Shown here: piece after piece, positions 1 through 64,000 of the stretch
Layout: the number at the start of each line of letters is the position of its first letter
Numbering within the stretch: position 1 is the stretch's first letter
From: Arcobacter sp.
GTDB taxonomy: Bacteria; Campylobacterota; Campylobacteria; Campylobacterales; Arcobacteraceae
Reading direction: 5' to 3'
DNA length: 64,000 nucleotides
Assembly (NCBI GenBank): GCA_020048055.1
Contig: JAIFNA010000009.1
Location: 1 to 64,000 of the forward strand
The notes under the pieces: generated by a model
Database searches by the model: none
What the model saw: the letters and a program-made list of their open reading frames with translations, nothing else
What the model was told of the DNA's origin: nothing
Program-made: the position numbers and the translations under genes

Positions 1-84
1 GTTAAAATCCCTTTAAAAAAGAGAAATCAGGCGAAAGCTCCTCAAACAAAAAAACAAAATTTATTTAAAGGTAGGACAATATGA
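1..84 (+). CDS. C-terminal end of an unidentified gene (partial)
   Basis: Frame 1 is open from the window edge to a TGA at 82-84, giving a 27-residue basic tail rich in Lys, Gln and Arg. The TGA overlaps the ATG of the next gene (ATGA at 81-84), the usual sign of translational coupling, which argues that this is the real end of an upstream gene. Nothing in the tail identifies a family. Confidence 0.5.
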   Translation, partial: VKIPLKKRNQAKAPQTKKQNLFKGRTI

Positions 85-545
85 CAAAAGAGCAAATACA
101 AAATGAGTTTACAGGTGTAACAGGTATCAATGAAGCAAAAAAGATTTATAAAACACTAGCTAAAAAACTACATCCAGATGTTGGCGGAACTGATGAAGAG
201 TTCAAATTATTAAATGAAATCTATAATAATCTTATAGAACATAAAATCTATTTTTCAAATGATGCAAAGTTTGATATTGAAATTGAAAAAATCATTTCTC
301 AAATATTACATTTTGAAAATATTACTATTGAAGTTGTTGGGAGCTGGATTTGGCTATCTGGAGACACTAGAGCCATCAAGGAGACTTTAAAAGCTTTAAA
401 CTTCAAATGGGCTAGTCAAAAGAAACAATGGTACTACGGAGAGATGAAAGCTAAAAATCCAAAACCAAAATCTATGGATGAGATTAAAAGCAAATATGGG
501 TGTGAGACTTTAAAAACAAAAGAGAAAGTGAAAATAGCTAGTTAA
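81..545 (+). CDS. J-domain (DnaJ-like) protein of the mobile element
   Basis: A 154-residue protein with a short N-terminal J domain (about residues 1-55): helix II is followed by the diagnostic His-Pro-Asp at 31-33 and the VGGTDEEF stretch. J domains recruit and stimulate an Hsp70 (DnaK). The Gly/Phe and zinc-finger regions of full DnaJ are absent. The C-terminal half (about 95-130) has a Trp-rich segment (WIWLSG, FKWASQKKQWYYG) of the kind seen in accessory J proteins of phages and plasmids. The start overlaps the preceding stop (ATGA), with an AGG-type ribosome site upstream. Substrate unknown; a role in folding transfer or replication proteins is inference. Confidence 0.8.
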   Translation: MTKEQIQNEFTGVTGINEAKKIYKTLAKKLHPDVGGTDEEFKLLNEIYNNLIEHKIYFSNDAKFDIEIEKIISQILHFENITIEVVGSWIWLSGDTRAIKETLKALNFKWASQKKQWYYGEMKAKNPKPKSMDEIKSKYGCETLKTKEKVKIAS

Positions 546-560
546 AAGACTAGCTATTTT
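531..560 (+). terminator. Rho-independent terminator overlapping a stop codon
   Basis: AAAATAGCTAG (531-541) pairs perfectly with CTAGCTATTTT (550-560) around an 8-nt loop, and the T run ends the stem. The stop codon of the J-domain gene (543-545) lies in the loop. The hairpin is directly followed by leader repeat copy 1, so transcription probably ends and restarts here. Confidence 0.75.
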
Positions 561-563
561 TGA

Positions 564-627
564 AAAAAGTGGAAATTTGAATTAGTGTAGAGAGTAAATC
601 TCGCAATCAAAATTAAAAGGGGAAAAT
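564..627 (+). repeat. Conserved leader repeat, copy 1
   Basis: First of six full copies of a block found immediately before start codons in this element: an A run, GTGGAAATTTGAATTAG, TGTAGAGAGTAAATCTC, then an A-rich stretch and the ribosome site AAAAGGGGAAAA. GAGA-GTAAA-TCTC can form a 4-bp hairpin with a 5-nt loop. It ends at the ATG of the TraN-like gene. Confidence 0.9.
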
Positions 628-2289
628 ATGAAAAAACCATTTTTATCATTAATCGCTATAAGCTTGCTTTTCCCAGTATTTTCTGGATTTGGCAAGAGTT
701 TTAATTTGCTTGCTGATACCAACAGTATAAAAGAAACCTGTGTACTTGATAACTCTAGGGGCTTTGGCTATGTTGGAGATGCTAGTGGAAAAAGGATATA
801 CACTAAAGAAGAATATGTTTATAAATGCACAACAACAAAAACAGAAAGAGGTGCTTGTAAGTCAGACGGATGGGTGGAGCGGAAAGAATCGTTTAATTTA
901 GGAAAAATTAAACCAGGTCAAGTAGTTTTCGAAACTGAAGACTATAGTGGAAGTATGGGTTCCGCCTTAGCAGCAATTCAAGCCTACAATAAAATTAATG
1001 GAATCTGGAGCGGATGGCATGGAATTTGTCAAAAAGGTAAAGATGATGGCAACTGGGACTGGCTAAGTGATCCATATGTATTAGCAAGTTACGCGATAAG
1101 TGCATATGCTGGAACTTATGGTGCAAGTGCAACAGCAGCGAGTACAAGTGCAACAGCAGCCGCAGATACAGCGGCTCAAGCTGCTATGGAATCCGCTTCT
1201 TTCATCTCTGATGAGGCAACAGAAGTTGCAAAAACTGAAGCTGCTGCTGTGGCAGCGAAATCAGCTGCTCAAATGACAAAATATGCTGTCTGTAGCGCTA
1301 GAGCTGGATTAAGCACTGCTTCAATGATTTCTGAATATAAAGATGACGGTGAACCTTGTGACCCTGTTGATGAGATGTGTGATGAAGAAGCATCTAGTGA
1401 TAGCGAGATATATACTATCCCTGAAAAAGATTACAACGAATTGCTAAATAATAATCCAGATGCTGCAAAATATATAAAGGTACTTAGTGGTCAGGGTTCA
1501 GGAACAGTATTAATTAAAGTAATTAATCCAGGAATGGATAAAAATGCAAATGTCGGCGATATGGCTGCTGCTAAAGAAGCAGCTGAAAAGATTAAAAGAA
1601 TTATGTTATCCATAAGAGCTACATTGATGGCTATACAATTGTCAGGTTGTTTAAAAGGTAATGATAGCGGAGAAGGTGATTCTTCAAAAGGGGAAAGTCC
1701 AACATCCGCAAAAAATCTTGCAATGATGTCTGTAGGTTCAATTAATCCTATTGCTGGTATGGCGCTTAGTATGGCAATGAACACTTTTGAAAGTATGCAA
1801 GATATAGATACCTGTGGTAACAAAGATGATGCAAAAGAGAAAGGAAGCAGACATATCTCTACATACGAATCAAAAAATCATGGTATGTGCCATTTTATTG
1901 AAGATGTAAAAAGCGGTAGTGCTCCTTTTAGTGAAAAAACAGTCTCAAGATTTTGTTGCTATGATGATAAGCTCACTAGAATATTGGTTGAGCAATCTAA
2001 AGCTCAGTTGTTAAAAGACTGGCAACATTGTGCTGATATGACTGTTGCTGAATTACAATATTTAAAATTCAAAGCTTGTACTCCAGAAGATAGAACTTAT
2101 GGTATTGATGGAGTGAAATTAAGTGGTTATGCAACATTATCACAAAGAGAAAGTGCTTATCAATTTAAACGCAAATGTATAGACCTCGATGAACTTATGG
2201 AATATATGTTGAATACTTTTGGTGGCAAAGATATGTTGCTTGATGATAGAACTATCAAAGAGCAATTAGATTTAATGAAAGTGGAATAG
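628..2289 (+). CDS. TraN-like mating-pair stabilisation protein
   Basis: A 553-residue exported, Cys-rich protein. It has an N-terminal signal peptide (MKKPFLSLIAISLLFPVFSG), a central Ala/Ser/Thr-rich segment (about 150-220), an acidic Cys-containing stretch (about 235-255), and a C-terminal block starting at RFCCYDDKLTRIL (about 441) followed by a DW..C..MTV.EL pattern. That block matches the F-plasmid TraN signature (CCF.SKL.RI..EQ....L.W...C.G.t..EL). F TraN is an outer-membrane protein that stabilises donor-recipient contact; this one is somewhat shorter. The start follows leader copy 1 with an AGGGG ribosome site. Assignment rests on the C-terminal pattern only; the rest is divergent. 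Confidence 0.65.
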   Translation: MKKPFLSLIAISLLFPVFSGFGKSFNLLADTNSIKETCVLDNSRGFGYVGDASGKRIYTKEEYVYKCTTTKTERGACKSDGWVERKESFNLGKIKPGQVVFETEDYSGSMGSALAAIQAYNKINGIWSGWHGICQKGKDDGNWDWLSDPYVLASYAISAYAGTYGASATAASTSATAAADTAAQAAMESASFISDEATEVAKTEAAAVAAKSAAQMTKYAVCSARAGLSTASMISEYKDDGEPCDPVDEMCDEEASSDSEIYTIPEKDYNELLNNNPDAAKYIKVLSGQGSGTVLIKVINPGMDKNANVGDMAAAKEAAEKIKRIMLSIRATLMAIQLSGCLKGNDSGEGDSSKGESPTSAKNLAMMSVGSINPIAGMALSMAMNTFESMQDIDTCGNKDDAKEKGSRHISTYESKNHGMCHFIEDVKSGSAPFSEKTVSRFCCYDDKLTRILVEQSKAQLLKDWQHCADMTVAELQYLKFKACTPEDRTYGIDGVKLSGYATLSQRESAYQFKRKCIDLDELMEYMLNTFGGKDMLLDDRTIKEQLDLMKVE

Positions 2290-2372
2290 TGTGTTATTTG
2301 TACAATTAATTGCCTTGAATCTGCAATAGGTTTTTGGTAGTATTCTATTAATTAAAAATTCAAGGAGAAAAA

Positions 2373-2975
2373 GTGAAAAAGATGATTATGAAAACGGGTT
2401 TAGGTTTGGTTGCTATTAGTGTGTTATTTAGTGGGTGTGGGTATAATGCTCCCTCTCCAAAAATACTTAAAAATAATAATTATTCTGATGGCAAACTTCT
2501 CAGTGTTGATTATGATATTAAGGTAGACCTATCAGCGGCTTTATTTATGCGTTCTGCACCAAAGAAAGAGAACTTTAAATATGCATTTGCTATAGCTGCT
2601 AACCTAGCAAAAAAAAATAATTTGCAATATTTTGCTGTTAGGGATGGGAGAATTGGTCATCAATTTAAAGAAAGAAAAGTAACTAATATGCAAGAGGCTT
2701 ATGATGCATGCGCTTCTGGGGATGGGAGTTTTAATTTCTTTGCTGCTGCTGATGGGGGAGCTTTTTTTAAGGCAACAAATTGCGATACTTTAATATATGA
2801 TAAGTTAACTCCAATGAATTTACAGAATAGTTCATATCCACTTACTCTCAATGTTACACTTCTCAGCGAAGACAGAAAAGACAATTTAACTTTTGATGCT
2901 GACGAAGTTTTAAACTCTTCAATCATTAAAGAGCTAGATATGTCAAAAATTGCTGATGTTAAAGTAGTGGAGTAA
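2373..2975 (+). CDS. Putative lipoprotein of the transfer region
   Basis: 200 residues beginning at GTG, supported by AAGGAG 6 nt upstream. A basic N-terminus and hydrophobic segment lead to a lipobox (LFSGC, Cys about 22), so the mature protein is predicted to be lipid-anchored, probably facing the periplasm. The remainder is soluble with no family I recognise; it has a Gly/Ala/Phe-rich patch (about 128-141). It sits between the TraN-like and coupling-protein genes, 83 nt after the former, without its own leader repeat. A role in the transfer apparatus or in surface exclusion (lipoproteins of F and R plasmids do this) is only a guess. Confidence 0.7.
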   Translation: MKKMIMKTGLGLVAISVLFSGCGYNAPSPKILKNNNYSDGKLLSVDYDIKVDLSAALFMRSAPKKENFKYAFAIAANLAKKNNLQYFAVRDGRIGHQFKERKVTNMQEAYDACASGDGSFNFFAAADGGAFFKATNCDTLIYDKLTPMNLQNSSYPLTLNVTLLSEDRKDNLTFDADEVLNSSIIKELDMSKIADVKVVE

Positions 2976-2978
2976 TTT

Positions 2979-3004
2979 AGATGGAGGAGTCTTTCTTTCC
3001 ATCT
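2979..3004 (+). terminator. Possible terminator hairpin
   Basis: AGATGGA (2979-2985) pairs with TCCATCT (2998-3004) across a 12-nt pyrimidine-rich loop just after the lipoprotein stop codon. No real T tract follows, so termination is uncertain. Confidence 0.35.
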
Positions 3005-3071
3005 TTAGAGAGGAAATTCTTGTTAAAATAGAGCCATCAATCAAGGCTATAAATTGATTTATGATATTTAT

Positions 3072-3108
3072 GTGTAAGTCATTTAATGAATATTATTTGA
3101 CTTTACAC
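3072..3108. repeat. Inverted repeat in the 259-nt gap before the coupling-protein gene
   Basis: GTGTAAGTCA (3072-3081) and TGACTTTACAC (3098-3108) are complementary except for one bulged base, with 16 nt between. It could be an operator or a hairpin. Otherwise the 2976-3234 gap holds only the weak hairpin at 2979-3004 and the shortened leader repeat at 3188. Confidence 0.4.
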
Positions 3109-3187
3109 CTTATTTGAACAGTTAAAAGCTAATTAATTGTTCTACTTTCCAAAATCCCCCAGAACTTCACAATAAACTAACTTCATT

Positions 3188-3208
3188 AAAAAGTGGAAAT
3201 TTGAATTA
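3188..3208 (+). repeat. Shortened leader repeat
   Basis: Keeps the 5' part of the leader (A run, GTGGAAATTTGAATTA) but then diverges; the GAGAGTAAATCTC hairpin is missing and the ribosome site is AAAAGGAAAA. The ATG of the coupling-protein gene follows 26 nt later. The retained part may be the core recognition sequence. Confidence 0.8.
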
Positions 3209-3234
3209 CATTGTAAACCAACAAAAGGAAAACA

Positions 3235-4392
3235 ATGTTTCAATTTATCAAAAACTTTTCTATTTTTGAAAATAACGATCACAGAAAATTAGGTGCTCCA
3301 AAAAACGATACTCAAAAAGCAATCAAGAGCTCATTAGGGAAAAATCAAACCTCCATTACTACTGCTTGGGATGAATATTACAAAGAGGCTAAAAAATATA
3401 ATCCGCTGGATTATATTCGTAGCAATGAATATTTTGTTGGGCTAGAGCATAAAACAGGAGACCCCTGTTATTTAAAAGACAAAGAGGTGGTGCACTCAGC
3501 AGTAATCGGACCTACAAGAAGTGGAAAAGGTATTTTTTTCGGGTACAAAATTGTTGAATCTTTACGAAAAGGACAGGGTGTAGCGGTCTTTGACGTTAAA
3601 GAGGATAATTTTTTAGTACAAGTTTGTCTTGAGGAACTTGCCCGCCAAAATAGACCCGATGATTTGGTCATCATGAACTGGCCAAATGATGTTAGCTACA
3701 AAACATTTGAAAATGATAACCCAAGTGAAGTGGCTAAAAAACTTACAATTATGTTAAATCTTATTGAAGTTGAAGCAGAAGCTGGAGCAAGTTTTTATCG
3801 TAAGAGCGAAAGGATAGCACTCCAAAAGATTGTTAATCTTTTTTATAGTTCAAATGAACTTTTGGGAGTAGAGTTTAAAAAAGATTTACTTAATTTGATT
3901 CAATTTATTAAGTATCTTACTGAAGATTTATCAAATTTCCTTTCTTTTGCAAAAGAGAAAAATCAGAATAAACCAAATTATGATTTATTAAAACTGTATG
4001 GAAAAAGATATTTTGATCCGAAATTATTTGAAAAATGTAATGATTTTAAAGAACGAGATTTGCCAACTTTAGAGAGTTTGTATTTTAGTTTCAAAGAGTT
4101 TGAAAATATCAAATTCAGTGAAGATAAAAGCATTGAAGATGCAATATTTAGAGGGAAAATCGTTTATATCAAAAGTGATATGCTTGATGAGGCAGCATTA
4201 AAGTTTCTAAAGTTTGTTATTGCTGATATTGTAACTAAAGCAAAACGACAAAAAGGGGCTAATTGTCTTATTTTAGCGGATGAAATTTCTTTTTATCCTA
4301 CTCAGATTTTAAGTGCTGCACTTGCAACAAGTGCAGGATTTGGTTTAAGATGGTTTCTTGCCTATCAAGACGATGGACAAATTGGAAATTAA
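3235..4392 (+). CDS. Type IV coupling protein (VirD4/TraD family), N-terminal part before an in-frame stop
   Basis: 385 residues of a conjugative coupling ATPase, which links the relaxosome to the secretion channel at the inner membrane. Walker A is GPTRSGKG (92-99), Walker B is CLILADE (Asp-Glu about 349-350), followed by a motif ending LAYQDDGQIGN where family members continue. The TAA at 4390-4392 is in the same frame as the next ORF (4408-4818), which carries the expected C-terminal part; only AAT CTC AAG GCT GCT separates them. No clear N-terminal membrane segments are visible, unlike TraD or VirD4. It is probably one gene broken by a nonsense change, though a truncated product or stop readthrough cannot be excluded. 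Confidence 0.8.
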   Translation: MFQFIKNFSIFENNDHRKLGAPKNDTQKAIKSSLGKNQTSITTAWDEYYKEAKKYNPLDYIRSNEYFVGLEHKTGDPCYLKDKEVVHSAVIGPTRSGKGIFFGYKIVESLRKGQGVAVFDVKEDNFLVQVCLEELARQNRPDDLVIMNWPNDVSYKTFENDNPSEVAKKLTIMLNLIEVEAEAGASFYRKSERIALQKIVNLFYSSNELLGVEFKKDLLNLIQFIKYLTEDLSNFLSFAKEKNQNKPNYDLLKLYGKRYFDPKLFEKCNDFKERDLPTLESLYFSFKEFENIKFSEDKSIEDAIFRGKIVYIKSDMLDEAALKFLKFVIADIVTKAKRQKGANCLILADEISFYPTQILSAALATSAGFGLRWFLAYQDDGQIGN

Positions 4393-4407
4393 AATCTCAA
4401 GGCTGCT

Positions 4408-4818
4408 ATGAAATCGAATTGCCAGACCAAAATATATTACAAATCAAGTGATTTGAAAACCTTGGAGTACATCGAGAAATTGAGCGGAAAAGAGTTAATA
4501 ACTAAAATTGCAAAAAATGGCGAAGAGATAACAATTAGGCAAGAAACAGAAGATTATCTCAATATCACAGCACAAAGGGCTTTTCCAAAAACACAAGTTG
4601 CTATCCTACTTCAAGAGAGTTTACCTTTTACTTTGATTTTTGATACTCAACCAATACCAGTGGCTCATGAATTTGATTGGGATGAAATAAATAATAAAAA
4701 AGTTTTAATAAATTTACTGGAACTCACAAAAGATTTTTCAGTTTTAGAAGATAAAAAAGCTCAGGTAGTTAACGTAAGTGATGAAGATGATTATATGGTG
4801 GAAGAATTTGACATATAA
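4408..4818 (+). CDS. C-terminal part of the interrupted coupling protein
   Basis: 136 residues in frame with the preceding ORF. The opening CQTKIYYKSSDLKTLEYIEKLSGK is the segment that in VirD4/TraD-family proteins follows the Q-rich motif after Walker B (the NC.TKI.Y...D..T region), and the tail is acidic (EDDYMVEEFDI), as in many coupling proteins that dock partners through their C-terminus. No ribosome site precedes the internal ATG, so independent translation is doubtful. Read through the single TAA, 3235-4818 would give about 527 residues, a normal size for the family. Confidence 0.65.
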   Translation: MKSNCQTKIYYKSSDLKTLEYIEKLSGKELITKIAKNGEEITIRQETEDYLNITAQRAFPKTQVAILLQESLPFTLIFDTQPIPVAHEFDWDEINNKKVLINLLELTKDFSVLEDKKAQVVNVSDEDDYMVEEFDI

Positions 4819-4841
4819 TATTTAATTTAATGTTAATACCG

Positions 4842-4903
4842 AAAAAGTGGAAATTTGAATTAGTGTAGAGAGTAAATCTCAATCAAATAAAAAAAGGGAA
4901 AAA
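4842..4903 (+). repeat. Conserved leader repeat, copy 2
   Basis: Full copy including GTGGAAATTTGAATTAG, the GAGAGTAAATCTC hairpin and an AAAAAGGGAAAAA ribosome site, ending at the ATG at 4904. It lacks the GC after TCTC found in copies 1, 3 and 6. Confidence 0.9.
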
Positions 4904-5140
4904 ATGACTTTGTACGAAGAGCATAAATTAAAATGTAAAAATCAGGGCATTAAAATAGTAAGAGATTCATTTGACTTAAATGATGAGAATCTAAAAAGAG
5001 AAGTTGAAATGTTGAGAAAGGAAAATGAACGAAGCTTATTTGAGAAAATAAATGGAAATTATGCACAATTCTTGCTCGACTTTCTTCCTCTTTTTTTATT
5101 TTACGGCGCGTTAATAGCAATACTTTTTTACAAAGGATAA
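4904..5140 (+). CDS. Small single-span membrane protein
   Basis: 78 residues: a charged, probably helical N-terminal two thirds (coiled-coil-like around 24-48) and one C-terminal membrane span (about 56-75, LLDFLPLFLFYGALIAILFY) ending in KG. I recognise no family. A leader repeat lies directly before it and the topoisomerase gene starts 5 nt after its stop, so the two are probably one transcript. The perfect leader and ribosome site argue that it is a genuine gene. Confidence 0.7.
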   Translation: MTLYEEHKLKCKNQGIKIVRDSFDLNDENLKREVEMLRKENERSLFEKINGNYAQFLLDFLPLFLFYGALIAILFYKG

Positions 5141-5145
5141 AATAC

Positions 5146-7251
5146 ATGACACTTTACATTACAGAGAAACCATCTCAAGTTTCAGCTTTAGGTGATGCTT
5201 TAGCATCCAACAATATCAAAGACTATAGAATAATTGCTTTAGCAGGGCATTTTTTAGCACTCAATGATTTAAAAGATTACGGAATTATAGGAAAATGGGA
5301 CGATCTTGTTTCAGAAAACAAAATCCCATTTATTCCTCAAGTATTTGAAAAAAAAATCAAACCAGATTCTAAGTTTGTGAGAAATGGAAAAGAAGTAACT
5401 TACAGTTATAAAGATAGACTGGAAGGAATTAAAGAGGAGATTGAAAACTGCAACAATATTATTATCGCAACGGATCCAGATAACGAGGGAGCGACTTTAG
5501 CGCTTGAACTTATTCAACTTTATAATGCAATTCATAAAGTGATTGGTATGATAAATATGTCAAAACTTGACTTGACATCTTTATCAAAAGAGGTAAACAC
5601 CATCGACAAAATCCCATATTTTAATATGTATCAAGCAGGAGACAGTCGAGCTGCTTTCGATTGGAGTTTTGGAATGAATGCCACAATCCTTGCAACCACA
5701 AAATTTGGAAATGGGAATTTACTTAATCTTGGCGGTGTCAAATTACCAACAATTCGTATGGTGGTGGAGAGAGACAAAGAATTTGAAACATTTAAAGAGA
5801 TTCCATATTTTACAATTTCAGCAAAAGCAAAAGTCGGGGATGATGTATTTTCGGTGAAAATACAAGGTGAAGATGAGAGATTTACAAGTGAATCACTTGC
5901 AAATGATCTAATTAATGAACTCAAAGCAAATGGCTATAAATCAGTAGTTTCAGAGTTTAGTGAAACTAAAAAATCAACAGCACCATCAAAACCTTATTCT
6001 CTTACTGATTTGCAAGCAGCAGCGAATAGAAAGTTCAAATACACAGCGAGTGAAACACTTGAAGTTGCTCAAAAACTATATCAAGACTTCAAGGTTCAAT
6101 CATATCCGAGAACTGATAGCAACTATTATGCTGAAGGCGAATTTGAAAGTGCAGGGGAAATTTTAAGAAGTTTGGCGCCAATTAAAGGATTTGAAAATAT
6201 TTTAAACCTTGTAAATGTTGAAAGCCCATTAAAAAGAAAAATCTTTGATGACTCAAAAATCGAAGCTCATACAGCACTTAGCCCACTTGCTTCAATTACT
6301 TTAACTATTTTTCAAAATCTATCAGCGAGAGAGCAAAATATTTTTTCACTTGTTGCTTCACGCTATGCAATCCAGTTCATGAACGATTATAAATATCTTG
6401 AAATCAAAGGGAAAGCTACTCAAAACGATGTAAACATCGTATTTGGAGAAAAATTAACTTTAGAAAATGGCTTCAAAACATTTGAAAAAGATGAAGCTGA
6501 AGAGGATGAAAAAACACAAATTGGGGGTCGAACTATTCCAATTCTCAATAATGGAGATATTATCGAAATTTTAGAAGATAGTATCGAAATCAAACAAGGC
6601 TTTACAAAGCCTCGTCCACGATTTAAAGAGGCTTCATTACTTTTAGCAATGGAGAAAGTTTCACGATTCTTTGAAGATAAAGAGGTAAAGGAGCATCTAG
6701 GAGACGGAGGAATTGGAACGCCATCAACTAGAGCGAAAATCCTTGAAGAACTCAAAACAGCTAAAGCTGGAGATACCCCATATTTTGAACTCAACTCAAA
6801 AGGGGAATTGGTATCTACCTCAAAAGCAAGGTATCTAATAAATACTATTCCAAGTGAGATATCTTCCCCTGTTTTACGGGCAAAGATGGAATCTAAACTC
6901 AAGGAAATCGTAAAAGGTACTCTTACTAAAGAGGCTTATTTAGTAGAAGTTAGAGAGATTGTAAACAACATTTGCTCACTCATCGCATCAAGTGATGCTG
7001 AAAAAATGGAGAAAAAAGAAAGACCAGGTGCTGAAAGCGGTGAACTTGTAGAAACCCCAAAAACTTATCGTTTGGGTGATAAATTTATCTTTAAAACTTT
7101 TAGAGACAAAGCTATTACTAAAGCTCAAGCTAAAAAGATTTTAGAGGGTAGCAAAGTCAAAATGAAGCTTAAAAGCAAAGCTGGAAAAGACTATGAGATG
7201 AATGTGTTTTTAAAAGATGGAAAATTGGATGGGGAGTTTGTCAAAGGGTAA
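5146..7251 (+). CDS. topB: DNA topoisomerase III (type IA)
   Basis: 701 residues with type IA architecture. The N-terminal TOPRIM domain (about 1-150) has the catalytic Glu in ITEKPSQ (Glu7) and the acidic DPDNEG (110-115). The active-site Tyr lies in QSYPRTD (about 320). The GDGGIGTPSTRA segment (about 522-533) is typical of TopB/TraE. The C-terminus (about 640-701) is a small domain found in plasmid-type enzymes. The enzyme decatenates single-strand-linked DNA; plasmid copies such as RP4 TraE accompany conjugation and replication. It is 5 nt downstream of the small membrane protein and followed by leader copy 3. It is the element's enzyme, not the chromosomal TopA. Confidence 0.93.
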   Translation: MTLYITEKPSQVSALGDALASNNIKDYRIIALAGHFLALNDLKDYGIIGKWDDLVSENKIPFIPQVFEKKIKPDSKFVRNGKEVTYSYKDRLEGIKEEIENCNNIIIATDPDNEGATLALELIQLYNAIHKVIGMINMSKLDLTSLSKEVNTIDKIPYFNMYQAGDSRAAFDWSFGMNATILATTKFGNGNLLNLGGVKLPTIRMVVERDKEFETFKEIPYFTISAKAKVGDDVFSVKIQGEDERFTSESLANDLINELKANGYKSVVSEFSETKKSTAPSKPYSLTDLQAAANRKFKYTASETLEVAQKLYQDFKVQSYPRTDSNYYAEGEFESAGEILRSLAPIKGFENILNLVNVESPLKRKIFDDSKIEAHTALSPLASITLTIFQNLSAREQNIFSLVASRYAIQFMNDYKYLEIKGKATQNDVNIVFGEKLTLENGFKTFEKDEAEEDEKTQIGGRTIPILNNGDIIEILEDSIEIKQGFTKPRPRFKEASLLLAMEKVSRFFEDKEVKEHLGDGGIGTPSTRAKILEELKTAKAGDTPYFELNSKGELVSTSKARYLINTIPSEISSPVLRAKMESKLKEIVKGTLTKEAYLVEVREIVNNICSLIASSDAEKMEKKERPGAESGELVETPKTYRLGDKFIFKTFRDKAITKAQAKKILEGSKVKMKLKSKAGKDYEMNVFLKDGKLDGEFVKG

Positions 7252-7254
7252 TAC

Positions 7255-7319
7255 AAAAAAGTGGAAATTTGAATTAGTATAGAGAGTAAATCTCGCAATC
7301 AAAATTAAAAGGGGAAAAG
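7255..7319 (+). repeat. Conserved leader repeat, copy 3
   Basis: Full copy, with one substitution (TTAGTATAG for TTAGTGTAG), keeping the GAGAGTAAATCTC hairpin and AAAAGGGGAAAAG before the ATG at 7320. It begins a few bases after the topoisomerase stop. Confidence 0.9.
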
Positions 7320-7517
7320 ATGGAAGTGATATATTTTGAAACAAAAGGAAATTTTTTTACAATCTTGAAAGAAGATAATAAATTTATCTATATCAAGAAA
7401 GGGTTTTATGTTTTATCAGAAAATCTAGGGGCAATAAAAGAATATCTTAAAACAGGAAGTGTGTGTGGGATAACTTTAGGAAAGTTTGGAAGTGCTAAAT
7501 GTTTAATCAAACAATAG
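7320..7517 (+). CDS. Small hypothetical protein upstream of ssb
   Basis: 65 residues, no signal peptide or membrane span; the pattern of alternating hydrophobic residues suggests a small beta-rich fold. No family recognised. It directly follows leader copy 3, with the standard AGGGG ribosome site, and its last 19 nt overlap the start of ssb, so the pair is probably translationally coupled. It may be a partner of SSB or topoisomerase, but nothing in the sequence shows this. Confidence 0.6.
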   Translation: MEVIYFETKGNFFTILKEDNKFIYIKKGFYVLSENLGAIKEYLKTGSVCGITLGKFGSAKCLIKQ

Positions 7518-7927
7518 TAATCGGGAACTTAACAAGAGCCATCGAATTAAAATATATGCCAAGCGGAGCAGCAATAGCGCGAGGCGCAATCGCAACTTCA
7601 CATAAGTATAAAACCCAAGATGGAAGTCAAAAAGAGGAAGTTTGTTTTTTGGATTTTAAGGTATTTGGAAAACCAGCTGAGATTATTAATCAATATGTCA
7701 AAAAAGGTTCAAAAGTTATGCTTATTGGTCGATTAGTTTTTGAACAATGGACTGATAAAGATGGTGGAAATAGAAGCAGACACACCCTTAGAGTTGAGGA
7801 GTTCAAATTTTTAGATCAAAACAATCAGCAGCCAGATAAAGGCAATAACCAAGATTATCAATATCATGATTTTCCTTATCCAGATATTGACTGTGATGTT
7901 ATACCACCAATTCAAGAAAAACAGTAA
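7499..7927 (+). CDS. ssb: Single-stranded DNA-binding protein
   Basis: 142 residues with an OB fold (about 1-108): MFNQTIVIGNLTR at the start, the ATSHKYK segment, EEVCFLDFKVFGKPAEI, and VMLIGRLVFEQWTDKDGG are the usual landmarks. The tail is Gln/Asn-rich and acidic but ends DCDVIPPIQEKQ rather than with the canonical DDIPF tip, so contact with host SSB partners may be altered. It coats single-stranded DNA during transfer or replication of the element and is a second copy beside the presumed chromosomal ssb elsewhere. The start overlaps the preceding small ORF. Confidence 0.92.
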   Translation: MFNQTIVIGNLTRAIELKYMPSGAAIARGAIATSHKYKTQDGSQKEEVCFLDFKVFGKPAEIINQYVKKGSKVMLIGRLVFEQWTDKDGGNRSRHTLRVEEFKFLDQNNQQPDKGNNQDYQYHDFPYPDIDCDVIPPIQEKQ

Positions 7928-7945
7928 TTTTCCCCAACTTTTATC

Positions 7946-8006
7946 AAAGGTGGAAATTTGAATTAGTGTAGAGAGTAAATCTCAACCAAAACAAAAAGGG
8001 GAAAAG
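7946..8006 (+). repeat. Conserved leader repeat, copy 4
   Basis: Full copy with GTGGAAATTTGAATTAG, GAGAGTAAATCTC and AAAAAGGGGAAAAG before the ATG at 8007. The A run at its start is interrupted (CAAAG) compared with other copies. Confidence 0.9.
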
Positions 8007-8375
8007 ATGTTTAAATTTATTGGAAATTATTTTGCAAAACAAAAAGAGGAAGCTGTGGCAGATACTAGACGTTTTGGGCTTATAGCGATGATGTTATATT
8101 ATTATTTTGCGATGTATTATGTTGCAAAGATGATTATGATGTGGGCGATTTGGTTTGAGCCAAATTTAGCAAATTATGTTAATACGGCCATTTTAGGCTT
8201 AACGTTTGTGCTAACAATCGTGATAAATATTCGCAAATTTGAGGTTTTTTATGATTTTGCAAATACAAAGGGTGGGTTTAATTACAATTTAATGATATTC
8301 TCATGGGTAATGTTAAGCGGTTTAGCGACAATTTACGGTCAAACTGAGTATTTTATTAAACATTATTTGGCATAA
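8007..8375 (+). CDS. Small membrane protein upstream of the TraG-like gene
   Basis: 122 residues with three probable membrane spans (about 24-48, 57-75 and 94-112), Met/Tyr-rich in the first. The N-terminus carries a basic cytoplasmic-looking segment. No family recognised. It follows leader copy 4 and ends 2 nt before the TraG-like gene, so it is probably cotranscribed and may belong to the inner-membrane part of the transfer channel; that role is inferred only from position. Confidence 0.7.
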   Translation: MFKFIGNYFAKQKEEAVADTRRFGLIAMMLYYYFAMYYVAKMIMMWAIWFEPNLANYVNTAILGLTFVLTIVINIRKFEVFYDFANTKGGFNYNLMIFSWVMLSGLATIYGQTEYFIKHYLA

Positions 8376-8377
8376 AA

Positions 8378-11300
8378 ATGTTAAAAATAATACTATTTTT
8401 TATTTTTTTTGGTAGTCAATTATTTGCATTTACGGGTGTCAGCGATGACCCTGGTCGCTTTACTACAGACTTCCCAATTTATGTACAAGGCGACGTTGGT
8501 TTTATTGAGCTTGCACTTAATGGTGCAGCCATGCTAACACAAGATAGTGATTTTAGAAATTTGACAGAATTGGCTTTATTTATAGCTATTTTGATGGCTA
8601 GCTGGACAGCTTTTCGTACTTTTTCCCTTGCTTCACTTGGTAAAAGTACTTTTGTTGGAATGAGTGGACTTGGACTAATGTTCTCCCCCGTTACAACACA
8701 TATCATTGACGCAAGAACTAACATCAACATAATTGGACCCAACTATACAACAGTTGCTAATGTTCCATATTTAATTGCTCTACCTGCATCTTTAACTTCT
8801 AGCCTTTCAGCTCCGCTTCAAGATTTAGTACATGTTGCAACAGTACCTATTGAAAATGGAGAAGTAGCTGGTATATCAGCTCTTGCTATTGGAAACCAAG
8901 ATCAACTCAAGCAAGTGATGAAATCACTTTACAAGGGTGCAAGCTTTCAAAAAACGACTAATCCAACTTTATTAGCATTTAATCTTAAGCTTCGGCAGTA
9001 TATTCAAGGTTGTGTAATTGTATATGCTCCATTCTATCAATATGATGTGGATCAAGCACTAACATCGCCGAGGGGCGATCTGTTTCAATCGATTAGCCCT
9101 GGAAATTTAATTGCAATAAGCCAAGAACCAACAAGTGCTGTGAGTGAATTCAGGGATATTGGGTTGATTGATGCTAATGGCTCAGCGACTTACACATGTG
9201 GAACTTTACACGATAAAATAATTGCTGATATTCCCTTAACAAGCACAGAACTTAACAAAGAAGTTGGGGGAATGCTACCAAAAGGGCTTACTCTTAATAA
9301 TATGGCAGAGGGATTGGTTGCTTCTGGAATCGTCAATATTGGTGATGCAAATGGTTCCGCATCGGCAGTAAATGCCATAACGACCGTTAATAATTACATA
9401 ATGAATATTGCTTCAGCAGACACTTTGGCAGTTGCTTCAATGGCATATGGTGGCGATGGAATAAGAATTTCACAAGAAATAACGGCACTTAAATCCAAAG
9501 CACTTATGCAAATGGAGGGAACGGGTGGATTGAATTTCTTTGTTGAAATGCTTCCTAATTCCATGCACTTTATATATGCAATAGTTCTCTTCTTGGGAGT
9601 GTTTGTTGGTATATCTGCATTGGCTCAACCACAAATGGCAATAACAATTTACAAGGGGTATTTTTTATCTTTTGTAAGTTTTGAGCTTATTAAAGTTTCA
9701 CAAATCATTATAAGTAATATGACTCTTTATTATTCAAGTACAGGAGCAGCTGCGAAACTAATCACGTTAAATCAAAACGGAGCATCTCTAACATCTCTTA
9801 GCTCTTCGTACGATTATCTAGCCACAATGACAGCGATGAGCGGAACAATAGGAACAATGTTTATTTTGGCAATCCCTTCAATTATTTATCGCGGTGATTT
9901 TTTTGGCTTTATGAGTGGTGCTATTGGTACAACTGGTGGTAAATATTTAGGTAATGCAGTTGGAACTGCACAAGATGCAGCTTCAATTAAACAAGGTGGT
10001 GATGCAGCCGTTGATTCTCTCAGAAAAAATGAAGTAGCAATGAGAAGATTAAAACATATGTTTGGTCAAGATTTTGAGCCAACAATCGGTGCTGCTGATT
10101 ACTATAACAAAGTTCAAGCTCAAATGGGACAAGTTTCACAAGGTGCAGTTGCAATGACCAATATGGGTTCTTTAGAAAATCAAGCAAGTGGAGCCATGCT
10201 AATAGCTCAAAAACAACTAAGTTCTAATGCACAAGTTGGAGCAACTGGCAAGTATGCTAATGCAATAACAAGCGGGAAAATGGCTGGAGCACAAACAGCT
10301 GGAGCAATAGATGGGGACAAATTATCATTTGACCAATCTGGTCATCATTTATCTAAGTTTCATGATGCAGCGATGACAAATACTAGATCATCTCATGCTT
10401 CAAATTTTGGAAGTGCAGCTGGTTCAACGAGTAGCACTTTTGAGGAGCTAAGGCAAAATGCTGAATATTCCACAAAATCTGGAATTGCTTCAACACAGAA
10501 AAAACTTTCAACGCTTGATGGCATAAATAATGCGGTAGCTTTAGATGTCTCGAATGCTGAAAAATCAGCAATTGGACAAAGAGGAGATATTGCCGCTTGG
10601 AACAGTATGAATTCAGCCGATAAAGGTAGTTACGAAGCTGGTATGACTAAACAATCGACAAAAGCACTCTCAACCACTACAACACTTGGAGCAAATAAAG
10701 CAGTTACTAATCAAGTTGCAAAAGATAGTGGTGTAGTTTCAGGACTAGAGATGGCTGGCCAAATGATGGGGGATTCGCAAATATTAAGCCAAAAATCTCA
10801 AGATGATATTTTTAAAGCAATGAAAACAAGCACTTTGGCGAATAAAAAGAAATCCATTGAAGATGCAAAAAAGCTTTCGGAAACTTTTGGTGATGTGCTT
10901 ACAGGAGAAGGAAGTTTTGAGGTAACTGGCAAAGATGGGAAAAAACAAACACGAAAAATTGGTTTTGATGAGATGATTAAAAATGAAGCTTCCCAAGGAG
11001 TAGCTGGACGTATGGGAGCAGCAGAAGCATTTAACAGAACTGGTTTTGATATGACTGCTCAAAATGCTAATTACTCCGCAGAAAGTGGAGCAAGAGCAAC
11101 AGATGCAAAAATCAAAGCAAGTGATGGAATAGCTAAAGCAGTTGCTAGTGATATTGTAGCAGGTGGAATGGCTGGAGCTCAATCAAGCTCAACTGCTGAT
11201 AAATTTGGTCAATTATTTGATAAAGAAAGTGGGAAGCTTAGAGATAAACTAGCTGAAGGTGGAGAAGATGCAGCACGAGCTATCAAAAAAGCACTTGAAG

Positions 11301-13492
11301 ATTTTAAAGGTGTTACTGATGCTGGAGCAGACCAACAATTACGAGGACAAAAAGGTAATGCAAAAGGTTATTTAAAAAATCAAAAAGATTTCGGAAATAA
11401 TTATGCAGAACTTGGAGCAGAAAGTGGTGTAAGAAATTCAGCCGCTCAATCTATGGGAAATATTAATGCTATGGGTGGTGGTGAGAATGGTGTAAATAGT
11501 AGTGCTGCTTTAGCTTATGAAACTGCATTTGGGGACACAAAAGGAAAAGCTGCTGGAGTTGCTGAAGCAAGAAAGAAATTTGGAAGTTACGCTAAATCTC
11601 AAACAACGGCAGCAATTGGGTCGGTAGATATGGCATATAGTGCTTTTGCAGGAAAAACGAAGTCATCTAAGCAAACAAAAGTTGATGAATGGGGAGTTGA
11701 AGAAGTTTTTGAGCAAAAAGCAATGATGAACTCCGATGGGTCACTAACTAAAGAGGGAATGGCTGCAAATATAACAACTTCTCACGAACAAACAGCAGCA
11801 ATGATGACAGTATTTCAAGCTAAAGTAGATAATAAAATGGCTTCAAAAAATGGTGGACTTACAAATAAAGGGATAAATATTATCGGTTATGGTCAGTCTA
11901 TGGCAGTTGCTCAACAAAGTGAGAACTATAATACGGCAAGTGATACAAATGCTCGTCAAAGTTGGGCAGACCAAACGCTTGAAAGACTTAGTCAGAAAGA
12001 ATCTTTAGGAAGCAAGGATGAAGCAGTTAAGGAACTTAAAAAAAGTGGATTTATAACTGGTGTTGATGATGATGGGAAAGCCGTATTAAGTGATTTAAAA
12101 ACATCGATGAAAAGTAGAATACAAGGGGAAGCTTTAGCTAGTGCTTTTGGTGGCATGAGTGGACTTACTCTTAGTGATGGTACTCAAGTTAAAACTAAGA
12201 TGGGTAAAGATGAAGAGGGTAAATACAAAGCTAGGGTTGACACTGATTCAAGTGAAACTAATAAAGTTGGAAAACGAACAGATACTTCTATACCGCAAGA
12301 ACTCGCTGACAAACTAGCAGGAGTAACAGGTACCGATATTTTAACAACTCTTGGCGAATTAACACTTGGCGGTGCAGTTGTTAAAAAAGGTTTAGACTTT
12401 TACAATGATCATAATGTTAAAAATGCTAAAGCTGGAGATACTTTTGAGACAAATCAAGGGCAAACGGCAACTGCTGATGGAAAGGGTAACTTTACCGTTG
12501 ATGAAGAATACACTGATAAAAAAGGGGAAAAACAAACCAGAAAAGTTAGGGTTCAAGAAGGTAACTTGAAAGGAGTGGCGGGTAATGCTTGGTCTAAAGT
12601 TAGAGGATTGGCAGAGGAATTAAGTCCTTTTTCCTTTGGGTCTAGGGAAGAAGAAACCTTGGATAAAACCACCAATAGCAGCCAACATAACAACAGCGAT
12701 ACCCCCGAAGATGGCAATAAAAATCAAAGCTTCCATGATGAAAAATCTCCTTCAAAAATGATGAGTAATTATAGCACAAAAAGTCCTAAATTACAAGCTT
12801 TTGAGCAAAGTTTTAAAGGAAAAAGTATGGCTGCTGCGAGTGCACTCTTTGGAAAGATTGAAAATGAAATTTCAGATATAAGTGAAACAGTCAGTGATTT
12901 TTTTAATGACAATTCTCAAGCTGAAAATACAGCTGAAAAGACACAAATACAAGCTCAAAAAAGAAATAATTTCTTTGCTATGAAAAACTTTCAAAGCAAA
13001 AAAGCTTTTGCAGCAGCTTCTACAGTTGCTTTAGGCACTGTTGCAGCAGAAGCTAGTGAAACAATCGGTGAAGCAATGAATTTTATCGGTGGAGTGCCTG
13101 AGATTTTATTAAATCCTACAGAACTTGGAGCAGGTTCAGACCTTCCAGCAAAAGCACCACAAAAATCAAATATTGGGAAATTTGAATCAGCTAACATGAT
13201 AATTCCTGAAGATTTATCATCGCATGTGATAAAAGCAGAAGAATCACATAGAGGCGGAATAATGGATCCAACAAGCCAAATTAATGGAATGATGAATATA
13301 TCAAATACTCAACGGCAACAAATGGCAACTCAACAAATACAAGGCGAGGTTTATAATGTAAACGGGCAAGTGGAAAGTATGAAAAATATGATTTTGCAAA
13401 ACTTGGTAAAAAATGCACCTAATGTTACGAATGAAGATGTTGAGAGGTTAAAAAAACAAGTTGGACATATGAGAGCGAATCAAAATAGCTAG
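8378..13492 (+). CDS. Giant TraG-like mating-pair stabilisation / entry-exclusion target protein
   Basis: 1704 residues. A signal-like N-terminus (MLKIILFFIFFGSQLFAF) leads into a TraG_N-type region (about 50-500): FVGMSGLGLMFSP, YTTVANVPYLIALPAS and LTSSLSAPLQDL match the conserved core of F TraG, and membrane spans occur around 65-80, 390-410 and 485-500. The rest (about 510-1704) is a long soluble Ala/Ser/Gly/Gln-rich domain with coiled-coil character. F TraG is about 940 residues, so this is nearly twice the usual length. In F, the N-terminal part serves pilus assembly and the periplasmic part mating-pair stability and exclusion. A small antisense ORF lies within it at 12620-12736. Confidence 0.8.
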   Translation: MLKIILFFIFFGSQLFAFTGVSDDPGRFTTDFPIYVQGDVGFIELALNGAAMLTQDSDFRNLTELALFIAILMASWTAFRTFSLASLGKSTFVGMSGLGLMFSPVTTHIIDARTNINIIGPNYTTVANVPYLIALPASLTSSLSAPLQDLVHVATVPIENGEVAGISALAIGNQDQLKQVMKSLYKGASFQKTTNPTLLAFNLKLRQYIQGCVIVYAPFYQYDVDQALTSPRGDLFQSISPGNLIAISQEPTSAVSEFRDIGLIDANGSATYTCGTLHDKIIADIPLTSTELNKEVGGMLPKGLTLNNMAEGLVASGIVNIGDANGSASAVNAITTVNNYIMNIASADTLAVASMAYGGDGIRISQEITALKSKALMQMEGTGGLNFFVEMLPNSMHFIYAIVLFLGVFVGISALAQPQMAITIYKGYFLSFVSFELIKVSQIIISNMTLYYSSTGAAAKLITLNQNGASLTSLSSSYDYLATMTAMSGTIGTMFILAIPSIIYRGDFFGFMSGAIGTTGGKYLGNAVGTAQDAASIKQGGDAAVDSLRKNEVAMRRLKHMFGQDFEPTIGAADYYNKVQAQMGQVSQGAVAMTNMGSLENQASGAMLIAQKQLSSNAQVGATGKYANAITSGKMAGAQTAGAIDGDKLSFDQSGHHLSKFHDAAMTNTRSSHASNFGSAAGSTSSTFEELRQNAEYSTKSGIASTQKKLSTLDGINNAVALDVSNAEKSAIGQRGDIAAWNSMNSADKGSYEAGMTKQSTKALSTTTTLGANKAVTNQVAKDSGVVSGLEMAGQMMGDSQILSQKSQDDIFKAMKTSTLANKKKSIEDAKKLSETFGDVLTGEGSFEVTGKDGKKQTRKIGFDEMIKNEASQGVAGRMGAAEAFNRTGFDMTAQNANYSAESGARATDAKIKASDGIAKAVASDIVAGGMAGAQSSSTADKFGQLFDKESGKLRDKLAEGGEDAARAIKKALEDFKGVTDAGADQQLRGQKGNAKGYLKNQKDFGNNYAELGAESGVRNSAAQSMGNINAMGGGENGVNSSAALAYETAFGDTKGKAAGVAEARKKFGSYAKSQTTAAIGSVDMAYSAFAGKTKSSKQTKVDEWGVEEVFEQKAMMNSDGSLTKEGMAANITTSHEQTAAMMTVFQAKVDNKMASKNGGLTNKGINIIGYGQSMAVAQQSENYNTASDTNARQSWADQTLERLSQKESLGSKDEAVKELKKSGFITGVDDDGKAVLSDLKTSMKSRIQGEALASAFGGMSGLTLSDGTQVKTKMGKDEEGKYKARVDTDSSETNKVGKRTDTSIPQELADKLAGVTGTDILTTLGELTLGGAVVKKGLDFYNDHNVKNAKAGDTFETNQGQTATADGKGNFTVDEEYTDKKGEKQTRKVRVQEGNLKGVAGNAWSKVRGLAEELSPFSFGSREEETLDKTTNSSQHNNSDTPEDGNKNQSFHDEKSPSKMMSNYSTKSPKLQAFEQSFKGKSMAAASALFGKIENEISDISETVSDFFNDNSQAENTAEKTQIQAQKRNNFFAMKNFQSKKAFAAASTVALGTVAAEASETIGEAMNFIGGVPEILLNPTELGAGSDLPAKAPQKSNIGKFESANMIIPEDLSSHVIKAEESHRGGIMDPTSQINGMMNISNTQRQQMATQQIQGEVYNVNGQVESMKNMILQNLVKNAPNVTNEDVERLKKQVGHMRANQNS
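12620..12736 (-). CDS. 38-aa hydrophobic protein encoded antisense within the TraG-like gene (predicted)
   Basis: ATG at 12736-12734, preceded by AGGAG (12751-12747) at 10-nt spacing, opens 38 codons ending in TAA at 12620. The peptide has one strong membrane span (about residues 4-30, LIFIAIFGGIAVVMLAAIGG) and a basic tail (PRPKGKRT). This shape is shared by type I toxins and small regulatory membrane proteins. A near-consensus promoter lies 32 nt upstream on the same strand. Promoter, ribosome site, start and a span in one order are unlikely by chance, but no homology supports it and the sense frame is also coding. Confidence 0.45.
   Translation of the reverse strand: MEALIFIAIFGGIAVVMLAAIGGFIQGFFFPRPKGKRT
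12768..12796 (-). promoter_or_regulatory. Antisense sigma-70-type promoter inside the TraG-like gene
   Basis: On the minus strand, TTGTAA (12796-12791), a 17-nt spacer, then TGC-TATAAT (hexamer 12773-12768). The -10 is perfect and carries the extended TGn motif. The expected start would leave a leader of about 25 nt before the 38-aa ORF. Confidence 0.55.
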
Positions 13493-13510
13493 TTAAAAAA
13501 CTGGCTTTTT
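13482..13510 (+). terminator. Terminator at the end of the TraG-like gene
   Basis: AAAATAGCTAG (13482-13492) can pair imperfectly with CTGGCTTTTTT, followed by T residues; one wobble and one mismatch. It is clearly related to the perfect hairpin at 531-560, has the stop codon in the same place, and is again followed directly by a leader repeat. Confidence 0.6.
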
Positions 13511-13512
13511 TG

Positions 13513-13575
13513 AAAAAAGTGGAAATTTGAATTAGTGTAGAGAGTAAATCTCAATCAAAACAAAAAGGGGAAAAG
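13513..13575 (+). repeat. Conserved leader repeat, copy 5
   Basis: Full copy; together with the preceding terminator it forms a unit of about 95 bp that matches 531-627 throughout. It ends at the ATG at 13576 with AAAAAGGGGAAAAG. Confidence 0.9.
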
Positions 13576-14274
13576 ATGGATTATAACAAACTACATGATG
13601 AAGCATTATCGAATGCTTCAAAGGGAACAAATGCACTAGATAGTGCAATTAAATCTTCTTCAACAACAGGACAAAAGGGCAAGGACCCGATGTCAAGTTA
13701 TGAACGAAAACAGGATGAAGATGTTATGAGAAGTGCTCTGTCCTCTATTTTTGAAAGCATCGTCTCAAAAAGTAGTGATGCAGTCGCTAATAACTGGCGA
13801 GCTGATTTTAGAATGACTGAATCGGTTCACTTCTATTATTACAAATATTACTCGTCGAGTCCAATTGTGTTTTTAATTTTAGGTATTTTAGGTTTTCTTG
13901 TGGCGACATCGCATTATTATTTGTTCGCTTCAATCTTTACAGTTATGTCGGTATCAATGCTATCAGCAAGTAACCCAAGGGTATTTTTTGAGCTTCAAAC
14001 AAGACAAAAGTATAAAAAAGTGGATAAAGAACTTAAAGAGATTGTTTTTCAAAGCATATTTAACAATCTACTTTCATTAAAAAATGTCTTTATGCTTAGT
14101 ATCGGATTAACAGTTGTTTCGTTTCTGTTTCTCAAATTTCAATTTGCAATATTTGGATTCACCTGGATAAACTTTATTTGGGCGTACAATCCAAATTTTG
14201 AGCTTTATGGATTGTTCAATGCTTTGGCATGTTTTGTGAGTGGATATGCGAAAATAAGTGAGAGATGGGCTTAA
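13576..14274 (+). CDS. Multispan membrane protein of the transfer region
   Basis: 232 residues. A polar, charged N-terminal domain (about 1-90) precedes membrane spans at about 96-112, 116-132, 170-190 and 210-228, with a loop between the second and third that is Lys-rich and probably cytoplasmic. No family recognised. It follows leader copy 5 and a small hairpin lies at its end. Its place after the TraG-like gene suggests a function in conjugation or exclusion, without direct support. Confidence 0.7.
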   Translation: MDYNKLHDEALSNASKGTNALDSAIKSSSTTGQKGKDPMSSYERKQDEDVMRSALSSIFESIVSKSSDAVANNWRADFRMTESVHFYYYKYYSSSPIVFLILGILGFLVATSHYYLFASIFTVMSVSMLSASNPRVFFELQTRQKYKKVDKELKEIVFQSIFNNLLSLKNVFMLSIGLTVVSFLFLKFQFAIFGFTWINFIWAYNPNFELYGLFNALACFVSGYAKISERWA

Positions 14275-14284
14275 AGCCCTTTTC
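14267..14284 (+). terminator. Short possible terminator
   Basis: GGGC-TTAAA-GCCC followed by TTTTC, overlapping the stop codon of the membrane protein. The stem is only 4-6 bp, so it is probably weak. Confidence 0.4.
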
Positions 14285-14317
14285 TTAAAAAGATAAAATA
14301 AATAACAAGGAAAAACC

Positions 14318-14530
14318 GTGGCAACTAAAAAAACTATAGAAGAGTTACGAAGTGAAGCAAAAGCTTTAATCACAAAAGCAAAACAACAAGAACAAGAGCT
14401 TCTAAAACAAGCAAGAGAATTAGAATTGGAGAGTTTCCAATCTTTAGGTAGAGATGCTTTGCGATTTCTCAAAAATGAAATAACACTAGAAGAGCTGAAT
14501 GCAAAAGCAACTGCTCTGAAAATAAAATGA
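14318..14530 (+). CDS. Small coiled-coil protein
   Basis: 70 residues beginning at GTG (14318), supported by AAGGA 6 nt upstream. Most of the chain (about 4-48) is a charged amphipathic helix rich in Lys, Glu, Gln and Ala, followed by a short segment (FLKNEITLEELNAKATALKIK). Size and helical character resemble small relaxosome or mobilisation accessory proteins, but no specific motif proves it. It has no leader repeat; it may be read through the weak hairpin from the preceding gene. Confidence 0.6.
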   Translation: MATKKTIEELRSEAKALITKAKQQEQELLKQARELELESFQSLGRDALRFLKNEITLEELNAKATALKIK

Positions 14531-14551
14531 GGCTCAATAGCAGAACAATAT

Positions 14552-14616
14552 AAAAAAATGGAAATTTGAATTAGTGTAGAGAGTAAATCTCGCAATCAAA
14601 ATTAAAAGGGGAAAAG
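14552..14616 (+). repeat. Conserved leader repeat, copy 6
   Basis: Full copy (ATGGAAATTTGAATTAG in place of GTGG..., then GAGAGTAAATCTCGC and AAAAGGGGAAAAG) ending at the ATG at 14617. It is the last copy in the window. Confidence 0.9.
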
Positions 14617-14823
14617 ATGGAAAAAGAATTTATTAGCGAGAGACAAGCAGCTATACTGATAGGGGTAATGGCGAAAACATTACTTAATTGGAGAAAGAAA
14701 GGGGCAATAGACAAAGATGTTTATATTGAGAAACAATATTACAATGTGGCCAGAGTTATATATAATAAAGAAAAATTTTTAGGATGGTATTCCAACAAAG
14801 AAAATTTACAGAAATCAGCCTAA
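14617..14823 (+). CDS. Small helix-turn-helix DNA-binding protein
   Basis: 68 residues of the AlpA/excisionase type: the opening FISERQAAILIGVMAKTLLNWRKKGAI is a MerR-like helix-turn-helix, where the conserved R-x-A-A..L and TL.NWR.KG pattern contacts DNA, followed by a wing. Such proteins act as excision directionality factors or transcription activators in mobile elements. It is preceded by leader copy 6. Its TAA (14821-14823) overlaps by 4 nt the stop of the leftward repressor gene, so the two converge tail to tail. It could be a regulator of the leader repeats; untested. Confidence 0.7.
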   Translation: MEKEFISERQAAILIGVMAKTLLNWRKKGAIDKDVYIEKQYYNVARVIYNKEKFLGWYSNKENLQKSA

Positions 14824-15365
14824 GTAGTTGGTTTTGTATCAAAGGTACACACACCTAGGTTATTATAAATACGACACTCCCACAAAATATTTAAAAATGT
14901 ACTTAAATTATGAGTAATAAAGTCTTGTTCCTCTTCCTCTAATTCTTGCAAAAAATTTATAGCTTTAATTTTGGATTTGTTTGTAAGAAGATCTAAAAAA
15001 ACATCTTTCAGGAGTCTTAAATTATATTTATTTATAACTTCTTCGATTTGTTTAAAAGTTAGATTAGTATTGTTAGATAGTGGAGATAAAGAACGATGAA
15101 GTATTACTATTACATCTTGAAATTGATTAATTAATTCTGCTTCTTGCTTTTTTTTAATGCGATAAAAAATAGAGTTAGCAATTATTGTGCTATTGCAACT
15201 TTTGTTTTTTTGAAGCAAATCTATATATGAACTTACCCAGCCTGGAATTTGTTGATTTTCGCGATAATTAAAAATAGTACGATAACTCATATTGGTCATT
15301 TCTGAAAAATCTTTTATGGATATTTGGAGCTCACTCAGCCTTGATTTAAAATCTTCAAAATTCAA
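14820..15365 (-). CDS. Putative HTH repressor of the control region
   Basis: 181 residues from a TTG start (15365-15363), supported by GGAG 7 nt upstream; no ATG precedes the DNA-binding domain. The N-terminal segment (about 1-45, with KDFSEMTNMSYRTIFNYRENQQIPGWVSSYI) looks like a Cro/CI-type helix-turn-helix; the C-terminal part is mostly helical and of unknown fold, possibly for oligomerisation. It is transcribed divergently from the replication genes across a region packed with TAATTAC repeats, the layout of phage and element immunity regions. Autoregulation and repression of the rightward promoter are inferred from this layout. Confidence 0.65.
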   Translation of the reverse strand: MNFEDFKSRLSELQISIKDFSEMTNMSYRTIFNYRENQQIPGWVSSYIDLLQKNKSCNSTIIANSIFYRIKKKQEAELINQFQDVIVILHRSLSPLSNNTNLTFKQIEEVINKYNLRLLKDVFLDLLTNKSKIKAINFLQELEEEEQDFITHNLSTFLNILWECRIYNNLGVCTFDTKPTT

Positions 15366-15451
15366 TAATTACTCCAACCTTAAATTTAGAATTTAATTAC
15401 CTAATCAGTAATTAAATATATTAACATAATTACCTATTATGGTATAATTAC
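15366..15451. promoter_or_regulatory. Cluster of TAATTAC operator-like repeats
   Basis: TAATTAC occurs directly at 15366-15372, 15394-15400, 15427-15433 and 15445-15451, and inverted (GTAATTA) at 15408-15414. The 15394/15408 pair is a perfect inverted repeat with a 7-nt spacer. The last two copies cover the spacer and -10 box of the rightward promoter; the first overlaps the ribosome site of the repressor. Confidence 0.6.
15421..15448 (+). promoter_or_regulatory. Sigma-70 promoter of the replication genes
   Basis: TTAACA (15421-15426), 16-nt spacer, TATAAT (15443-15448), about 75 nt before the ATG at 15524. Overlap with two TAATTAC repeats suggests repressor control. Confidence 0.65.
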
Positions 15452-15523
15452 ACATATAAAAGATAAAAGCCACACTCGCCAAAGCTAACTTTTACCTTTT
15501 TAATTAAAAACTAAGGACAAAAT

Positions 15524-16234
15524 ATGTGTTTAAACCCTCAATTTAGTGGTGATTATATCACAACTTTAAAAATTCGTCAAATCCAGGATGCGACTGAACT
15601 TTGGGCAATCGTTGCAGAAAACCAAAAACAAAACAACGAAAAAGCCGATATTATGATGTACACAGCGATTCTACAAATCAACAAAATCAAGTTTATAAAA
15701 TCAGCAAAAACGGTAGCTGCTATTTTTGCAGATAAAGATACTTTTGTAAATTTTTGTGAGCCTTTTATCGAACTTCAAAGCTCAATAGCTATGAGCTCAT
15801 CAATTGCTGATGATTGTATTAACCTATACAATGCCGTGGTTAACGGTTTTGTTGACGAAGATTACAGATGTCCGACAACGAAAACTATAAATAAATATAT
15901 AAGTTATTCTAATAATAATGATAAGGAATCTTTCCTTTATTCGTTGGAGAGCTACATCAGAGGAAGTGCTGCAAATAACACAAACTTAATTTATGATTCT
16001 GAGAACATCGATTATTTCGATGTTTTTAAAGAAGATACTTTGACTAAAATTTTGAAAGAAAATGATGAAAAAGAGCTTGAATTAATTTGTGAAGAGGAGG
16101 AGACTCCTCCAGCTTCTCTTTTTGATGATTTGGAAGTGTCAAATTTGAGAAAAGCAGGAAATAAGTTCCCTTTGAAAAAAGAAAAAAAAGAGCAAGACAC
16201 AGGGTCTCTCTTTCATTTTGGAGGTGCAAAATGA
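15524..16234 (+). CDS. Unknown protein of the replication module
   Basis: 236 residues, soluble, no signal peptide. The N-terminal two thirds is helical; the C-terminal third is strongly acidic (about 175-200, ELELICEEEETPP) and then Lys-rich, which suggests a flexible tail. I recognise no family. It is the first gene behind the repressor-facing promoter, and its stop overlaps the start of the initiator gene (ATGA at 16231-16234), so the two are coupled. A role in replication or in loading host factors is a reasonable guess from position only. Confidence 0.65.
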   Translation: MCLNPQFSGDYITTLKIRQIQDATELWAIVAENQKQNNEKADIMMYTAILQINKIKFIKSAKTVAAIFADKDTFVNFCEPFIELQSSIAMSSSIADDCINLYNAVVNGFVDEDYRCPTTKTINKYISYSNNNDKESFLYSLESYIRGSAANNTNLIYDSENIDYFDVFKEDTLTKILKENDEKELELICEEEETPPASLFDDLEVSNLRKAGNKFPLKKEKKEQDTGSLFHFGGAK

Positions 16235-17055
16235 GTTTACTCGCAATAACAAAAGCTTTTGCTATACAAGAGCTTAAAGGGAGTTATAAGCTCGTGTTTA
16301 TCGCACTTGCGGACAATTGCAACGATAATTATGAGTGTTATCCGAGTTATCCCACGATAGCAAAAAAAGCTAGCATTTGCGTAAGAACAGCTATCCGTAC
16401 AATAAAAAAATTAGAAGAGATGGGATACCTAAAAATAAAAAAGGAAAGCCAAAAATCAAATTTTTACAAACTCAATTTTGAACCAAAATCGATAAAAATA
16501 CCTAGTGACAAAATGTCACCCCCTGTCAAAATGACACTAGCTGAACCAGTGTCAAATTGTTACTGGGGTAGTGACACCTATGACACGGGGGTAGTGACAC
16601 CAGTGTCACCCGAATCTCCAATTAACCAGAAAGAAGAAGAAGAAGAAAAAGAAGAAATTTATCTTCAATTCGCAAAATGGATCCCTTTAAAAAGCAAAAT
16701 ACAAAATTTAGACATTTTGGCTAACGACTTAAAAACAAAGATTATAAATGGAGATATGAAAACAGTTAAAAATTTTGCTTTATTTAAAAAATCCCTTTTA
16801 AAAAATGAAGAAGGAGGAGTGAAAGAGCCCACCAATAAGGCACTTGAAAGATTACAAAATTTGAAAAAAGTTTTAAATTCATTAACTGCGAATGAGTTGA
16901 TGAGGATAGATGAGACTGCTCATTATCCTACTGTATTTGATACTTATATTATAAATTATGTTGTGGCAAATGGTGGATTAAGAGCTATACAACATAGGGT
17001 TTTTGATGATAACAACGAAGCTTATCTTCTATCAGAGCTGGGAGGTGCAGCATGA
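16231..17055 (+). CDS. Replication initiator-like protein with winged HTH (phage O-type)
   Basis: 274 residues. The N-terminal domain (about 1-90) is a winged helix-turn-helix of the HTH_36 type: the YPSYPTIAKKASICVRTAIR segment is the recognition helix pair, followed by KLEEMGYLKIKK as the wing. This is the arrangement of phage replication O proteins and plasmid initiators. A low-complexity linker (about 91-145) includes Pro/Val/Ser/Thr-rich and Glu-rich stretches; the DNA encoding it carries iteron-like repeats (16505-16610). The C-terminal part (about 145-274) has no recognised motif. It is coupled by ATGA overlaps to both neighbours. It may instead be a transcription regulator, but the internal repeats favour replication. 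Confidence 0.65.
   Translation: MSLLAITKAFAIQELKGSYKLVFIALADNCNDNYECYPSYPTIAKKASICVRTAIRTIKKLEEMGYLKIKKESQKSNFYKLNFEPKSIKIPSDKMSPPVKMTLAEPVSNCYWGSDTYDTGVVTPVSPESPINQKEEEEEKEEIYLQFAKWIPLKSKIQNLDILANDLKTKIINGDMKTVKNFALFKKSLLKNEEGGVKEPTNKALERLQNLKKVLNSLTANELMRIDETAHYPTVFDTYIINYVVANGGLRAIQHRVFDDNNEAYLLSELGGAA
16505..16610. repeat. Iteron-like repeats, candidate replication origin inside the initiator gene
   Basis: Nine copies of TGACA or its complement TGTCA lie within 106 bp. GTGACA-AAA-TGTCAC (16505-16519) is a perfect palindrome, and the 14-bp GGGGTAGTGACACC occurs twice (16565-16578, 16588-16601) with a 23-bp period. A one-strand purine-rich run (about 16627-16660) follows. Iterons plus an A-rich stretch inside the initiator gene is the plan of the lambda origin in gene O. 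Confidence 0.6.
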
Positions 17056-17246
17056 ACGAGAAATTCGTGCGTATTGAATATTTGATGGCTAAATTTGCCA
17101 TCAAACGAGCCACTGTGTATGTTTACATCGGTAATGGAGATATCCCTTCTGGCAAGCGAATTTCCCACAAAATGACGGTTTGGGTTCAGAGTGCTGTCGA
17201 TACTGCTTTTCTTAATTTCTGCGAAAAAAAAGGAATTCAGATTTGA
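17052..17246 (+). CDS. AlpA-like small DNA-binding protein
   Basis: 64 residues. The pattern VRIEYLMAKFAIKRATVYVYIGNGDIPSGKRISHKMTVW is that of AlpA-family regulators (phage P4 AlpA): a helix-turn-helix ending in a Gly-x-x-P-x-G/x turn, then a Trp. Members promote integrase expression or prophage excision. It overlaps the stop of the initiator gene by 4 nt (ATGA), so it belongs to the same operon. A second HTH protein of similar size lies at 14617. Probable role: regulation or excision of the element. Confidence 0.7.
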   Translation: MNEKFVRIEYLMAKFAIKRATVYVYIGNGDIPSGKRISHKMTVWVQSAVDTAFLNFCEKKGIQI

Positions 17247-17270
17247 TTCATTTCCTTTTTGTGGTATAAT
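17243..17270 (+). promoter_or_regulatory. Promoter of the toxin-antitoxin-like pair
   Basis: TTGATT (17243-17248), 16-nt spacer, TATAAT (17265-17270); the ATG of the 49-aa ORF follows 24 nt later behind AGAAGGAGT. Confidence 0.6.
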
Positions 17271-17294
17271 TCCTAAAATTTAGAAGGAGTTGTT

Positions 17295-17444
17295 ATGGCA
17301 TTAAGAATAAAAAATGGCAAAGTTGTAAGCATTACACCACCAAAATTAACAAAAAAACAATTAGATAAAATAGAACAAACCCCTGTAAATAATGAGCTAA
17401 TAAAAGAAGCTACCTCAAGAAAATATAATATAGTGTATAGATAA
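17295..17444 (+). CDS. 49-aa protein, candidate antitoxin of the following GNAT protein
   Basis: ATG at 17295 follows a strong ribosome site (AAGGAG, 5 nt away) and opens 49 codons ending in TAA at 17442-17444. The peptide is basic and polar (MALRIKNGKVVSITPPKLTKKQ at the start), without membrane span; the N-terminal part resembles a short beta strand pair. One base separates its stop from the TTG start of the GNAT gene, so the two are translationally coupled. It is shorter than, and unlike, the ribbon-helix-helix antitoxins usually found with GNAT toxins. Its own promoter supports a real gene; antitoxin function is inference. Confidence 0.6.
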   Translation: MALRIKNGKVVSITPPKLTKKQLDKIEQTPVNNELIKEATSRKYNIVYR

Positions 17445-17445
17445 T

Positions 17446-17925
17446 TTGATTGAGATTTCTAATTATAATGCTAGCTCATTAACGCATCAATTACACTCCA
17501 AAATTCTCAATAGAGTAAAATTATCAGACGATACAAATCTAGCATCAAGAGAAAATGCTTTTATAAAAGATATTTGCAAACGAGTAAAACAATCAAAAAC
17601 TGTTCTATATGTAATTGAAGATAATAATGATTCAATAGGGTTAGTTGCATTATCTACCACCTCTTTTGAAGAACAACCATCTTTACAAATTGATTATATA
17701 TTTGTCAATGATAAATATAGAGGTCTTGTTATGAATGAATTGGATAATTGCAAACCTTTTAGATATCTAGTAGGATTTGCGATTAATATTGCCAATGAGA
17801 TTAAACAAGTAGTAGGGTTAAGATATCTTCTTTTATCTCCTGATTCTGATGAACTCAAAGAGAAATATAAACAAGTAGATTTTAAAGAGTTAAATGATGA
17901 TTGGATGTATTTTAAATTAAAATAG
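17446..17925 (+). CDS. GNAT-family acetyltransferase-like protein, candidate toxin
   Basis: 159 residues from a TTG (17446); an in-frame TAG lies 15 nt upstream and no ATG precedes the domain, so TTG is the only ordinary start. The fold is GNAT-like: strand 4 (SIGLVALSTTSF), strand 5 (LQIDYIFVNDKYRG), helix 3, and a terminal DWMYFKL strand. The acetyl-CoA loop is degenerate (KYRGLVM in place of Q/R-x-x-G-x-G/A). Organisation, a tiny coupled gene before it and a private promoter, fits the GNAT toxins (TacT, AtaT type) that acetylate aminoacyl-tRNA. A non-toxic acetyltransferase is the alternative. Confidence 0.65.
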   Translation: MIEISNYNASSLTHQLHSKILNRVKLSDDTNLASRENAFIKDICKRVKQSKTVLYVIEDNNDSIGLVALSTTSFEEQPSLQIDYIFVNDKYRGLVMNELDNCKPFRYLVGFAINIANEIKQVVGLRYLLLSPDSDELKEKYKQVDFKELNDDWMYFKLK

Positions 17926-17975
17926 GTACCTTTTTATAATTTATGTATTTAAAATAGCTATTATATAGTATTCTT

Positions 17976-17997
17976 TTGGAGAGAGTGACTCCTCCAA
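17976..17997. terminator. Hairpin between convergent genes at the element-chromosome junction
   Basis: TTGGAG (17976-17981) pairs with CTCCAA (17992-17997), with a further GAG/CTC pairing inside. No T run follows on either strand, so termination is uncertain. The 17926-18016 gap is otherwise AT-rich with no tRNA or obvious attachment site. Confidence 0.35.
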
Positions 17998-18016
17998 TCA
18001 CAAAATCAATCAAAAA

Positions 18017-20131
18017 TCAATTTTCAATTGGAATTTCTAGTAAAAATCTAGCACCTTTGTCCGTATTGACTGCATAAATTTTCCCATTTAGACTTTCCGT
18101 GATAATCTTATAGCTCATATGTAATCCAAGTCCTGTGCCTTGTGATTTGTGCTTTGTTGTAAAATATGGCTCGAAAATTTTTGGCATTATATCATTAGCA
18201 ATTCCTCCGCCATTATCTTCAATCATTATTGTGGCTATGTGATTTTTGATTTCTAACGATATTTCAATCTCTGGATGTTCTTGTTTGCTTGCAATTAAAG
18301 CATCTTTTGCATTATTTATGATGTTTATGATAACTTGAGATAATTCACCTTTTACAAGATTTACCAAAACTTTTTCATTGTAATTTATTTTATTTATCAA
18401 TGTTATCTTGTGATCTGTTAATGCGAGTAGTATTATATTTAGTGCTGAATCTATAATATCTTGCAGTACAAGATTTACCTTTTCTTTATCATCTCTAATA
18501 TAGTTTCTAAATGTATCAATTGTTTCTGATAGGTGCTTTGTGTTTTGTGTTATTTTGTCCGCTATTTTTATTAATTCATCTTTATCGAGCATATCATTTT
18601 CATATTTAAATTGTATCGATGAAGCTAGTACGGATATAGTACTGAGTGGTTGTCTCCATTGATGAGCTATATTTCCTATCATTTCACCCATTGAAGCTTG
18701 TTTAGATTGCTCAATGAGTAATTTGTTTGCTTTCTCCATTTCACTTATATTAACAAGAGTGATAACAAAATATGAATCCTCTTCATTATTGTCCGTATTG
18801 TAACTATTTAGGTTTATAGTAAAAATATGTTTAATCTTGTCTTTATCTTTTATTGCAACTTTCCATATTTTATTTGGTTGGTTTAGTACTCTATAAATCC
18901 ATAATTCACCATCAGTGTATTTTTGTAAAAAACCATCAAATGGCTCAAAAGTATCGCAAATACAAGAATGCAATTCTTTGAATGCGTCCAATGTTTCAAA
19001 GCCATAAAATTGTAATAATGCACCATTGCAATCAAGTAATTCGTTGCCATTTGTTAATATAATCAGTGAGCTTTGAGTGTCTAGTATTTTTCGCGCCCTT
19101 TTTTCCATAATCAGGAATTGTTTGAAAAAGTACTTAAATATCCAAGTGATTAGAAGTAAAATTATAATACCAGCTACGATAGGTTTAGCCAGTGATGAGT
19201 AAAAAAATATTTGATTTGCTTTTAAATCATTTGTTGCATCAAAAATAAAAATATAATCACCGATTTGTTTTTGGTCGGCATCAATTAATTTAATATTTTG
19301 ATTGCTTACTATATATGTTTTATTATTAACATGAATAATATTGTTTTTAAATAAAAGTCTATCCTTAGTTACCATCTCTTTTTCTATTTTATTTATGATG
19401 CTATCTATTTGGCTATCTTTTGAATAGATATAGTTTCCTACTTTCCCTTTGTAATCTCCAAAAGAGCTAAAGTTATTGGTCCCTTTTTTTATTAAATGAA
19501 CTAGAAATACATCTGCTTTGTTTGTTTCTTTGATCTGTTTTTTGACTATTTTTTCAATATATGAAGTATCAATTCCAATTTCCAAAATCCCCAAAAATAA
19601 ATCATTTTCAAAAATTGGAAATGTTACTCTGTACGTAAGTTTTTCAAAGTCATAAAGTCCATGTTCAAATCCAGCATAAGATGTTTTATTTATTATGCTT
19701 TTTGTAACCAGCGGTCGTTTGTCATGAAGATTGTCGTTGTATATATTTTTATTGTGCAATCTAAGAAGCGTATCGTGATTTGGTAGATGAAAATGCATAA
19801 TGATATTTGAATTAAAATTTGTTGTTAGCGTATTGTAGTGTGGAAGTAATATTTTATATAACGATTCTCTATCTTTATTTTTTATACATTTTTTTATTTC
19901 TAGTTGATCTAGTAGTATGTTTCCACTTGAATATATTGTTTGTTGAATTTTATCAAACTCTAAAGAGTATATGAAATCAACTTGAGCTTTTAGTTGTTTC
20001 TCTTTGTTTGATAAAATTTCATCATTTCTTTTACAATCATCATAAGTTCTAAAGCCACCAATAATAGCTATAACAAGAAATATAAGAATTAAAACTTCAT
20101 TTCTGATTCTTATGAGTTTTTGTTTATTCAT
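18017..20131 (-). CDS. Membrane sensor histidine kinase (CACHE-PAS-HisKA)
   Basis: 704 residues. Membrane span 1 (about 12-27) and span 2 (about 310-332) bracket a periplasmic dCACHE-like sensor domain; the segment LRLHNKNIYNDNL and PIFENDLFLGILEIGID are typical of it. A PAS domain (about 345-470) follows, then HisKA with the phospho-accepting His about 490 (GNIAHQWRQPLS), and the ATPase domain with N box (NIINNAKDAL), DNGGGI, and GTGLGLHM. All catalytic motifs are intact. It is an orphan in this window: no response regulator lies beside it. It is the first chromosomal gene right of the mobile element. Confidence 0.9.
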   Translation of the reverse strand: MNKQKLIRIRNEVLILIFLVIAIIGGFRTYDDCKRNDEILSNKEKQLKAQVDFIYSLEFDKIQQTIYSSGNILLDQLEIKKCIKNKDRESLYKILLPHYNTLTTNFNSNIIMHFHLPNHDTLLRLHNKNIYNDNLHDKRPLVTKSIINKTSYAGFEHGLYDFEKLTYRVTFPIFENDLFLGILEIGIDTSYIEKIVKKQIKETNKADVFLVHLIKKGTNNFSSFGDYKGKVGNYIYSKDSQIDSIINKIEKEMVTKDRLLFKNNIIHVNNKTYIVSNQNIKLIDADQKQIGDYIFIFDATNDLKANQIFFYSSLAKPIVAGIIILLLITWIFKYFFKQFLIMEKRARKILDTQSSLIILTNGNELLDCNGALLQFYGFETLDAFKELHSCICDTFEPFDGFLQKYTDGELWIYRVLNQPNKIWKVAIKDKDKIKHIFTINLNSYNTDNNEEDSYFVITLVNISEMEKANKLLIEQSKQASMGEMIGNIAHQWRQPLSTISVLASSIQFKYENDMLDKDELIKIADKITQNTKHLSETIDTFRNYIRDDKEKVNLVLQDIIDSALNIILLALTDHKITLINKINYNEKVLVNLVKGELSQVIINIINNAKDALIASKQEHPEIEISLEIKNHIATIMIEDNGGGIANDIMPKIFEPYFTTKHKSQGTGLGLHMSYKIITESLNGKIYAVNTDKGARFLLEIPIEN

Positions 20132-20171
20132 TTAAATCCCTTATTGATGACTATAGAATTAGCATGACTTG

Positions 20172-21239
20172 TTAATGTGTCAATTCTCTAATTAATTCTG
20201 TTGCATAAGAGCCTTTTGGTAATGTAAATTCAACTTCAAAATGGTTTTTTTCATCATCATATTTACTTTTTATTTCACTAGGGAAAACCCAAGCATATCT
20301 TCTGGTTCCATCAACAATAGTTTTTTTATCAAACTCTTCTTCAAACTTTTTTGCTAATCCAATTGCTAGTTTTGCTTTTTTTCCTGCTAGAAGTCCTGTT
20401 GGAACTCTATCTTTATTGTAAAATTTTTCAGCTTCACTCTCAACATCTTGGGCATAAAATATTTTTCCATAAGGATAATGCTCCATAACATCACCTTCTA
20501 AAACTTTAAAAGGGTGTTGTTGGGCTTTTAAAGCTTTTAGTGTTGATAAATCAATTCCTAATTTTTCTACCAATTCTTTTGGTTCAAAAGCTTCAATAAG
20601 TTTACTTACCTCTATTCTTTTACTAAGCCATTCATTAAAAGAGATACTTTGATAAGCATTTAGATACATTTGAGCTAATTTTTGGTTTGCAACTTTTAAT
20701 GTTCCATCACAAAGTTCTTTACCCTTTAGATAATTATCTCCATCAATTCCAAATCTTTGAACCCCAAAATAGTTTGGCATCCCATATTTTTCAATAGTTT
20801 CTAGGATATTCTGAAGTTTTAAATTATCTCTTTCAAGGACTCTTTTTAGTCTTATGAAAAATCTATTTCCTTTTAGATGACCAACTCTTATTTTATTGTT
20901 GTGGTACTCTATTTTTAAAAATTTGATTTGTGAGTGTTCAAAGTTTTTGATTTTTTCTTCAAAAGTTCTTGGCATTGAGATACATTGTATAGTCATCGCA
21001 TTTTTATCTTTAAGTCCAGCATAACCAATATCTCGACTTTTACAGCCAATTCTATCACTTATGATTTGCACAGCATCCCAAGTGCTTAAATCTTTTTTTC
21101 GCATAGTAAGGATTATATGTTCACCCTCACCACTAAATTCGTAAAGGGGTATTTCAGTTACAACAAAGTCATCTTTGCTTTGTCTAAAATATACATCAAT
21201 TGGGCTATGGTTTAAAAAAAATTGTTTTTCGTTACTCAT
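20172..21239 (-). CDS. truD: tRNA pseudouridine(13) synthase TruD
   Basis: 355 residues. The TruD family motif GYAGLKDKNAMT (about 73-84) holds the catalytic Asp, and NYFGVQRFG (about 155-163) is the second signature. The enzyme isomerises U13 of tRNA-Glu. Length agrees with bacterial TruD. The stop of dapA lies just one base away upstream, so truD is the last gene of a leftward series beginning at yqeY or earlier. Confidence 0.95.
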   Translation of the reverse strand: MSNEKQFFLNHSPIDVYFRQSKDDFVVTEIPLYEFSGEGEHIILTMRKKDLSTWDAVQIISDRIGCKSRDIGYAGLKDKNAMTIQCISMPRTFEEKIKNFEHSQIKFLKIEYHNNKIRVGHLKGNRFFIRLKRVLERDNLKLQNILETIEKYGMPNYFGVQRFGIDGDNYLKGKELCDGTLKVANQKLAQMYLNAYQSISFNEWLSKRIEVSKLIEAFEPKELVEKLGIDLSTLKALKAQQHPFKVLEGDVMEHYPYGKIFYAQDVESEAEKFYNKDRVPTGLLAGKKAKLAIGLAKKFEEEFDKKTIVDGTRRYAWVFPSEIKSKYDDEKNHFEVEFTLPKGSYATELIRELTH

Positions 21240-21240
21240 A

Positions 21241-22161
21241 CTAGAATTTTACAACTTCGTATGTTTCTAATATTTTCTCAATTTTTTTCATATTTTCAAC
21301 ACTAGGAGCAGTTAGAGGAAGTCTATATTCTAGTGTTTCGATTAGTCCAGCTATATACATTGCAGCTTTGATTGGAATAGGGTTGCTTTCACAAAATAGT
21401 ATTTTATTTATCGGATACAACTCTTCATTTATTTTTCGAGCTAGTGAAAAATTTCCAGCAAATGCTTCATCTACAAGACTACTTTTTAGATTTGGTAAAA
21501 GATTTGCTGTGACTGATGTTATTCCAGCTCCGCCACTTGCTAAAATAGGAAAATCAATAGCATCATCTCCGCTAAAAACTTTCAGTTCGCTTCGTCTTGA
21601 AATAAGCTCAATAGTTCGCTCTAAACTCCCAGTGGCTTCTTTGATACCATAAATATTTGTGCAATCATCAAAAAGTCTAATCACAGTGTCAGCTTGGATA
21701 TCAACTCCAGTTCTTCCAGGTACATTGTAAAGCATAACACCAAGATTAGGTACTGCATTTGCAATCGCTTTATAGTGTTGATATAGTCCCTCTTGGGATG
21801 GTTTGTTATAGTATGGTGCAACAGAGAAAATAGCATCAACACCACATTTTTCAGCATGTTTTGCTATTTCTACCACTTCATGAGTTGCATTAGAACCTGC
21901 GCCTGCTAAAACTTTTGCTTTGGTCCCCTTGCAAACTTCAACTGCAATTTCTATGCATCTTTTGTGTTCATTATGTGTAAGTGTTGCACTTTCTCCAGTT
22001 GTTCCAACAGGACAAATCGCATTAATTCCATTGTTTATTTGTCTTTGAATAAGTTTTGCATAGATTTGCTCGTCAAGTTTTCCATTTTTGAATGGTGTAA
22101 TTATTGCAGTTGTTGAACCTGTAACTATTTTAATTTCACAATTTCCCATCGTGTCCGTCAT
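21241..22161 (-). CDS. dapA: 4-hydroxy-tetrahydrodipicolinate synthase
   Basis: 306 residues with the TIM-barrel DHDPS features: TGSTTAIITPF, GTTGES (Schiff-base neighbourhood), YNVPGRT with the catalytic Tyr, and GIKEATG carrying the Lys that binds pyruvate. It condenses pyruvate and aspartate semialdehyde in lysine and peptidoglycan precursor synthesis. The frame is open further upstream (22185), but AAGGA lies 8 nt before the ATG at 22161, which follows the stop of the GGDEF gene by one base; that start is chosen. Confidence 0.95.
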   Translation of the reverse strand: MTDTMGNCEIKIVTGSTTAIITPFKNGKLDEQIYAKLIQRQINNGINAICPVGTTGESATLTHNEHKRCIEIAVEVCKGTKAKVLAGAGSNATHEVVEIAKHAEKCGVDAIFSVAPYYNKPSQEGLYQHYKAIANAVPNLGVMLYNVPGRTGVDIQADTVIRLFDDCTNIYGIKEATGSLERTIELISRRSELKVFSGDDAIDFPILASGGAGITSVTANLLPNLKSSLVDEAFAGNFSLARKINEELYPINKILFCESNPIPIKAAMYIAGLIETLEYRLPLTAPSVENMKKIEKILETYEVVKF

Positions 22162-22162
22162 T

Positions 22163-23407
22163 TTAAAATTCCTTTCCATCTTCAAATATTACCTTATTTC
22201 TACCGCTTTGTTTTGCTTTATAAAGGAGCTCATCGGCTTTTTTTACGCTATCTTCATGCGTTTGATGACCACTTCTAAGGGCGACTCCAGCACTAAAAGT
22301 AATTGGTATTTTTGTGTCGCCGTATTTAAACATATGTCCAGTTACAATTGACTTTATTCTTTGCATATAATCGTGCAATTCACTATTATTTCTAAAATGA
22401 ACCAATGCTATAAACTCTTCACCACCATATCTTCCTAAGATATCAGTATCTCTTGTGCTTTTCATAAGAACTTTTGCAAAAGTTGACAAAACAACATCAC
22501 CAGCATCGTGCCCATAAGTATCATTTACTTTTTTAAAGTGGTCTATATCAAAAAATACAACTGCATAGTCAATCTCTTTTTTTACAAAGTCTTCATCTAA
22601 TCTTTTGGATTGTCTATCGTACCATCTTCTTGTAAGAAGCCCAGTTAAGTGATCAATCTCATTTTCTTTTCTTAAACTATGAAGCTCAATTTCTAGCAAT
22701 GCAACTTTTTTTTGTAGCGCAGTTACTCCATCTTTTCCTCTTTTTAGGTTTCGAGTTGTTTTTTCAATTTGACTATTTATATTATTTGCTGCGCCCAATA
22801 GTTTTCCCTGAAGGACTAGTAATCCATCTTCTGAGGTAATGCTTTCTAACTCTTTAGTTATTTGTGAAATATTATCTCCACCTTTTGAGTTAAGTTCAAT
22901 TGTATCACCCAAAAATTTTGTCATATATGTCATAAGAATAGTTATCTCTTTTGCTTTTTTTTCAAGCTCCTCTTGATCCATTTCAATCCGCTCAATGATA
23001 AATTTCTCAATCTCATGTTGGATGTCGTTTTCAAAAATAAGTTCAGGTGAATTTCCAATTTTTACAGAAAATCTATGTAAATCTTCATTTAAAGTTAAAG
23101 ATATAGATGGCTTCATGGATTTTTGTAAAAGTAAGGCAACATTATTTAATTGATTCGTTTCAACCCTTTGCATTAAAAGTTGAATTAACTCTTCAAATGT
23201 TTCAATATTGTGTTTTTTTACAAAACTTTGTTCATTATTTGATAATTTATTTATTATTTCTTTGAATTTTACACACTCATCAACTGTAAAATTTAAAGTT
23301 TTCGCGACACTGCAAAACTCCTGCTTGTAAGCTCTTGGTGTTGGCAATGTTTGTTTTTTATCAAGATTAAGGAAGGTTTGTTTTACAATTTCTCTAATTT
23401 TGTCCAT
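22163..23407 (-). CDS. Diguanylate cyclase (GGDEF)
   Basis: 414 residues, soluble. The N-terminal part (about 1-240) is helical with a coiled coil (about 205-240) and no recognised sensor domain. The C-terminal GGDEF domain (about 243-410) has HLTGLLTRRW, DIDHFKKVNDTYGHDAGD, and the active-site GGEEF. An RDTD motif five residues before it is an intact inhibitory I-site, so product inhibition by cyclic di-GMP is expected. It lies between yqeY and dapA in the same orientation, with only 1-3 nt between genes. Confidence 0.9.
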   Translation of the reverse strand: MDKIREIVKQTFLNLDKKQTLPTPRAYKQEFCSVAKTLNFTVDECVKFKEIINKLSNNEQSFVKKHNIETFEELIQLLMQRVETNQLNNVALLLQKSMKPSISLTLNEDLHRFSVKIGNSPELIFENDIQHEIEKFIIERIEMDQEELEKKAKEITILMTYMTKFLGDTIELNSKGGDNISQITKELESITSEDGLLVLQGKLLGAANNINSQIEKTTRNLKRGKDGVTALQKKVALLEIELHSLRKENEIDHLTGLLTRRWYDRQSKRLDEDFVKKEIDYAVVFFDIDHFKKVNDTYGHDAGDVVLSTFAKVLMKSTRDTDILGRYGGEEFIALVHFRNNSELHDYMQRIKSIVTGHMFKYGDTKIPITFSAGVALRSGHQTHEDSVKKADELLYKAKQSGRNKVIFEDGKEF

Positions 23408-23410
23408 TGT

Positions 23411-23854
23411 TTATCCTAGAAGTTTTTTTACCATATCATTGATTCTTTTTCCATCACAACTTCCACCAATTTGCTCTTTTGCTGGAGCCATTATTTTTCC
23501 CATATCTTTCATTGAAGTTGCACCGGTTTCATTTATAATATTTTTCATTATCACTTCAAGCTCTTCATCACTTAATTGTTTCGGTAGATACTCCATAAAA
23601 ATATCAATTTGTTCTTGCTCTTTTTCTACTAAATCATTTCTTGAAGCTAATGTGTATTGAGCTATTGCTTCCTCTCTTTGTTTGATTCCTCTTTGGATAA
23701 GTTTGATTATTTCGGCGTCATCAAGTTCAACTCTATTGTCAACTTCGATTTGTTTTATCATTGTGTTAATGGCTCTAATTGAGTCTCTTTTTACAACCTC
23801 TTTATCTCTCATTGCTGTTTTTAGATCTTCTTTTAATTGTTCTTTTAGACTCAT
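23411..23854 (-). CDS. GatB/YqeY domain protein
   Basis: 147 residues, full length for the family, which resembles the C-terminal tRNA-binding domain of GatB. Landmarks are the LKTAMRDKE start, IRAINTMIKQ, RGIKQREEAI, FMEYLPKQLS and the GKIMAP segment. Family members are thought to act with tRNA or amidation, but the bacterial stand-alone form has no firmly established role. It is 3 nt ahead of the diguanylate cyclase gene. Confidence 0.9.
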   Translation of the reverse strand: MSLKEQLKEDLKTAMRDKEVVKRDSIRAINTMIKQIEVDNRVELDDAEIIKLIQRGIKQREEAIAQYTLASRNDLVEKEQEQIDIFMEYLPKQLSDEELEVIMKNIINETGATSMKDMGKIMAPAKEQIGGSCDGKRINDMVKKLLG

Positions 23855-23892
23855 TAGTATCCTTTGCGTAATTATTTTGTAAGTTTGGCATT

Positions 23893-23927
23893 GATTATAA
23901 CTTCATTAACCTTGTAAAGTTATAATC
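23893..23927 (-). terminator. Hairpin at the end of the ABC-F gene
   Basis: GATTATAACTT (23893-23903) and AAGTTATAATC (23917-23927) are perfect 11-nt complements with a 13-nt loop that holds the ABC-F stop codon (23906-23908). No T run follows. Confidence 0.45.
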
Positions 23928-25861
23928 ATCTCCTCAATCAAAAGATATCTTTCAACTTTTTCATCATAAAGTTTTGTGATCTTGTCCAATTCTTTTGAGA
24001 TTGCTACAATCCCTTTTTCCTCATAGCACTTAGGATTTGATAGGCAATCATTTATTTGTTTTATCTCTAATTCAAGCGCTTCTATCTCATCTGGAAGTTT
24101 TTCATAATCTCTTTGTTCTTGATATGTGAGTTTCACTTTTTTCTTTTGAATTTCAATAATTTGTTGAGTTGCGGGTTTTTTTTGGTTTACTTGCTCCTCT
24201 TTTTCCATTAGTTCTACATATTTAACATCTTTTTCATCTTCAAGATATTCACTATATTTTTGGAAACTCTCCTCCAAAAGTCCATCTCCTTTAAAAATAA
24301 ATAGTTTTTTTGCGATTTTATCTACAAAATATCTATCATGACTTACAAAAATCAAAGCCCCTTGGAAGTTTTGCAAATATTCTTCAAGGATATTTATTGT
24401 TGGTATATCAAGATCATTTGTTGGCTCATCCATAATCAAAACATCAAATTTTTTGGTAAAAAGTAGGGCAAGGGCTATTCTATTTTTTTCACCACCACTT
24501 AAAACTCCAACTTTTTTATCAAGATACTCTTTTGGAAACAAGAAGTTTTTAAGATAACCAAAAACATGCATACTTCGTCCATCATTAAGTTCAACTCTAT
24601 CGCCTCCATTTGGACAAAATTGGTGCATTATTGTTTGGTCTTCATTTAACATCTCTCTGTGTTGGTCAAAATATCCAACTTTAAAATCACCTTTTTTAAA
24701 ACTACCTTTGTCTATTTTTATCCGTTCAAGGAATATTTTTAAAATTGTCGATTTACCACTTCCATTTGGTCCAACGATAGCGATTGTATCTTTTTGTAGT
24801 ATTCTTGTTGTGAAATCTTTAATAATAGGTTTGTTTCCTAGTGTTAGATAAACATTATCGAGTTCAAAAAGCATTTTCTTTTTATTTACAGTGTCGCTAC
24901 TATTAAATGATTTTCTCTCCCTATCTATCTCGAGTTTCATCCTTTGGATTTTTGCTGGATTTTTTTTCACATCCTCTTTGAGTTGGAAATAGTTGTTTTT
25001 TCGTAGCTCATTTCTTTTTCTTCTAGCTGTTACACCGTGTTGCATCCACCACGCTTCATCTCTTAATTTTCTAACCAAGTTTTCATGGTCTCTTTGCATA
25101 TTTAACATCATTTGCTCTTTTTGTGCTAAATAATCTTTGTATCCACCTTTAAATTTGCTCATCGCTCCATTTTCAATCTCAACGATGTTTGTAGCGATAT
25201 TATCAAGAAAATATCTATCATGTGAAATAAAAATAAGGGTAAATTTCTCTTTTAAAAGTATCTCTTCTAAAAATTCAACCATATAAACATCAAGGTGGTT
25301 TGTTGGTTCATCAAGGAGAAGTACATCTGGTTTTTTTAAGATTAACCCAGCTAGTCCAACCCGTCTTTGCTCCCCACCACTAAGAAGCGAAACATCTTTA
25401 AATTCATACTCTTTAAGCATAAACTCTTGTAAAACTCTTTGGATTTTGTTATCCAAATCCCAAGCATTATGGTGGTCTAAAAATATACTTAGAGTAGATT
25501 GTCTCTGGAGTAGTTCTTCATTTTCGTAATCTTCAGCTATTTGTAAAGATAAAGCATCATATTCTCTTTGGGCAGATTTAAGTTCAATTAGTTGCTCTTC
25601 AATAGCTTCCCTTACTGTTGTTCCAGCTTTAAACTTTGGTTGTTGTTCTAGCATCTCAATTTTTACAGACTTATCAACCGCAATTTCACCGCTATCAGCT
25701 TCGGTTTCCCCTGTTAGGATTTTCATAAAAGTTGATTTACCTTGACCGTTTTGTCCTATAATTGCAACCCTTTGTCCAACTTCAAGGGTAAAATCCACAT
25801 CTTTTAAAATTACTTTTATGTCGTATTGTTTGCTTATTTTTTGTATATCTATAATTGCCAT
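23906..25861 (-). CDS. ABC-F family ATPase (Uup-like)
   Basis: 651 residues with two nucleotide-binding domains and no membrane spans. Domain 1: GQNGQGKST, LSGGEQRRVGLA, LLLDEPTNHLD; domain 2: GPNGSGKST, LSGGEKNRIALA, LIMDEPTNDLD. The linker between them (about 250-315) is the charged helical P-site tRNA-interaction region, and the C-terminus (about 565-640) is a coiled coil as in Uup. ABC-F proteins bind ribosomes and relieve stalls or resist antibiotics; the Uup form also affects DNA transposition. A large perfect palindrome lies just upstream. Confidence 0.92.
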   Translation of the reverse strand: MAIIDIQKISKQYDIKVILKDVDFTLEVGQRVAIIGQNGQGKSTFMKILTGETEADSGEIAVDKSVKIEMLEQQPKFKAGTTVREAIEEQLIELKSAQREYDALSLQIAEDYENEELLQRQSTLSIFLDHHNAWDLDNKIQRVLQEFMLKEYEFKDVSLLSGGEQRRVGLAGLILKKPDVLLLDEPTNHLDVYMVEFLEEILLKEKFTLIFISHDRYFLDNIATNIVEIENGAMSKFKGGYKDYLAQKEQMMLNMQRDHENLVRKLRDEAWWMQHGVTARRKRNELRKNNYFQLKEDVKKNPAKIQRMKLEIDRERKSFNSSDTVNKKKMLFELDNVYLTLGNKPIIKDFTTRILQKDTIAIVGPNGSGKSTILKIFLERIKIDKGSFKKGDFKVGYFDQHREMLNEDQTIMHQFCPNGGDRVELNDGRSMHVFGYLKNFLFPKEYLDKKVGVLSGGEKNRIALALLFTKKFDVLIMDEPTNDLDIPTINILEEYLQNFQGALIFVSHDRYFVDKIAKKLFIFKGDGLLEESFQKYSEYLEDEKDVKYVELMEKEEQVNQKKPATQQIIEIQKKKVKLTYQEQRDYEKLPDEIEALELEIKQINDCLSNPKCYEEKGIVAISKELDKITKLYDEKVERYLLIEEMIITLQG

Positions 25862-25888
25862 TTTAATCCATTTTTGAATATTTTTATC

Positions 25889-25938
25889 AGTATTACCCCA
25901 CCAATAAAATTAGCTTATTTTATTGGTGGGGTAATACT
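25889..25938. repeat. Perfect 22-bp inverted repeat (hairpin) between operons
   Basis: 25889-25910 and 25917-25938 are exact reverse complements around the 6-nt loop TAGCTT; the outer arms start AGTATTACCCCACC. The hairpin lies after the last gene of the tlpA-apbE-kinase operon and before the ABC-F gene, in both cases on the leftward strand. No T tract follows. It could terminate or stabilise the operon mRNA, or be an attenuator or small palindromic element. Confidence 0.8.
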
Positions 25939-25985
25939 ATTTAGTGTATCAAAATAGCGGTTAAACCCTAATTATGAGAAAAAGA

Positions 25986-27371
25986 TTAAAATTCGACCAT
26001 TACTTTTGTAAATTCATCCTCAACACTTTTTATATTTATTGTAAAACTATGCAAATCAAAAATCGTCTTTACAATACTAAGCCCAAGCCCACTTCCATCC
26101 CTTTTGCTTCTAGTCTTATCAACCCTATAAAATCTATCAAATATTTTTTCAATATCCTCTTTTGGAATACCACATCCAAAATCCTCCACCAAAAGTGAAT
26201 TTTTAGTAAGTGAGATGTTAATTTTTGAATTTTCATTTGAGTATTTTATGGCGTTTTCTAAAATATTATTTATCGCAATTTTAAGTAAAGTTTGATTTCC
26301 GTATTTTGTTATTGGCTCTAAATCAAGCACAACTAAATCTATATTTTTTTGGTTTGCAAACGCTTTTTTTTCTTTTATTGACTCATCTAAAATCTCATCA
26401 ATATAAATCTCTTCAAAGTGTTCAACGATATAAGAATCAGAATTACTAGACAAAAATAATATTTTCTCAATCGTATCCTCCAAATAGTTAAGCTCTCCCA
26501 AAGTTGAGCTCAAAATCTCCTTATACTCTTTGCTTGTCCTATCTTTTCTAAGCCCAACTTCAATCTCACCCCTGATTATTGTAAGTGGAGTTTTTAGTTC
26601 ATGTGAGGCATTTTGTCCAAAATCTTTCACTTTGTTGTAGTTGTTTTGTAAATCATCAATTAGTTTATTGAAAGTTGAAATAAGCTCATCAATCTCCTTT
26701 GCAATTCCTGTTTGTGGGATACTATGGGCTTTCCCATCGAGTTTGATGTTTTTAACCTCATCAACTACTACTTTTGTAGCAATTAGCGATTTTGAGATTA
26801 TAAAATAAACAGCAACTAAAATAATACCAAGCAAACTAAGTAGTCCAATCCAAAGTAAAAGTTTTAGATTTTGCAAAAAAGGTGTGTGTTTGTTGTAAGG
26901 GATTCCGCATTGTAAAACTGTCCGTGAGCCATCTTTTAGCTCTATTAAAGTTGTTGCCACTTTAATCTTTTTTGTTGTTAGTAGCTGTATATTTTCATCT
27001 GTAAAAATTATTTCGTGAGGTTTTAAATTTTCTATATTTATGTTGTTAAAGTCCAAGCTTGATGATTTTAAATCATTTGATTTTAAAACAATTTTTGCTG
27101 TTTTATGTTTGTCAAAAACAACAATTTGTCCGTAAAGTATATCAACATCAAATTCGTGTTTTATGTATTCAAATTCACTTGCATTATTTAAGTAAGTATT
27201 AAATTCGTGCCTCAAATCTTTAGTTACAGTTGTTAAAGAATCTTCAATTGATTGATTGTATGATTGTTTAAATGCGTCTATTAGAAAATATCCAAAGCCA
27301 TAAAAAATAGTAAAAAGAAATAAAAATAATCCAACCAAGAGTTGAAATTTTAGGTTTTTAAATAGTTTCAT
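25986..27371 (-). CDS. Sensor histidine kinase of the apbE operon
   Basis: 461 residues from ATG 27371 (a GTG one codon earlier is also possible). Two membrane spans (about 9-31, 168-192) enclose a periplasmic sensor region of about 135 residues with no named domain; HAMP-like segment, HisKA with H in FGQNASHELKTPL, N box (NNILENAIKYS), DFGCGI and GSGLGLSI. Layout is that of CusS/ArsS kinases. It overlaps the response-regulator gene by 14 nt and ends the operon, so it forms a two-component system likely to control the upstream genes. Confidence 0.92.
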   Translation of the reverse strand: MKLFKNLKFQLLVGLFLFLFTIFYGFGYFLIDAFKQSYNQSIEDSLTTVTKDLRHEFNTYLNNASEFEYIKHEFDVDILYGQIVVFDKHKTAKIVLKSNDLKSSSLDFNNINIENLKPHEIIFTDENIQLLTTKKIKVATTLIELKDGSRTVLQCGIPYNKHTPFLQNLKLLLWIGLLSLLGIILVAVYFIISKSLIATKVVVDEVKNIKLDGKAHSIPQTGIAKEIDELISTFNKLIDDLQNNYNKVKDFGQNASHELKTPLTIIRGEIEVGLRKDRTSKEYKEILSSTLGELNYLEDTIEKILFLSSNSDSYIVEHFEEIYIDEILDESIKEKKAFANQKNIDLVVLDLEPITKYGNQTLLKIAINNILENAIKYSNENSKINISLTKNSLLVEDFGCGIPKEDIEKIFDRFYRVDKTRSKRDGSGLGLSIVKTIFDLHSFTINIKSVEDEFTKVMVEF

Positions 27372-28035
27372 CACTGATTTTGTATCCTTGATTTCTGTAT
27401 GTTTTGATTAGTTTTAGTGGAAAATTTTTATCTATTTTATTTCTGAGTCTATAAATATAAACACTTAAAATATTGCTATTTGAAATATTGTCATCATATC
27501 CTATTGTACTATTTTGTAGAGTTTCCTCATCGATAATTGCATTTTTATTTCTCATTAAATACTCCAAAATAGCATACTCTTTTGCTGTTAATTTTATTTG
27601 CTTATCATCTCTAGTAACTATTTTTGTGGTGGCATTTATAGTTAAGTTTGCAATTTGTAAAATATTGTCTTTTTGCTCATTTTTTCGTAGTTGTACCCTT
27701 ATTCGAGCTAATAATTCATCAAAACTAAAAGGTTTTGTGAGATAATCATCAGCACCTAAATTTAAAAATGTAACCTTATCTTCAATTGTACTTTTTGCAC
27801 TTAAGATTATTATTGGTGTTTTGATTTTGTTCCCCCTAATGTTCTTGCAAACCACATAACCATCACTTTTTGGAATCATAATATCTAAAATGATCGCGTC
27901 ATAATTATTAACTGAAGCTAGATAAATCGCATCATCACCATCAACTGCTAAATCAACACTAAAATACTCTTCACTAAGCCCTTTTTTTATAAATGAAGCT
28001 ATTTTTACATCATCTTCAACTAGTAATATTTTCAT
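27358..28035 (-). CDS. OmpR-family response regulator of the apbE operon
   Basis: 225 residues. Receiver domain (1-115) with the acidic pair EDD, phospho-acceptor Asp in IILDIMIP, and LTKPF; C-terminal winged helix (about 125-222) with LTAKEYAILEYL and YIYRLRNKID. All conserved residues are present. The gene overlaps that of its kinase. Its place downstream of tlpA, DUF4266, DUF3570, apbE and the small membrane protein suggests it regulates them. Confidence 0.93.
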   Translation of the reverse strand: MKILLVEDDVKIASFIKKGLSEEYFSVDLAVDGDDAIYLASVNNYDAIILDIMIPKSDGYVVCKNIRGNKIKTPIIILSAKSTIEDKVTFLNLGADDYLTKPFSFDELLARIRVQLRKNEQKDNILQIANLTINATTKIVTRDDKQIKLTAKEYAILEYLMRNKNAIIDEETLQNSTIGYDDNISNSNILSVYIYRLRNKIDKNFPLKLIKTYRNQGYKISDETI

Positions 28036-28059
28036 ACCTCACCTTTTTATTTTTTATAC

Positions 28060-28254
28060 CTACATCCATCTGCTAAAAAACTGTTTCAAAACTATATGTA
28101 AAATTGCAAATACAATAGTGCCAACAATTAAAGAATCTATAAAATCATAACTTTCCATATGTTCATTTAAAAATTCATCCAAGCCATAAACTATAAATAA
28201 TGAAAACATAAACGCTACAAAAGAGGATACAAAGCTTGGGCTATCGTTATACAT
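28060..28254 (-). CDS. Small two-span membrane protein
   Basis: 64 residues with two membrane spans (about 7-27 and 38-58) and a short acidic turn between them. No family recognised. It lies between the apbE gene and the response regulator, in the same direction and with gaps of about 25 nt on both sides, so it is probably part of this operon. A conserved partner of the flavinylation system is possible; nothing else identifies it. Confidence 0.65.
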   Translation of the reverse strand: MYNDSPSFVSSFVAFMFSLFIVYGLDEFLNEHMESYDFIDSLIVGTIVFAILHIVLKQFFSRWM

Positions 28255-28280
28255 TTTTTCCCTTTTTACACGTTTGTGAA

Positions 28281-29138
28281 TTATTCAAAATTTTCATATA
28301 TCACCTTTAAGTCTTTTGTGATTTTTATTGTTTTGTGTTTTGTTTTGAGATTTTTCTCTATCATCAGAGAAGTTGAAAATACACCACTAGTTACTGTGTT
28401 TGATGAGATAACACTGACCGATAAAAGCTCACTCTTAGAATCATTTTTACCAATAATATGAGACATTGTTTTGTTTTCTATTTTGTAGCTTCTTTCATAG
28501 TTTGCAGAGGTTGTAAGTGCTTCATCACCAAGTTCTACAAAAGCGATATTTTCATTTTGATTTATTGGATTTTTAATTCCTATTGTAAATTTTTCCCCAT
28601 TTGGTTTCCCACCAATTACAGATAAATCACCACCAAAATTTACAAATGCGTGTTTTATTTTCTTTCTTTTAAGTATTTTTATAGCCTCATCAACTGCAAA
28701 TTCTTTAACAACACCACCCAAATCAAGCATTGTAAATTCATTATCAAAAACTATTTTCTCTTTTTTAATACTAAAGTGTTCACAGCCGATAAATGGAGCT
28801 AATCTGCTCTTTCCCTCTTCAAACTCTTTTAGCGTAGATAGTGTGTAGAGTTGTTTTATTGTAGCTATTGTGATGTCAAAAATGCCGTTTGTTTGGTTGT
28901 AATACATTTGTGAGCGAGTTAATAAATCTTTTGTTTTGGTATCTAATGTGTTGATTTCTCGTTTGTTGATTTTTGAAATCAATGAGTTTGGATCAAAATA
29001 GTTATATTTTTTCTCCAAATCTTTTGTAGCGATTAAAATCTCTTTTGCTATATCCCTAGCTATCTCTTTACTTGAGGTGTAGATGACAACCTCACATGGG
29101 GTTGTCATCGCTTCAAATTGGAAAACATTTTTAATCAA
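28281..29138 (-). CDS. apbE: ApbE-like FAD:protein FMN transferase (divergent)
   Basis: 285 residues. ApbE motifs in order: AMTTPCEV at the start, FDI near 107, MLDLGGVVKEFAVDEA (about 152-167, matching DLGG..KG.A.D), VNFGGDL, and TTSANYER. ApbE moves FMN from FAD to a Thr or Ser of target proteins. Odd points: no signal peptide; the start is TTG with AAGG upstream and an in-frame TGA just before it; the HI.DP.TG motif is HIIGKND; and the metal-binding Asp near the C-terminus (D-A-L-A-T) is replaced, the segment reading SGVFSTS. Activity may therefore be altered. Confidence 0.82.
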   Translation of the reverse strand: MIKNVFQFEAMTTPCEVVIYTSSKEIARDIAKEILIATKDLEKKYNYFDPNSLISKINKREINTLDTKTKDLLTRSQMYYNQTNGIFDITIATIKQLYTLSTLKEFEEGKSRLAPFIGCEHFSIKKEKIVFDNEFTMLDLGGVVKEFAVDEAIKILKRKKIKHAFVNFGGDLSVIGGKPNGEKFTIGIKNPINQNENIAFVELGDEALTTSANYERSYKIENKTMSHIIGKNDSKSELLSVSVISSNTVTSGVFSTSLMIEKNLKTKHKTIKITKDLKVIYENFE

Positions 29139-29168
29139 TCTTAACCTTCAAATTAAATTTATTGTGGG

Positions 29169-30278
29169 TTAAAATTTGTATTTTATCCCAGTTGCAAAAG
29201 TTGTAGCAGTTAGTCCTGTACTTTGGTCATACATATTTGCTCCAAAATTATAACTTAGTTTGTCGTTTATTTTATAATCAACACTCATTTTGTATGTAAG
29301 TGCATTAAAATCTTTCACCCTCTCATCACTTGATGCAAATTTTTCATTTGTAAAGCTTTCACTATAAAAGTTTGCTTTTGTTTGTGTGTAGTATCTTAAG
29401 CCTCCACCTAAAATGAGTTTATCACTTAGTTCATAGTAAAATAAACTATCTAGTGTGTGAGATGTAATATCCCAATCATCACTATAAAATTTGTAGTTTA
29501 TTTGAGATGAAAGTTGCTCATTTATGGCTTTTTGGTAGCCAAGTTTCAAGCCATAACTAGTTTTTGATTCTGGTTTATTTTCCCTTTCAACTGTTATTGT
29601 ATTGTTTCTTACAACATTGTGATAAGGACTACTTAGATATCCATCTTCGTTTGAAAAGAATAAACCAACACTAGCAACGCTTGAACTATTTAATACTTGT
29701 GAAAAGCCAACTTGTGCATTTAGTACCGAGTTTGTCATCTTTTTACTTGCACTACTTGCTGTATCTACTTTTTTAATCAAAACTTGATTGCTTTGGTAGG
29801 CTCCACCAAATGAGATACTTTGGTTTTTTGAGCCATCAAGATAGTGTAGGTATGAACTACTAAGTTCTGCTGAATAAAAATCACTCTCTGTACTATAATT
29901 TAGCCCAGTTTGAAGTTCGTCTCTATTTTGCATCCTTGTGGTTAAATTTACCCCAAGTGCTGTTCTTTGCTCTTCAAATTTGATGTTTCCTTTTTTAGGA
30001 ATTGCTGCTGTTGTTGTACTTCTGCTATAAGCCGATGCCCCACTTGTTGCGTCATAATAAGTAGGACTTGCACCACTTACACTATCACTAACAAGGTCAA
30101 CATTAAGTGTATAATCGGTTCCGAACTCTTTATTTATCTCAATCGATGGTGCTAAAACACTAACTCTTGAATCATTTTCGCTGTAATGTAAAACTTCAAC
30201 ATTTACAAAATCTTCCCCATTTGCATTTATACTTGCTAGGGCAATACAAGTTATGATTGATAATTTTCTTAATTGCAT
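29169..30278 (-). CDS. DUF3570-type outer-membrane beta-barrel protein with two flavinylation motifs
   Basis: 369 residues from ATG 30278, chosen because GGAGG lies upstream at good distance; a TTG two codons earlier is the other choice. A signal peptide (about 1-20) is followed by alternating hydrophobic strands typical of a porin-like barrel to the C-terminal Phe (ATGIKYKF). The N-terminal part matches DUF3570 (VEVLHYSENDSRVSV, TYT-type strands). Residues 65-71 (DSVSGAS) and 76-82 (DATSGAS) both fit the ApbE target consensus Dxx(S/T)GA(S/T). apbE lies next. It overlaps the DUF4266 stop by 10 nt. Covalent FMN on a surface loop is inferred. Confidence 0.8.
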   Translation of the reverse strand: MQLRKLSIITCIALASINANGEDFVNVEVLHYSENDSRVSVLAPSIEINKEFGTDYTLNVDLVSDSVSGASPTYYDATSGASAYSRSTTTAAIPKKGNIKFEEQRTALGVNLTTRMQNRDELQTGLNYSTESDFYSAELSSSYLHYLDGSKNQSISFGGAYQSNQVLIKKVDTASSASKKMTNSVLNAQVGFSQVLNSSSVASVGLFFSNEDGYLSSPYHNVVRNNTITVERENKPESKTSYGLKLGYQKAINEQLSSQINYKFYSDDWDITSHTLDSLFYYELSDKLILGGGLRYYTQTKANFYSESFTNEKFASSDERVKDFNALTYKMSVDYKINDKLSYNFGANMYDQSTGLTATTFATGIKYKF

Positions 30279-30481
30279 CCGCAACCCCCTCCACCAATAG
30301 CTCCGCCACCTTTGGTAGCTTCTTTTGAATAATAAATATGCTCATCAAATTTTTTTGTTAGCTTATTTAAACCACCTTCTTTCATCGTCTCTTTAGCCAA
30401 AGTTGCTTTCTCCCAAGGCTGAACACTTGTAACACAACCACTAAATATAATTAGTGGTAAAACCAAAATTATCCTTTTCAT
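30269..30481 (-). CDS. DUF4266-type small lipoprotein
   Basis: 70 residues. An N-terminal signal with lipobox (IFSGC, Cys about 16) predicts lipid anchoring; the middle contains EKATLAKETM and a tail of Gly residues ends GGGGCGCN. This is the DUF4266 pattern. The terminal Cys-Gly-Cys could bind a metal or be modified. It lies between tlpA and the DUF3570 gene with overlaps of 4 and 10 nt, so all three are translated together. Function unknown; association with an exported redox system is inferred from its neighbours. Confidence 0.8.
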   Translation of the reverse strand: MKRIILVLPLIIFSGCVTSVQPWEKATLAKETMKEGGLNKLTKKFDEHIYYSKEATKGGGAIGGGGCGCN

Positions 30482-30915
30482 TTTTTCCCCTTACAAAGTT
30501 TTAGTTGCTCATCTAGTTTCTCTTCAAAGTTTGATACTGCTCCAAACAATTTACCACAAACTTGATTGTTTTTTACTATATAAACAGCAGGAATACCAAG
30601 AGGCTTGTAACTATTTATAATCTCGTTTGTTGTGTCATTAATAACTTTAAAATTCAGATGTGTTGCCATTTTTTCTTGAAATTTTTTCCCATCTTTTTCA
30701 TTTTTATCTACATCAATCCCTATAAGTTCAATATTTTCCCCTTTAAGATGCTCATATTTTTTTGACAAAATAGGGAGTTCTTTTTCACAAGAACTGCACC
30801 AAGAGGCAAAAAAATCAAGAATATAAGTTTTGTCATTTTCTAAATTAAGTTTATCACTACCAAAAAGCCCATTAAGGGAAAGTAAAGCACAAATTACCGC
30901 TAGCTTTTTAACCAT
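30478..30915 (-). CDS. TlpA-like periplasmic thioredoxin
   Basis: 145 residues: signal peptide (about 1-19), then a thioredoxin fold with the active site WCSSC (Cys40, Cys43), a cis-Pro segment (GIPAVYIV) and the TlpA-type ELPIL after the active site. It probably reduces or exchanges disulfides in the periplasm. First gene of the leftward operon leading to DUF4266, DUF3570 and apbE; a likely substrate is the Cys-Gly-Cys end of the DUF4266 lipoprotein, but this is inference. Confidence 0.88.
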   Translation of the reverse strand: MVKKLAVICALLSLNGLFGSDKLNLENDKTYILDFFASWCSSCEKELPILSKKYEHLKGENIELIGIDVDKNEKDGKKFQEKMATHLNFKVINDTTNEIINSYKPLGIPAVYIVKNNQVCGKLFGAVSNFEEKLDEQLKLCKGKK

Positions 30916-31037
30916 TTTTATCCTTTTTGTTTTAATTTTATTTTGTGTATTTTATACTAATATATGAACCCAATATGAATATTTTGTAAATATTTAAATA
31001 AATACAATGAAAAAATCTAAAAATAAAATAGGGATAG

Positions 31038-31553
31038 ATGAAGCTAAAATTAATAAAATTAACAAAAAATCTAACTTTATTTTTTGTCAATAATTATCCA
31101 TTTTGTAATACCAAAATAGATAATAAAAAATATACAATTACTTTAAGTTTGGGTGGTAATATAGGGGATAATATTAAACGATTTGTAGAATTGTTTAAGT
31201 ATATTAAAAGAGATACAAAATTTACAATAGTTAAATCATCTCCAATCTTAAAAAACCCACCTTTTGGTTATTTAGAGCAAGATTATTTTTACAACTGTAT
31301 CTTAGAGGTTAAGACAAACTTACCACCTTTATATCTTTTAAAAATAACACAAAGATATGAGAAAAAATTTAAAAGAATAAGACTTTTTAAAGATGCCCCT
31401 AGAACGCTTGATATTGACATAATATTTATACAAAAATACAACAAAAAAATAGAAGTATCAAATAGGGATTTGGTGGTTCCTCATAAAAATTGGCTAAATA
31501 GGGAAAGTGTAACTATTCCATTAAACATATTGAAAAAAAGAGATAAAAGATGA
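31038..31553 (+). CDS. folK: HPPK, folate biosynthesis
   Basis: 171 residues. The pyrophosphokinase core (about 34-165) has SLGGNIGDN, PPFGYLEQDYFYNC and the metal-binding RTLDIDIIF. It transfers pyrophosphate from ATP to 6-hydroxymethyl-dihydropterin. About 30 residues precede the core, longer than E. coli FolK. The gene starts a rightward series and overlaps mnmA by 4 nt (ATGA). The 30916-31037 gap upstream separates it from the divergent tlpA operon and must hold promoters for both; it is AT-rich without a clean consensus. Confidence 0.92.
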   Translation: MKLKLIKLTKNLTLFFVNNYPFCNTKIDNKKYTITLSLGGNIGDNIKRFVELFKYIKRDTKFTIVKSSPILKNPPFGYLEQDYFYNCILEVKTNLPPLYLLKITQRYEKKFKRIRLFKDAPRTLDIDIIFIQKYNKKIEVSNRDLVVPHKNWLNRESVTIPLNILKKRDKR

Positions 31554-32584
31554 AAAAACAAAAAGTAATAATTGGAATGAGTGGTGGAGTTGATAGTAGT
31601 GTAAGTGCATATCTACTTCAAAAAGAGGGATATGATGTTGAGGGGATCTATATGAAGCTCCACGATAGAACTGACGGATACCACGAAACTAATCTTGCAA
31701 ATATCAAAAAAGTTGCAGATTTTTTAGATATAAAGTACCATATTTTAGACCTTTCAAATGAGTTTAAAAAAGAAGTTTACGATTATTTTGTACAAAGTTA
31801 CATAGATGGAGTTACGCCCAATCCATGTGTCAAGTGTAATAAAACTATAAAATTTGGTTCACTTTTAGATGAAGCAAAAAGGTTAGGCGGTGATTTTTTA
31901 GCAACTGGACATTATGCTTCAAGTGACGGGGAGTTTATCTATGTTGCCGAGGATTTAACAAAAGATCAGAGTTATTTTTTAGCTCAAGTTGATAAAACAA
32001 CGCTCCCTTTTATTATTTTTCCAATGAGTAAATACACAAAAGATGAGATTAAAAAAATCGCTTCACAAATACCAGCATTTATCCATCTTGCAACCAACAA
32101 AGAATCGCAAGAGATATGTTTTGTAGATACGGTTTATACTGATATTTTAAAACTCCATACAAATATTGATAAGCAAGGCGATACGGTCGATATTGATGGA
32201 AAAGTTGTAGGACATCATAAGGGGTATATGCATTATACAATTGGGAAAAGAAAAGGGTTTTATGTTCATGGTGCACATGACCCACATTTTGTAATTAGTA
32301 CAGATAAAAATAGTAATAAAATTGTGGTTGGAACAAAAGAGGATTTAAAAGTAACTACCGTTAAAGCAAATAGCTTAAATATGTTTATTGATGATTTGGA
32401 ATTTGAAACAACTGTAAAATTAAGATATAGAAGCACATCTTCAAAAGCAAAAGTTACAATAGAAAACAATATCGCAACCATCCTTTTAGATGATGCAGTT
32501 TATGGGGTTGCTTGTGGGCAAATTGCAGTTTTTTATGATGGAAATAGGGTGGTTGGAAGCGGGATTATAATTGAAGCAAAATAG
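31550..32584 (+). CDS. mnmA: tRNA 2-thiouridine(34) synthase MnmA
   Basis: 344 residues. PP-loop SGGVDSS (11-17), PNPCVKCN with the first catalytic Cys, GHYAS, and SQEICFV with the second catalytic Cys; C-terminal domain ends GQIAVFYDG.RVVGSG. It thiolates U34 of tRNA-Lys, -Glu and -Gln. Length is normal. It overlaps folK by 4 nt and the following ORF by 14 nt. Confidence 0.97.
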   Translation: MKKQKVIIGMSGGVDSSVSAYLLQKEGYDVEGIYMKLHDRTDGYHETNLANIKKVADFLDIKYHILDLSNEFKKEVYDYFVQSYIDGVTPNPCVKCNKTIKFGSLLDEAKRLGGDFLATGHYASSDGEFIYVAEDLTKDQSYFLAQVDKTTLPFIIFPMSKYTKDEIKKIASQIPAFIHLATNKESQEICFVDTVYTDILKLHTNIDKQGDTVDIDGKVVGHHKGYMHYTIGKRKGFYVHGAHDPHFVISTDKNSNKIVVGTKEDLKVTTVKANSLNMFIDDLEFETTVKLRYRSTSSKAKVTIENNIATILLDDAVYGVACGQIAVFYDGNRVVGSGIIIEAK

Positions 32585-33245
32585 TTTAGAGCTTTTAAAA
32601 ACTACTTTAAAATCTACAAAAAATAGTAAAAAAGGGATTGTTTTACTTATTACTATTTTTTTTATCATTGCAATTATGGTTTTGGTTGAAAAAAATCTAA
32701 AAACTACTGATAATTTTTTGAGTTTAAAAGAGACAAATTTAAATATCAAACAATTTGAATTAAGTGTAAATGATATAAATCGTGAGATTTTGAAGATGTT
32801 TAAAGATAAAAATAGTGATATTTTGGTTAATCTGCCGCCAATAATTCCATTTAGTTATGGAAATATAGAAGTTGAATTGTACCTTAGCAAATATGATGAT
32901 ATATCGCATTATTTAGTTGATTACAATAGACTAAAAGTCGATGATTATTTCACTTCACATATAGATAAAAATAGATTTTTAGAGGTCATAAAAGATAAAA
33001 ATATCACAAATCAAAACCAAATTGATGCGGTTATTAGTGAGTACATAACTCTTACAAAAGATGATGAGATTTTAAAAATAAAAGATAATCTTACCTATTT
33101 TGATACAAATGAAAGCGGATATATTTTATGCAAATATAATCTAATAATTGATGGACTTGAAGGTCAAGTTAAAATGGTTTTCAAAGCAAATAGTGGTAAA
33201 GAGAATGTAGTCAAAGAACAATTAGAGATTAACATTAAGCGATAA
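32571..33245 (+). CDS. Pseudopilin-like membrane-anchored protein
   Basis: 224 residues from a TTG at 32571 that overlaps mnmA. A basic N-terminus is followed by one hydrophobic segment (about 22-40, KKGIVLLITIFFIIAIMVLV) and a mainly helical, soluble domain. The pattern GIVLLITIFFII resembles the prepilin/GspK start (G-x-A-L-L) with Glu at +18 or so, as in minor pseudopilins of type II secretion or type IV pili. No other pilus gene lies nearby, so the assignment is weak. It precedes rimK by 51 nt. Confidence 0.6.
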   Translation: MKQNSLELLKTTLKSTKNSKKGIVLLITIFFIIAIMVLVEKNLKTTDNFLSLKETNLNIKQFELSVNDINREILKMFKDKNSDILVNLPPIIPFSYGNIEVELYLSKYDDISHYLVDYNRLKVDDYFTSHIDKNRFLEVIKDKNITNQNQIDAVISEYITLTKDDEILKIKDNLTYFDTNESGYILCKYNLIIDGLEGQVKMVFKANSGKENVVKEQLEINIKR

Positions 33246-33296
33246 ATTTAGCCTATAATGTATATAAAAAAATCACAATTTTAAAGGGGAATGCAT

Positions 33297-34223
33297 ATGA
33301 GAGTGTATGTTTTATCAAGAAACAAAGAGTTATATTCAACTAAAAGATTAGTTGAAGATGGATTAGCTAAAGGTTGGGATATTAAAGTTATTGATTATCT
33401 AAGATGTACAATAGAGATTATGAAAAATGATTTAGTTGTGAACTATCAAGGCAAAATTCTCCCTACACCTGATGCAATAATTCCAAGAATTGGAGCAAGT
33501 CGTACATTTTATGGAACAGCTATGGTGAGACACTTTGAGATGATGGATGTATTTTCAACTTCTGGTAATTTAGCAATAGCTAGAAGCAGGGATAAACTTA
33601 GAAGCTTACAAGTATTGTCAAAAAATGGTGTAGATATGCCACGAACAGTCTTTGCTTCAAATAAATCAAATGCAAAAGATGTTATTGCATTAAGTGGGGG
33701 TGCACCACTTGTTTTAAAAATACTAGAAGGTACTCAAGGAGTTGGTGTGGTTTTGGTTGACAGTGAAAAAGCTGCAAAATCTGTACTTGATGCCTTTTAT
33801 GGAATGGATGTAAATCTTTTAGTTCAAGAATACATTGAAGAAGCTGGTGGAGCTGATATTAGAGCTTTTGTTGTTGGTGGTGAAGTTGTTGGTGCTATGA
33901 AAAGGCAAGGTGCAGATGGTGATTTTAGATCAAACTTACACCAAGGTGGAAAAGCTGTACTTTACAAACTAAGCAAAAAAGAGAAAAAAGTAGCACTTAA
34001 AGCTGCTAAAGCGATGGGATTAGGAATTTGTGGTGTTGATATGATAATATCAAAAAGGGGTCCACTCGTTATGGAGGTGAATTCATCTCCTGGACTAGAG
34101 GGAATTGAAAAATCTACAAATATTAATATTGCACAAAAGATTATGGATTTTATAGAAAAGAATGTAAAGCCAAAAAAAGATGATATAAAGCGAAAAATAA
34201 AAAAAGATAAAATAGGAGCATAA
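33297..34223 (+). CDS. rimK: RimK-type ATP-grasp ligase (ribosomal protein S6 modification)
   Basis: 308 residues from ATG 33297; AAGGGG lies 7 nt upstream, whereas an ATG two codons earlier would sit on top of it. The sequence follows E. coli RimK closely: VLSRN.ELYS.KRL, DAIIPRIGAS.TFYGTA, ARSRDKLRSLQ, PLVLKILEGTQGVGVVL, DFRSNLHQGG, MEVNSSPGLEGIE. RimK adds glutamates to the C-terminus of S6. It is followed after one base by the M42-like peptidase gene, an arrangement repeated in other bacteria to my knowledge. Confidence 0.93.
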   Translation: MRVYVLSRNKELYSTKRLVEDGLAKGWDIKVIDYLRCTIEIMKNDLVVNYQGKILPTPDAIIPRIGASRTFYGTAMVRHFEMMDVFSTSGNLAIARSRDKLRSLQVLSKNGVDMPRTVFASNKSNAKDVIALSGGAPLVLKILEGTQGVGVVLVDSEKAAKSVLDAFYGMDVNLLVQEYIEEAGGADIRAFVVGGEVVGAMKRQGADGDFRSNLHQGGKAVLYKLSKKEKKVALKAAKAMGLGICGVDMIISKRGPLVMEVNSSPGLEGIEKSTNINIAQKIMDFIEKNVKPKKDDIKRKIKKDKIGA

Positions 34224-34224
34224 A

Positions 34225-35283
34225 GTGTGTGAAAAAAATGACAATATGGACTATTTTTATGATATTTTAAAGCAACTTATTAGAACACCTAGTGTTGTTG
34301 GTGCTGAGCATAATTTTTTTATGGTTATCAAAAGAGAATTAGAAGAGATAGGTGTTGGAGTTGAGTATTTTGATGGTGTTCTTGTAGCTAGTGGAAATGA
34401 TCCACAAAGTGGGTATATTTCAACACATGCAGATAGACACGGACTGATTTGTACTGGAAAAAATGAGTTTCAATATGCTGCATTTATTGCAAAAAATAGA
34501 GCAGATTTAACTGGAAATTCAAATTCTGAGCAACTTTTAAATAGCCTATCAAATAGATTTCTTGATCAAAAAGTTCAGGCTTATGAGCCTTGGAATGGAA
34601 GTTATCTTGGTATGGGTGTTATTAGAGATGCAGTTTTATGTCCACGCAGAAATAATATAATTTTTAAGGTTGAAGGACTTGACAATCTTTTCCCCGGAAC
34701 ACCTATCGCTTTTATGGATAAACTTACTTTTGAAGATAATCTTATTTCTGCACAACTTGACAATGTATTAACAGTAGCTATTGTTGTTTATCTTTATCAT
34801 CTTGGATATCAAGGGACATCATTCTTTACAGCAAGTGAAGAAGCTGGAAAGAGTTGGAGATTTTTATTGGAGTGGTTTCGCAGATTTGATGTTAATACAA
34901 ATAAGCTTCTCGTTCTTGATACTAGTCCTTATGAGACACTTGAAGATATTTTAGCTATTGATATAGTTCTAAGAAATAGGGATTCAAATGCTGTATTTAG
35001 ATCACCTCTAAAAGATAAAATAAAAAAGATTGCCAAGAAAGATAAGATAAAATTTCACTATAAAGATTTGTATATCAAAAATAAAAATGAAGCAAAAGGT
35101 AATAAAAAATATTCAGTTGGTACAACCGAACTTGGTAGGATTATAGATGCTACTAAAGGTGAAATTCAAGGGACAACCTTACAAATACCAACCATTGGAT
35201 ACCACACTGCTGAAGAAACAGCTCATAAAAAATCAATAGAAAGTATGGTGATGATTTTAAGCAGACTTTACATTAAGAGTTGA
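34225..35283 (+). CDS. M42/M20-like zinc peptidase
   Basis: 352 residues from GTG 34225, supported by GGAG 6 nt before. Metal-ligand motifs are visible: STHADRHG (His-x-Asp), AQLDN (bridging Asp), SEEAG (catalytic Glu pair) and GYHTAEE (His). They belong to co-catalytic zinc aminopeptidases of the M42/M20 clan. Substrate unknown; the tight link with rimK suggests turnover of glutamate-extended or other peptides, inference only. Confidence 0.8.
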   Translation: MCEKNDNMDYFYDILKQLIRTPSVVGAEHNFFMVIKRELEEIGVGVEYFDGVLVASGNDPQSGYISTHADRHGLICTGKNEFQYAAFIAKNRADLTGNSNSEQLLNSLSNRFLDQKVQAYEPWNGSYLGMGVIRDAVLCPRRNNIIFKVEGLDNLFPGTPIAFMDKLTFEDNLISAQLDNVLTVAIVVYLYHLGYQGTSFFTASEEAGKSWRFLLEWFRRFDVNTNKLLVLDTSPYETLEDILAIDIVLRNRDSNAVFRSPLKDKIKKIAKKDKIKFHYKDLYIKNKNEAKGNKKYSVGTTELGRIIDATKGEIQGTTLQIPTIGYHTAEETAHKKSIESMVMILSRLYIKS

Positions 35284-35313
35284 GTTTGTGATTTTTTGTT
35301 TTTTATGTGCAAG

Positions 35314-35343
35314 TATATTGGTCAAAGAAGTTTGACCAATATA
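35314..35343. terminator. Hairpin between convergent genes
   Basis: TATATTGGTCAAA (35314-35326) and TTTGACCAATATA (35331-35343) pair perfectly around GAAG. The position between the ends of two convergent genes fits a bidirectional terminator, though T runs are short. Confidence 0.55.
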
Positions 35344-35355
35344 ATATCTTGAGAA

Positions 35356-35880
35356 TTATTTTTTAATATCTACACAATGTTCAGGATAAAAACTTCCAAA
35401 TTTCTTTTTGTTTCCATCTTTATTTTCTTTTTTACTATAAAAAGTCACTGTTGGATTACACTCATCCATCCATGATTCAATTGAATAAATTTTAACAGTG
35501 TTAAATCCCATTTCTCTAAAAGCTTTTGCTTCTATTGATGCTCTTGAAGCTGTATTGCAAACTACAATAAGATTTTGTTTTGTGAATTTACCATCGTCAT
35601 TTACAACGATTGATTCTAACATCTCTTCTGGTGCTTCTCTACCAACTCTTTGAGAACCAGCTATGCTAGCAGCTTGCCATTCTTCCATAGTTCTAACATC
35701 TACAACTGCCCAATCTGTTGATGCTAAAGCAGCTTTAACTTCAGCTGTTGTTGCCATTGTTCCGTTTGCTTTTGCTTCTTTTTTAAGTTTTCCAGATAAT
35801 GCTTTATAATTCACAAAATCACCAGCATTTGCAACACCAAAACATAAACTTGCAGCTAAAATTATTTTCCCTAATTTCAT
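35356..35880 (-). CDS. Exported rhodanese-like protein
   Basis: 174 residues from ATG 35880, placed 7 nt after AAGGAG; the frame is open to a TTG at 35904. Signal peptide (about 1-19, ending ANA), then a rhodanese domain (about 45-150) with DVRTMEEW and the active-site loop VVCNTASRAS (Cys108). The tail contains two more Cys (about 142 and 168) and is rich in Lys. It could carry sulfur or sulfane groups in the periplasm; substrate unknown. No neighbour shares its direction. Confidence 0.85.
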   Translation of the reverse strand: MKLGKIILAASLCFGVANAGDFVNYKALSGKLKKEAKANGTMATTAEVKAALASTDWAVVDVRTMEEWQAASIAGSQRVGREAPEEMLESIVVNDDGKFTKQNLIVVCNTASRASIEAKAFREMGFNTVKIYSIESWMDECNPTVTFYSKKENKDGNKKKFGSFYPEHCVDIKK

Positions 35881-36122
35881 ATTCAAACTCCTTAATTTTT
35901 TCAATTTTTAACCTTTGGTAAAAAGTTAGTCCGAAAGTATAGCACTAAAAATTAAAAAAACAATCAAAAATGTATAAGTTTTATTGGTATTGAATAGAAC
36001 TTAATTTAACAAAATAATTATAATAATCCATAATTATTTAGCTCTGAATTATTTAGAAAATTGATTAAGTGCGTTTGTTGTAGAATAAATTTATATATAA
36101 AATAATTTTTTAAGGAGTTTAG

Positions 36123-36554
36123 ATGGAGTGTGAGTTTCCAGCTTTTAATAGAGGCAAAAGTGAATTTAAAGAGATTTTTGACAATACAAAAACAATAGCA
36201 ATAGTTGGATGTAGTCCAGATTCAACAAAGGCAAGCAATAAAGTTGCTGCCTATTTGATTTCACAAGGATTTACTGTGTTACCAATCTACCCAAAAGAAG
36301 ATATTATTTTGGGTCAAAAGGTTTATAGAAATTTATCAGATATTGAAGTTTCTGTTGACATGGTTGATATATTTAGAAAATCAGATGTTATTGCAACAGT
36401 TGTTGATGAGGCTATAAGAAGAGGTGATGTAAAGTGTGTTTGGTCACAACTTGGTTTGGTTAATAATGAAGCGATGAAAAAAGCTGAAGAAAATGGGATA
36501 AAAGCTGTTCAAAATTATTGTACGAAGATTGAGCATATGTTGATTAATAAGTAA
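36123..36554 (+). CDS. CoA-binding domain protein
   Basis: 143 residues with a Rossmann-type CoA-binding fold: AIVGCSPDSTKASNKV near the start (nucleotide loop), VLPIYPKED, and VDMVDIFRKSD. Family members bind CoA but their reaction is unknown. The ATG is supported by AAGGAG. The 35881-36122 gap upstream is AT-rich and holds the divergent promoters. Confidence 0.88.
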   Translation: MECEFPAFNRGKSEFKEIFDNTKTIAIVGCSPDSTKASNKVAAYLISQGFTVLPIYPKEDIILGQKVYRNLSDIEVSVDMVDIFRKSDVIATVVDEAIRRGDVKCVWSQLGLVNNEAMKKAEENGIKAVQNYCTKIEHMLINK

Positions 36555-36565
36555 AAATAGATTAA

Positions 36566-37858
36566 TTATTTTAATTTGCAAGTTGGATTTGTTTGCAGTG
36601 CTAGAGTTGCAATAGATCCTGTTGTACCATCTTGTCTGTTTTTGATTGTAATCTCACCACCGATAGCATCAGCCGCACTTTTAGCTAAAAATAATCCAAG
36701 CCCAGCTCCTTGCTCTTTTCCTATCCTTTTAAATGGTGCAAATAAGTCAACTTCTTCATCAACTCCAACACCTTCATCAATAACTTGAATATAAACAATC
36801 AAATCTTCTTTGTATATTTTTACAATAATTGTTTTTTCATGCGGTGTGAATTTGATAGCATTTTGGACAAAATTTTGAAGAATTTGATTTAGCAAGGTTG
36901 GCTGAATTATTGTAGTAAATGTTTCTATATCACAGATAAAATCTAAAGTAATTTTTTTCTCATTTGAGAGTAATTTATAATTATTTACCCTGTTTTCTAC
37001 AAATTTTACAACATCAACTTCGTTTGGCTTTTCAAATTGTGCTCCCTCTTGTCTTCCAACATCCAATATGGAACTAACCATTTTATCCATTCCATTTATT
37101 TCGCTAATAAATAATCTTAGTGTTTCTTCATATTTTTCAGTCTCTCTTTGTTTTAGCAGTACAACTTCACTTTTTAGCTTCATAACTGCTAGTGGAGTTT
37201 TTAGCTCATGTGCCGCACCTATAAATAACTCTTTTTGATATTTTACGTACATCTCTATTTTTTTTGTTAAATTATTAATAGATGTTGCCAATGGGTGAAA
37301 TTCAACTGGTAACTTAGTGAGTTCAATTTTTGTTAGGGAATTTTCATTCATATTTGATAGTTTGTTTGTAATGTTTATAATTGGTGCAAGTAGATTTTTA
37401 GATACCGCAAGAGCGTATATTACAACCATAATAAGTCCACCAAGTGATAAAATAAATACATTGCTAAATATTTTTCTAAGCATATCATCTGTACTTGTGA
37501 TGTTTTTGGTGATTTTTATAAATGTTTCATTTGATAGTTCAAATGGATATAGTAGTTCAATATAATGTAGACCGTCTTTTCTGTATTCCTTGAATGAGAT
37601 ATCTTTTAATCCACTAATTTTGACTAAATCAACTGTTAATTTATCTTCAGTTATTAATTGAATATTTTCGTGATTTATTACATTATTTATACTTGCTTGT
37701 TGTATTATGTTTGCTTTTCTTATGAGATTTTCTGTTATCTCTTCATATATTGTGGCTTTTGTAAAACCATAAAACATAAAGGAGATAATAATTATAAATA
37801 AAGAAGTAGCTATGATTAATCTTTTTGAAAATTCCTCATAAATACTTTTATTTTTCAT
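36566..37858 (-). CDS. Sensor histidine kinase next to the HsrA-like regulator
   Basis: 430 residues: membrane spans at about 13-32 and 132-152, a short periplasmic region of about 100 residues, HAMP-like linker, HisKA with H in IGAAHELKTPLAVMK, N box (NFVQNAIKFT), DEGVGV and GAGLGLFL. All motifs are intact. The stop of the response-regulator gene is 8 nt upstream, so kinase and regulator form an operon. Confidence 0.9.
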   Translation of the reverse strand: MKNKSIYEEFSKRLIIATSLFIIIISFMFYGFTKATIYEEITENLIRKANIIQQASINNVINHENIQLITEDKLTVDLVKISGLKDISFKEYRKDGLHYIELLYPFELSNETFIKITKNITSTDDMLRKIFSNVFILSLGGLIMVVIYALAVSKNLLAPIINITNKLSNMNENSLTKIELTKLPVEFHPLATSINNLTKKIEMYVKYQKELFIGAAHELKTPLAVMKLKSEVVLLKQRETEKYEETLRLFISEINGMDKMVSSILDVGRQEGAQFEKPNEVDVVKFVENRVNNYKLLSNEKKITLDFICDIETFTTIIQPTLLNQILQNFVQNAIKFTPHEKTIIVKIYKEDLIVYIQVIDEGVGVDEEVDLFAPFKRIGKEQGAGLGLFLAKSAADAIGGEITIKNRQDGTTGSIATLALQTNPTCKLK

Positions 37859-37866
37859 ACTTCTTC

Positions 37867-38556
37867 TTAATCTTCTATTGGTTCATTCTCTTTTGGTGGA
37901 TAACAAAACCTATATCCTCTTCTTCTGATTGTTTCAATTGTAGATATATTAAGTGGTTTATCCATTTTCTGTCTAATTTGATTGATTGCAACTTCAATTA
38001 CATTTGGAGTTACAAGTTCAGGTTCTTCCCAGATAGCGTCAAGTAATTGCTCTTTTGAAACAATTTGGTCTCTGTGTCTTGCTAGGTGAGTTAAAACTTC
38101 AAATGGCTTACCTTTTAATTCAATCTCAACACCATCATATGTGATTTTTTCTTCATCAGGATTTATTGAAAGAAGATCGATTTTAATTGTGCTTGTTCCA
38201 CCAAATCTAAGTCTACACTCAATTCTAGCTAGTAAAACATCAAAATCAAATGGTTTTTTAATGTAATCATCAGCACCTGTTTTAAGAGCTTTTATTTCAC
38301 TCTCTTTATCATCTCTTGCACTAACTATTACGACTGAAGTTCTTGCACTTCTATTTTTTACAATTTTAGTAAGTTCTATTCCATCTCCATCTGGTAACAT
38401 CCAGTCTGTTAAAACTAGGTCATAATTTCTAATGTCTATAAAGTATTCAGCATCTTTGAAATTTTCTGCAACATCTACTTGATATCCAAAATCTTGCAAT
38501 CCCTCTTGTAGCGTTCTATTTAAAGTACTTTCATCTTCTACTATTAATATTCTCAT
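37867..38556 (-). CDS. hsrA: HsrA/HP1043-type response regulator
   Basis: 229 residues. The DNA-binding domain (about 125-222), with KGKPFEVLTHLARHRDQIVSK and the long PNVIEVAINQIRQKMDKPL, is the hallmark of the Campylobacterota regulator HsrA (HP1043, Cj0355). Unlike Helicobacter HP1043, the receiver keeps a normal Asp51 (VLTDWMLPDGDG), EDE and KKPF, so it can probably be phosphorylated; a kinase gene follows. In Helicobacter HsrA is an essential orphan regulator. Orthology is from remembered sequence pattern. Confidence 0.85.
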   Translation of the reverse strand: MRILIVEDESTLNRTLQEGLQDFGYQVDVAENFKDAEYFIDIRNYDLVLTDWMLPDGDGIELTKIVKNRSARTSVVIVSARDDKESEIKALKTGADDYIKKPFDFDVLLARIECRLRFGGTSTIKIDLLSINPDEEKITYDGVEIELKGKPFEVLTHLARHRDQIVSKEQLLDAIWEEPELVTPNVIEVAINQIRQKMDKPLNISTIETIRRRGYRFCYPPKENEPIED

Positions 38557-38719
38557 GATTATTTTCCTTTGTGTGATTTTATTGTTTGAAATTTTAAAAA
38601 TCGAAGTGTAGCATAAAAAATCGAAAATTTAAAGAGTTTTTAAGTTAAATATCTTGATTTGCTTATGTGTAAGTTAGGTTTGGATAAAATCCCGAAATTT
38701 TACACATTAAGGAAAGTAT

Positions 38720-39538
38720 ATGTTTGATAGAAAAATCATATTGAGCTCTGTTGTTGCAATAACACTATTCACGACTAATTTGTTTTCAGCCGATAAATTA
38801 TTAGCAACGGTTGGGACTGATAATATTACACTTGAAGATGCTAATAACGTTTTAAAAGCACAAAAAATTACATACAATCAGTTAAAAGAAAATGATAAAA
38901 AAAATATTGTAAATCAGTTGGTAGATAAAAAAGTTTTAAGCAATACTGCCATGAAAACAAATATTATTAATACGGCTGAATATAAAGAAACAGTTGAGAG
39001 GATAAAAGAGGAGATAGCTTTACAGCTTTGGATGTCTGATATGGCAAAACAAATCAATGTAAGTGAAGCAGAGATTAAAACTTATTATGATCAAAATAAA
39101 AATAAAATGCAAAAACCACTTGAATTAAAAGCAAACCACATTTTAGTAAAAACTGAAAAAGAGGCAAATGATATTATTGATATACTAGAGAAATCAACTA
39201 CTCTTGAAGTAGATTTTAAAAAAATGGCAAAAAATAAATCAACAGATCCAGCTGCGGCAAATGGAGGAGATTTGGGTTGGTTTACAACTGATAAAATGAT
39301 TCCAGAATTTAGTATGGCAGCATCTGCACTTAAAGTTGGAACTATCACAGCAAAACCAGTAAAAACTAAATTCGGATTTCATATCATCTATCTTGATGAT
39401 AGAAAAAATCCAACACCGCTATCTTTAAATGAAGTAAAGGGTGATATAAAACAATTTTTATCAACACAAGAATTTAATACAAAAATTGAAAATATCTTAA
39501 AAGTTGAAAAAGCAAAAAGCAAAATAACAATCAAATAA
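38720..39538 (+). CDS. PEB4/SurA-like periplasmic peptidyl-prolyl isomerase
   Basis: 272 residues: signal peptide (about 1-23), N-terminal SurA-like helical chaperone region (about 25-125), PpiC rotamase domain (about 130-232, with LKANHILVKTE, GGDLGWFT, and KFGFHIIYLDD) and a basic tail. It matches C. jejuni PEB4 (Cj0596), which also lies before fba. It assists folding of outer-membrane proteins. fba begins 12 nt after the stop. Confidence 0.9.
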   Translation: MFDRKIILSSVVAITLFTTNLFSADKLLATVGTDNITLEDANNVLKAQKITYNQLKENDKKNIVNQLVDKKVLSNTAMKTNIINTAEYKETVERIKEEIALQLWMSDMAKQINVSEAEIKTYYDQNKNKMQKPLELKANHILVKTEKEANDIIDILEKSTTLEVDFKKMAKNKSTDPAAANGGDLGWFTTDKMIPEFSMAASALKVGTITAKPVKTKFGFHIIYLDDRKNPTPLSLNEVKGDIKQFLSTQEFNTKIENILKVEKAKSKITIK

Positions 39539-39550
39539 AAGGATATAAAA

Positions 39551-40618
39551 ATGGGAATTTTAAATATTGTAGAAGCGGGCGTTTTAACTGGAAGTGAAGC
39601 TAAAAAAGTTTTTGATTATGCAAAAGCAAATAATTTTGCAATTCCAGCTATCAATGTTGTAAATACTGAATCAATAAATGGTGTTCTTGAATCTGCTGCA
39701 AAAGTTAATTCGCCAGTAATTTTACAGTTCTCAAATGGTGGAGCACAATTTTTTGCAGGAAAAGGTTGCAAAGCACCAAATGCTTCAGTTTTAGGTGGAA
39801 TTAGCGGAGCTAAACATATACATATAATGGCAAAAGCTTATGGTGTACCAGTTATCTTACATACTGACCATGCGGCAAAAAAACTTCTCCCTTGGATTGA
39901 TGGACTTATTGAGGCTGGGGAGCAACATTTTAAAAAAACAGGACGACCACTTTTTACATCTCATATGTTAGATTTAAGCGAAGAGAGTATGGAGGAAAAT
40001 CTTGATATTTGTGCTCAGTATTTTACAAAAATGGCTAAGCTAGATATGATGATTGAGATTGAGCTTGGAATTACGGGTGGAGAGGAAGATGGAGTTGACA
40101 ATAGTGATGTTGACAACTCATTGCTATATACTCAACCTAGTGATGTTTGGTATGCATTTGAAAGATTAAGTAAAGTGAGTCCAAATTTTACAATCGCTGC
40201 TTCTTTTGGAAATGTTCATGGTGTATATAAACCAGGAAATGTTGTGTTAAAACCAATTATTTTAGATAATTCACAAAAATTTATAGCTGAAAAATTAGGA
40301 AATACGCAAAAGCCTGTAAATTTTGTCTTTCATGGTGGAAGTGGAAGCAGTGAGGATGAGATTAAAGAGTCCTTAACTTATGGAGTTATTAAAATGAACA
40401 TCGACACAGATACACAGTGGGCATTTTGGGATGGAATAAGAAAATATGAAAAAGAAAATAGAGATTATTTGCAAGGTCAAATTGGAAATCCAAATGGTGA
40501 AGATAAACCAAATAAAAAATATTACGATCCTAGAGTTTGGTTGCGTGAAGGACAAAATACCCTAATTGCTAGACTTGAAGTTGCATTTAATGATCTTAAT
40601 TGTGTGGATAAATTGTAA
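39551..40618 (+). CDS. fba: Fructose-bisphosphate aldolase class II
   Basis: 355 residues. Zinc and catalytic motifs: LHTDHAAKKLLPW (zinc His, catalytic Asp), IEIELGITGGEEDG, GNVHGVYKPGN (zinc His), HGGSGSSEDEI (zinc His) and NIDTDTQWAFW. Class IIa length. Cleaves fructose 1,6-bisphosphate; in these bacteria mainly gluconeogenic. Follows the PEB4-like gene and ends before a strong bidirectional terminator. Confidence 0.97.
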   Translation: MGILNIVEAGVLTGSEAKKVFDYAKANNFAIPAINVVNTESINGVLESAAKVNSPVILQFSNGGAQFFAGKGCKAPNASVLGGISGAKHIHIMAKAYGVPVILHTDHAAKKLLPWIDGLIEAGEQHFKKTGRPLFTSHMLDLSEESMEENLDICAQYFTKMAKLDMMIEIELGITGGEEDGVDNSDVDNSLLYTQPSDVWYAFERLSKVSPNFTIAASFGNVHGVYKPGNVVLKPIILDNSQKFIAEKLGNTQKPVNFVFHGGSGSSEDEIKESLTYGVIKMNIDTDTQWAFWDGIRKYEKENRDYLQGQIGNPNGEDKPNKKYYDPRVWLREGQNTLIARLEVAFNDLNCVDKL

Positions 40619-40642
40619 ATCTATTTTTATTTGATTTGTTGT

Positions 40643-40675
40643 AAAAAAGCTTTAGAGTAAATCTAAAGCTTTTTT
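40643..40675. terminator. Bidirectional rho-independent terminator
   Basis: AAAAAAGCTTTAGA (40643-40656) and TCTAAAGCTTTTTT (40662-40675) pair perfectly over 14 bp around GTAAA. T runs are present in both directions, serving fba on one strand and the M16 peptidase gene on the other. Confidence 0.9.
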
Positions 40676-40680
40676 ATTTC

Positions 40681-41937
40681 CTATTTTTTTAAGATAAGTG
40701 TTGTTGAGTTTTCTTTAGTAAAGTATTTTTTGGCAACATTGGTAATGTCTTTCACTTCAAGTTTTTCTAGTCTTGTTTCGTAATTCATAAGCGGATTAAT
40801 ATCCCCTCTAATTAAATAACTTCCATAAAGACTAGCTACATCACTTGAGCTTTCTAATGAAAATATAAAATCAGATTTCGTGTTGATTTTTACTTTTTCA
40901 ATTTCACTTTTTTTCACATCACCTTTTTTAATCTTTTCAATCTCTTCCCAGATAAGTTTTTCAACATCAGTAGCTTCAACATTTGGATTGCAAACTGCTA
41001 GAAATAGATAAACGCCAGGGTCTTTTTGCTCCATATTATAAGCATATGCTGTATTTACTAATCTTTTTTTATCAATCAATAGCTCATTTAATCTACTACT
41101 TTTTCCACTACTTAAAAGTTCACTGAGCGCTGAAAGTGCCAATTGGTCTTCATGTAGAAAGTTTGGTATATGAAACGTAATAGCTAGCATCTGAACAGCT
41201 GAATCTTTCTTAACAACAACTCTTTTTTCACCATCTTGTTTTGGCTCAACCATATGAAGTTTGTTATCTTTTTTTGGATATTTATTATGGATATTAGAGA
41301 AATATTTTTTTGCTTCATTAAATACATCATCTTTATTTATATCGCCAGCAACAATCAATATCGCATTATTTGGAGCATAAAATCTGTCATGAAAATCTTT
41401 AATATCATCAATTTTCCAATTTAAAATATCTTCCATAAAACCAATTGGTGTCCAGTGGTAGGGATGGTATGTAAATGTATTGTTAAATAATTTAAAATAC
41501 AAATAGCCCATAGGTGAATTGTCAGTTCTCCATCTTCTCTCTTCAGCTACAACATCACGTTCTGGTTGAAATTCCTCATCTTTTAGGGTTAAATTTTCCA
41601 TTAGTTCACTATAAAGTTCAAGTGATTTACTTAAGTTTTTTGAGCTTGATTTGATGTAATAATGAGTGTAATCAAAGCCTGTTGAAGCATTATTTACCCC
41701 TCCAAAACTTTTTACAATTTTATCAAATTCACCAGCTGGAAGATTTTTTGTCGATTTAAAATTTAGGTGTTCTAGCATATGAGCTATCCCACTTTTTCCC
41801 ATCACTTCATCACGACTTCCAACATTATAAAATATATCAGTTGTGATAACATTTGTCCCATTATCCATAGGGATTGCAACAATTTTTAAGCCATTACTTA
41901 AAGTCTCTTCGTAGTATTTTGGTAAACTATTTCCCAT
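40681..41937 (-). CDS. M16-family zinc peptidase
   Basis: 418 residues from ATG 41937, which has AAGGA 8 nt upstream. The frame stays open to an ATG at 41994 that touches the pyrD stop (TAATG) and would add a hydrophobic, signal-like leader, so export cannot be excluded. Inverted zinc motif HMLEH (about 53-57) with the distal Glu in RDVVAEERR, and the second M16 half around 190-400. Members degrade peptides in the cytoplasm or periplasm. Confidence 0.9.
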   Translation of the reverse strand: MGNSLPKYYEETLSNGLKIVAIPMDNGTNVITTDIFYNVGSRDEVMGKSGIAHMLEHLNFKSTKNLPAGEFDKIVKSFGGVNNASTGFDYTHYYIKSSSKNLSKSLELYSELMENLTLKDEEFQPERDVVAEERRWRTDNSPMGYLYFKLFNNTFTYHPYHWTPIGFMEDILNWKIDDIKDFHDRFYAPNNAILIVAGDINKDDVFNEAKKYFSNIHNKYPKKDNKLHMVEPKQDGEKRVVVKKDSAVQMLAITFHIPNFLHEDQLALSALSELLSSGKSSRLNELLIDKKRLVNTAYAYNMEQKDPGVYLFLAVCNPNVEATDVEKLIWEEIEKIKKGDVKKSEIEKVKINTKSDFIFSLESSSDVASLYGSYLIRGDINPLMNYETRLEKLEVKDITNVAKKYFTKENSTTLILKK

Positions 41938-41993
41938 TAAAATTCCTTGTAAACATAAAAAATATAAAATAAAATTTCTACAAAATTTATACA

Positions 41994-43052
41994 TTATCTA
42001 AAATCAGCCCCAATGGCTTCGCTAATATGATTAAAACCATCAGCTTTAAGTAATTCAATCAAACCATCATTTATATGTTTGCACATTTGAGGTCCTTGAA
42101 AAATAAATGCTGTATAGATTTGTAAAAGTGTAGCTCCAGCTCGTATTCTTCTATAAGCATCTTTGGCATCGCTTATCCCACCAACACTAATAAGTGTTGT
42201 TTTGTCATAAAGTTCTCTTCCAAGTTCTTTAAAAAGTTCATAGGATTTATTGCTCAAAACTCTTCCGCTAAGTCCACCAAAAGTTTGAGCATCAGGTAGT
42301 AATGAATAATCTCCAGTTGTATTTGTAGCAACAATCCCATCGCATCCATATTCCAAAGCTGTTTGACAAAGTGAAATTGCGGTATCACTTGTCATATCTG
42401 GTGCGATTTTAAGTAAGATTGGTGTTTTTGTAATCTCTTTAGCAACACTAAAAACATTTTTTATAAACTCTTCGTTTTGCAAATCTCTTAAATTTGGAGT
42501 ATTTGGACTTGAGATATTTATAACCATATAGTCACAAATATCCTTAAAAGCATGAATTAAAGTTTCGTAATCTTTAATTGCATTTCTAGAAGAAGTTGTT
42601 TTGTTTTTCCCAATACTAGCCCCAACTGGCAAAGTAAATGGATAAACTTCTCTTAAATTTTGAGAAACAGTATAGCTCCCTTTGTTATTGAAACCCATTG
42701 CATTTTGAATGGTTTCGTGGTCTGGATATCTAAAAAGTCTTGGTTTTTCATTTCCATTTTGGGCAAAAGGAGTCATTGTCCCAATCTCAGTGTAACCAAA
42801 ACCCATAGCAGGCATAGCTTTTATCATTGTTGCATTTTTATCAAATCCAGCCCCAAGTCCGATTGGATTTAAAAAAGTTTTCCCAAATACTTGTTGAGTT
42901 AACATCTCGTGATTTACGAAATTCTTTTCAACCATATAATTATTTAGTGTTCTACATTTTGGTAATGCTTTTAATCCATATTCAGCTATTGAGTGAGCTG
43001 TTTCTGGTTCAAACTTAAACATTATTTGCTTTATTAGTTCATAATCTATCAT
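41994..43052 (-). CDS. pyrD: Dihydroorotate dehydrogenase (quinone), class 2
   Basis: 352 residues. N-terminal membrane-associating helix region (about 1-40), then FMN barrel: GLGAGFDKNA, GTMTPFAQNGN, NAMGFNNKG, INISSPNT (with the catalytic Ser in this class), NTTGD and SVGGI. It oxidises dihydroorotate with quinone as acceptor in pyrimidine synthesis. ATG is supported by AAGGAG. Located between the msbA-like and M16 genes. Confidence 0.97.
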   Translation of the reverse strand: MIDYELIKQIMFKFEPETAHSIAEYGLKALPKCRTLNNYMVEKNFVNHEMLTQQVFGKTFLNPIGLGAGFDKNATMIKAMPAMGFGYTEIGTMTPFAQNGNEKPRLFRYPDHETIQNAMGFNNKGSYTVSQNLREVYPFTLPVGASIGKNKTTSSRNAIKDYETLIHAFKDICDYMVINISSPNTPNLRDLQNEEFIKNVFSVAKEITKTPILLKIAPDMTSDTAISLCQTALEYGCDGIVATNTTGDYSLLPDAQTFGGLSGRVLSNKSYELFKELGRELYDKTTLISVGGISDAKDAYRRIRAGATLLQIYTAFIFQGPQMCKHINDGLIELLKADGFNHISEAIGADFR

Positions 43053-43128
43053 TTTATTTCTCCTTAAAATCTTATTTTATAGTATCTTTACTTAACTGGC
43101 GTATTTCTGTGTTACATTGAAGTTACAT

Positions 43129-44838
43129 TTAGATATTTGCTAGGCTATAAAGTCTTTGATATTCTTTACATTCCCTAATAAGATACTCCTCGCTCCCTTG
43201 ACAAATTATCTTTCCATCTTTAAAAACAGCAATTTTTGTTGCATTTTTGATTGTGCTTAATCTATGAGCAATTATAAAAGTTATTTTGTCTCTACTTATT
43301 TTATTTAGAACATCTGTAATTATTGCTTCACTTTCATTATCAAGTGCCGATGTTGCTTCATCAAAAATCAAGATTTGTGGGTTTTTATAGATAGCTCTTG
43401 CTATTGCAATTCGTTGTCTCTGTCCACCACTTAAATTTGTACCAAATTCATCTAAAATAGTTTCAATACCATTTGGAAGGTTATCTATAAAATCAAAAGC
43501 ATGTGCATCATTTATAGCTTTTAGTAATCTTTTTTCACAAAATTGTTGCCCGTAACAGATATTTGCTTTCACTGTGTCGTTAAAAATATAGACCCTTTGT
43601 GTAACGATTGAGATTTGCTCTCTTAAATTTTGCAGGTTTAAATTTTTTATATTTTCACCATCAATCGAAATTTCACCGCTATTTGCATCATAAAATCTAA
43701 TTAGAGTATTTATAAGTGAGCTTTTTCCACCACCACTATCTCCAACTAAAGCTATCGTTTCACCTTTTTTGGCTTCCAAATTTATACCATCAAGGGCAAT
43801 TTTATCACCAAAAGATAGTTTTACATCTTTAAATTCTACAGTTTCTATATTATCGTCTAAATAAATATTTCCAGATTTTATCTCTGGAGATTCGTTAAAT
43901 AAATCATTTATCCTTTCGTTTGCAGCTATTGCATCTTGAAGTTTGTTGTATAGTGAAGATAAGCTTTTAATAGGGGTATAAAGCATAAATAAAGCAGTCA
44001 TAAAACTAAAAAAAGTTCCAACACTCATCTCACCTTTGATCACTTGATGTCCACCAATAGTAATAACAATAGCAACTGCAACAGCACCTAAAACCTCCAT
44101 AATTGGAGACACTAATTCATTTGTTTTTACCGCTTTTATACTTATATCAAAAGATTCAAGGTTGTGTTTTTTGAATTTTATTGTTTCAAACTCTTCAGTT
44201 CCATTTGCTTTTATTATCTCGATATTATTAAATGTTTCACTTAAATTTGATGTCATATCGCTATTTTTTTCTTGAGAAAGAAATGATAATTTTTTCATTT
44301 TTTTTGCCAAACGTGAAAGCGGATAGACAATTAAAGGTATAACAATAAGCCCATAAAATGCTAACTCTGGACTTTGAAAAATAACTACACCAAGGAGTGC
44401 TAAAATAGTTAGGCTCTCTTGAATTATTTTTGCTATTTGATTTGATACAGCATTTTGAATCCTCGTGATATCGTTTGTGATGCGACTAATAAGCTCTCCG
44501 CCATGTTTGGCATTGAAAAATGCTAAATCAAGTTTTAATACATGAGTTAATAATTTATCTCTTACAATTCTTATAATATCGCCACCAATATATGAAATAT
44601 AGTAAGCTTGAATATATCTTCCAAAACCCTTAGCTGCGTAAAGAAGTATCACTATAAAAGGTAGTATTTCGAGCATCGCTTCATCTTTATTTACAAAAAT
44701 TTCATCAAGTAGTGGTTTGATTACATAAGCAGTCCCACTGGTTCCACCAGCAACTAACATAATCCCAATAAATGTGTATATAAATTCTCTTTTGTAGTTT
44801 TTGTAGTACGGCAAATATTGTTTTACAAATTCAATCAT
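43129..44838 (-). CDS. ABC exporter, MsbA-like
   Basis: 569 residues: six membrane spans in the first 310, then one ATPase domain with GDSGGGKSS (Walker A), LSGGQRQRIAIARAI (signature), LIFDEATSALD (Walker B) and IAHRLST (H loop). This is a half-transporter that works as a homodimer; lipid A flipping (MsbA) or another lipid-linked product is likely, given the murJ neighbour, but the substrate is not shown. Overlaps murJ (ATGA at 44835). Confidence 0.92.
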   Translation of the reverse strand: MIEFVKQYLPYYKNYKREFIYTFIGIMLVAGGTSGTAYVIKPLLDEIFVNKDEAMLEILPFIVILLYAAKGFGRYIQAYYISYIGGDIIRIVRDKLLTHVLKLDLAFFNAKHGGELISRITNDITRIQNAVSNQIAKIIQESLTILALLGVVIFQSPELAFYGLIVIPLIVYPLSRLAKKMKKLSFLSQEKNSDMTSNLSETFNNIEIIKANGTEEFETIKFKKHNLESFDISIKAVKTNELVSPIMEVLGAVAVAIVITIGGHQVIKGEMSVGTFFSFMTALFMLYTPIKSLSSLYNKLQDAIAANERINDLFNESPEIKSGNIYLDDNIETVEFKDVKLSFGDKIALDGINLEAKKGETIALVGDSGGGKSSLINTLIRFYDANSGEISIDGENIKNLNLQNLREQISIVTQRVYIFNDTVKANICYGQQFCEKRLLKAINDAHAFDFIDNLPNGIETILDEFGTNLSGGQRQRIAIARAIYKNPQILIFDEATSALDNESEAIITDVLNKISRDKITFIIAHRLSTIKNATKIAVFKDGKIICQGSEEYLIRECKEYQRLYSLANI

Positions 44839-46157
44839 CTTGTTTTCCCTTTTAAAATTTTTTCATAGAATAGTCTAAATCCAAACTCTTTAATTGTTAA
44901 AAAAAATAACACAAATCCCGTGATGGTTGAACTAAAGGCAAGTCCAGCAGCACCAAATGGTGTAATCAAGATAAGTGAAAAAATAATATTGAACACTAAA
45001 GATTTTGCTGATATTTTCGCTGTAATCATCTGTTTTTGTTCTGAATATAGCCAAAGTGAAAATATTTTTGCCAATCCAAAAGGGAGTAAACCTATAAGAT
45101 ACATCATCAAAATCAATGCTGTCATTTTTGTATCTTCATTCGTAAATGCACCTCTTTCAAACAATAATGAGATGATTTCATTGTTGAAAACTATCCCTAT
45201 AATTGTTGAAGCAAGTAGTAAGCCAGATAAAAACCAAAATGACTTTCGCAATAGCTTTAATGCTGATTGTTGGTCACTATTTTTTATCGCTCTAGCAATT
45301 GCTGGAAATAGGGCAATTGACGTTGCGATTGCAAAAAGTGCTAATGGAAGTTGGAAAATACGATTCGCATAGTAAAGATAGCTAATACTCCCAGCAACTA
45401 AAAATGAAGCCAAAGCCGTGTCGATAAAAGCTGCAATATGAGCAGTTGATGAACCCAAAATAGCGGGTAGAAATGTTTTATAAAAGCCATTCGTTAATTT
45501 TGATTTAATAACGATTATGGATTTTTTAAATGCAAAAAATCTCCCCAATCGTCTCCTTTTGATAGAGATAATATGTGTAATCAGTTGCAAAAACCCACCA
45601 CAAAGTACACCATAGCTTAAATAATAAACAATTTCACTTTCATCTAAACCTTGTGCGATATATAAAGATATAATCATTGAGATATTTAAAAGCCCAGTTG
45701 AATAAGCAGTAGTAGCAAAATGATTTTTGTATTGAAGAATTGCTCCTAAAAAAGTTACACTAAAAATCAAAGGGAGATAGTAAAAATTAATAGCAACAAG
45801 TGGAGCAGCCAAGTCTAGTGTTTTTTCATCAAACCCAAGGGCAATGACAGCCGTAATCGCTTCTGCAAATATGGTAACAAGAAGTGAAAGTATCATCAAA
45901 ATAAAAAGTAATTGTGTAAAAACAATGGTTGTGAATCTCGTTTTGTGTCCACTTCGTGAAAATGCAGGTATAAATGCTTGAGTAAAAGCACCTTCTGCAA
46001 AAATTGTTCTAAAAAGATTTGGTATTTTAAATGCGATAAAGAAAATATCACTATATATATTTGCACCTAATACTGATGCTGTCATCATATCTCTCAAAAA
46101 TCCTAAAATTCTTGAGAATAAAATACCACTACTATTTGTGAAAATATGCTTTATCAT
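44835..46157 (-). CDS. murJ: Lipid II flippase MurJ
   Basis: 440 residues with about 12-14 membrane spans. The signatures SRILGFLRDMM, FKIPNLFRTIFAEGAF and FIPAFSR at the N-terminus are diagnostic of MurJ (MviN). It moves lipid-linked peptidoglycan precursors across the inner membrane. The short length fits Campylobacterota MurJ. It overlaps ftsZ and the ABC gene by 4 nt each. Confidence 0.95.
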   Translation of the reverse strand: MIKHIFTNSSGILFSRILGFLRDMMTASVLGANIYSDIFFIAFKIPNLFRTIFAEGAFTQAFIPAFSRSGHKTRFTTIVFTQLLFILMILSLLVTIFAEAITAVIALGFDEKTLDLAAPLVAINFYYLPLIFSVTFLGAILQYKNHFATTAYSTGLLNISMIISLYIAQGLDESEIVYYLSYGVLCGGFLQLITHIISIKRRRLGRFFAFKKSIIVIKSKLTNGFYKTFLPAILGSSTAHIAAFIDTALASFLVAGSISYLYYANRIFQLPLALFAIATSIALFPAIARAIKNSDQQSALKLLRKSFWFLSGLLLASTIIGIVFNNEIISLLFERGAFTNEDTKMTALILMMYLIGLLPFGLAKIFSLWLYSEQKQMITAKISAKSLVFNIIFSLILITPFGAAGLAFSSTITGFVLFFLTIKEFGFRLFYEKILKGKTR

Positions 46158-47314
46158 TTAATAGTATGTTTAATAGCATAGCCTCTCATAAAAGGTGGAA
46201 CATCATAGTGATTAGAATTTTGGCTTGGATCAATTGGGGGAATAGGTGGTGTATTGGGTTTGTCACCATCTTGTTCATCCTCCATATCTTCAGGTTGAGT
46301 TTCAAATCCTGTTGCAACTATTGTTATTTTAACTTCATCTTTGGCTAAAGAATCATCTGTTGTTGTACCAAAAATAATATCAGCATTTGTGTCGATTGTA
46401 TCGTTAATATTTTCCATAATTTCAGTAACTGAAAAAAGTGAAAGATCTTTATTGAAAGTCCAGTGAATCATGATACCTTTTGCACTTTCTAGTGAAACTT
46501 CATCTAAAAGTGGGGATTTTATAGCATTTTGAATTGCATCTTGAGCAGCATTTTCCCCTTTACCTTTTCCAATTCCCATCAAAGCCATACCTCTATGTTG
46601 CATAATCGTTTTAACATCAGCAAAGTCAACATTAATATCGCTACTTCCTGGTTTTAAAATAACTTCACTCATACCATTTACTGCTTGATACAAGATATTA
46701 TCAACCATTCTAAATGCATCTTTCATTCCAACTTCAGCATCACTAATTTCTTTTAATCTATCATTTTTTATCACAATGATTGAATCGCTATATTTTTTAA
46801 GCTCTTCAAGACCAATATTTGCTAAAGCTGTTCTTCTTTTCCCTTCCCACTTAAATGGTTTTGTAACAACAGAAACAGTAAGTGCTTTTATCTCTTTTGC
46901 AGCTTGTGCAACAACGGCAGCAGCTCCAGTTCCAGTTCCTCCTCCAAGTCCAGCAGCGATAAAAACTATATCAGAACCAGCTAATGCTTCTTTTATTTTT
47001 TCATAACTTTCTCTAGCTGATTCTCTACCAATATCTGGTTTCATTCCAGCTCCAAGACCTTTGGTAAGTTCAGCCCCTAGCTGTATTTTTATTGGAGCTT
47101 CTGAAACTCTAAGTGCTTGTAAATCTGTATTAGATACTATTAAATCAATTCTATGAATCCCTTCACTTATCATATGATTTACCATATTGCAGCCACCACC
47201 ACCAACACCAATTACTGCTATTTTTGCAACATTATCTGGTAAAGTTGTTGTTGGTTTCCCCTCAACTATTATTGGTTGAAATAAATTATCGTTAGTCATT
47301 TTAGTTACATCCAT
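46154..47314 (-). CDS. ftsZ: Cell division protein FtsZ
   Basis: 386 residues; tubulin-like GTPase with GVGGGGCNMVNHM, the GTP signature GGGTGTGAA, NDRLKEI, and the T7-loop region with NVDFADVKTIM. The acidic Pro-rich linker (about 335-370) leads to a C-terminal DVPPFMRG-type peptide that binds FtsA. ATG 47314 overlaps the ftsA stop; an ATG five codons later is an equal choice. It polymerises into the Z ring. Confidence 0.96.
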   Translation of the reverse strand: MDVTKMTNDNLFQPIIVEGKPTTTLPDNVAKIAVIGVGGGGCNMVNHMISEGIHRIDLIVSNTDLQALRVSEAPIKIQLGAELTKGLGAGMKPDIGRESARESYEKIKEALAGSDIVFIAAGLGGGTGTGAAAVVAQAAKEIKALTVSVVTKPFKWEGKRRTALANIGLEELKKYSDSIIVIKNDRLKEISDAEVGMKDAFRMVDNILYQAVNGMSEVILKPGSSDINVDFADVKTIMQHRGMALMGIGKGKGENAAQDAIQNAIKSPLLDEVSLESAKGIMIHWTFNKDLSLFSVTEIMENINDTIDTNADIIFGTTTDDSLAKDEVKITIVATGFETQPEDMEDEQDGDKPNTPPIPPIDPSQNSNHYDVPPFMRGYAIKHTIK

Positions 47315-48672
47315 TCTGAAATTTTTTTCATTAATTTTGACATCGGAGATACAGTATCATCTTTTTTAATATATTCTTTTGATGATTTCTCTTTAGGGCT
47401 TGCAACTACGTTAGCCAAACTCTCTTGAGCTCTTATTGGGGCTATGTTTTCATTTCCTCTTAAAACTCTCCCTCGCGGTGTTTTTTCCCTTAAAGTTCGA
47501 TTTGAATCAAGCTCAAATGATGGATCAGGATCAAGTGCATACATTAAAATACCAGCAATAGCTGCTAAACTTGGGTCTTTGAAATTTACATAACCATTTT
47601 GAATATCTTTTGGATTTTTCACTTGTATGTGAATCCCCTGATAAACCTCTTTTGCTAAAAGTTCAATACCAGGTATTTTTGACATACCACCTGTTAAAAT
47701 TATTGTGTGTACATTATTATAAAGTCCACTATTTAGTAATTTTTGTTGGATTAATATTAAAAGTTCTTCAATCCTTGCATGTGTAATTTTTTGAATATAA
47801 TCAATTGAAATTTCATCGCTTAATGATTCATTTCCTAAAAGAGGTACATTAATTTTTTGGATAGGGAAATCATTATTTTCAATTATTGGTAATAGTGTTG
47901 CATATTTCTTTTTAATCTCATCTGCACTATTTAGTGGTGTTTTTAAAATCATAGAGATATCATTTGTAAGTTGTTCACCACCAATTGCAACCGTATCATT
48001 AAAAGTTATTGCATGGTTACTAAATAATGAAAATTCAGATGTGCTACCACCTAGGTCAATTACCATGCTGCCTAGTTTTTTATTATCACTGTCAAGTGTT
48101 GAAATCGCTGAAGCGTAAGATGTTAAGACATAAGTTATATCTTCAAGATTCGCTTTTTTTAGAGCATTTTTTATATTTGTGATAGCTGTTTTTTTTGCCA
48201 TTATAATATTTGCATAAACTTCAAGTCTAGAACCATTCATATTTAGTGGATTTTCAATTGGATTATTGTCATCAACTATAAAATGGATTGGTACAACATG
48301 AATTGCTTCATAATCAGGTGATATTTGCACCTCATACAAAGCTCGTGAAAGTACAAGTTTGATGTCATTTGAAGTAATATGACCATTTGGAATATTAGCT
48401 GTCCCTTTACTTCTTGTACTTCTTGTATTGATACCTGAAAATGTTATATATGTAGCATCAATTTCAATATCGTAGCTACTTCTTGAAAGTAAAACTGCAT
48501 CCTTGATGCAGTTTGATGCTAAATCAATATCAACAATATTTCCTTTGTTTATACCAGCACTGAGTGTTTTACCCATACCTAAAATATTTATTTTGTCATT
48601 TAAATCATTTTGTGCAACTATTGAAACTATCTGTGTAGTTCCTATATCCAGAGCTAAAATTGTTCTATCCAC
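47305..48672 (-). CDS. ftsA: Cell division protein FtsA
   Basis: 455 residues of the actin fold: LALDIGTTQI (phosphate 1), the SHS2-type insertion 1C, MVIDLGGSTSEFSLF (phosphate 2), ILTGGMSKIPG (adenosine motif). The tail (about 390-455) ends in an amphipathic helix (MSKLMKKISEWM) that tethers FtsZ filaments to the membrane. Overlaps ftsZ by 10 nt; ppiD-like gene ends one base upstream. Confidence 0.95.
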   Translation of the reverse strand: MDRTILALDIGTTQIVSIVAQNDLNDKINILGMGKTLSAGINKGNIVDIDLASNCIKDAVLLSRSSYDIEIDATYITFSGINTRSTRSKGTANIPNGHITSNDIKLVLSRALYEVQISPDYEAIHVVPIHFIVDDNNPIENPLNMNGSRLEVYANIIMAKKTAITNIKNALKKANLEDITYVLTSYASAISTLDSDNKKLGSMVIDLGGSTSEFSLFSNHAITFNDTVAIGGEQLTNDISMILKTPLNSADEIKKKYATLLPIIENNDFPIQKINVPLLGNESLSDEISIDYIQKITHARIEELLILIQQKLLNSGLYNNVHTIILTGGMSKIPGIELLAKEVYQGIHIQVKNPKDIQNGYVNFKDPSLAAIAGILMYALDPDPSFELDSNRTLREKTPRGRVLRGNENIAPIRAQESLANVVASPKEKSSKEYIKKDDTVSPMSKLMKKISEWM

Positions 48673-48673
48673 T

Positions 48674-50011
48674 TTATTTCACTTCCATATTTGATTTTGT
48701 TTCATATTCTTTTTCTAATTTTTCTAACATCGACATTATGATATCGTCATTTTTCATTTTCTCTATACTTTGAAGTAAAAATTGATTTTTTTCTGCATCA
48801 AAGCTTCCAATTTTAGTATTTTCTATTTTAAAGACAATAATTTTATTTGGTAGAGTTACTGAGTTTACAATTGATTTTGAAGCAAATACTTCATTTGCCA
48901 ATTGTTTTATCTCATCACTACTTAAAGATGGTATAATTGGGGGCTTCTCTTTACTAAAATATCCGATATTTGTACCTTGGAAATTTTTAATTAAAGCATC
49001 TCTTTTCTCCTCTAACCCTTTTTGTATCATTGATTTATCAAAATCAGATTTAACCATTTGACTAGCTTCTTCAAATGTAAGTGTTTTTGGTTCAATTTTT
49101 CCAACCATTTGTATTATTACAAATTCATCTCCAATTTGAATTGGTTTTGCTATTTCACTATTTTTCATAGATAAAATTGTTGGTAGATTATTTTCAAACA
49201 TTGTTGTTGTATCATCAATTAATATCTCTGTTTCAAATTGCTCTTTTTTGTTTTTAAGAGCTAAGTATTTTTTTAGAGCATCATTTTTTGAAGCCTTCTC
49301 ATCTTCACCAATTTTCATCTTGTGTAGTTTAATTTTGTAAGATGCTTTAGTTTTATAGTTGTTTTTATTGCTCTCCCAATATTTTTTTAAATCATCAATT
49401 GTGTAGTTTTTATTTACGCTACTCCCTTCAATAACATTTATTGAAACATTATCTTCTGAGAAAAAAACTTTATTTAGAGTAATCATCTCTTTATCGCTTA
49501 TAGTTTGATTTAAGAGTGAAATTGTTTTGAAAAATACAATATCTTTTTTCATACTATTTTCAAAATCAGTTGGGTTTGTTTTGTTTTGATTTAAAACTTT
49601 TATATATGTTTCTTTGTCGAATTTACCATCTTTTAGAAATCCTTGATATTTCATAAGTTCAGCTATCACTTCTTTGTCAGTTGCTTCAATACCATATTTT
49701 TTTGCTAAATTTAAAACTAGATATTTTTGTACTAAATTATTATAAGCTTGTTGATCTAATTTTAATTTATCCGCCATTGCTTGGTTAAATTCTTTTCCAA
49801 ACATTTGTTCATACTGCGCGTACAAACCACTATATTCTTTTTGTAAATCATTTGCATCAATTTCAAGAGTACCAACAGTAGCAACCGCACCACCATTTTT
49901 CCCGTAACTATAGCTTCCCCAACCAACAAATCCAGCACCAACAAATGCAATTGTGCTTATCCAAATTGTTATAACGAGCCATTTTTTATGTTTTTGCATC
50001 CAACTTATCAT
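48674..50011 (-). CDS. PpiD/SurA-like membrane-anchored chaperone-isomerase
   Basis: 445 residues: short cytoplasmic start (MISWMQKHKKW), one membrane span (about 12-32), SurA N-type chaperone domain (about 40-180), a PpiC-like region (about 210-340) lacking the strongest rotamase residues, and a C-terminal helix. This is the PpiD layout, shorter than E. coli PpiD (623). It probably helps proteins leaving the Sec translocon. First gene of the division series with ftsA and ftsZ; a gap of about 110 nt without features separates it from the kinase remnant. Confidence 0.88.
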   Translation of the reverse strand: MISWMQKHKKWLVITIWISTIAFVGAGFVGWGSYSYGKNGGAVATVGTLEIDANDLQKEYSGLYAQYEQMFGKEFNQAMADKLKLDQQAYNNLVQKYLVLNLAKKYGIEATDKEVIAELMKYQGFLKDGKFDKETYIKVLNQNKTNPTDFENSMKKDIVFFKTISLLNQTISDKEMITLNKVFFSEDNVSINVIEGSSVNKNYTIDDLKKYWESNKNNYKTKASYKIKLHKMKIGEDEKASKNDALKKYLALKNKKEQFETEILIDDTTTMFENNLPTILSMKNSEIAKPIQIGDEFVIIQMVGKIEPKTLTFEEASQMVKSDFDKSMIQKGLEEKRDALIKNFQGTNIGYFSKEKPPIIPSLSSDEIKQLANEVFASKSIVNSVTLPNKIIVFKIENTKIGSFDAEKNQFLLQSIEKMKNDDIIMSMLEKLEKEYETKSNMEVK

Positions 50012-50119
50012 TCATTAAACCTTTTATTTTGTTCTTTTTTATTAGTCGCGGATTTTATCTAAATTTTTATCAAAAACGATTTAAAGGTGTATTGTTAAGG
50101 TTCAAATCAAATACTTACT

Positions 50120-51617
50120 TTATATTTTCCCCATCTCTATGTAAAATTTTGCACCAATATAAATTTCATCTTTATGAAGTATCTCTTCATTTTTAACAAA
50201 AATATTTCCATTAAAATGCTCATTTATGATTTTTGCACTCATGTAAAGACCAAGTCCAGTACCCAAACCTTTATGTTTTGTTGTGAAATAGGGATCAAAA
50301 ATTTTATCTTCAATGTTTCTATCTATTCCACCACCATTATCTTGAATTGTAATATATATTTTATTATTTTCTTCGTAATATTCGATTTTGAGTAATTTTT
50401 CTTTAACACCCTTTTTCTATCAATATATCTTTTCCATTATTTATTATATTTATAACAACTTGAGTCAATTCATTCATAAAGCCTTTTAGATATATCATCT
50501 CTTTGTTTTTAACTATTTCTAGTTTTATATAGTTGCTTTCTAGTGATGCGTAAGTTATATCTTTTGCTTGAAGTAAACTTTTTTCAATTAAAAAATTCTC
50601 TTTTTGTACATCATTTTGTATAAAATTTCTAAAATCATCAATTGTTTTACTAAGGTAATTTGCATGTTTTATAATGCTTGATGATGTAATTTCTATATCT
50701 TCTTTTGTAAGTAAATCTAGCTCATTTTTAATACTCATACTGCTTGCATATACAGTTATTCCACTTAGTGGTTGACGCCATTGATGAGCAATGTTTCCAA
50801 TCATCTCACCAAGTCCAGCCATTCTTGATTGTTGTTCGAGAAGTATATTTTGCTGTCTATTCTTTTCCAATTGCTCTTTTAATCCATCAGAGAGTCGTTT
50901 TTGATTTTGATTTGAAGATTTAAGCTCCTCAATTGTTTTTTCGATATTGTTTGCCATGAGGTTAAAAACGAATTCAAGATTTGCAGTCTCTTTGCTATCA
51001 CCCAATTCTAGTCTCTTTGAATAATCACCATTGGAAATTGAATTGGCTGTATTTATTAGCCTCGTAAGGTTTTTGGTAATAAATTTACTGATTGCTATAA
51101 GTAAGATAGCAGAGAGAATTAATTCAATAATTGCAATAAAAATACTTCTTGTAATCATTTCATCTTTAGCATTTAGATAAAATTCAGTTGATAGTCCTAG
51201 GTATGCGTAACCTAATGTTTGGTTTGATACTTTTATTGGGATGCTAGTGTCATATCTTTTATCGGCTAATGCTATTTTATCAAATGGATTATTTTCTGCT
51301 TTTGGTATGGGTTGTTTTTTATCCCACCCAATTGATGCAATATGGTTATTTTTGTTATCTTGGATAACAAGATAATTTATGTTATAGCTCAATTTTGTCT
51401 CTTTTAATATTGAATCAATAGTAGCATAGTCCATTTGTACAATTGGTGCTATTAATGCACTTTGCAGTAAAACTTTTTGTTCATTTAGTCTGACATGAGT
51501 TTGTGACGATAAGTTTTCTGTAAGTTGATTTACGTTTTCCATCACCATTATAAATAACATAAAGCTTTCTATAATTAAACTAGCTACAACCCATTTCCAA
51601 GCTAATGATATTTTCAT
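50120..51617 (-). pseudogene. Sensor histidine kinase interrupted by a +1 frameshift in the ATPase domain
   Basis: The first frame (51617-50403, 404 codons) gives two membrane spans (about 12-30, 158-180), a periplasmic sensor segment, HAMP, HisKA (GNIAHQWRQPLSG) and the N box (NIINNGKDILIEK), and stops. The other frame then continues from about 50410 to the TAA at 50122-50120 with EEN..IYITIQDNGGGI, FDPYFTTKHKG and GTGLGLYM, the rest of the ATPase domain. The break is at a run of five A and three G (50416-50409 on the minus strand). Cause may be mutation, sequencing error or programmed frameshifting. Paired with the PhnD-like gene. Confidence 0.8.
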
Positions 51618-52438
51618 TGTTGATTGTTATCCAGTTTTCTTAATGTTTTATTACCAATGTTTTTGAGTTTTTTCAGCTCATTTTGTGTTATTTGTTTGAA
51701 ACCTTCAAGTTTGGTAGTTTCAAGGTGTTTTTTACCTTCGGCTGAATTTGCAAATTTTTTTAAGGCATCTTCCCACATTTTAGTTGTTATTTTATTTTTA
51801 TTTTTTGCAAGATATATTCTGCTTGGTTGAGGAGGGCTTTGGTATAAAATTTTAACTTGCTCCCTTGTGTTATCATTTAATTTTAGATAATTTGGTAAAG
51901 ACATTATTGCTAAGTCTGCTTCACCATTTAATAAAATTGCAGCCGCACTATCAGAAGCACTACTGTAAGAGTAAGTAATATTGTTATTTTCTATAAAACC
52001 ATTTGTTTCCAACCAATCTTCTGCGTTTAATGTGACAAACGAAACTGGATCTAGTCCAATTGCGTGAATTTTTTTAGTTTTGTCGTTTAAAATATCTTTG
52101 TTCTTACCAATTATTATAGTCGATAAACCTTTTGTGTATGTAAGTATTGGTTCGTATTCGCCATATTTATTTGCTAAAAATGCCAAATTTGGAGAGGTTA
52201 AAACTAAATCGTAAAGTACACCATCATTTGTTCGTTTTGCAAATTCACTAAAATTTTTTGCTGTTACTATTTGTACTGGTCTTTTAAAATAATTTTCCAA
52301 AAATACTTTTAAATCATTGTGTGTCTCAATAATAATCCTAGGCGAAGAATGTGGAGCGATACCTATTGTGATTGAATCATCCGCAAATGACAATGAAAAA
52401 GTTAACGTTAAAAATAAAAAAGCTTTTTTGAAAAACAT
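51614..52438 (-). CDS. PhnD-like periplasmic binding protein
   Basis: 274 residues with a signal peptide (about 1-19) and the PhnD-type solute-binding fold: IGIAPHSSPR, YDLVLTSPNLA, SASDSAAAILLNGEADLAIM. Such proteins bind phosphonate or phosphite for ABC import, but no permease or ATPase genes are present. It overlaps the kinase gene (ATGA-type, 4 nt), so it probably acts as the kinase's ligand sensor in the periplasm. Confidence 0.85.
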   Translation of the reverse strand: MFFKKAFLFLTLTFSLSFADDSITIGIAPHSSPRIIIETHNDLKVFLENYFKRPVQIVTAKNFSEFAKRTNDGVLYDLVLTSPNLAFLANKYGEYEPILTYTKGLSTIIIGKNKDILNDKTKKIHAIGLDPVSFVTLNAEDWLETNGFIENNNITYSYSSASDSAAAILLNGEADLAIMSLPNYLKLNDNTREQVKILYQSPPQPSRIYLAKNKNKITTKMWEDALKKFANSAEGKKHLETTKLEGFKQITQNELKKLKNIGNKTLRKLDNNQQ

Positions 52439-52517
52439 AAAAAATCCTGTAAGTAATAAATTTTATTTTAAGTCTATTCTCAATTTATACCAAAAATTTA
52501 ATTTTATCAGTTTAAAC

Positions 52518-54116
52518 TTAATATGATTTTTTTATAAACATTTTATAATCTTCTGTTTTGTTGATTGCTATTTGTTTTTTTGATTTATATGTAGCTAAAA
52601 TACCACTTTTTATCTCCATAAAAACATCATCTTTTGGTTTTTCCATATCTTTTTTGAAATAAATTTTGATTTTTTGCTCCCCTTTGTTATTTGTGAAGTG
52701 TAGATAATTTTTTTTATAAATCCCTTTTAGATTTGAGATGATTTCATTTTGGTATTTTTTATCATCCAAATCAATCATTAAGCCATTTAAAAAGTTTTTC
52801 TCTAAATTTCCAACCTTAAGTGTTTTACGTAATACTTTAAGTTTTTTTATCTCTTTATTTCCATTGTATTCATCAAGTTCAAGAACCTCTATATCATACA
52901 TATATCCAAGTTCTAAAACACTTGTATCACCATAATATAATATCGAACGGTCATTTTGCTCACCTTTTAAAACTGCCAATTTGGATGATTTGTAAGTTAC
53001 TAAAACATTATTTATTTTAGCATTGTTGTTTAGTGTTAAAATCTCATACAACTCTTTTATGGTCTTTATTGGTTTTAATTCTGCTTGTTTTATTTGATTG
53101 TTAGTTTGTGATTTTGGGGTAATTTTATTCGTTGTAAATGAAGCAATAATTGGTAGATGATCTGAAAAACCATCTTTCTTTTTACTATTCCATCTGTTTA
53201 TTACACCTCGTTTTGTAAATAGATAATCGCTTTTAAATACCTTGAAACTATTTGGTTTGTAACTTATCCCATCTTTATCAAAAAGCGTCCGTGATAAGAT
53301 AATATGGTCTGGTGTATTGTTTTCACCTTTAAATTTTGTACTATATCTGTCATCTTTTGGAAGTTCTAGCCACGGATTAAAATGAAAACCATTTGGATAG
53401 TTTAAAATCACCTCTTTTTGTATAAAATTTCCATTTTGTATTGTGTTTAGAACTTGGTTTATCCCCGTAATTCCAGCTGTATCATTTAGTGTATCGTCAT
53501 ATTTAAATGTTACAAATTCATCATAATTTGAATTTAAATCACCAACAATTACATAATCATCTAATTGATTTGTTTTTTTAAAATAATTTTGCAATGCAAT
53601 GGCGTATTTCACCCTTTTACTCTCTGTTGTTTTTTTAGAACGCCAATGATTTGCATAAACAACAAATTTTTTATTTTCAATTTGTATATTTGCTTTTAGA
53701 ATATTCCTTTCAAATGGAGCATTGTTATCAACTTCAATAATTTCTTTTGAAAGTATTGGAAACTTGCTAAGAACAGCAATACCAATAGCTGATTTTGGCT
53801 TTTTATCAAATGCAAAATATTTATATTTTGTTTTAGTGATAAGTTGAAGTAAAACTGATTTATTTTCAATCTCTTCTAAAACAATAATATCAGCATTAAT
53901 ATCATTTATTACTTTTGCTACATTGTTTATTTTTGTTTCAAATGCTTTCTTATCCCACTCTTTAAAATATGGAATATACTCTTTGTATTCTGTTCCATCT
54001 TTGTTTAAATCGAAAAGGTTTTCAGGATTGTATGAAGCTACTTTAAATTCAACCCCAAAAATTTGAGTAGAAAATAATAATAAAGTAAGTAGCTTGGAAG
54101 CAATTTTTATCACCAT
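52518..54116 (-). CDS. Endonuclease/exonuclease/phosphatase family protein
   Basis: 532 residues: signal-like N-terminus, EEP catalytic domain (about 24-330) with YNPENLF, LEEIENK (metal Glu), GDLNSNYDE, and SDHLPIIASF (catalytic Asp-His), and a C-terminal segment (about 350-530) of beta-rich character. Such exported members act as nucleases or phosphodiesterases; the substrate is not determined here. Downstream of the psiE-like gene by 8 nt. Confidence 0.88.
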   Translation of the reverse strand: MVIKIASKLLTLLLFSTQIFGVEFKVASYNPENLFDLNKDGTEYKEYIPYFKEWDKKAFETKINNVAKVINDINADIIVLEEIENKSVLLQLITKTKYKYFAFDKKPKSAIGIAVLSKFPILSKEIIEVDNNAPFERNILKANIQIENKKFVVYANHWRSKKTTESKRVKYAIALQNYFKKTNQLDDYVIVGDLNSNYDEFVTFKYDDTLNDTAGITGINQVLNTIQNGNFIQKEVILNYPNGFHFNPWLELPKDDRYSTKFKGENNTPDHIILSRTLFDKDGISYKPNSFKVFKSDYLFTKRGVINRWNSKKKDGFSDHLPIIASFTTNKITPKSQTNNQIKQAELKPIKTIKELYEILTLNNNAKINNVLVTYKSSKLAVLKGEQNDRSILYYGDTSVLELGYMYDIEVLELDEYNGNKEIKKLKVLRKTLKVGNLEKNFLNGLMIDLDDKKYQNEIISNLKGIYKKNYLHFTNNKGEQKIKIYFKKDMEKPKDDVFMEIKSGILATYKSKKQIAINKTEDYKMFIKKSY

Positions 54117-54124
54117 TACTAATG

Positions 54125-54556
54125 CTACTCTTTGTTATTTTTTGAGTGCAATTTGTCTGGTGAAGTAAAATATGCAAGCCATCTTAGGAAAAATAAAAAT
54201 ATCAAAACACCACTAAATACAAGTATGTGAAAATTAGTACTGCTTGAAAAAAGTGAATCAAATCCATCAAATTTTTCATTATTTATCTTAACAACATTCA
54301 CAATAAATTCCCTAAGTGCCAAAATAATAAAAGCATCGATGATAATTCTGATTTTTATCCTTTGTTCTCTAATAAAGCCGATAACAGCTCTTACAATCTC
54401 AAGCAACATAATAAAATAAAGCAGAGCAATAATAATCTCAACCATACTATCAGTAGCCATAGCATATACAAATAAGACAATAGCCACAACTATCTCTAAA
54501 TAAAATTTAAAATTAAAAAAATCTATAAATTTTTTTGTTATCGTTTGTAAAGACAT
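54125..54556 (-). CDS. PsiE-like membrane protein
   Basis: 143 residues with four membrane spans (about 19-38, 40-58, 80-97, 110-130), including IEIIVA and REFIV segments typical of the PsiE (phosphate-starvation-inducible E) family. Function unknown; in E. coli psiE is under PhoB and Crp control. Directly adjoining ybeY with no gap. Confidence 0.82.
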   Translation of the reverse strand: MSLQTITKKFIDFFNFKFYLEIVVAIVLFVYAMATDSMVEIIIALLYFIMLLEIVRAVIGFIREQRIKIRIIIDAFIILALREFIVNVVKINNEKFDGFDSLFSSSTNFHILVFSGVLIFLFFLRWLAYFTSPDKLHSKNNKE

Positions 54557-54979
54557 TTAGTCATTCCTTATAATTAAACTTTTTGGTAGATTAAAGTGGT
54601 TTATAATCTCCTCCTCTTTATCCCTGTGTTCCCCATTGTCAACCTCATGGTCATAACCCAAAATATGCAAAATGCCGTGTATAAAAAGTAGTGCAAACTC
54701 ATCTTCTATTGAATTTTTGTATTCAATTGAATATGATTTTAAATAATCAATTGATATAACAATTGAGCCAACAGGTGTATTTGGCATTGATAAATATGGA
54801 AAGCTAAGAACATCAGTTGACTTGTCAAAACCCCTTGTTGTTAGATTTATCTCTCTCATCTCGTCATCATTTGTTAGTATTAATTCAAGTTCACCAACCT
54901 TTAGATAGTCTTTGATAGTTTGAACTTGTGTTAAATCTATATTGTAATCGGTATTATTTTCAAAAACTATATTGAACAA
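54557..54979 (-). CDS. ybeY: rRNA maturation endonuclease YbeY
   Basis: 140 residues with the zinc motif HGILHILGYDH (about 106-116), i.e. His-x3-His-x5-His, and TDVLSFPY. It processes 16S rRNA ends and takes part in ribosome quality control. The start is TTG 54979, as no ATG or GTG occurs before the domain; it overlaps the previous gene by 13 nt. Confidence 0.93.
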   Translation of the reverse strand: MFNIVFENNTDYNIDLTQVQTIKDYLKVGELELILTNDDEMREINLTTRGFDKSTDVLSFPYLSMPNTPVGSIVISIDYLKSYSIEYKNSIEDEFALLFIHGILHILGYDHEVDNGEHRDKEEEIINHFNLPKSLIIRND

Positions 54980-55242
54980 TGATCTATCTCTAATTCTTTC
55001 ATAAGCACTTCAAAAAACTCTCCACCATCTCTTGGTACTGCTATATCGTTAAACTCAATTGAGTAGTTTCCACAATTAGGCTCAATTGTTCTTTTGATTA
55101 CACTTGGAAAAAGATTTAATTGCTTTTCTATTTTTGCTATTGCATTAGATATTTTTTCACGACTTTCATCGTTATTAAAATCTACACTAAGTCTCATATA
55201 TCCCTCTTCCATTTTTACATCAGCACACATATCTCTTCTCAT
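54967..55242 (-). CDS. Small conserved hypothetical protein upstream of ybeY
   Basis: 91 residues, soluble, with three Cys near the ends (Cys6 and others around 57 and 89). AAAGGAG precedes the ATG at 55242. No family recognised. It overlaps ybeY, so the two are translationally coupled; this may indicate a ribosome-linked function, but the sequence gives no proof. Confidence 0.7.
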   Translation of the reverse strand: MRRDMCADVKMEEGYMRLSVDFNNDESREKISNAIAKIEKQLNLFPSVIKRTIEPNCGNYSIEFNDIAVPRDGGEFFEVLMKELEIDHCSI

Positions 55243-55313
55243 TTTGGCTCCTTTGTTTTATTTCAAATTAAATCATCTAGTTATAATAAACTTATATAGC
55301 ATTTAAGTTGCAT

Positions 55314-55793
55314 TTAGTTTATTTTAGCTTTATCTTCTCTTGTTTCCCTGTCATTTTCATAGTTTACTATATGTTTAGAAAAAATTTCAAGCCAGTTCCA
55401 ATATGATTGGATATCATCATGCGATACTTTATTTTCAATTTTTTGTAGAACTATTTTCCAGCAACCAAGCCATTCAGTTCTTGCTTTATCTGGAATTGAA
55501 AAAGGTTTGTGAGTCTTGATTTGGTCAAAATCTCCATTGTGTTTTGAGATATATCTATCATCACCACCGCACATCATCATAAAATAGGCACCATTTCTTT
55601 TTTTAATTAGTGCTAATTCATCTTCTTCTGTGGGAAAATAAAATGCAATTTCACTATCTAAAATCTCTTCGTAAAAATTGTGTATCAACTCCATAAAACC
55701 ATCTGGTTTTAAAGTTTCCAAAAATCCTTTATTTGGAAGCTGAAATTCTGGTCTTTCTCCCATCATGGCACTTGTAATTTTGTAATCAACCAT
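55314..55793 (-). CDS. Truncated hemoglobin-like globin
   Basis: 159 residues. The pattern GFMELIHNFYEEIL, then MCGGDDRYISKHNGDF and IKTHKPFSIPDKARTEWL follows group II/III truncated globins: a Phe-Tyr near helix B, the GG..Y segment, and the proximal His in THKPFSI with Trp in helix G. It probably binds haem and O2 or NO, as does Ctb of Campylobacter. The C-terminus extends about 25 residues beyond a minimal trHb. AAGGAG precedes the ATG. It stands between radA and the small ybeY-linked gene. Confidence 0.75.
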   Translation of the reverse strand: MVDYKITSAMMGERPEFQLPNKGFLETLKPDGFMELIHNFYEEILDSEIAFYFPTEEDELALIKKRNGAYFMMMCGGDDRYISKHNGDFDQIKTHKPFSIPDKARTEWLGCWKIVLQKIENKVSHDDIQSYWNWLEIFSKHIVNYENDRETREDKAKIN

Positions 55794-55813
55794 AAAAATT
55801 AACTCCTTAAATA

Positions 55814-57166
55814 TTAAAATAATTCAATCATTTTTGAAACTTCATCAACTTCAAAACATTTTATACCAACCATCCCTTTTGGTTTTGTTGCGATAATTGC
55901 TTTTTTTATCCCACACGATATTGCCTCTTTTAATCTCGTTTCCATACTAAACACATCTTTTATTTCACCTGTTAAGCTTACTTCACCAATGAGTACACTT
56001 TCCCTTGAAATAGGGCGATTTCTAAAACTACTTATTATTGATGCTATAACAGCTAGGTCGCACGAACTCTCTTTAATTTTTATCCCACCACTAATATTTA
56101 TAAACACATCATAAGAGTTTAGCGGAAGGTCTAGTTTTTTTTCTAAAAGTGCAAGTAGCATATTTAGTCTATTTGTATCAAAGCCTGTTGCGCTTCTTTT
56201 TGGATTTGGATTTGTGCTGTGACTTACAAGTGCTTGAACTTCAAGTATCAATGCTCGACTTCCCTCAGCGGTAACTGTCAGGCAACTTCCACTTTGCTCT
56301 TTAGTGTTGCTAAAAAATCTATTTGATATATTTTTTGCACTTTCAAGTCCGTTTGAAGTCATCTCGAAAATACCAATCTCACTCGTACTTCCAAAACGAT
56401 TTTTAAATCCTCTAAGCATTCTAAGTTCTTTTGATTGTTCACCTTCAAAATAAAGAACAGTATCAACCATATGCTCTAATACTCGTGGACCAGCAATTGA
56501 GCCATCTTTTGTGATATGTCCAATTATAAACATTGCAATTTTAGATTCTTTTGCTTTTCTCATAAGCTCAAATGTAATTTCTCTCACCTGAGTTACACTT
56601 CCTGGAGCTGATGTTAGTTTGTCTGAATACATTGTTTGTATCGAATCTATTACGACAACTTCGTAATCCTCTTTTAACATCTCATTTTGTATCGCTTCAA
56701 GTGATATTTCAGGTAAAAGATATAAGTTTGGCTCGTTTGCATCAAGTCTGGTTGCTCTTAGTTTTATTTGCCCAGCTGATTCCTCACCTGAAACATAAAG
56801 GACTTTTTTCCCTGTTTTTGCTAAATTTCCAGCAATTTTTAAAAGTAAGGTTGATTTTCCAACACCTGGGCTTCCACCTATTAAAGTTAAACTCCCTGGA
56901 ACTATCCCGCCCCCCATAACAAGGTCAAACTCAATATTGTTTGATGAGAATCTTACTAAATCATCTTCTTTTATCTCTGTGATTGGCATCGCTTTTGTTT
57001 TATCGTTTGTTGATTGTTTTGATAGATATTTTAAGCTCTCTTGCTCAATTGCACTTAGTTCAATAAAACTATCCCATCCACCACAACTAGGACATTTTCC
57101 AAGCCATTTTACACTTTGCTCACCACAATGTTGACACTCAAATATTGATTGTTTTTTCTTTGCCAT
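55814..57166 (-). CDS. radA: DNA repair protein RadA
   Basis: 450 residues: zinc finger (FECQHCGEQ...CPSCGGW), RecA-like core with Walker A (GGSPGVGKSTLL) and Walker B (VVVIDSIQT), the RadA-specific KNRFGST motif, and a Lon-like C-terminal domain (about 310-450). It drives branch migration in recombination. Length is normal. It ends the leftward series starting at the CDF gene; ATG follows that gene's stop by one base. Confidence 0.96.
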   Translation of the reverse strand: MAKKKQSIFECQHCGEQSVKWLGKCPSCGGWDSFIELSAIEQESLKYLSKQSTNDKTKAMPITEIKEDDLVRFSSNNIEFDLVMGGGIVPGSLTLIGGSPGVGKSTLLLKIAGNLAKTGKKVLYVSGEESAGQIKLRATRLDANEPNLYLLPEISLEAIQNEMLKEDYEVVVIDSIQTMYSDKLTSAPGSVTQVREITFELMRKAKESKIAMFIIGHITKDGSIAGPRVLEHMVDTVLYFEGEQSKELRMLRGFKNRFGSTSEIGIFEMTSNGLESAKNISNRFFSNTKEQSGSCLTVTAEGSRALILEVQALVSHSTNPNPKRSATGFDTNRLNMLLALLEKKLDLPLNSYDVFINISGGIKIKESSCDLAVIASIISSFRNRPISRESVLIGEVSLTGEIKDVFSMETRLKEAISCGIKKAIIATKPKGMVGIKCFEVDEVSKMIELF

Positions 57167-58075
57167 CTAATTTTTATCTACACCTAGAAGTATCTCTTGA
57201 TTTATATGGCTATCATCGTACGGGTCAAGATGGATATTTATAACCCACTCTTTTTTACTATCTAGTGCCATTATTTGCTCTTCGATTTTATCACTTATAC
57301 TATGTGCATCTATAAGTAAAATAACATTGTCAAATACAAGATGGACATCTACAAAATTTAGATTTCCAGCGGTTCTTGTTTTTAAAAAATGGAAATCATT
57401 GATTTCACTAGATCCCATTAATATATGATTTATTTTTTCAATCATCTCATCTTCAAGTGCCCTATCAAGTAACACAAGTACACCACCTTTTATAAGCTCA
57501 TAGGCACTGTAAATAATATAAATTGCAATTCCACTACCAACTAGAATATCAATTAATTCATTTTGCGTGAAATAAACTCCAATAAGTGAGATTAAAACCG
57601 CTATACTTGAATAAACATCGGTTTTGTAATGCAGAGCGTCAGCTTTGATAACCATATTGTTTGTATCTTTTGCGATTTTATTAAGATAAGTTACAAGAAT
57701 TATTGTGATAGAAAGTGAAATAATCATAACAGTAATTGATAACTCTCCATATTGTGAAGTGCCACCACTTATATATTTACCAAATGCTTGATAGAGTAAA
57801 AAAAGTCCAGAAATTGTAATTATTGTACCCTCAATAACACTTGCAAGTGCTTCGATTTTACCTCTTCCATAGTTAAAATAGATATCAGCTGGTTTTTCAG
57901 AATTTGATATAGCGAAATAATTAAAAAGAGAAACAAATAGGTCAAGAATGCTATCAACGGCACTTGCTAAAATAGCTACCGAGCCACTAAAAATACCAAT
58001 TATTAACTTTATAAGTGTAAGTACAGCTGCTACTGTACTTGAGATTATGGTGGCTTTTTTTTCTGCTGAAATCAT
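57167..58075 (-). CDS. Cation diffusion facilitator (FieF-like)
   Basis: 302 residues with six membrane spans in the first 205 residues and a C-terminal cytoplasmic domain with a HisAsp-containing strand (VDVHLVFD). The spans carry the CDF motifs SAVDSILDLF (Ser-x-x-x-Asp, metal site) and KADALHYKTDVYSS (Asp-x3-Asp). Exports Fe(II), Zn(II) or related ions; metal not determined. Confidence 0.92.
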   Translation of the reverse strand: MISAEKKATIISSTVAAVLTLIKLIIGIFSGSVAILASAVDSILDLFVSLFNYFAISNSEKPADIYFNYGRGKIEALASVIEGTIITISGLFLLYQAFGKYISGGTSQYGELSITVMIISLSITIILVTYLNKIAKDTNNMVIKADALHYKTDVYSSIAVLISLIGVYFTQNELIDILVGSGIAIYIIYSAYELIKGGVLVLLDRALEDEMIEKINHILMGSSEINDFHFLKTRTAGNLNFVDVHLVFDNVILLIDAHSISDKIEEQIMALDSKKEWVINIHLDPYDDSHINQEILLGVDKN

Positions 58076-58087
58076 AATGTAGTTAAA

Positions 58088-59266
58088 TTATTTGTAGTTT
58101 TTAACAAATTTTTCTATTCTTTGTATTCCATCGATTATTGTTGCTTCATCTGTTGCAAATGAAAATCTAAAATACCCATCAAGTCCAAATCCAAGTCCTG
58201 GAACAACTGCTACGCCAACAGCTTCAAGTAAATTTTTACAAAATTTCATACTATCTTTTTCTATCTCTTTTGTGTTTACATAAAGATAAAAAGCACCATT
58301 TGGTCTTATTACACTAAGTCCATCAATTGCATTAAACATATCACAAGCTAAATTTCTTCTTTTTTCAAACTCAACACGCATAGTCTCAATATCATCATTT
58401 GCTAAACCACGAAGTGCAGTAATTGCTGCATATTGTGTAATTGAATTGATATTTGAAGTGCTTTGACCTTGAAGTTTAACCATCGCTTCTATAAGTTTTT
58501 TATTTGGTGTAGCAAGATAACCAAATCTCCATCCAGTCATTGCTACTGATTTGCTTAGACCATTTACAGTGATAGTTCTATGAAACATGTCTTCACTAAT
58601 ACTTGCAACTGCTGTAAATTCTAAATTATCATAAGTTAGTTTTTCATACATCTCATCACTTACAACTACAATATTTGTCCCTTTAAGAACTTCTACTAAG
58701 GCTATTAACTCATCTTTTGTATAAACACTTCCTGTTGGATTTGATGGACTTGTTAAAATTAACATTTTTGTTTTCGGAGTGATTGTATTTTTAAGTTGTT
58801 CAGCGGTGATTTTAAATCCACTTGCATCATCTGTTTCAATTGCAACTGGAACTCCACCGCTATAAAGTGCAAGTTCAGGGTAAGTAACCCAATAAGGCGC
58901 AGGGATAATAACTTCATCTCCTTCATCAATAATAGCTTGGAAAATATTAAATAAACTGTGTTTCGCGCCAACACTTACAATAATATCACTTGCTTTATAG
59001 TCAAGATCATTTTCAACTTTAAGTTTATAAACTACTGCTTCTCTAAGTTCAGCTGATCCTGAAACATCTGTATATTTTGTATATCCGTTATTTAGAGCTT
59101 CTATTGCACTTTGTTTTATTATTGATGGCGTATCAAAATCAGGCTCACCTGCACTAAAGCTAACCACATCTTTACCACTTTTTTTTAAATCCCTTGCTAA
59201 AGTTGCTATTGCTATTGTTAGTGATTCTGAAAGTGTGTCTATTCTTTTTGATAGATTTATTGTCAT
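58088..59266 (-). CDS. aspC: Class I aminotransferase (aspartate aminotransferase-like)
   Basis: 392 residues; fold type I PLP enzyme with SAGEPDFDTPSIIK, TSPSNPTGSVY, SDEMYEKLTYD, and the lysine in NGLSKSVAMTGWR (Schiff base). The C-terminal half has FSFATDEATI. AspB/C-type enzymes interconvert aspartate and 2-oxoglutarate. The exact amino-acid preference cannot be read from the sequence. Confidence 0.9.
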   Translation of the reverse strand: MTINLSKRIDTLSESLTIAIATLARDLKKSGKDVVSFSAGEPDFDTPSIIKQSAIEALNNGYTKYTDVSGSAELREAVVYKLKVENDLDYKASDIIVSVGAKHSLFNIFQAIIDEGDEVIIPAPYWVTYPELALYSGGVPVAIETDDASGFKITAEQLKNTITPKTKMLILTSPSNPTGSVYTKDELIALVEVLKGTNIVVVSDEMYEKLTYDNLEFTAVASISEDMFHRTITVNGLSKSVAMTGWRFGYLATPNKKLIEAMVKLQGQSTSNINSITQYAAITALRGLANDDIETMRVEFEKRRNLACDMFNAIDGLSVIRPNGAFYLYVNTKEIEKDSMKFCKNLLEAVGVAVVPGLGFGLDGYFRFSFATDEATIIDGIQRIEKFVKNYK

Positions 59267-59292
59267 TTGAATTTATTCCTTGAATGGTTTTT

Positions 59293-59320
59293 TTGGTTAA
59301 AATGGAGCTAATTTTATAAT
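59293..59320 (+). promoter_or_regulatory. Promoter of the lptM-like/nadB operon
   Basis: TTGGTT (59293-59298), 16-nt spacer, TATAAT (59315-59320), on the rightward strand in the 125-nt gap between aspC and the small lipoprotein gene. Confidence 0.5.
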
Positions 59321-59391
59321 AAAATTAATCAAATTCTTATTAAATCTTAGTTAATATCAACGCTAATTTGAGTAAAAAAGGTGGGTCGATA

Positions 59392-59499
59392 TTGAAAAAA
59401 AATATTTTTTTATTGATTATTACAAGTTTGGTAATTTTTGGTTGTGGCTACAAGGCTGACCCTATCTATTTTGATAAAACCAAAGAGGCGATAAAATGA
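59392..59499 (+). CDS. LptM-like 35-aa lipoprotein
   Basis: TTG at 59392, with AAGGTGG a few bases before, opens 35 codons. A hydrophobic signal ends in the lipobox VIFGC (Cys18), followed by GYKADPIYFDK, the short pattern of LptM/YifL-type lipoproteins, which assist the LPS translocon LptDE in enterobacteria. The TGA (59497-59499) overlaps the nadB ATG (59496), so they are coupled. Too short for most gene finders. LPS role is inference from the pattern. Confidence 0.6.
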   Translation: MKKNIFLLIITSLVIFGCGYKADPIYFDKTKEAIK

Positions 59500-60947
59500 T
59501 TATTTATGACTATGTAATAATTGGAACAGGTGTTGCTGGCTTAAATGCAGCAAGACTTATACCTTTTGATAAAAAAGTATTAATTGTTTGCAAGCAATCA
59601 CCATGGGAGTGCAATACATTTTGGGCACAAGGTGGAGTTGTGAGAGCTAGAGACAAAGATGATATTCCTATCCATATACAAGATACAATGGAAGCTGGTG
59701 CATATCTAAATGATATAAAAGCAGTAACGCTTCTAAGTGAAAAATCTATTGATGTTGTTGATGATTTAATAAATAATGGATTTCAATTTGATAAAAATGC
59801 AAAAGGTGAATTGGCTTTTACTAAAGAAGCAGCACACTCAAGAAGTAGAATTTTACATGCTGATGGTGATGCTACTGGCAGGGAACTTCATATGTTTTTA
59901 CTAGAAAATTGCCCACATGAAATTGTTACAGCTTCAATTGTAATTGATTTATTAATTAAAGATGATGTTTGTCATGGTGTCCATATTTTACAAAACCGTA
60001 AAGATAAAATGATTTATGCGCACAATACAATTATTGCAAGTGGTGGAGTTGGTTCAATTTATAAATATCACACAAATTCAATAACAATATCAGGTGATAT
60101 TCAAGGTATTTGTGTTGAAAAGGGGATGAATCTTCGCGATATGGAGATGATACAATTTCATCCAACTGTTTTTGTGGATAATAAAAACGCAAGACAACAA
60201 CTTTTAACAGAAGCTTTAAGGGGTGAGGGAGCTATTGTTGAAGATGAAAATGGATACCCATTTTTAAAAGATTATCACAAAGACTGCGAATTAGCCCCAA
60301 GAGATGTTGTGAGCCGTGCTATCTTTGATTATAATAAAAAAACAGGCTCACAAGTTTACCTATCATTTAATAAGTTTAAAAAAAATGAATTCAAAAAACG
60401 ATTTCCAAATATCTATAAAAATCTAAAAGATGTTGGATTTGATTTGCCATTTGAAAGAGTTCCAATTAGCCCTGCATTTCATTATAGTATGGGTGGAATT
60501 GAGGTTGATTTAGATTCTAAAGTTTTAGGATTTAAAAATCTTTATGCAGTAGGTGAAGTTTCTAGCACTGGAGTGCATGGTGCAAATAGATTGGCATCAA
60601 ACTCGTTGCTTGAGGGGTTAGTGTTTTCAGATTTAGCTGTCAAAAAAGCACTTAATACTGATTTTAAAATTGATGCCAAGAACTATCCTAGTGATATTAA
60701 ATATTTTACATTAGCAAAACCACAAGATAAGGCTATAAAAAATGCTCTTAGAAATATTATGTGGAAAAATGTAGGAATTGTGAGAGTTAGGCAAGATTTA
60801 ATCGATAGTCTTGAGGAGATTGAGAGTTATTTGAAAGAAGATATTGGAAGACTTTTGTATCTTAGGTTACTTACTGCAAAGTCAATAATTGAAGGTGCAA
60901 TTGATAGAAAAGTTTCAATTGGCGCACATTTTATAAAGGATAAGTAA
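59496..60947 (+). CDS. nadB: L-aspartate oxidase
   Basis: 483 residues. FAD-binding start (YVIIGTGVAGLNAAR), FWAQGGVV, HSRSRILHADGDATG, and HPTVF; C-terminal helical domain (about 400-480). It oxidises aspartate to iminoaspartate in NAD synthesis. Slightly shorter than E. coli NadB (540). ATG overlaps the lptM-like stop; TAATG links it to nhaD. Confidence 0.95.
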   Translation: MIIYDYVIIGTGVAGLNAARLIPFDKKVLIVCKQSPWECNTFWAQGGVVRARDKDDIPIHIQDTMEAGAYLNDIKAVTLLSEKSIDVVDDLINNGFQFDKNAKGELAFTKEAAHSRSRILHADGDATGRELHMFLLENCPHEIVTASIVIDLLIKDDVCHGVHILQNRKDKMIYAHNTIIASGGVGSIYKYHTNSITISGDIQGICVEKGMNLRDMEMIQFHPTVFVDNKNARQQLLTEALRGEGAIVEDENGYPFLKDYHKDCELAPRDVVSRAIFDYNKKTGSQVYLSFNKFKKNEFKKRFPNIYKNLKDVGFDLPFERVPISPAFHYSMGGIEVDLDSKVLGFKNLYAVGEVSSTGVHGANRLASNSLLEGLVFSDLAVKKALNTDFKIDAKNYPSDIKYFTLAKPQDKAIKNALRNIMWKNVGIVRVRQDLIDSLEEIESYLKEDIGRLLYLRLLTAKSIIEGAIDRKVSIGAHFIKDK

Positions 60948-62326
60948 TGTTTAAATTTTTACTGATTATTTTATTGGGTGTATTTGCTTTTGGAAGTTCT
61001 GTTGAAGATATAAAATTTCCAGATCTTACTATGACTTGGGTTGGTATAACAACTTTGGTTATTTTTGTAATTGGATATTATTTTATAGCAACTGAAGACA
61101 AATATCATATTGATAAATCAAAACCAGCCCTTTTTATTGGGACTTTTATGTTTATTTTAGTTGCTGTTTATTATGTTTTAAATGGACTGGATTTAAGCTT
61201 TGTCCATATTGAGGCAAATCATCTTATTTTAGAGATTGCAGGGATTTTCTTCTTTTTATTTGTTGCGATGACATATATAGAGTCACTTATCTATATGGGG
61301 GTTTTTGATAGATTAAAATACAATCTTGTTTCAAAAGGATATACATATAGGGAGCTATTTTGGGCTACTGGATTGTTGGCATTTTTTATCTCTCCAGTTG
61401 CAGACAACTTAACAACTGCCTTGATTTTGGCAACAGTTTTAATTACGATAGATAAAACAAAAAAAGAATTTCTGGTTCCTGGAGCTATAAATATTGTAGT
61501 TGCAGCAAATGCAGGGGGCGCTTGGAGTCCATTTGGTGACATAACAACTTTAATGGTTTGGACTGCAGGAAAAGGAACTTTTAGTGATTTCCTATTTTTA
61601 TTTCCAGCTTCTTTTTTAGGGTTTATTGTTACTTCATATTTACTAAGTAGATATGTTCCAAATACATTACCTGATTTTGATATTGCAACTGAAAAACAAC
61701 CTCCACTTATGAAAGGTGCAAATGTAGTTATTTATCTTGGTATATTTACAATATTTTGTGCTGTTGTAGGTCATCAAGTATTACATCTTCCTGCTATGTG
61801 GGGGATGTTATTTGGTCTTGCTTTACTTCAACTTTATACTGTTAGATTAAAAAGAAAATATGATAGTCAATTTGATATTTTTCATGCAATGTCAAGAGTT
61901 GAAAATAATACACTTTTATTTTTCTTTGGAATTTTAGCTGCTGTTGGTGTGTTGTATTTTGTTGGTTGGCTGGCACTTGCTTCTATTGTTTACAATCCAG
62001 ATATTTTAGGTCCAACTTGGGCAAATATTGGTGTTGGGTTTGTTTCAGCAATTGTTGATAATGTACCAGTTATGAGTGCAATACTAAAAGCAAATCCTGT
62101 AATGGGGCTTGATCAATGGATGCTTGTAACCCTAACGGCTGGTGTTGGTGGAAGTTTGATATCATTTGGAAGTGCTGCTGGAGTTGGTGTTATGGGAAAA
62201 CTACCCGGAATCTATACATTTAGTAGCCATCTAAAATTAGCTTGGACTGTTTTAGTTGGATATATTGTATCTGTTTTGGTTTGGTATATTCAGTATGAAG
62301 TGCTAGGTTTTTATCATATTAAATAA
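60947..62326 (+). CDS. nhaD: NhaD-type Na+/H+ antiporter
   Basis: 459 residues; a short signal-like start, then about 12-13 membrane spans. Ion-transporter (ArsB/NhaD) motifs: FISPVADNLTTAL, NIVVAANAGGAWSPFGD, VSAIVDNVPV and SFGSAAGVGVMGK. It exchanges sodium for protons; common in marine bacteria. Coupled to nadB by TAATG and closed by a strong terminator. Confidence 0.92.
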   Translation: MFKFLLIILLGVFAFGSSVEDIKFPDLTMTWVGITTLVIFVIGYYFIATEDKYHIDKSKPALFIGTFMFILVAVYYVLNGLDLSFVHIEANHLILEIAGIFFFLFVAMTYIESLIYMGVFDRLKYNLVSKGYTYRELFWATGLLAFFISPVADNLTTALILATVLITIDKTKKEFLVPGAINIVVAANAGGAWSPFGDITTLMVWTAGKGTFSDFLFLFPASFLGFIVTSYLLSRYVPNTLPDFDIATEKQPPLMKGANVVIYLGIFTIFCAVVGHQVLHLPAMWGMLFGLALLQLYTVRLKRKYDSQFDIFHAMSRVENNTLLFFFGILAAVGVLYFVGWLALASIVYNPDILGPTWANIGVGFVSAIVDNVPVMSAILKANPVMGLDQWMLVTLTAGVGGSLISFGSAAGVGVMGKLPGIYTFSSHLKLAWTVLVGYIVSVLVWYIQYEVLGFYHIK

Positions 62327-62350
62327 AAGATGTTTTTACATCTTTTATTT
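62321..62350 (+). terminator. Rho-independent terminator after nhaD
   Basis: AAATAAAAGATG (62321-62332) and CATCTTTTATTT (62339-62350) pair perfectly over 12 bp, loop of 6 nt, followed by TTATTG. The nhaD stop codon lies inside the stem. Confidence 0.85.
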
Positions 62351-62414
62351 TTATTGTTAAGTATTTTTTATTAAATTTAAAAAGTACTTAGTCATAAAAA
62401 TAATAAGGAAATAT

Positions 62415-63953
62415 ATGAAAAATGTACCGATTTTAGTTTTGGATTTTGGAAGTCAATATACGCAACTAATTGCAAGAAGGCTTAGGGAAAATGGCGTTTA
62501 TGCAGAGATTGTTCCATATAATGAAAAAATAGTTGATATAAAAGCAAGGATGCCTCAAGGAATTATTTTAAGTGGTGGACCAGCTTCTGTTTATAGCGAA
62601 GATGCTTATAAAGTTGATGCTGAAGTGTTTAATTTGGGTCTTCCAGTGCTTGGAATTTGTTATGGTATGCAAACAATTGCACATTATTTAGGTGGAAGTG
62701 TAGTTCCAGCAGATCATCATGAATATGGAAAAGCTAGGTTAAAAATTGTAGATGAAAAATCCCCAATCTTAAAAGATATTACAAATAATGAGATTGTTTG
62801 GATGAGTCATGGTGATAGAGTTGAAACACTGCCTGATGGCTTTAAAGTAATTGGTACAAGTGAAAATTCACCATTTGCGGCTATTTCAAATGAAGATAAA
62901 AAAATCTATGCATTTCAATTTCATCCAGAAGTTGTACATAGTGTAGAGGGTGCAGTTTTACTTAAAAATTTTGCAAAATATATTTGTGGTTGCGAATCAA
63001 CTTGGAATATGGGAAATTTTGCAAAAGAGCAAATTGCAAAAATTAAAGCACAAGTTGGGGATAAAAAAGTTCTTTGTGGAGTAAGTGGTGGAGTTGATAG
63101 TTCAGTTGTTGCTGCACTGTTAGCTGAAGCTATTGGAGATAAACTTGTACCTGTTTTTGTAAATAATGGACTTTTGAGAGCTAACGAAGTTATAGATGTA
63201 CAAAATATGTTTGCAAGTCGTGGAGTTAACCTTATTACAATAGACGCAGAGCAAGATTTTTTAACAAAATTAGCTGGAGTTATAGATCCTGAAACAAAAA
63301 GAAAAATTATTGGAGAAACTTTTATTGAGGTATTTGATAAAGAAGCAAAAAAACATAATGGGATAGAATTTTTAGCTCAAGGTACACTTTATACTGATGT
63401 AATTGAATCTGTTTCGGTTAAAGGTCCAAGTAAAACTATCAAATCCCATCATAATGTTGGCGGGCTTCCTGATTGGATGAAATTTGAACTTATTGAACCT
63501 TTAAGGGAGATATTTAAAGATGAAGTTAGAGCACTAGGGCTTGAATTAGGTCTTCCTGCTTATATGATAGGTCGTCATCCATTCCCAGGACCAGGACTTG
63601 CTATTAGAATTATGGGTGAAGTTAATGATGCAGATTTAGCAATTTTAAGAAAGACTGATACTATTATGTTAGAAGAGCTACGAGCGAGTGGTTGGTATGA
63701 TAAAACCTGGCAAGCATTCACAGTTCTTTTAAATGTAAAATCAGTTGGTGTTATGGGTGACAATAGAACTTATGATAATACAGCTTGTATTAGAATAGTA
63801 AATGCAATCGATGGTATGACTGCTACATTTGCCCATATTCCACATGATATCTTAGAGGTTATGAGTAGAAGAATAATCAATGAAGTTGATGGGATAAACA
63901 GAGTTGTTTATGATATCTCTTCAAAACCACCTGCTACAATTGAGTGGGAATAA
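62415..63953 (+). CDS. guaA: GMP synthase (glutamine-hydrolysing)
   Basis: 512 residues. Glutamine amidotransferase domain (about 1-195) with LGICYGMQ (catalytic Cys) and FHPEVVHS (catalytic His-Glu); ATP pyrophosphatase domain with [10 protein letters not shown]-terminal dimerisation domain ending KPPATIEWE. Converts XMP to GMP. Full length. AAGGAAATAT precedes the ATG. Separate from nhaD by the terminator at 62321-62350. Confidence 0.98.
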
Positions 63954-63967
63954 GATTCGGTTTGGAT

Positions 63968-64000
63968 ATGAACAATTTAAAAATAAACAAACAAATTAAA
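63968..64000 (+). CDS. Possible start of a further gene (partial)
   Basis: An ATG at 63968 opens 11 codons to the window edge (Lys/Asn-rich). No clear ribosome site. Included only as a possible N-terminus. Confidence 0.25.
   Translation, partial: MNNLKINKQIK

Follow-up and report, generated by a model that had tools for sequence, protein, structure and literature searches.

What is the role of a leader that recurs seven times at the start of gene units in the same mobile element, and is it the leader as a whole or only a part of it that matters? The window analysed here is a stretch of 64,000 nucleotides of Arcobacter sp., in which all leaders lie on the forward strand. The first full leader (564..627), with the box GTGGAAATTTGAATTAG at 569-585 ending 42 nt before the ATG, precedes a TraN-like gene (628..2289; Pfam F_T4SS_TraN with E=5e-4, below its cut-off). 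Those at 4842..4903 (box 4847-4863), 7255..7319 (box 7261-7277) and 7946..8006 (box 7950-7966) precede, respectively, a 78-aa gene and topoisomerase III, a 65-aa gene and SSB, and a 122-aa gene and a TraG-like gene of 1704 aa (8378..13492; TraG_N with E=4e-23), while the last two stand before a 232-aa gene whose product has the appearance of a membrane protein (leader 13513..13575, box 13519-13535) and before an HTH gene (leader 14552..14616, box 14558-14574 with one mismatch in GTGG). A short leader (3188..3234, box 3193-3209, ending 25 nt before the ATG), which is without the hairpin segment of the others, precedes a VirD4-like coupling-protein gene (3235..4818) that is present as two ORFs split by an in-frame stop at ~4390. 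Every copy ends at an ATG with an SD-like sequence before it, and the six full and one short leader agree with those of the initial annotation, which had regarded them as a candidate element-specific promoter.

When the window was searched with GTGGAAATTTGAATTA at up to three mismatches, nine matches were obtained, namely the seven leaders (six exact, one with one mismatch) and two three-mismatch matches elsewhere; the mean in shuffles was 3.73, and nine was reached in 2 of 100. GAGAGTAAATCTC is exact in all six full leaders and has no other exact match in the window, with near matches at 40653 and 43610 bringing the total to eight against a shuffle mean of 1.71. Over the 18 contigs of the genome eight leader copies were found at up to one mismatch, all forward, seven of them in the window and one on contig C18 (C18:5723), and the reversed motif gave no match in the same contigs at this threshold. 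Random genome positions had been named as an outcome that would speak against a regulatory leader, and all eight copies stand, by our reading, before an SD and an ORF. The leaders are not confined to the window, since the sister island on C18 (E2) has one exact copy and diverged ones. As in an ICE, the window element (E1) has an integrase (L088 18401-19561) and a tRNA-Cys repeat, whose right copy (17983..17996, plus strand) matches the 3' end of tRNA-Cys on contig C16, and E2 has an integrase (L009 14451-15491) and a 22-bp repeat; E1 would reach from C16 into C2, E2 from C15 into C18. TraC, expected in a self-transmissible ICE, was searched for as the T4SS ATPase family PF11130, which had no match in the window's genome (G000) or in two further genomes discussed below, G403 and G295, with 2 of 14 controls matching.

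The relevant unit is the 14-bp box GARATTTGAATWAG, not the whole leader. The hairpin segment, which the initial annotation had taken for a functional part, was found in E1 only and is missing from the sites of E2, G403, G295 and G224; since the short leader lacks it as well, like the copies on C18, the segment is the insertion and the box the shared part. Folded as RNA, the six leaders were no better than shuffles (z-scores of -0.88 to +0.50), and an Rfam search of window positions 1-18000 gave no match, so that the hairpin was rejected as the functional core. In E1 the box is thus separated from the ribosome site by an extra inserted segment of 15-17 nt with a small dyad; copying of the leader within the element would have followed. 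Recent copying may be the cause of the near-identity of the six full leaders, which split into two subtypes and of which those at 564 and 13513 also have the upstream terminator sequence in common. That the leaders are merely recently duplicated DNA without a function of their own is nevertheless very improbable. Copying cannot explain the box, because it recurs in another family before genes without BLAST similarity to those of the window, and it is kept there and in other elements while the flanks differ. Duplication is therefore contradicted for the box, and it probably accounts for the window copies being alike over 62 bp.

Outside the window's element the box is found again in E2 and, in another family, in the islands of G403 and G295, and its variant ATTATGAATAAG stands before F-type transfer genes in G224, a predicted self-transmissible element encoding TraC, TraH, TraN, TraK, TraE, TrbI-like, TraG and a relaxase. 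One box-like site of G224 (L156 12711) falls within traC, at its 3' end. In BLAST comparisons the HTH protein is all that E1 has in common with G403, G295 and G224, apart from a 70-aa protein in G224; the box is still common to them. Exact GAAATTTGAATWAG was found more than once in only 2 of 228 f7-family genomes, G403 (five copies, all within 10 kb) and G295 (four, three of them in element contigs), both of which carry the HTH gene, and in G295 ATTATGAATAAG precedes the ortholog of the G403 gene bearing GAAATTTGAATTAG. Of the six sites in E2, those at 722 and 1346 are weak, with PWM scores of 10.6 and 6.5 versus 29.5, and G006 carries no more than a loose relative of the box, in two copies. 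At up to three mismatches no box was seen in the stretches read for TraN/TraH relatives in the family (G080, G086, G100, G017, G093, G014, G023), nor around the weaker family-level HTH matches (G062, G093, G102, G026, G056, G050 and a second G006 site).

The strict pattern GARATTTGAATWA[GC] has 19 matches in element stretches, all correctly oriented before an SD-like sequence and a start (one of them, L134 29, reaches the contig end at its start codon, so that the reading does not include the ORF), and none in ~658 kb of control chromosome. All six matches of the variant pattern ATTATGAATAA[GT] lie in elements, with none in control DNA (~658 kb). The loose pattern [AT]TGAAT[AT]AG precedes an SD and an ORF in 22 of 28 element matches versus 6 of 49 control matches, and was rejected as too weak for a stand-alone identifier. 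Among 34 matches of a 16-mer (at most one mismatch) read in other genomes of the class, five pass the SD and ORF test, three of these lying at one coding site, and gene-start placement is absent in the remaining 29, including those of G271, G299 and G081. Two long leader patterns had no exact match in viral_contigs or genome_contigs (the own genome possibly being left out of these), the leader gave only weak matches in six records of the plasmids collection (best E 0.08), and the core motif had no match in the literature searched. A search beyond the window had been suggested from the outset; in the genomes searched the box is restricted to these elements, but it is not limited to that of the window.

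At all 28 sites read, the box is oriented toward the gene, and its end lies 16-35 nt from the ATG in 22 of them and 40-42 nt in the six with the insert, a spacing that fits the -10/transcription-start position. Its use as a -35 element is unlikely: upstream of the TraG gene of G403, the end of the box is 16 nt from the ATG and the ribosome site falls within this distance. A host -10 (TAnnnT, at least 5/6 of TATAAT, within 85 nt) was present in 48 of 50 chromosomal divergent upstreams versus 10 of 28 leaders from five elements and none of the seven window leaders; at 36% versus 50% in Markov sequence, the leaders are not clearly poorer than the latter. Sigma-70 promoter-like pairs were not found inside leaders among the 60 sites listed of 67, and the sigma-54 pattern GG-N10-GC is absent, the window leaders reading GG-AAATTTGAAT-TA and the GG being missing from the G403 and G224 boxes. 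The lack of sigma-70 and sigma-54 signals reported for the window leaders is thereby supported. The suggested resemblance of TGTAGAGAG to promoters of single-subunit polymerases found no support, as this segment lies outside the conserved core and a profile search with PF00940 found no RNA_pol family match in the genome, with every control genome equally silent.

The start region is the usual binding place of repressors, and small HTH proteins commonly autoregulate. The box might thus be an operator at which the HTH protein represses weak or upstream promoters by covering the start region, and the perfect TATAAT that 3 of 28 leaders have upstream of their box would agree with this. We consider an operator unlikely, as 18 of the 28 leaders have no -10 at the above threshold to repress, and as the site is asymmetric and points to the gene in all 28 sites and all 19 strict matches, a direction that a repressor does not need. 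In the three leaders with an upstream TATAAT the box would come to lie in the 5' UTR, and its orientation and its closeness to the ribosome site could likewise speak for a translation or stability signal in the mRNA. The SAS/ESAS of cluster K mycobacteriophages may serve as a precedent, being short asymmetric repeats that immediately precede start codons, share one orientation for the most part and are rare in host DNA; SAS include the AGGAG ribosome site and typically lie 3-7 bp upstream of the start (PMC3203893). The box is also short, asymmetric and just before starts; unlike SAS, it is separate from the ribosome site, 16-42 nt from the ATG and found in conjugation elements, and so is not of the SAS type. 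A role in the 5' UTR appears quite unlikely, because two window leaders directly follow terminator-like hairpins, which suggests a transcription start at these leaders. One, of 12 bp (531..560, listed on the minus strand by the tool and on the plus strand by our reading), ends just before the first leader, and the other, with a T-run (13487..13512, plus strand), ends at leader 13513; terminator-like sites in the region show only a modest excess (13 versus 8.6 in shuffles). The E1 hairpin, neither conserved nor stable and silent in Rfam, also counts against it.

The candidate reader of the box is the 68-aa HTH protein (14617..14823, plus strand), whose five homologs are 41-54% identical. It is the only protein (61-73 aa) with BLAST matches (E<=1e-4) in all six compared elements, for the stretches compared, and a box stands before its gene in five of them (E1, E2, G403, G295 and G224) as well as in the held-out G628, where ATTATGAATAAG precedes it. 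The earlier link between the leaders and the protein at 14617 is plausible. The HTH_17 profile matched four of the six homologs (best E=1.7e-6), the window protein itself being unmatched at E<=0.01; PHROGs placed the protein weakly near excisionases and transcription regulators (phrog_66, E=0.001), its single-sequence fold had no PDB match at E<=0.001, and it had no match in plasmids (E1 query) or phages (G403 query). Two tandem HTH genes are present in G549, of which the first begins at contig base 61. In the window, the HTH gene faces a convergent gene for a repressor-like protein (14820..15365, minus strand), so named from its position and weak HTH matches; of the compared elements, G006 alone gave BLAST matches to it. 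A further regulator had been proposed in the AlpA-type protein at 17052; its operon at 15524 has no box and, in contrast to the leaders, carries a promoter-like TTAACA-16-TATAAT pair (15421..15448, plus strand), evidence that concerns the operon only and does not favour this proposal.

Judging from sequence, the box is most likely an orientation-fixed control site of the HTH protein, acting at the transcription start. We propose, at a probability of about one half, that the directional box (GARATTTGAATWAG, variant ATTATGAATAAG) marks the genes that make up the transfer regulon in a family of conjugation elements of this bacterial order, whose own HTH protein would switch the units on together. 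Bound to the box in the -10/transcription-start region, the 61-73-aa protein would work with host RNA polymerase to activate the transfer units jointly, its own gene among them. The replication-side genes would have promoters of the ordinary sigma-70 type, probably controlled by a CI-like repressor. The sequences show the box, its orientation, spacing and restriction to these elements in the genomes searched, its place before the HTH gene and the lack of sigma-70 -10 enrichment; the HTH protein as reader, transcription as the level of its action and activation as its effect are inferred. The original idea of an element-specific cis-regulatory signal under selection is supported, while the hairpin as functional part, the resemblance to single-subunit polymerase promoters and the regulator at 17052 are not. 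Alternatively, the reader of the box might be a factor encoded by a helper conjugative element or by the host, with the HTH protein as a travelling companion, e.g., an excisionase, as its weak PHROGs placement would allow. G000, G403 and G295 are without a TraC match and G224 has TraC together with boxes before transfer genes, and in G549 and G516, two of three held-out genomes, a clear HTH homolog has no recognisable box before its gene, a finding that also counts against the main proposal. We regard such a reader as distinctly improbable, given that in the genomes searched repeated boxes occur only where the HTH gene is present and that this gene is itself boxed in G628 and five elements.

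By analogy, the closest known logic is that of the AcaCD boxes of IncC plasmids and SGI1, where one box stands before several transfer units, also on a non-self-transmissible island with traN, traH and traG (PMC5058578; PMC5389848). Here, too, a common box precedes several transfer units, namely F-type genes in the conjugative element G224 and TraN-, TraH- or TraG-like units of TraC-less islands, with helper mobilisation putative. AcaCD is FlhDC-like, and its GCCCAAAATGGGC core lies at the -35 position with a -10 box 22-24 bp downstream (PMC5058578). The core here differs in being AT-rich, asymmetric and 16-42 nt from the ATG (GARATTTGAATWAG, not of the GCCCAAAATGGGC type), and Pfam scans of the E1 and E2 genes gave no FlhDC-family activator. 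In the transfer-competence regulon of ICEclc (BisR, AlpA, BisDC), promoters share one motif and one regulatory node includes an alpA gene (PMC9286271). The likeness is one of layout, that of conjugative-element promoters with a common motif. The activator there is BisDC. The host of ICEclc belongs to another phylum.

The literature listings searched hold no description of the control of transfer genes in the conjugation elements of this group. It is a tentative and somewhat doubtful idea that a code of a box and a tiny HTH protein, without a sigma-70 -10 and common across families of the order to the F-type element G224 and the TraC-less islands with TraN-, TraH- or TraG-like genes, would independently parallel IncC/SGI1. 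If true, the islands would heed the signal that a helper obeys, and use it to time excision and pore remodelling of their own. The box would also represent a class of promoters that lack a recognisable -10 and depend on a reader of fewer than 75 residues, and SGI1-like conjugation parasites might exist outside the bacteria where they are known. The box offers a sequence handle for finding more such elements and, with the HTH protein, a defined protein-site pair for testing. The TraG-like proteins of the window and of the other-family elements are related at the profile level despite the silence of BLAST.

Reading of the sequence bore out the description in the initial annotation of six full leaders and one shortened copy (3188), each ending at a start codon. 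The hairpin motif matched eight times in the window at up to 2 mismatches (on average 1.71 times in shuffles), and a 16-mer matched nine times at up to 3 mismatches (shuffle mean 3.73), a number reached by 2 of 100 shuffles; six of its matches are exact and one carries a single mismatch. Across the whole genome (1,997,449 bases in 18 contigs) the 16-mer at up to one mismatch was found eight times, always on the forward strand, seven times in the window and once on contig C18, while its reversed control gave none at the same threshold.

The first base of the window is a contig end. Its first 136 bases are nearly the same in the window's contig (C2) and C18, and C15 and C16 extend into them at their ends; a 14-bp repeat of the tRNA-Cys 3' end (window 17983-17996) ties C16 to C2, and a 22-bp repeat ties C15 to C18. 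From these overlaps and repeats we infer the joins of two related integrative elements, E1 (~20 kb; the C16 end with an integrase, and window 1-17996) and E2 (~17 kb; the C15 end and C18 1-15523, with an integrase). E1 encodes a TraN-like protein (weak match), a stop-split VirD4-like protein, topoisomerase III, SSB and a TraG-like protein, and E2 encodes VirD4, TraH and TraG. The split in E1 is due to an in-frame stop in the VirD4-like coupling-protein gene (window 3235-4818), the E2 copy (stretch L009, 2179-3771) being a single open frame. For the T4SS ATPase family covered by PF11130 (TraC), no match was obtained in this genome (the control matched 2 of 14 genomes). At the left ends of the two elements ~370 bases are alike (L087 19630-20000 and L088 19630-20000); they may serve as an origin of transfer or as a regulatory end, and they precede a DnaJ-like gene (window 81-545), of whose product the E2 copy (L009 81-230, 49 aa) matches only the first 20 and last 31 residues.

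Six leader-like sites stand before E2 genes (L009 722, 1346, 3783, 5723, 7561 and 11579, the first two being weak matches), all without the hairpin segment. Alignment of the E1 leaders with four of those from E2 places an extra segment of 15-17 nt in the full window copies, downstream of the shared box and ahead of the ribosome site; with this segment absent from E2, the shared unit of the leaders, as read from the alignment, is GARATTTGAATWAG. The exact E2 box at 5723 directly follows a stretch of ~900 bases between two E2 units (L009 4820-5720) that holds only short ORFs (up to 67 aa).

One of the boxed window genes (14617-14823) encodes a helix-turn-helix (HTH) protein of 68 aa. A profile built from two such proteins (68 and 69 aa, 52-54% identical) and searched against 397 genomes of the class recovered strong homologs in G295, G224 and G403, all from another family of the order (f7), and weaker matches in 13 further genomes (E 1e-6 to 1e-3), whose loci were scanned for the box; G006 was taken from a family-level search. 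G403 has five boxes on L130 (19449+, 19389-, 14143-, 10541- and 10261-), the last of them before the HTH gene, and G295 has boxes at L133 11308+, before its HTH gene, and at L134 88+ and 29-. A further, variant box of G295 (11036+) precedes the ortholog of a G403 gene having GAAATTTGAATTAG, and thus both forms occupy the same site. The G224 form is ATTATGAATAAG-like, with seven sites read on L135 and another four on L156 that precede genes (18861-, 17607-, 8697- and 4882-); a box-like site at L156 12711- falls within the 3' end of traC. The boxed G224 contig carries TraC, relaxase, TraH, TraN, TrbI-like, TraK, TraE, DsbC-like and TraG genes, among which TraK is preceded by box 17607 and the DsbC-like gene by box 8697. 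On G224 contig C25 (L136 600-2300) ORFs with a ~36-base recurring sequence, partly masked, lie near the contig end and look like a CRISPR array. The HTH gene of G006 and the gene divergent from it flank a 37-nt inverted repeat (78%; L101 10935-11022), in which AAATCTCTGAATA occurs twice and may be a distant form of the box.

The strict pattern GARATTTGAATWA[GC] matched 19 times in the element stretches and not at all in control chromosome totalling 657,975 bases, a sum in which some stretches are included twice. All 19 sites are followed within 50 nt by a start with an SD-like sequence; this start opens an ORF of 40 codons or more at 18 of them, and the remaining one (L134 29) leaves its contig. 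As the pattern was derived from E1 and E2, its recurrence there is partly by construction, which does not apply to its placement in G403 and G295. Exact GAAATTTGAATWAG occurs in 10 of 228 f7 genomes, more than once only in G403 (5; control 0) and G295 (4; control 1), where one of the four copies lies outside the element contigs and, by eye, not before a gene. Among 104 genomes of the family the exact 16-mer was confined to the window's own; at up to one mismatch it occurred in 40 of 397 class genomes (own 8, next G271 with 4, others at most 2). Outside the own genome there were 44 hits; of the 34 put to an SD/ORF-type placement test, five passed, three of them at apparently one coding site.

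The HTH protein is the candidate reader of the box. When ORFs of at least 40 aa from the compared stretches of E1, E2, G403, G295, G224 and G006 were compared by BLAST, it was the only protein with matches (E<=1e-4) across all six elements. Its gene stands tail-to-tail with a repressor-like gene in E1, E2, G403, G295 and G006, and the repressor-like proteins are only partly similar: that of E1 matches only G006, that of E2 matches G403 and G006, and that of G403 matches G295 at 44%. The HTH_17 profile matches four of the six HTH homologs, the window member not among them. At E<=1e-6 the gene is found in six of the 228 f7 genomes, three of which (G628, G549 and G516) were new from a hold-out search of the same genomes with six HTH queries. 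G403 and G295 have this box, G224 and G628 a variant, which in G628 lies before the HTH gene, and no box was seen before the HTH genes of G549 and G516; these two cases make us less confident that the HTH protein reads the box. G549 has two near-identical tandem HTH genes without a recognisable box (L166, contig C158, 61-513), the first beginning at base 61 of the contig.

Geometry was read from 28 sites (7 from E1, 6 from E2, 5 from G403, 3 from G295 and 7 from G224). The box ends 16-35 nt before the ATG at 22 sites and 40-42 nt before it at the six with the insert. In an alignment anchored on TGAAT, whose invariance is thus by construction, only the box region is conspicuous, with no conserved -35-like or downstream block. 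In the 85 nt preceding the start, a -10 match of at least 5/6 was present in 48 of 50 chromosomal divergent genes (Markov 64%), in 10 of 28 leaders (Markov 50%) and in none of the seven window leaders, of which the six full copies, being almost identical, amount to a single event. The replication-side operon of E1, which has no box, shows TTAACA-16-TATAAT, and that of E2 TTGACA-N17-TAATAT (by eye). Terminator-like hairpins lie directly upstream of two window leaders (531-560 and 13487-13506). Constant orientation, proximity to the start, these two hairpins and the lack of a -10 box favour a putative start-site element over a simple operator. In the leading reading the HTH protein would activate the boxed genes; less probably, the same protein would repress them via the box, or the box would act in the 5' UTR.

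Judged by title or abstract, none of the papers found in searches for the motif and for conjugative elements of Arcobacter, Campylobacterota and Sulfurimonas describes it. The AcaCD regulon offers the closest likeness: its boxes stand ahead of several transfer units, and on SGI1 too, before xis, S004, traN, traH and S018 (PMC5058578), and SGI1 traN, traH and traG are able to replace helper subunits (PMC5389848). Boxes precede several transfer units here too, but Pfam scans of the E1 and E2 genes gave no FlhDC-type activator, no core of that type was seen, and in AcaCD promoters the box takes the -35 position (PMC5058578); for these reasons the present system, AcaCD-like in arrangement, is not a member of that regulon. 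Cluster K SAS (PMC3203893, PMC12699233) and ICEclc (PMC9286271) are looser analogs than AcaCD.

Follow-up and report, generated by a model that had tools for sequence, protein, structure and literature searches.

A Campylobacterota member of the thioredoxin/DUF4266/DUF3570/ApbE system whose outer-membrane barrel may be flavinylated before export

Introduction

Our literature search found a single paper naming DUF3570 or DUF4266, that of Meheust et al. 2021 (PMC8238504), which describes the system closest to the locus reported here. In that account, DUF3570 proteins linked to the flavin transferase ApbE carry two conserved [S/T]GA[S/T] motifs, and clusters of ApbE, DUF3570, a thioredoxin and DUF4266 occur both with DsbD (227 clusters) and without it (316 clusters). 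The DUF3570 of Chlorobium luteolum (ABB24424.1) is flavinylated by its cognate ApbE (ABB24423.1) at both motifs, and flavinylation is lost only when both serines are replaced; when signal-peptide-truncated proteins were co-expressed, the cell pellet contained the bulk of the DUF3570 (PMC8238504). A flavinylated barrel has thus been known since 2021. Most ApbEs studied are secreted and modify targets outside the cytoplasm (PMC12052999), and in Klebsiella pneumoniae the target of a cytosolic ApbE is a soluble fumarate reductase (reviewed in PMC12052999). On the side of regulation, the OmpR-type regulator of Campylobacter DccRS switches on genes whose products are periplasmic and membrane proteins (PMC9449129).

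Here we analyse a locus in a 64,000-nucleotide stretch of Arcobacter DNA (the window). Because a homologue had already been flavinylated and the cluster had been described in 2021, the locus is a new member, from the Campylobacterota, of the described thioredoxin/DUF4266/DUF3570/ApbE system.

Results

Gene content and distribution of the locus

The locus is an operon on the minus strand that runs from trx through the genes for DUF4266, DUF3570, ApbE and a 64-residue membrane protein to those for a response regulator and a sensor kinase. An earlier reading made from the sequence only had placed the first four genes correctly, all on the minus strand.

30478 to 30915, minus strand: exported TlpA/ResA-like thioredoxin, CSSC active site (Pfam PF13905, 9.8e-16; AhpC-TSA, 3.2e-15; hydrophobic N-terminus)
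30269 to 30481, minus strand: small DUF4266 lipoprotein, lipobox FSGC, C-terminus GGGGCGCN (CxC) (Pfam PF14086, 2.5e-18)
30269 to 30278, minus strand: 10-base gene overlap, with the DUF3570 ATG within the CN-stop end of DUF4266
29169 to 30278, minus strand: predicted DUF3570 outer-membrane barrel of about 16 strands (PF12094, 9.1e-60; AlphaFold2 model)
28281 to 29138, minus strand: ApbE flavin transferase with no signal peptide, TTG start (PF02424, 1.5e-51; in-frame stop upstream)
28060 to 28254, minus strand: predicted two-helix membrane protein of 64 residues, between apbE and the response regulator gene
27358 to 28035, minus strand: OmpR-family response regulator, CopR/HprR/PmrA-like (profile match)
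25986 to 27374, minus strand: sensor kinase in which a single Cys ahead of the second membrane helix is invariant (profile match)

The four genes that define the system are thus clustered in the window. The DUF3570 profile (PF12094) matches at 203 bits against a gathering score of 25, and the preferred start is the ATG at 30278 over a TTG at 30284. The signature motifs of ApbE (DLGGxxK, NFGGD and His) are conserved. The 10-base overlap of the DUF4266 and DUF3570 genes is seen again in most clusters, and the CxC end of DUF4266 is kept in 20 of 21. A Vibrio cluster retains CGCN where the genes do not overlap, which indicates that the CxCN end is conserved in its own right. The description of DUF4266 as a Cys-ended lipoprotein was nearly right: the CxC tail is there, and the last residues are CGCN, so that Asn is terminal. 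The cluster is not of the strict DsbD type, in which dsbD lies inside the cluster; dsbD is absent from the window cluster and is found unlinked at G000:C3:128230 of the same genome. The 64-residue membrane protein has no Pfam match and no relatives among the fetched loci; we considered it as a conserved part of the system and rejected this, since among those loci it is present in that of the window alone.

Among 397 sampled Campylobacterota genomes, 10 have a DUF3570 match, of which a single one is sub-threshold, and DUF4266 is found in exactly the other nine. The closest relative of the window is in an Arcobacter MAG, at 66% identity, in keeping with a probable origin from the Arcobacteraceae. 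Scans gave two relatives in genome contigs and five on plasmids, and none in IMG/VR.

Flavinylation motifs in DUF3570

Two exact ApbE target motifs lie near the N-terminus of DUF3570, as in the described substrates of ApbE; their coordinates and their spacing of 11 residues from start to start are exactly those of the sequence-only reading.

30066 to 30086, minus strand: flavinylation motif 1, DSVSGAS (residues 65 to 71 from the ATG at 30278)
30033 to 30053, minus strand: flavinylation motif 2, DATSGAS (residues 76 to 82 from the same ATG)
29745 to 29765, minus strand: degenerate third motif, DTASSAS, at the position of the third motif in window-like relatives

In each motif ApbE would place FMN on the last Ser, which we take to be the acceptor by analogy with NqrC. 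When the protein was shuffled at constant composition, at least one D..[ST]GA[ST] appeared in 0.35% of shuffles and at least two in 0.0005% (about 1 in 200,000), and the pattern occurs in no other reading frame of at least 100 amino acids within the window. When the 2.0-Mb genome is scanned in full, the pattern at codon level matches six times, twice in DUF3570. The shuffles and the genome-wide scan together led us to reject a chance origin of the DUF3570 motifs.

Two of the other four genome matches are true D..[ST]GA[ST] motifs, and these two allow for a reading in which the DUF3570 motifs are decorative, the protein is a plain porin, and ApbE acts on another target. They lie, however, in a ZnuB-like transmembrane protein (DLTSGAT) and a SucC-like metabolic enzyme (DSKSGAS). 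The genome encodes one single ApbE and a search of it for an FMN_bind protein found none, which leaves DUF3570 as the obvious substrate; the conservation of the motifs and the published flavinylation of a homologue (PMC8238504) also argue against decorative motifs, and we regard that reading as very improbable. That the DUF3570 of the window organism is flavinylated is, conversely, very likely. The sequence-only reading had not been able to verify DUF3570 flavinylation, for which the C. luteolum experiments of PMC8238504 provide the demonstration.

Aligning 21 DUF3570s reveals how far the motifs persist. Motifs 1 and 2 are exact in all eight window-like Campylobacterota proteins, a persistence on which the sequence-only reading had staked its proposal. 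Seven of the eight also carry a third exact motif, D[AST]x[ST]GAS, which follows after about 100 residues in a loop whose length varies; at this site the window protein has the near miss DTASSAS. In four of the seven, a C-x(n)-C pair directly precedes the third motif (L030, 6750 to 7874; L031, 7100 to 8248; L032, 204 to 1340; L033, 3854 to 5005), for example CKLGNDECDSSSGAS; the pair is possibly a dithiol beside an FMN. A sister Campylobacterota group (L034 to L038) has mostly loosened motifs, DAISAAS and D[AT]VxGAS, in which the Asp and the acceptor Ser are kept, and one of its five members (L037) is without the second motif. It had been suggested to check whether the motifs persist only when apbE is adjacent. 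They do not depend on adjacency: three Gemmatimonadota DUF3570s with no adjoining apbE retain one exact motif, and in two genomes the motifs are intact with apbE elsewhere, in trans (G248, with DUF3570 in L032 and apbE in L073; and G357, L031).

Predicted structure of the barrel

AlphaFold2, given 16 aligned proteins from the window and the loci, models DUF3570 as a barrel of about 16 strands, an even number as expected of such barrels (pLDDT 89.3, pTM 0.83). A search by sequence for a solved DUF3570 homologue found none. The top solved structural matches are full-length, with Z scores in the range of 17 to 22, and comprise PelB (Z 21.8), BamA, BcsC, CymA and OmpG (Z 17.7). The model and these matches bear out the earlier prediction of an outer-membrane barrel.

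The matches to porins and to PelB and BcsC align over the whole length and place both termini in the periplasm, which implies that each loop leading from an odd to an even strand faces outward. In the model, motif 1 (mature residues 44 to 50) is at the top of strand 3, motif 2 (mature residues 55 to 61) is in the loop after strand 3, and the third site (mature residues 151 to 157) is in the loop that joins strands 7 and 8. All motifs and long loops are therefore modelled on one side of the barrel, which should face outward, and the flavins would end up on loops at the extracellular rim. The motif loops are modelled at low confidence, with pLDDT below 50 at mature residues 58 to 64 and 66 to 70, so that the flavins may face either the outside or the lumen. 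The mature DUF3570 has zero Cys in the window and in most relatives, so that flavins are its sole evident redox group.

Site of flavin attachment

An in-frame stop just upstream of the TTG start of the window apbE leaves no room for a signal peptide, and the protein has neither a signal peptide nor a lipobox. This alters the earlier picture of the locus, since it changes where modification would occur. We assigned signal peptides by visual inspection of start codons and hydrophobic stretches rather than with a trained predictor. On this basis, 14 of 16 clusters, from Campylobacterota, Vibrio and two Gemmatimonadota, have a DUF3570-adjoining ApbE with no signal peptide, and most of them have no coding room for it. 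The exceptions, in the clusters of G399 and Hymenobacter, are compatible with an exported ApbE as the ancestral state. Six of eight unlinked ApbEs from the same genomes have signal or lipoprotein peptides (L057, L058, L059, L061, L063 and L074); L073 and L077 have none.

Because the window ApbE has no export signal and is the only ApbE of its genome, the barrel is probably flavinylated before export. We consider it probable that FMN is attached to the unfolded DUF3570 preprotein in the cytoplasm, and that Sec export and Bam insertion would follow. Cytoplasmic modification agrees with the co-expression of signal-peptide-truncated proteins described in PMC8238504. The alternative is that the window ApbE is exported in some unrecognised way and flavinylates the barrel in the periplasm, with the rest of the model the same. 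Such a route would conform to most studied ApbEs, which are secreted and act outside the cytoplasm (PMC12052999), and to the two DUF3570 clusters with a signal-peptide ApbE; however, the stop codon means that no signal peptide can be encoded, and the genome has no second ApbE to do the work. We consider periplasmic flavinylation somewhat unlikely.

Two ApbE genes deserve separate mention. One from an Arcobacter MAG (L016, 1907 to 2638) is missing about 40 residues of its N-terminal part, and the same genome has a complete second copy (L052). The gene in L077 (1435 to 2280; G288:C1) encodes a second signal-peptide-free ApbE that is not beside DUF3570; it is near genes for an EF-hand protein and a TonB-receptor-like C-terminus.

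Electron path and haem-protein neighbours

The neighbours of related clusters bear on what the flavins might do. dsbD is inside the cluster in Vibrio and in the relatives L035 and L038. Exported CxxCH (haem) proteins open about half of the related clusters; in nine (L031, L033, L034, L035, L036, L038, L051, L054 and L055) the cluster is directly preceded by one or more genes for exported proteins with at least two CxxCH motifs. One of these neighbours is weakly MtrC/MtrF-like and one is hydrazine synthase alpha-like. No cytochrome gene adjoins the window cluster. The presence of CxxCH neighbours suggests that electrons are exchanged at the outer membrane. Two arrangements among them stand out: in L034, L035, L036 and L038 the cluster starts with two CxxCH lipoproteins, of 2 and of 3 to 4 haem motifs, and a Gemmatimonadota lipoprotein (L017, 2315 to 4378) that combines PD40 and hydrazine-synthase-alpha-like domains with two CxxCH motifs is encoded just before trx, DUF4266 and DUF3570.

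The most likely role of the system is that thiol electrons from the thioredoxin and DUF4266 are handed to surface flavins. Electrons would probably pass from DsbD (the unlinked gene) to the exported thioredoxin, on to the CxC tail of DUF4266, then to the barrel flavins and finally to a surface acceptor; for this direction of flow we put the chances a little above even. Sequence sets no direction, and flavin and dithiol potentials are close, so that barrel flavins might instead oxidise a surface donor and pass electrons inward to periplasmic thiols, or merely buffer the redox state. Yet DsbD, linked in some relatives, normally pushes electrons outward, and the locus encodes no electron sink for the thioredoxin; we consider inward flow unlikely. 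A further possibility is that the thioredoxin, DUF4266 and DsbD act in the maturation of proteins (by reducing disulfides or by attaching haem to cytochrome c) and are not flavin donors. Maturation is a common role of TlpA/ResA-like thioredoxins and of DsbD, and CxxCH proteins adjoin about half of the clusters, but there is no Cys to act on in the mature DUF3570 of the window and most relatives, and the window cluster retains the thioredoxin and DUF4266 with no cytochrome gene. This makes a maturation role quite unlikely, and outward transfer from thiols to surface flavins is the reading that we carry forward.

A candidate operator upstream of trx

The promoter region of the operon contains two candidate elements.

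30963 to 30979, minus strand: direct repeat TTCATATTGGGTTCATA, proposed response-regulator operator
30951 to 30956, minus strand: candidate -10 box, TATAAA

In each of the four operons in which two-component genes follow immediately (window, L016, L030 and L052), trx is preceded by the repeat, TTCAT-N6-TTCATA, with a -10-like box close behind it; the repeat is absent before trx in same-clade operons with no such system (L029, L032 and L033). It is expected 0.27 times per 64 kb. We propose from this pattern that the TTCAT repeat is the operator of the operon's own response regulator, which would probably activate the operon promoter through it. The DccRS box of Campylobacter, with the motif TTCAC, is likewise a direct repeat of TTCA; its two halves are spaced alike and lie over the -35 region. 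The whole genome has seven TTCAT-N6-TTCATA sites versus five for a reversed control pattern, and only the trx site is promoter-like; on these counts, a large regulon of the response regulator was rejected.

With regard to possible copper control, the kinase and the regulator resemble CopRS/HprSR types yet score below curated cut-offs; against TIGR01387 (CopR/CzcR heavy-metal regulators) the regulator reaches 214 bits, below the cut-off of 279.2, and is not assigned to that family. In L052 a phosphoethanolamine transferase (EptA) gene (3618 to 5207) lies between apbE and the response regulator gene.

Discussion

Published flavinylation, motif conservation and the barrel model support the earlier proposal of an outer-membrane flavin redox device. 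The signal-peptide-free ApbE, the outward motif loops and the haem-protein neighbours lead to a specific model, in which flavins loaded in the cytoplasm are displayed at the cell surface. We assign a probability of roughly 65% to the whole explanation: cytoplasmic FMN loading, surface flavins, thiol-fed electrons and an operon regulated through TTCAT repeats. We offer tentatively, at somewhat less than even odds, a bolder version: a cytosolic ApbE would flavinylate DUF3570 barrels ahead of their export, as many as three covalently bound FMNs would travel with each barrel by way of Sec and Bam to loops on the outer face, and the barrels would form a haem-free, thiol-fed electron outlet at the surface. 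If this version is true, a covalently flavinylated outer-membrane protein would be made before secretion. The operon-specific regulator offers a way to get at the signal that induces the operon.

What looks new is the absence of a signal peptide from ApbE, together with the third motif, the cytochrome neighbours and a regulator specific to the operon; on DUF3570 clusters, we found no mention of a cytosolic ApbE, cytochrome neighbours or a regulator in the available parts of PMC8238504. Compared by its published description, the C. luteolum protein shares with that of the window the Pfam family, two N-terminal [S/T]GA[S/T] motifs and an adjoining cognate ApbE; in contrast, the window belongs to another phylum and has a third (degenerate) motif and a two-component system. 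As in the DsbD-type thioredoxin/flavin hybrid clusters of that paper, ApbE, DUF3570, a thioredoxin and a CxC-ended DUF4266 are in one operon, here in the DsbD-free variant; unlike those clusters, the window has dsbD unlinked and an ApbE with no signal peptide. The window regulator is OmpR-type, like that of DccRS, but its motif is TTCAT rather than TTCAC and the window genome has one promoter-like site. Finally, the window ApbE is, like that of K. pneumoniae, without a signal peptide and would work in the cytoplasm as proposed here; however, whereas the K. pneumoniae substrate stays in the cytoplasm, the substrate in the window is an exported outer-membrane protein.
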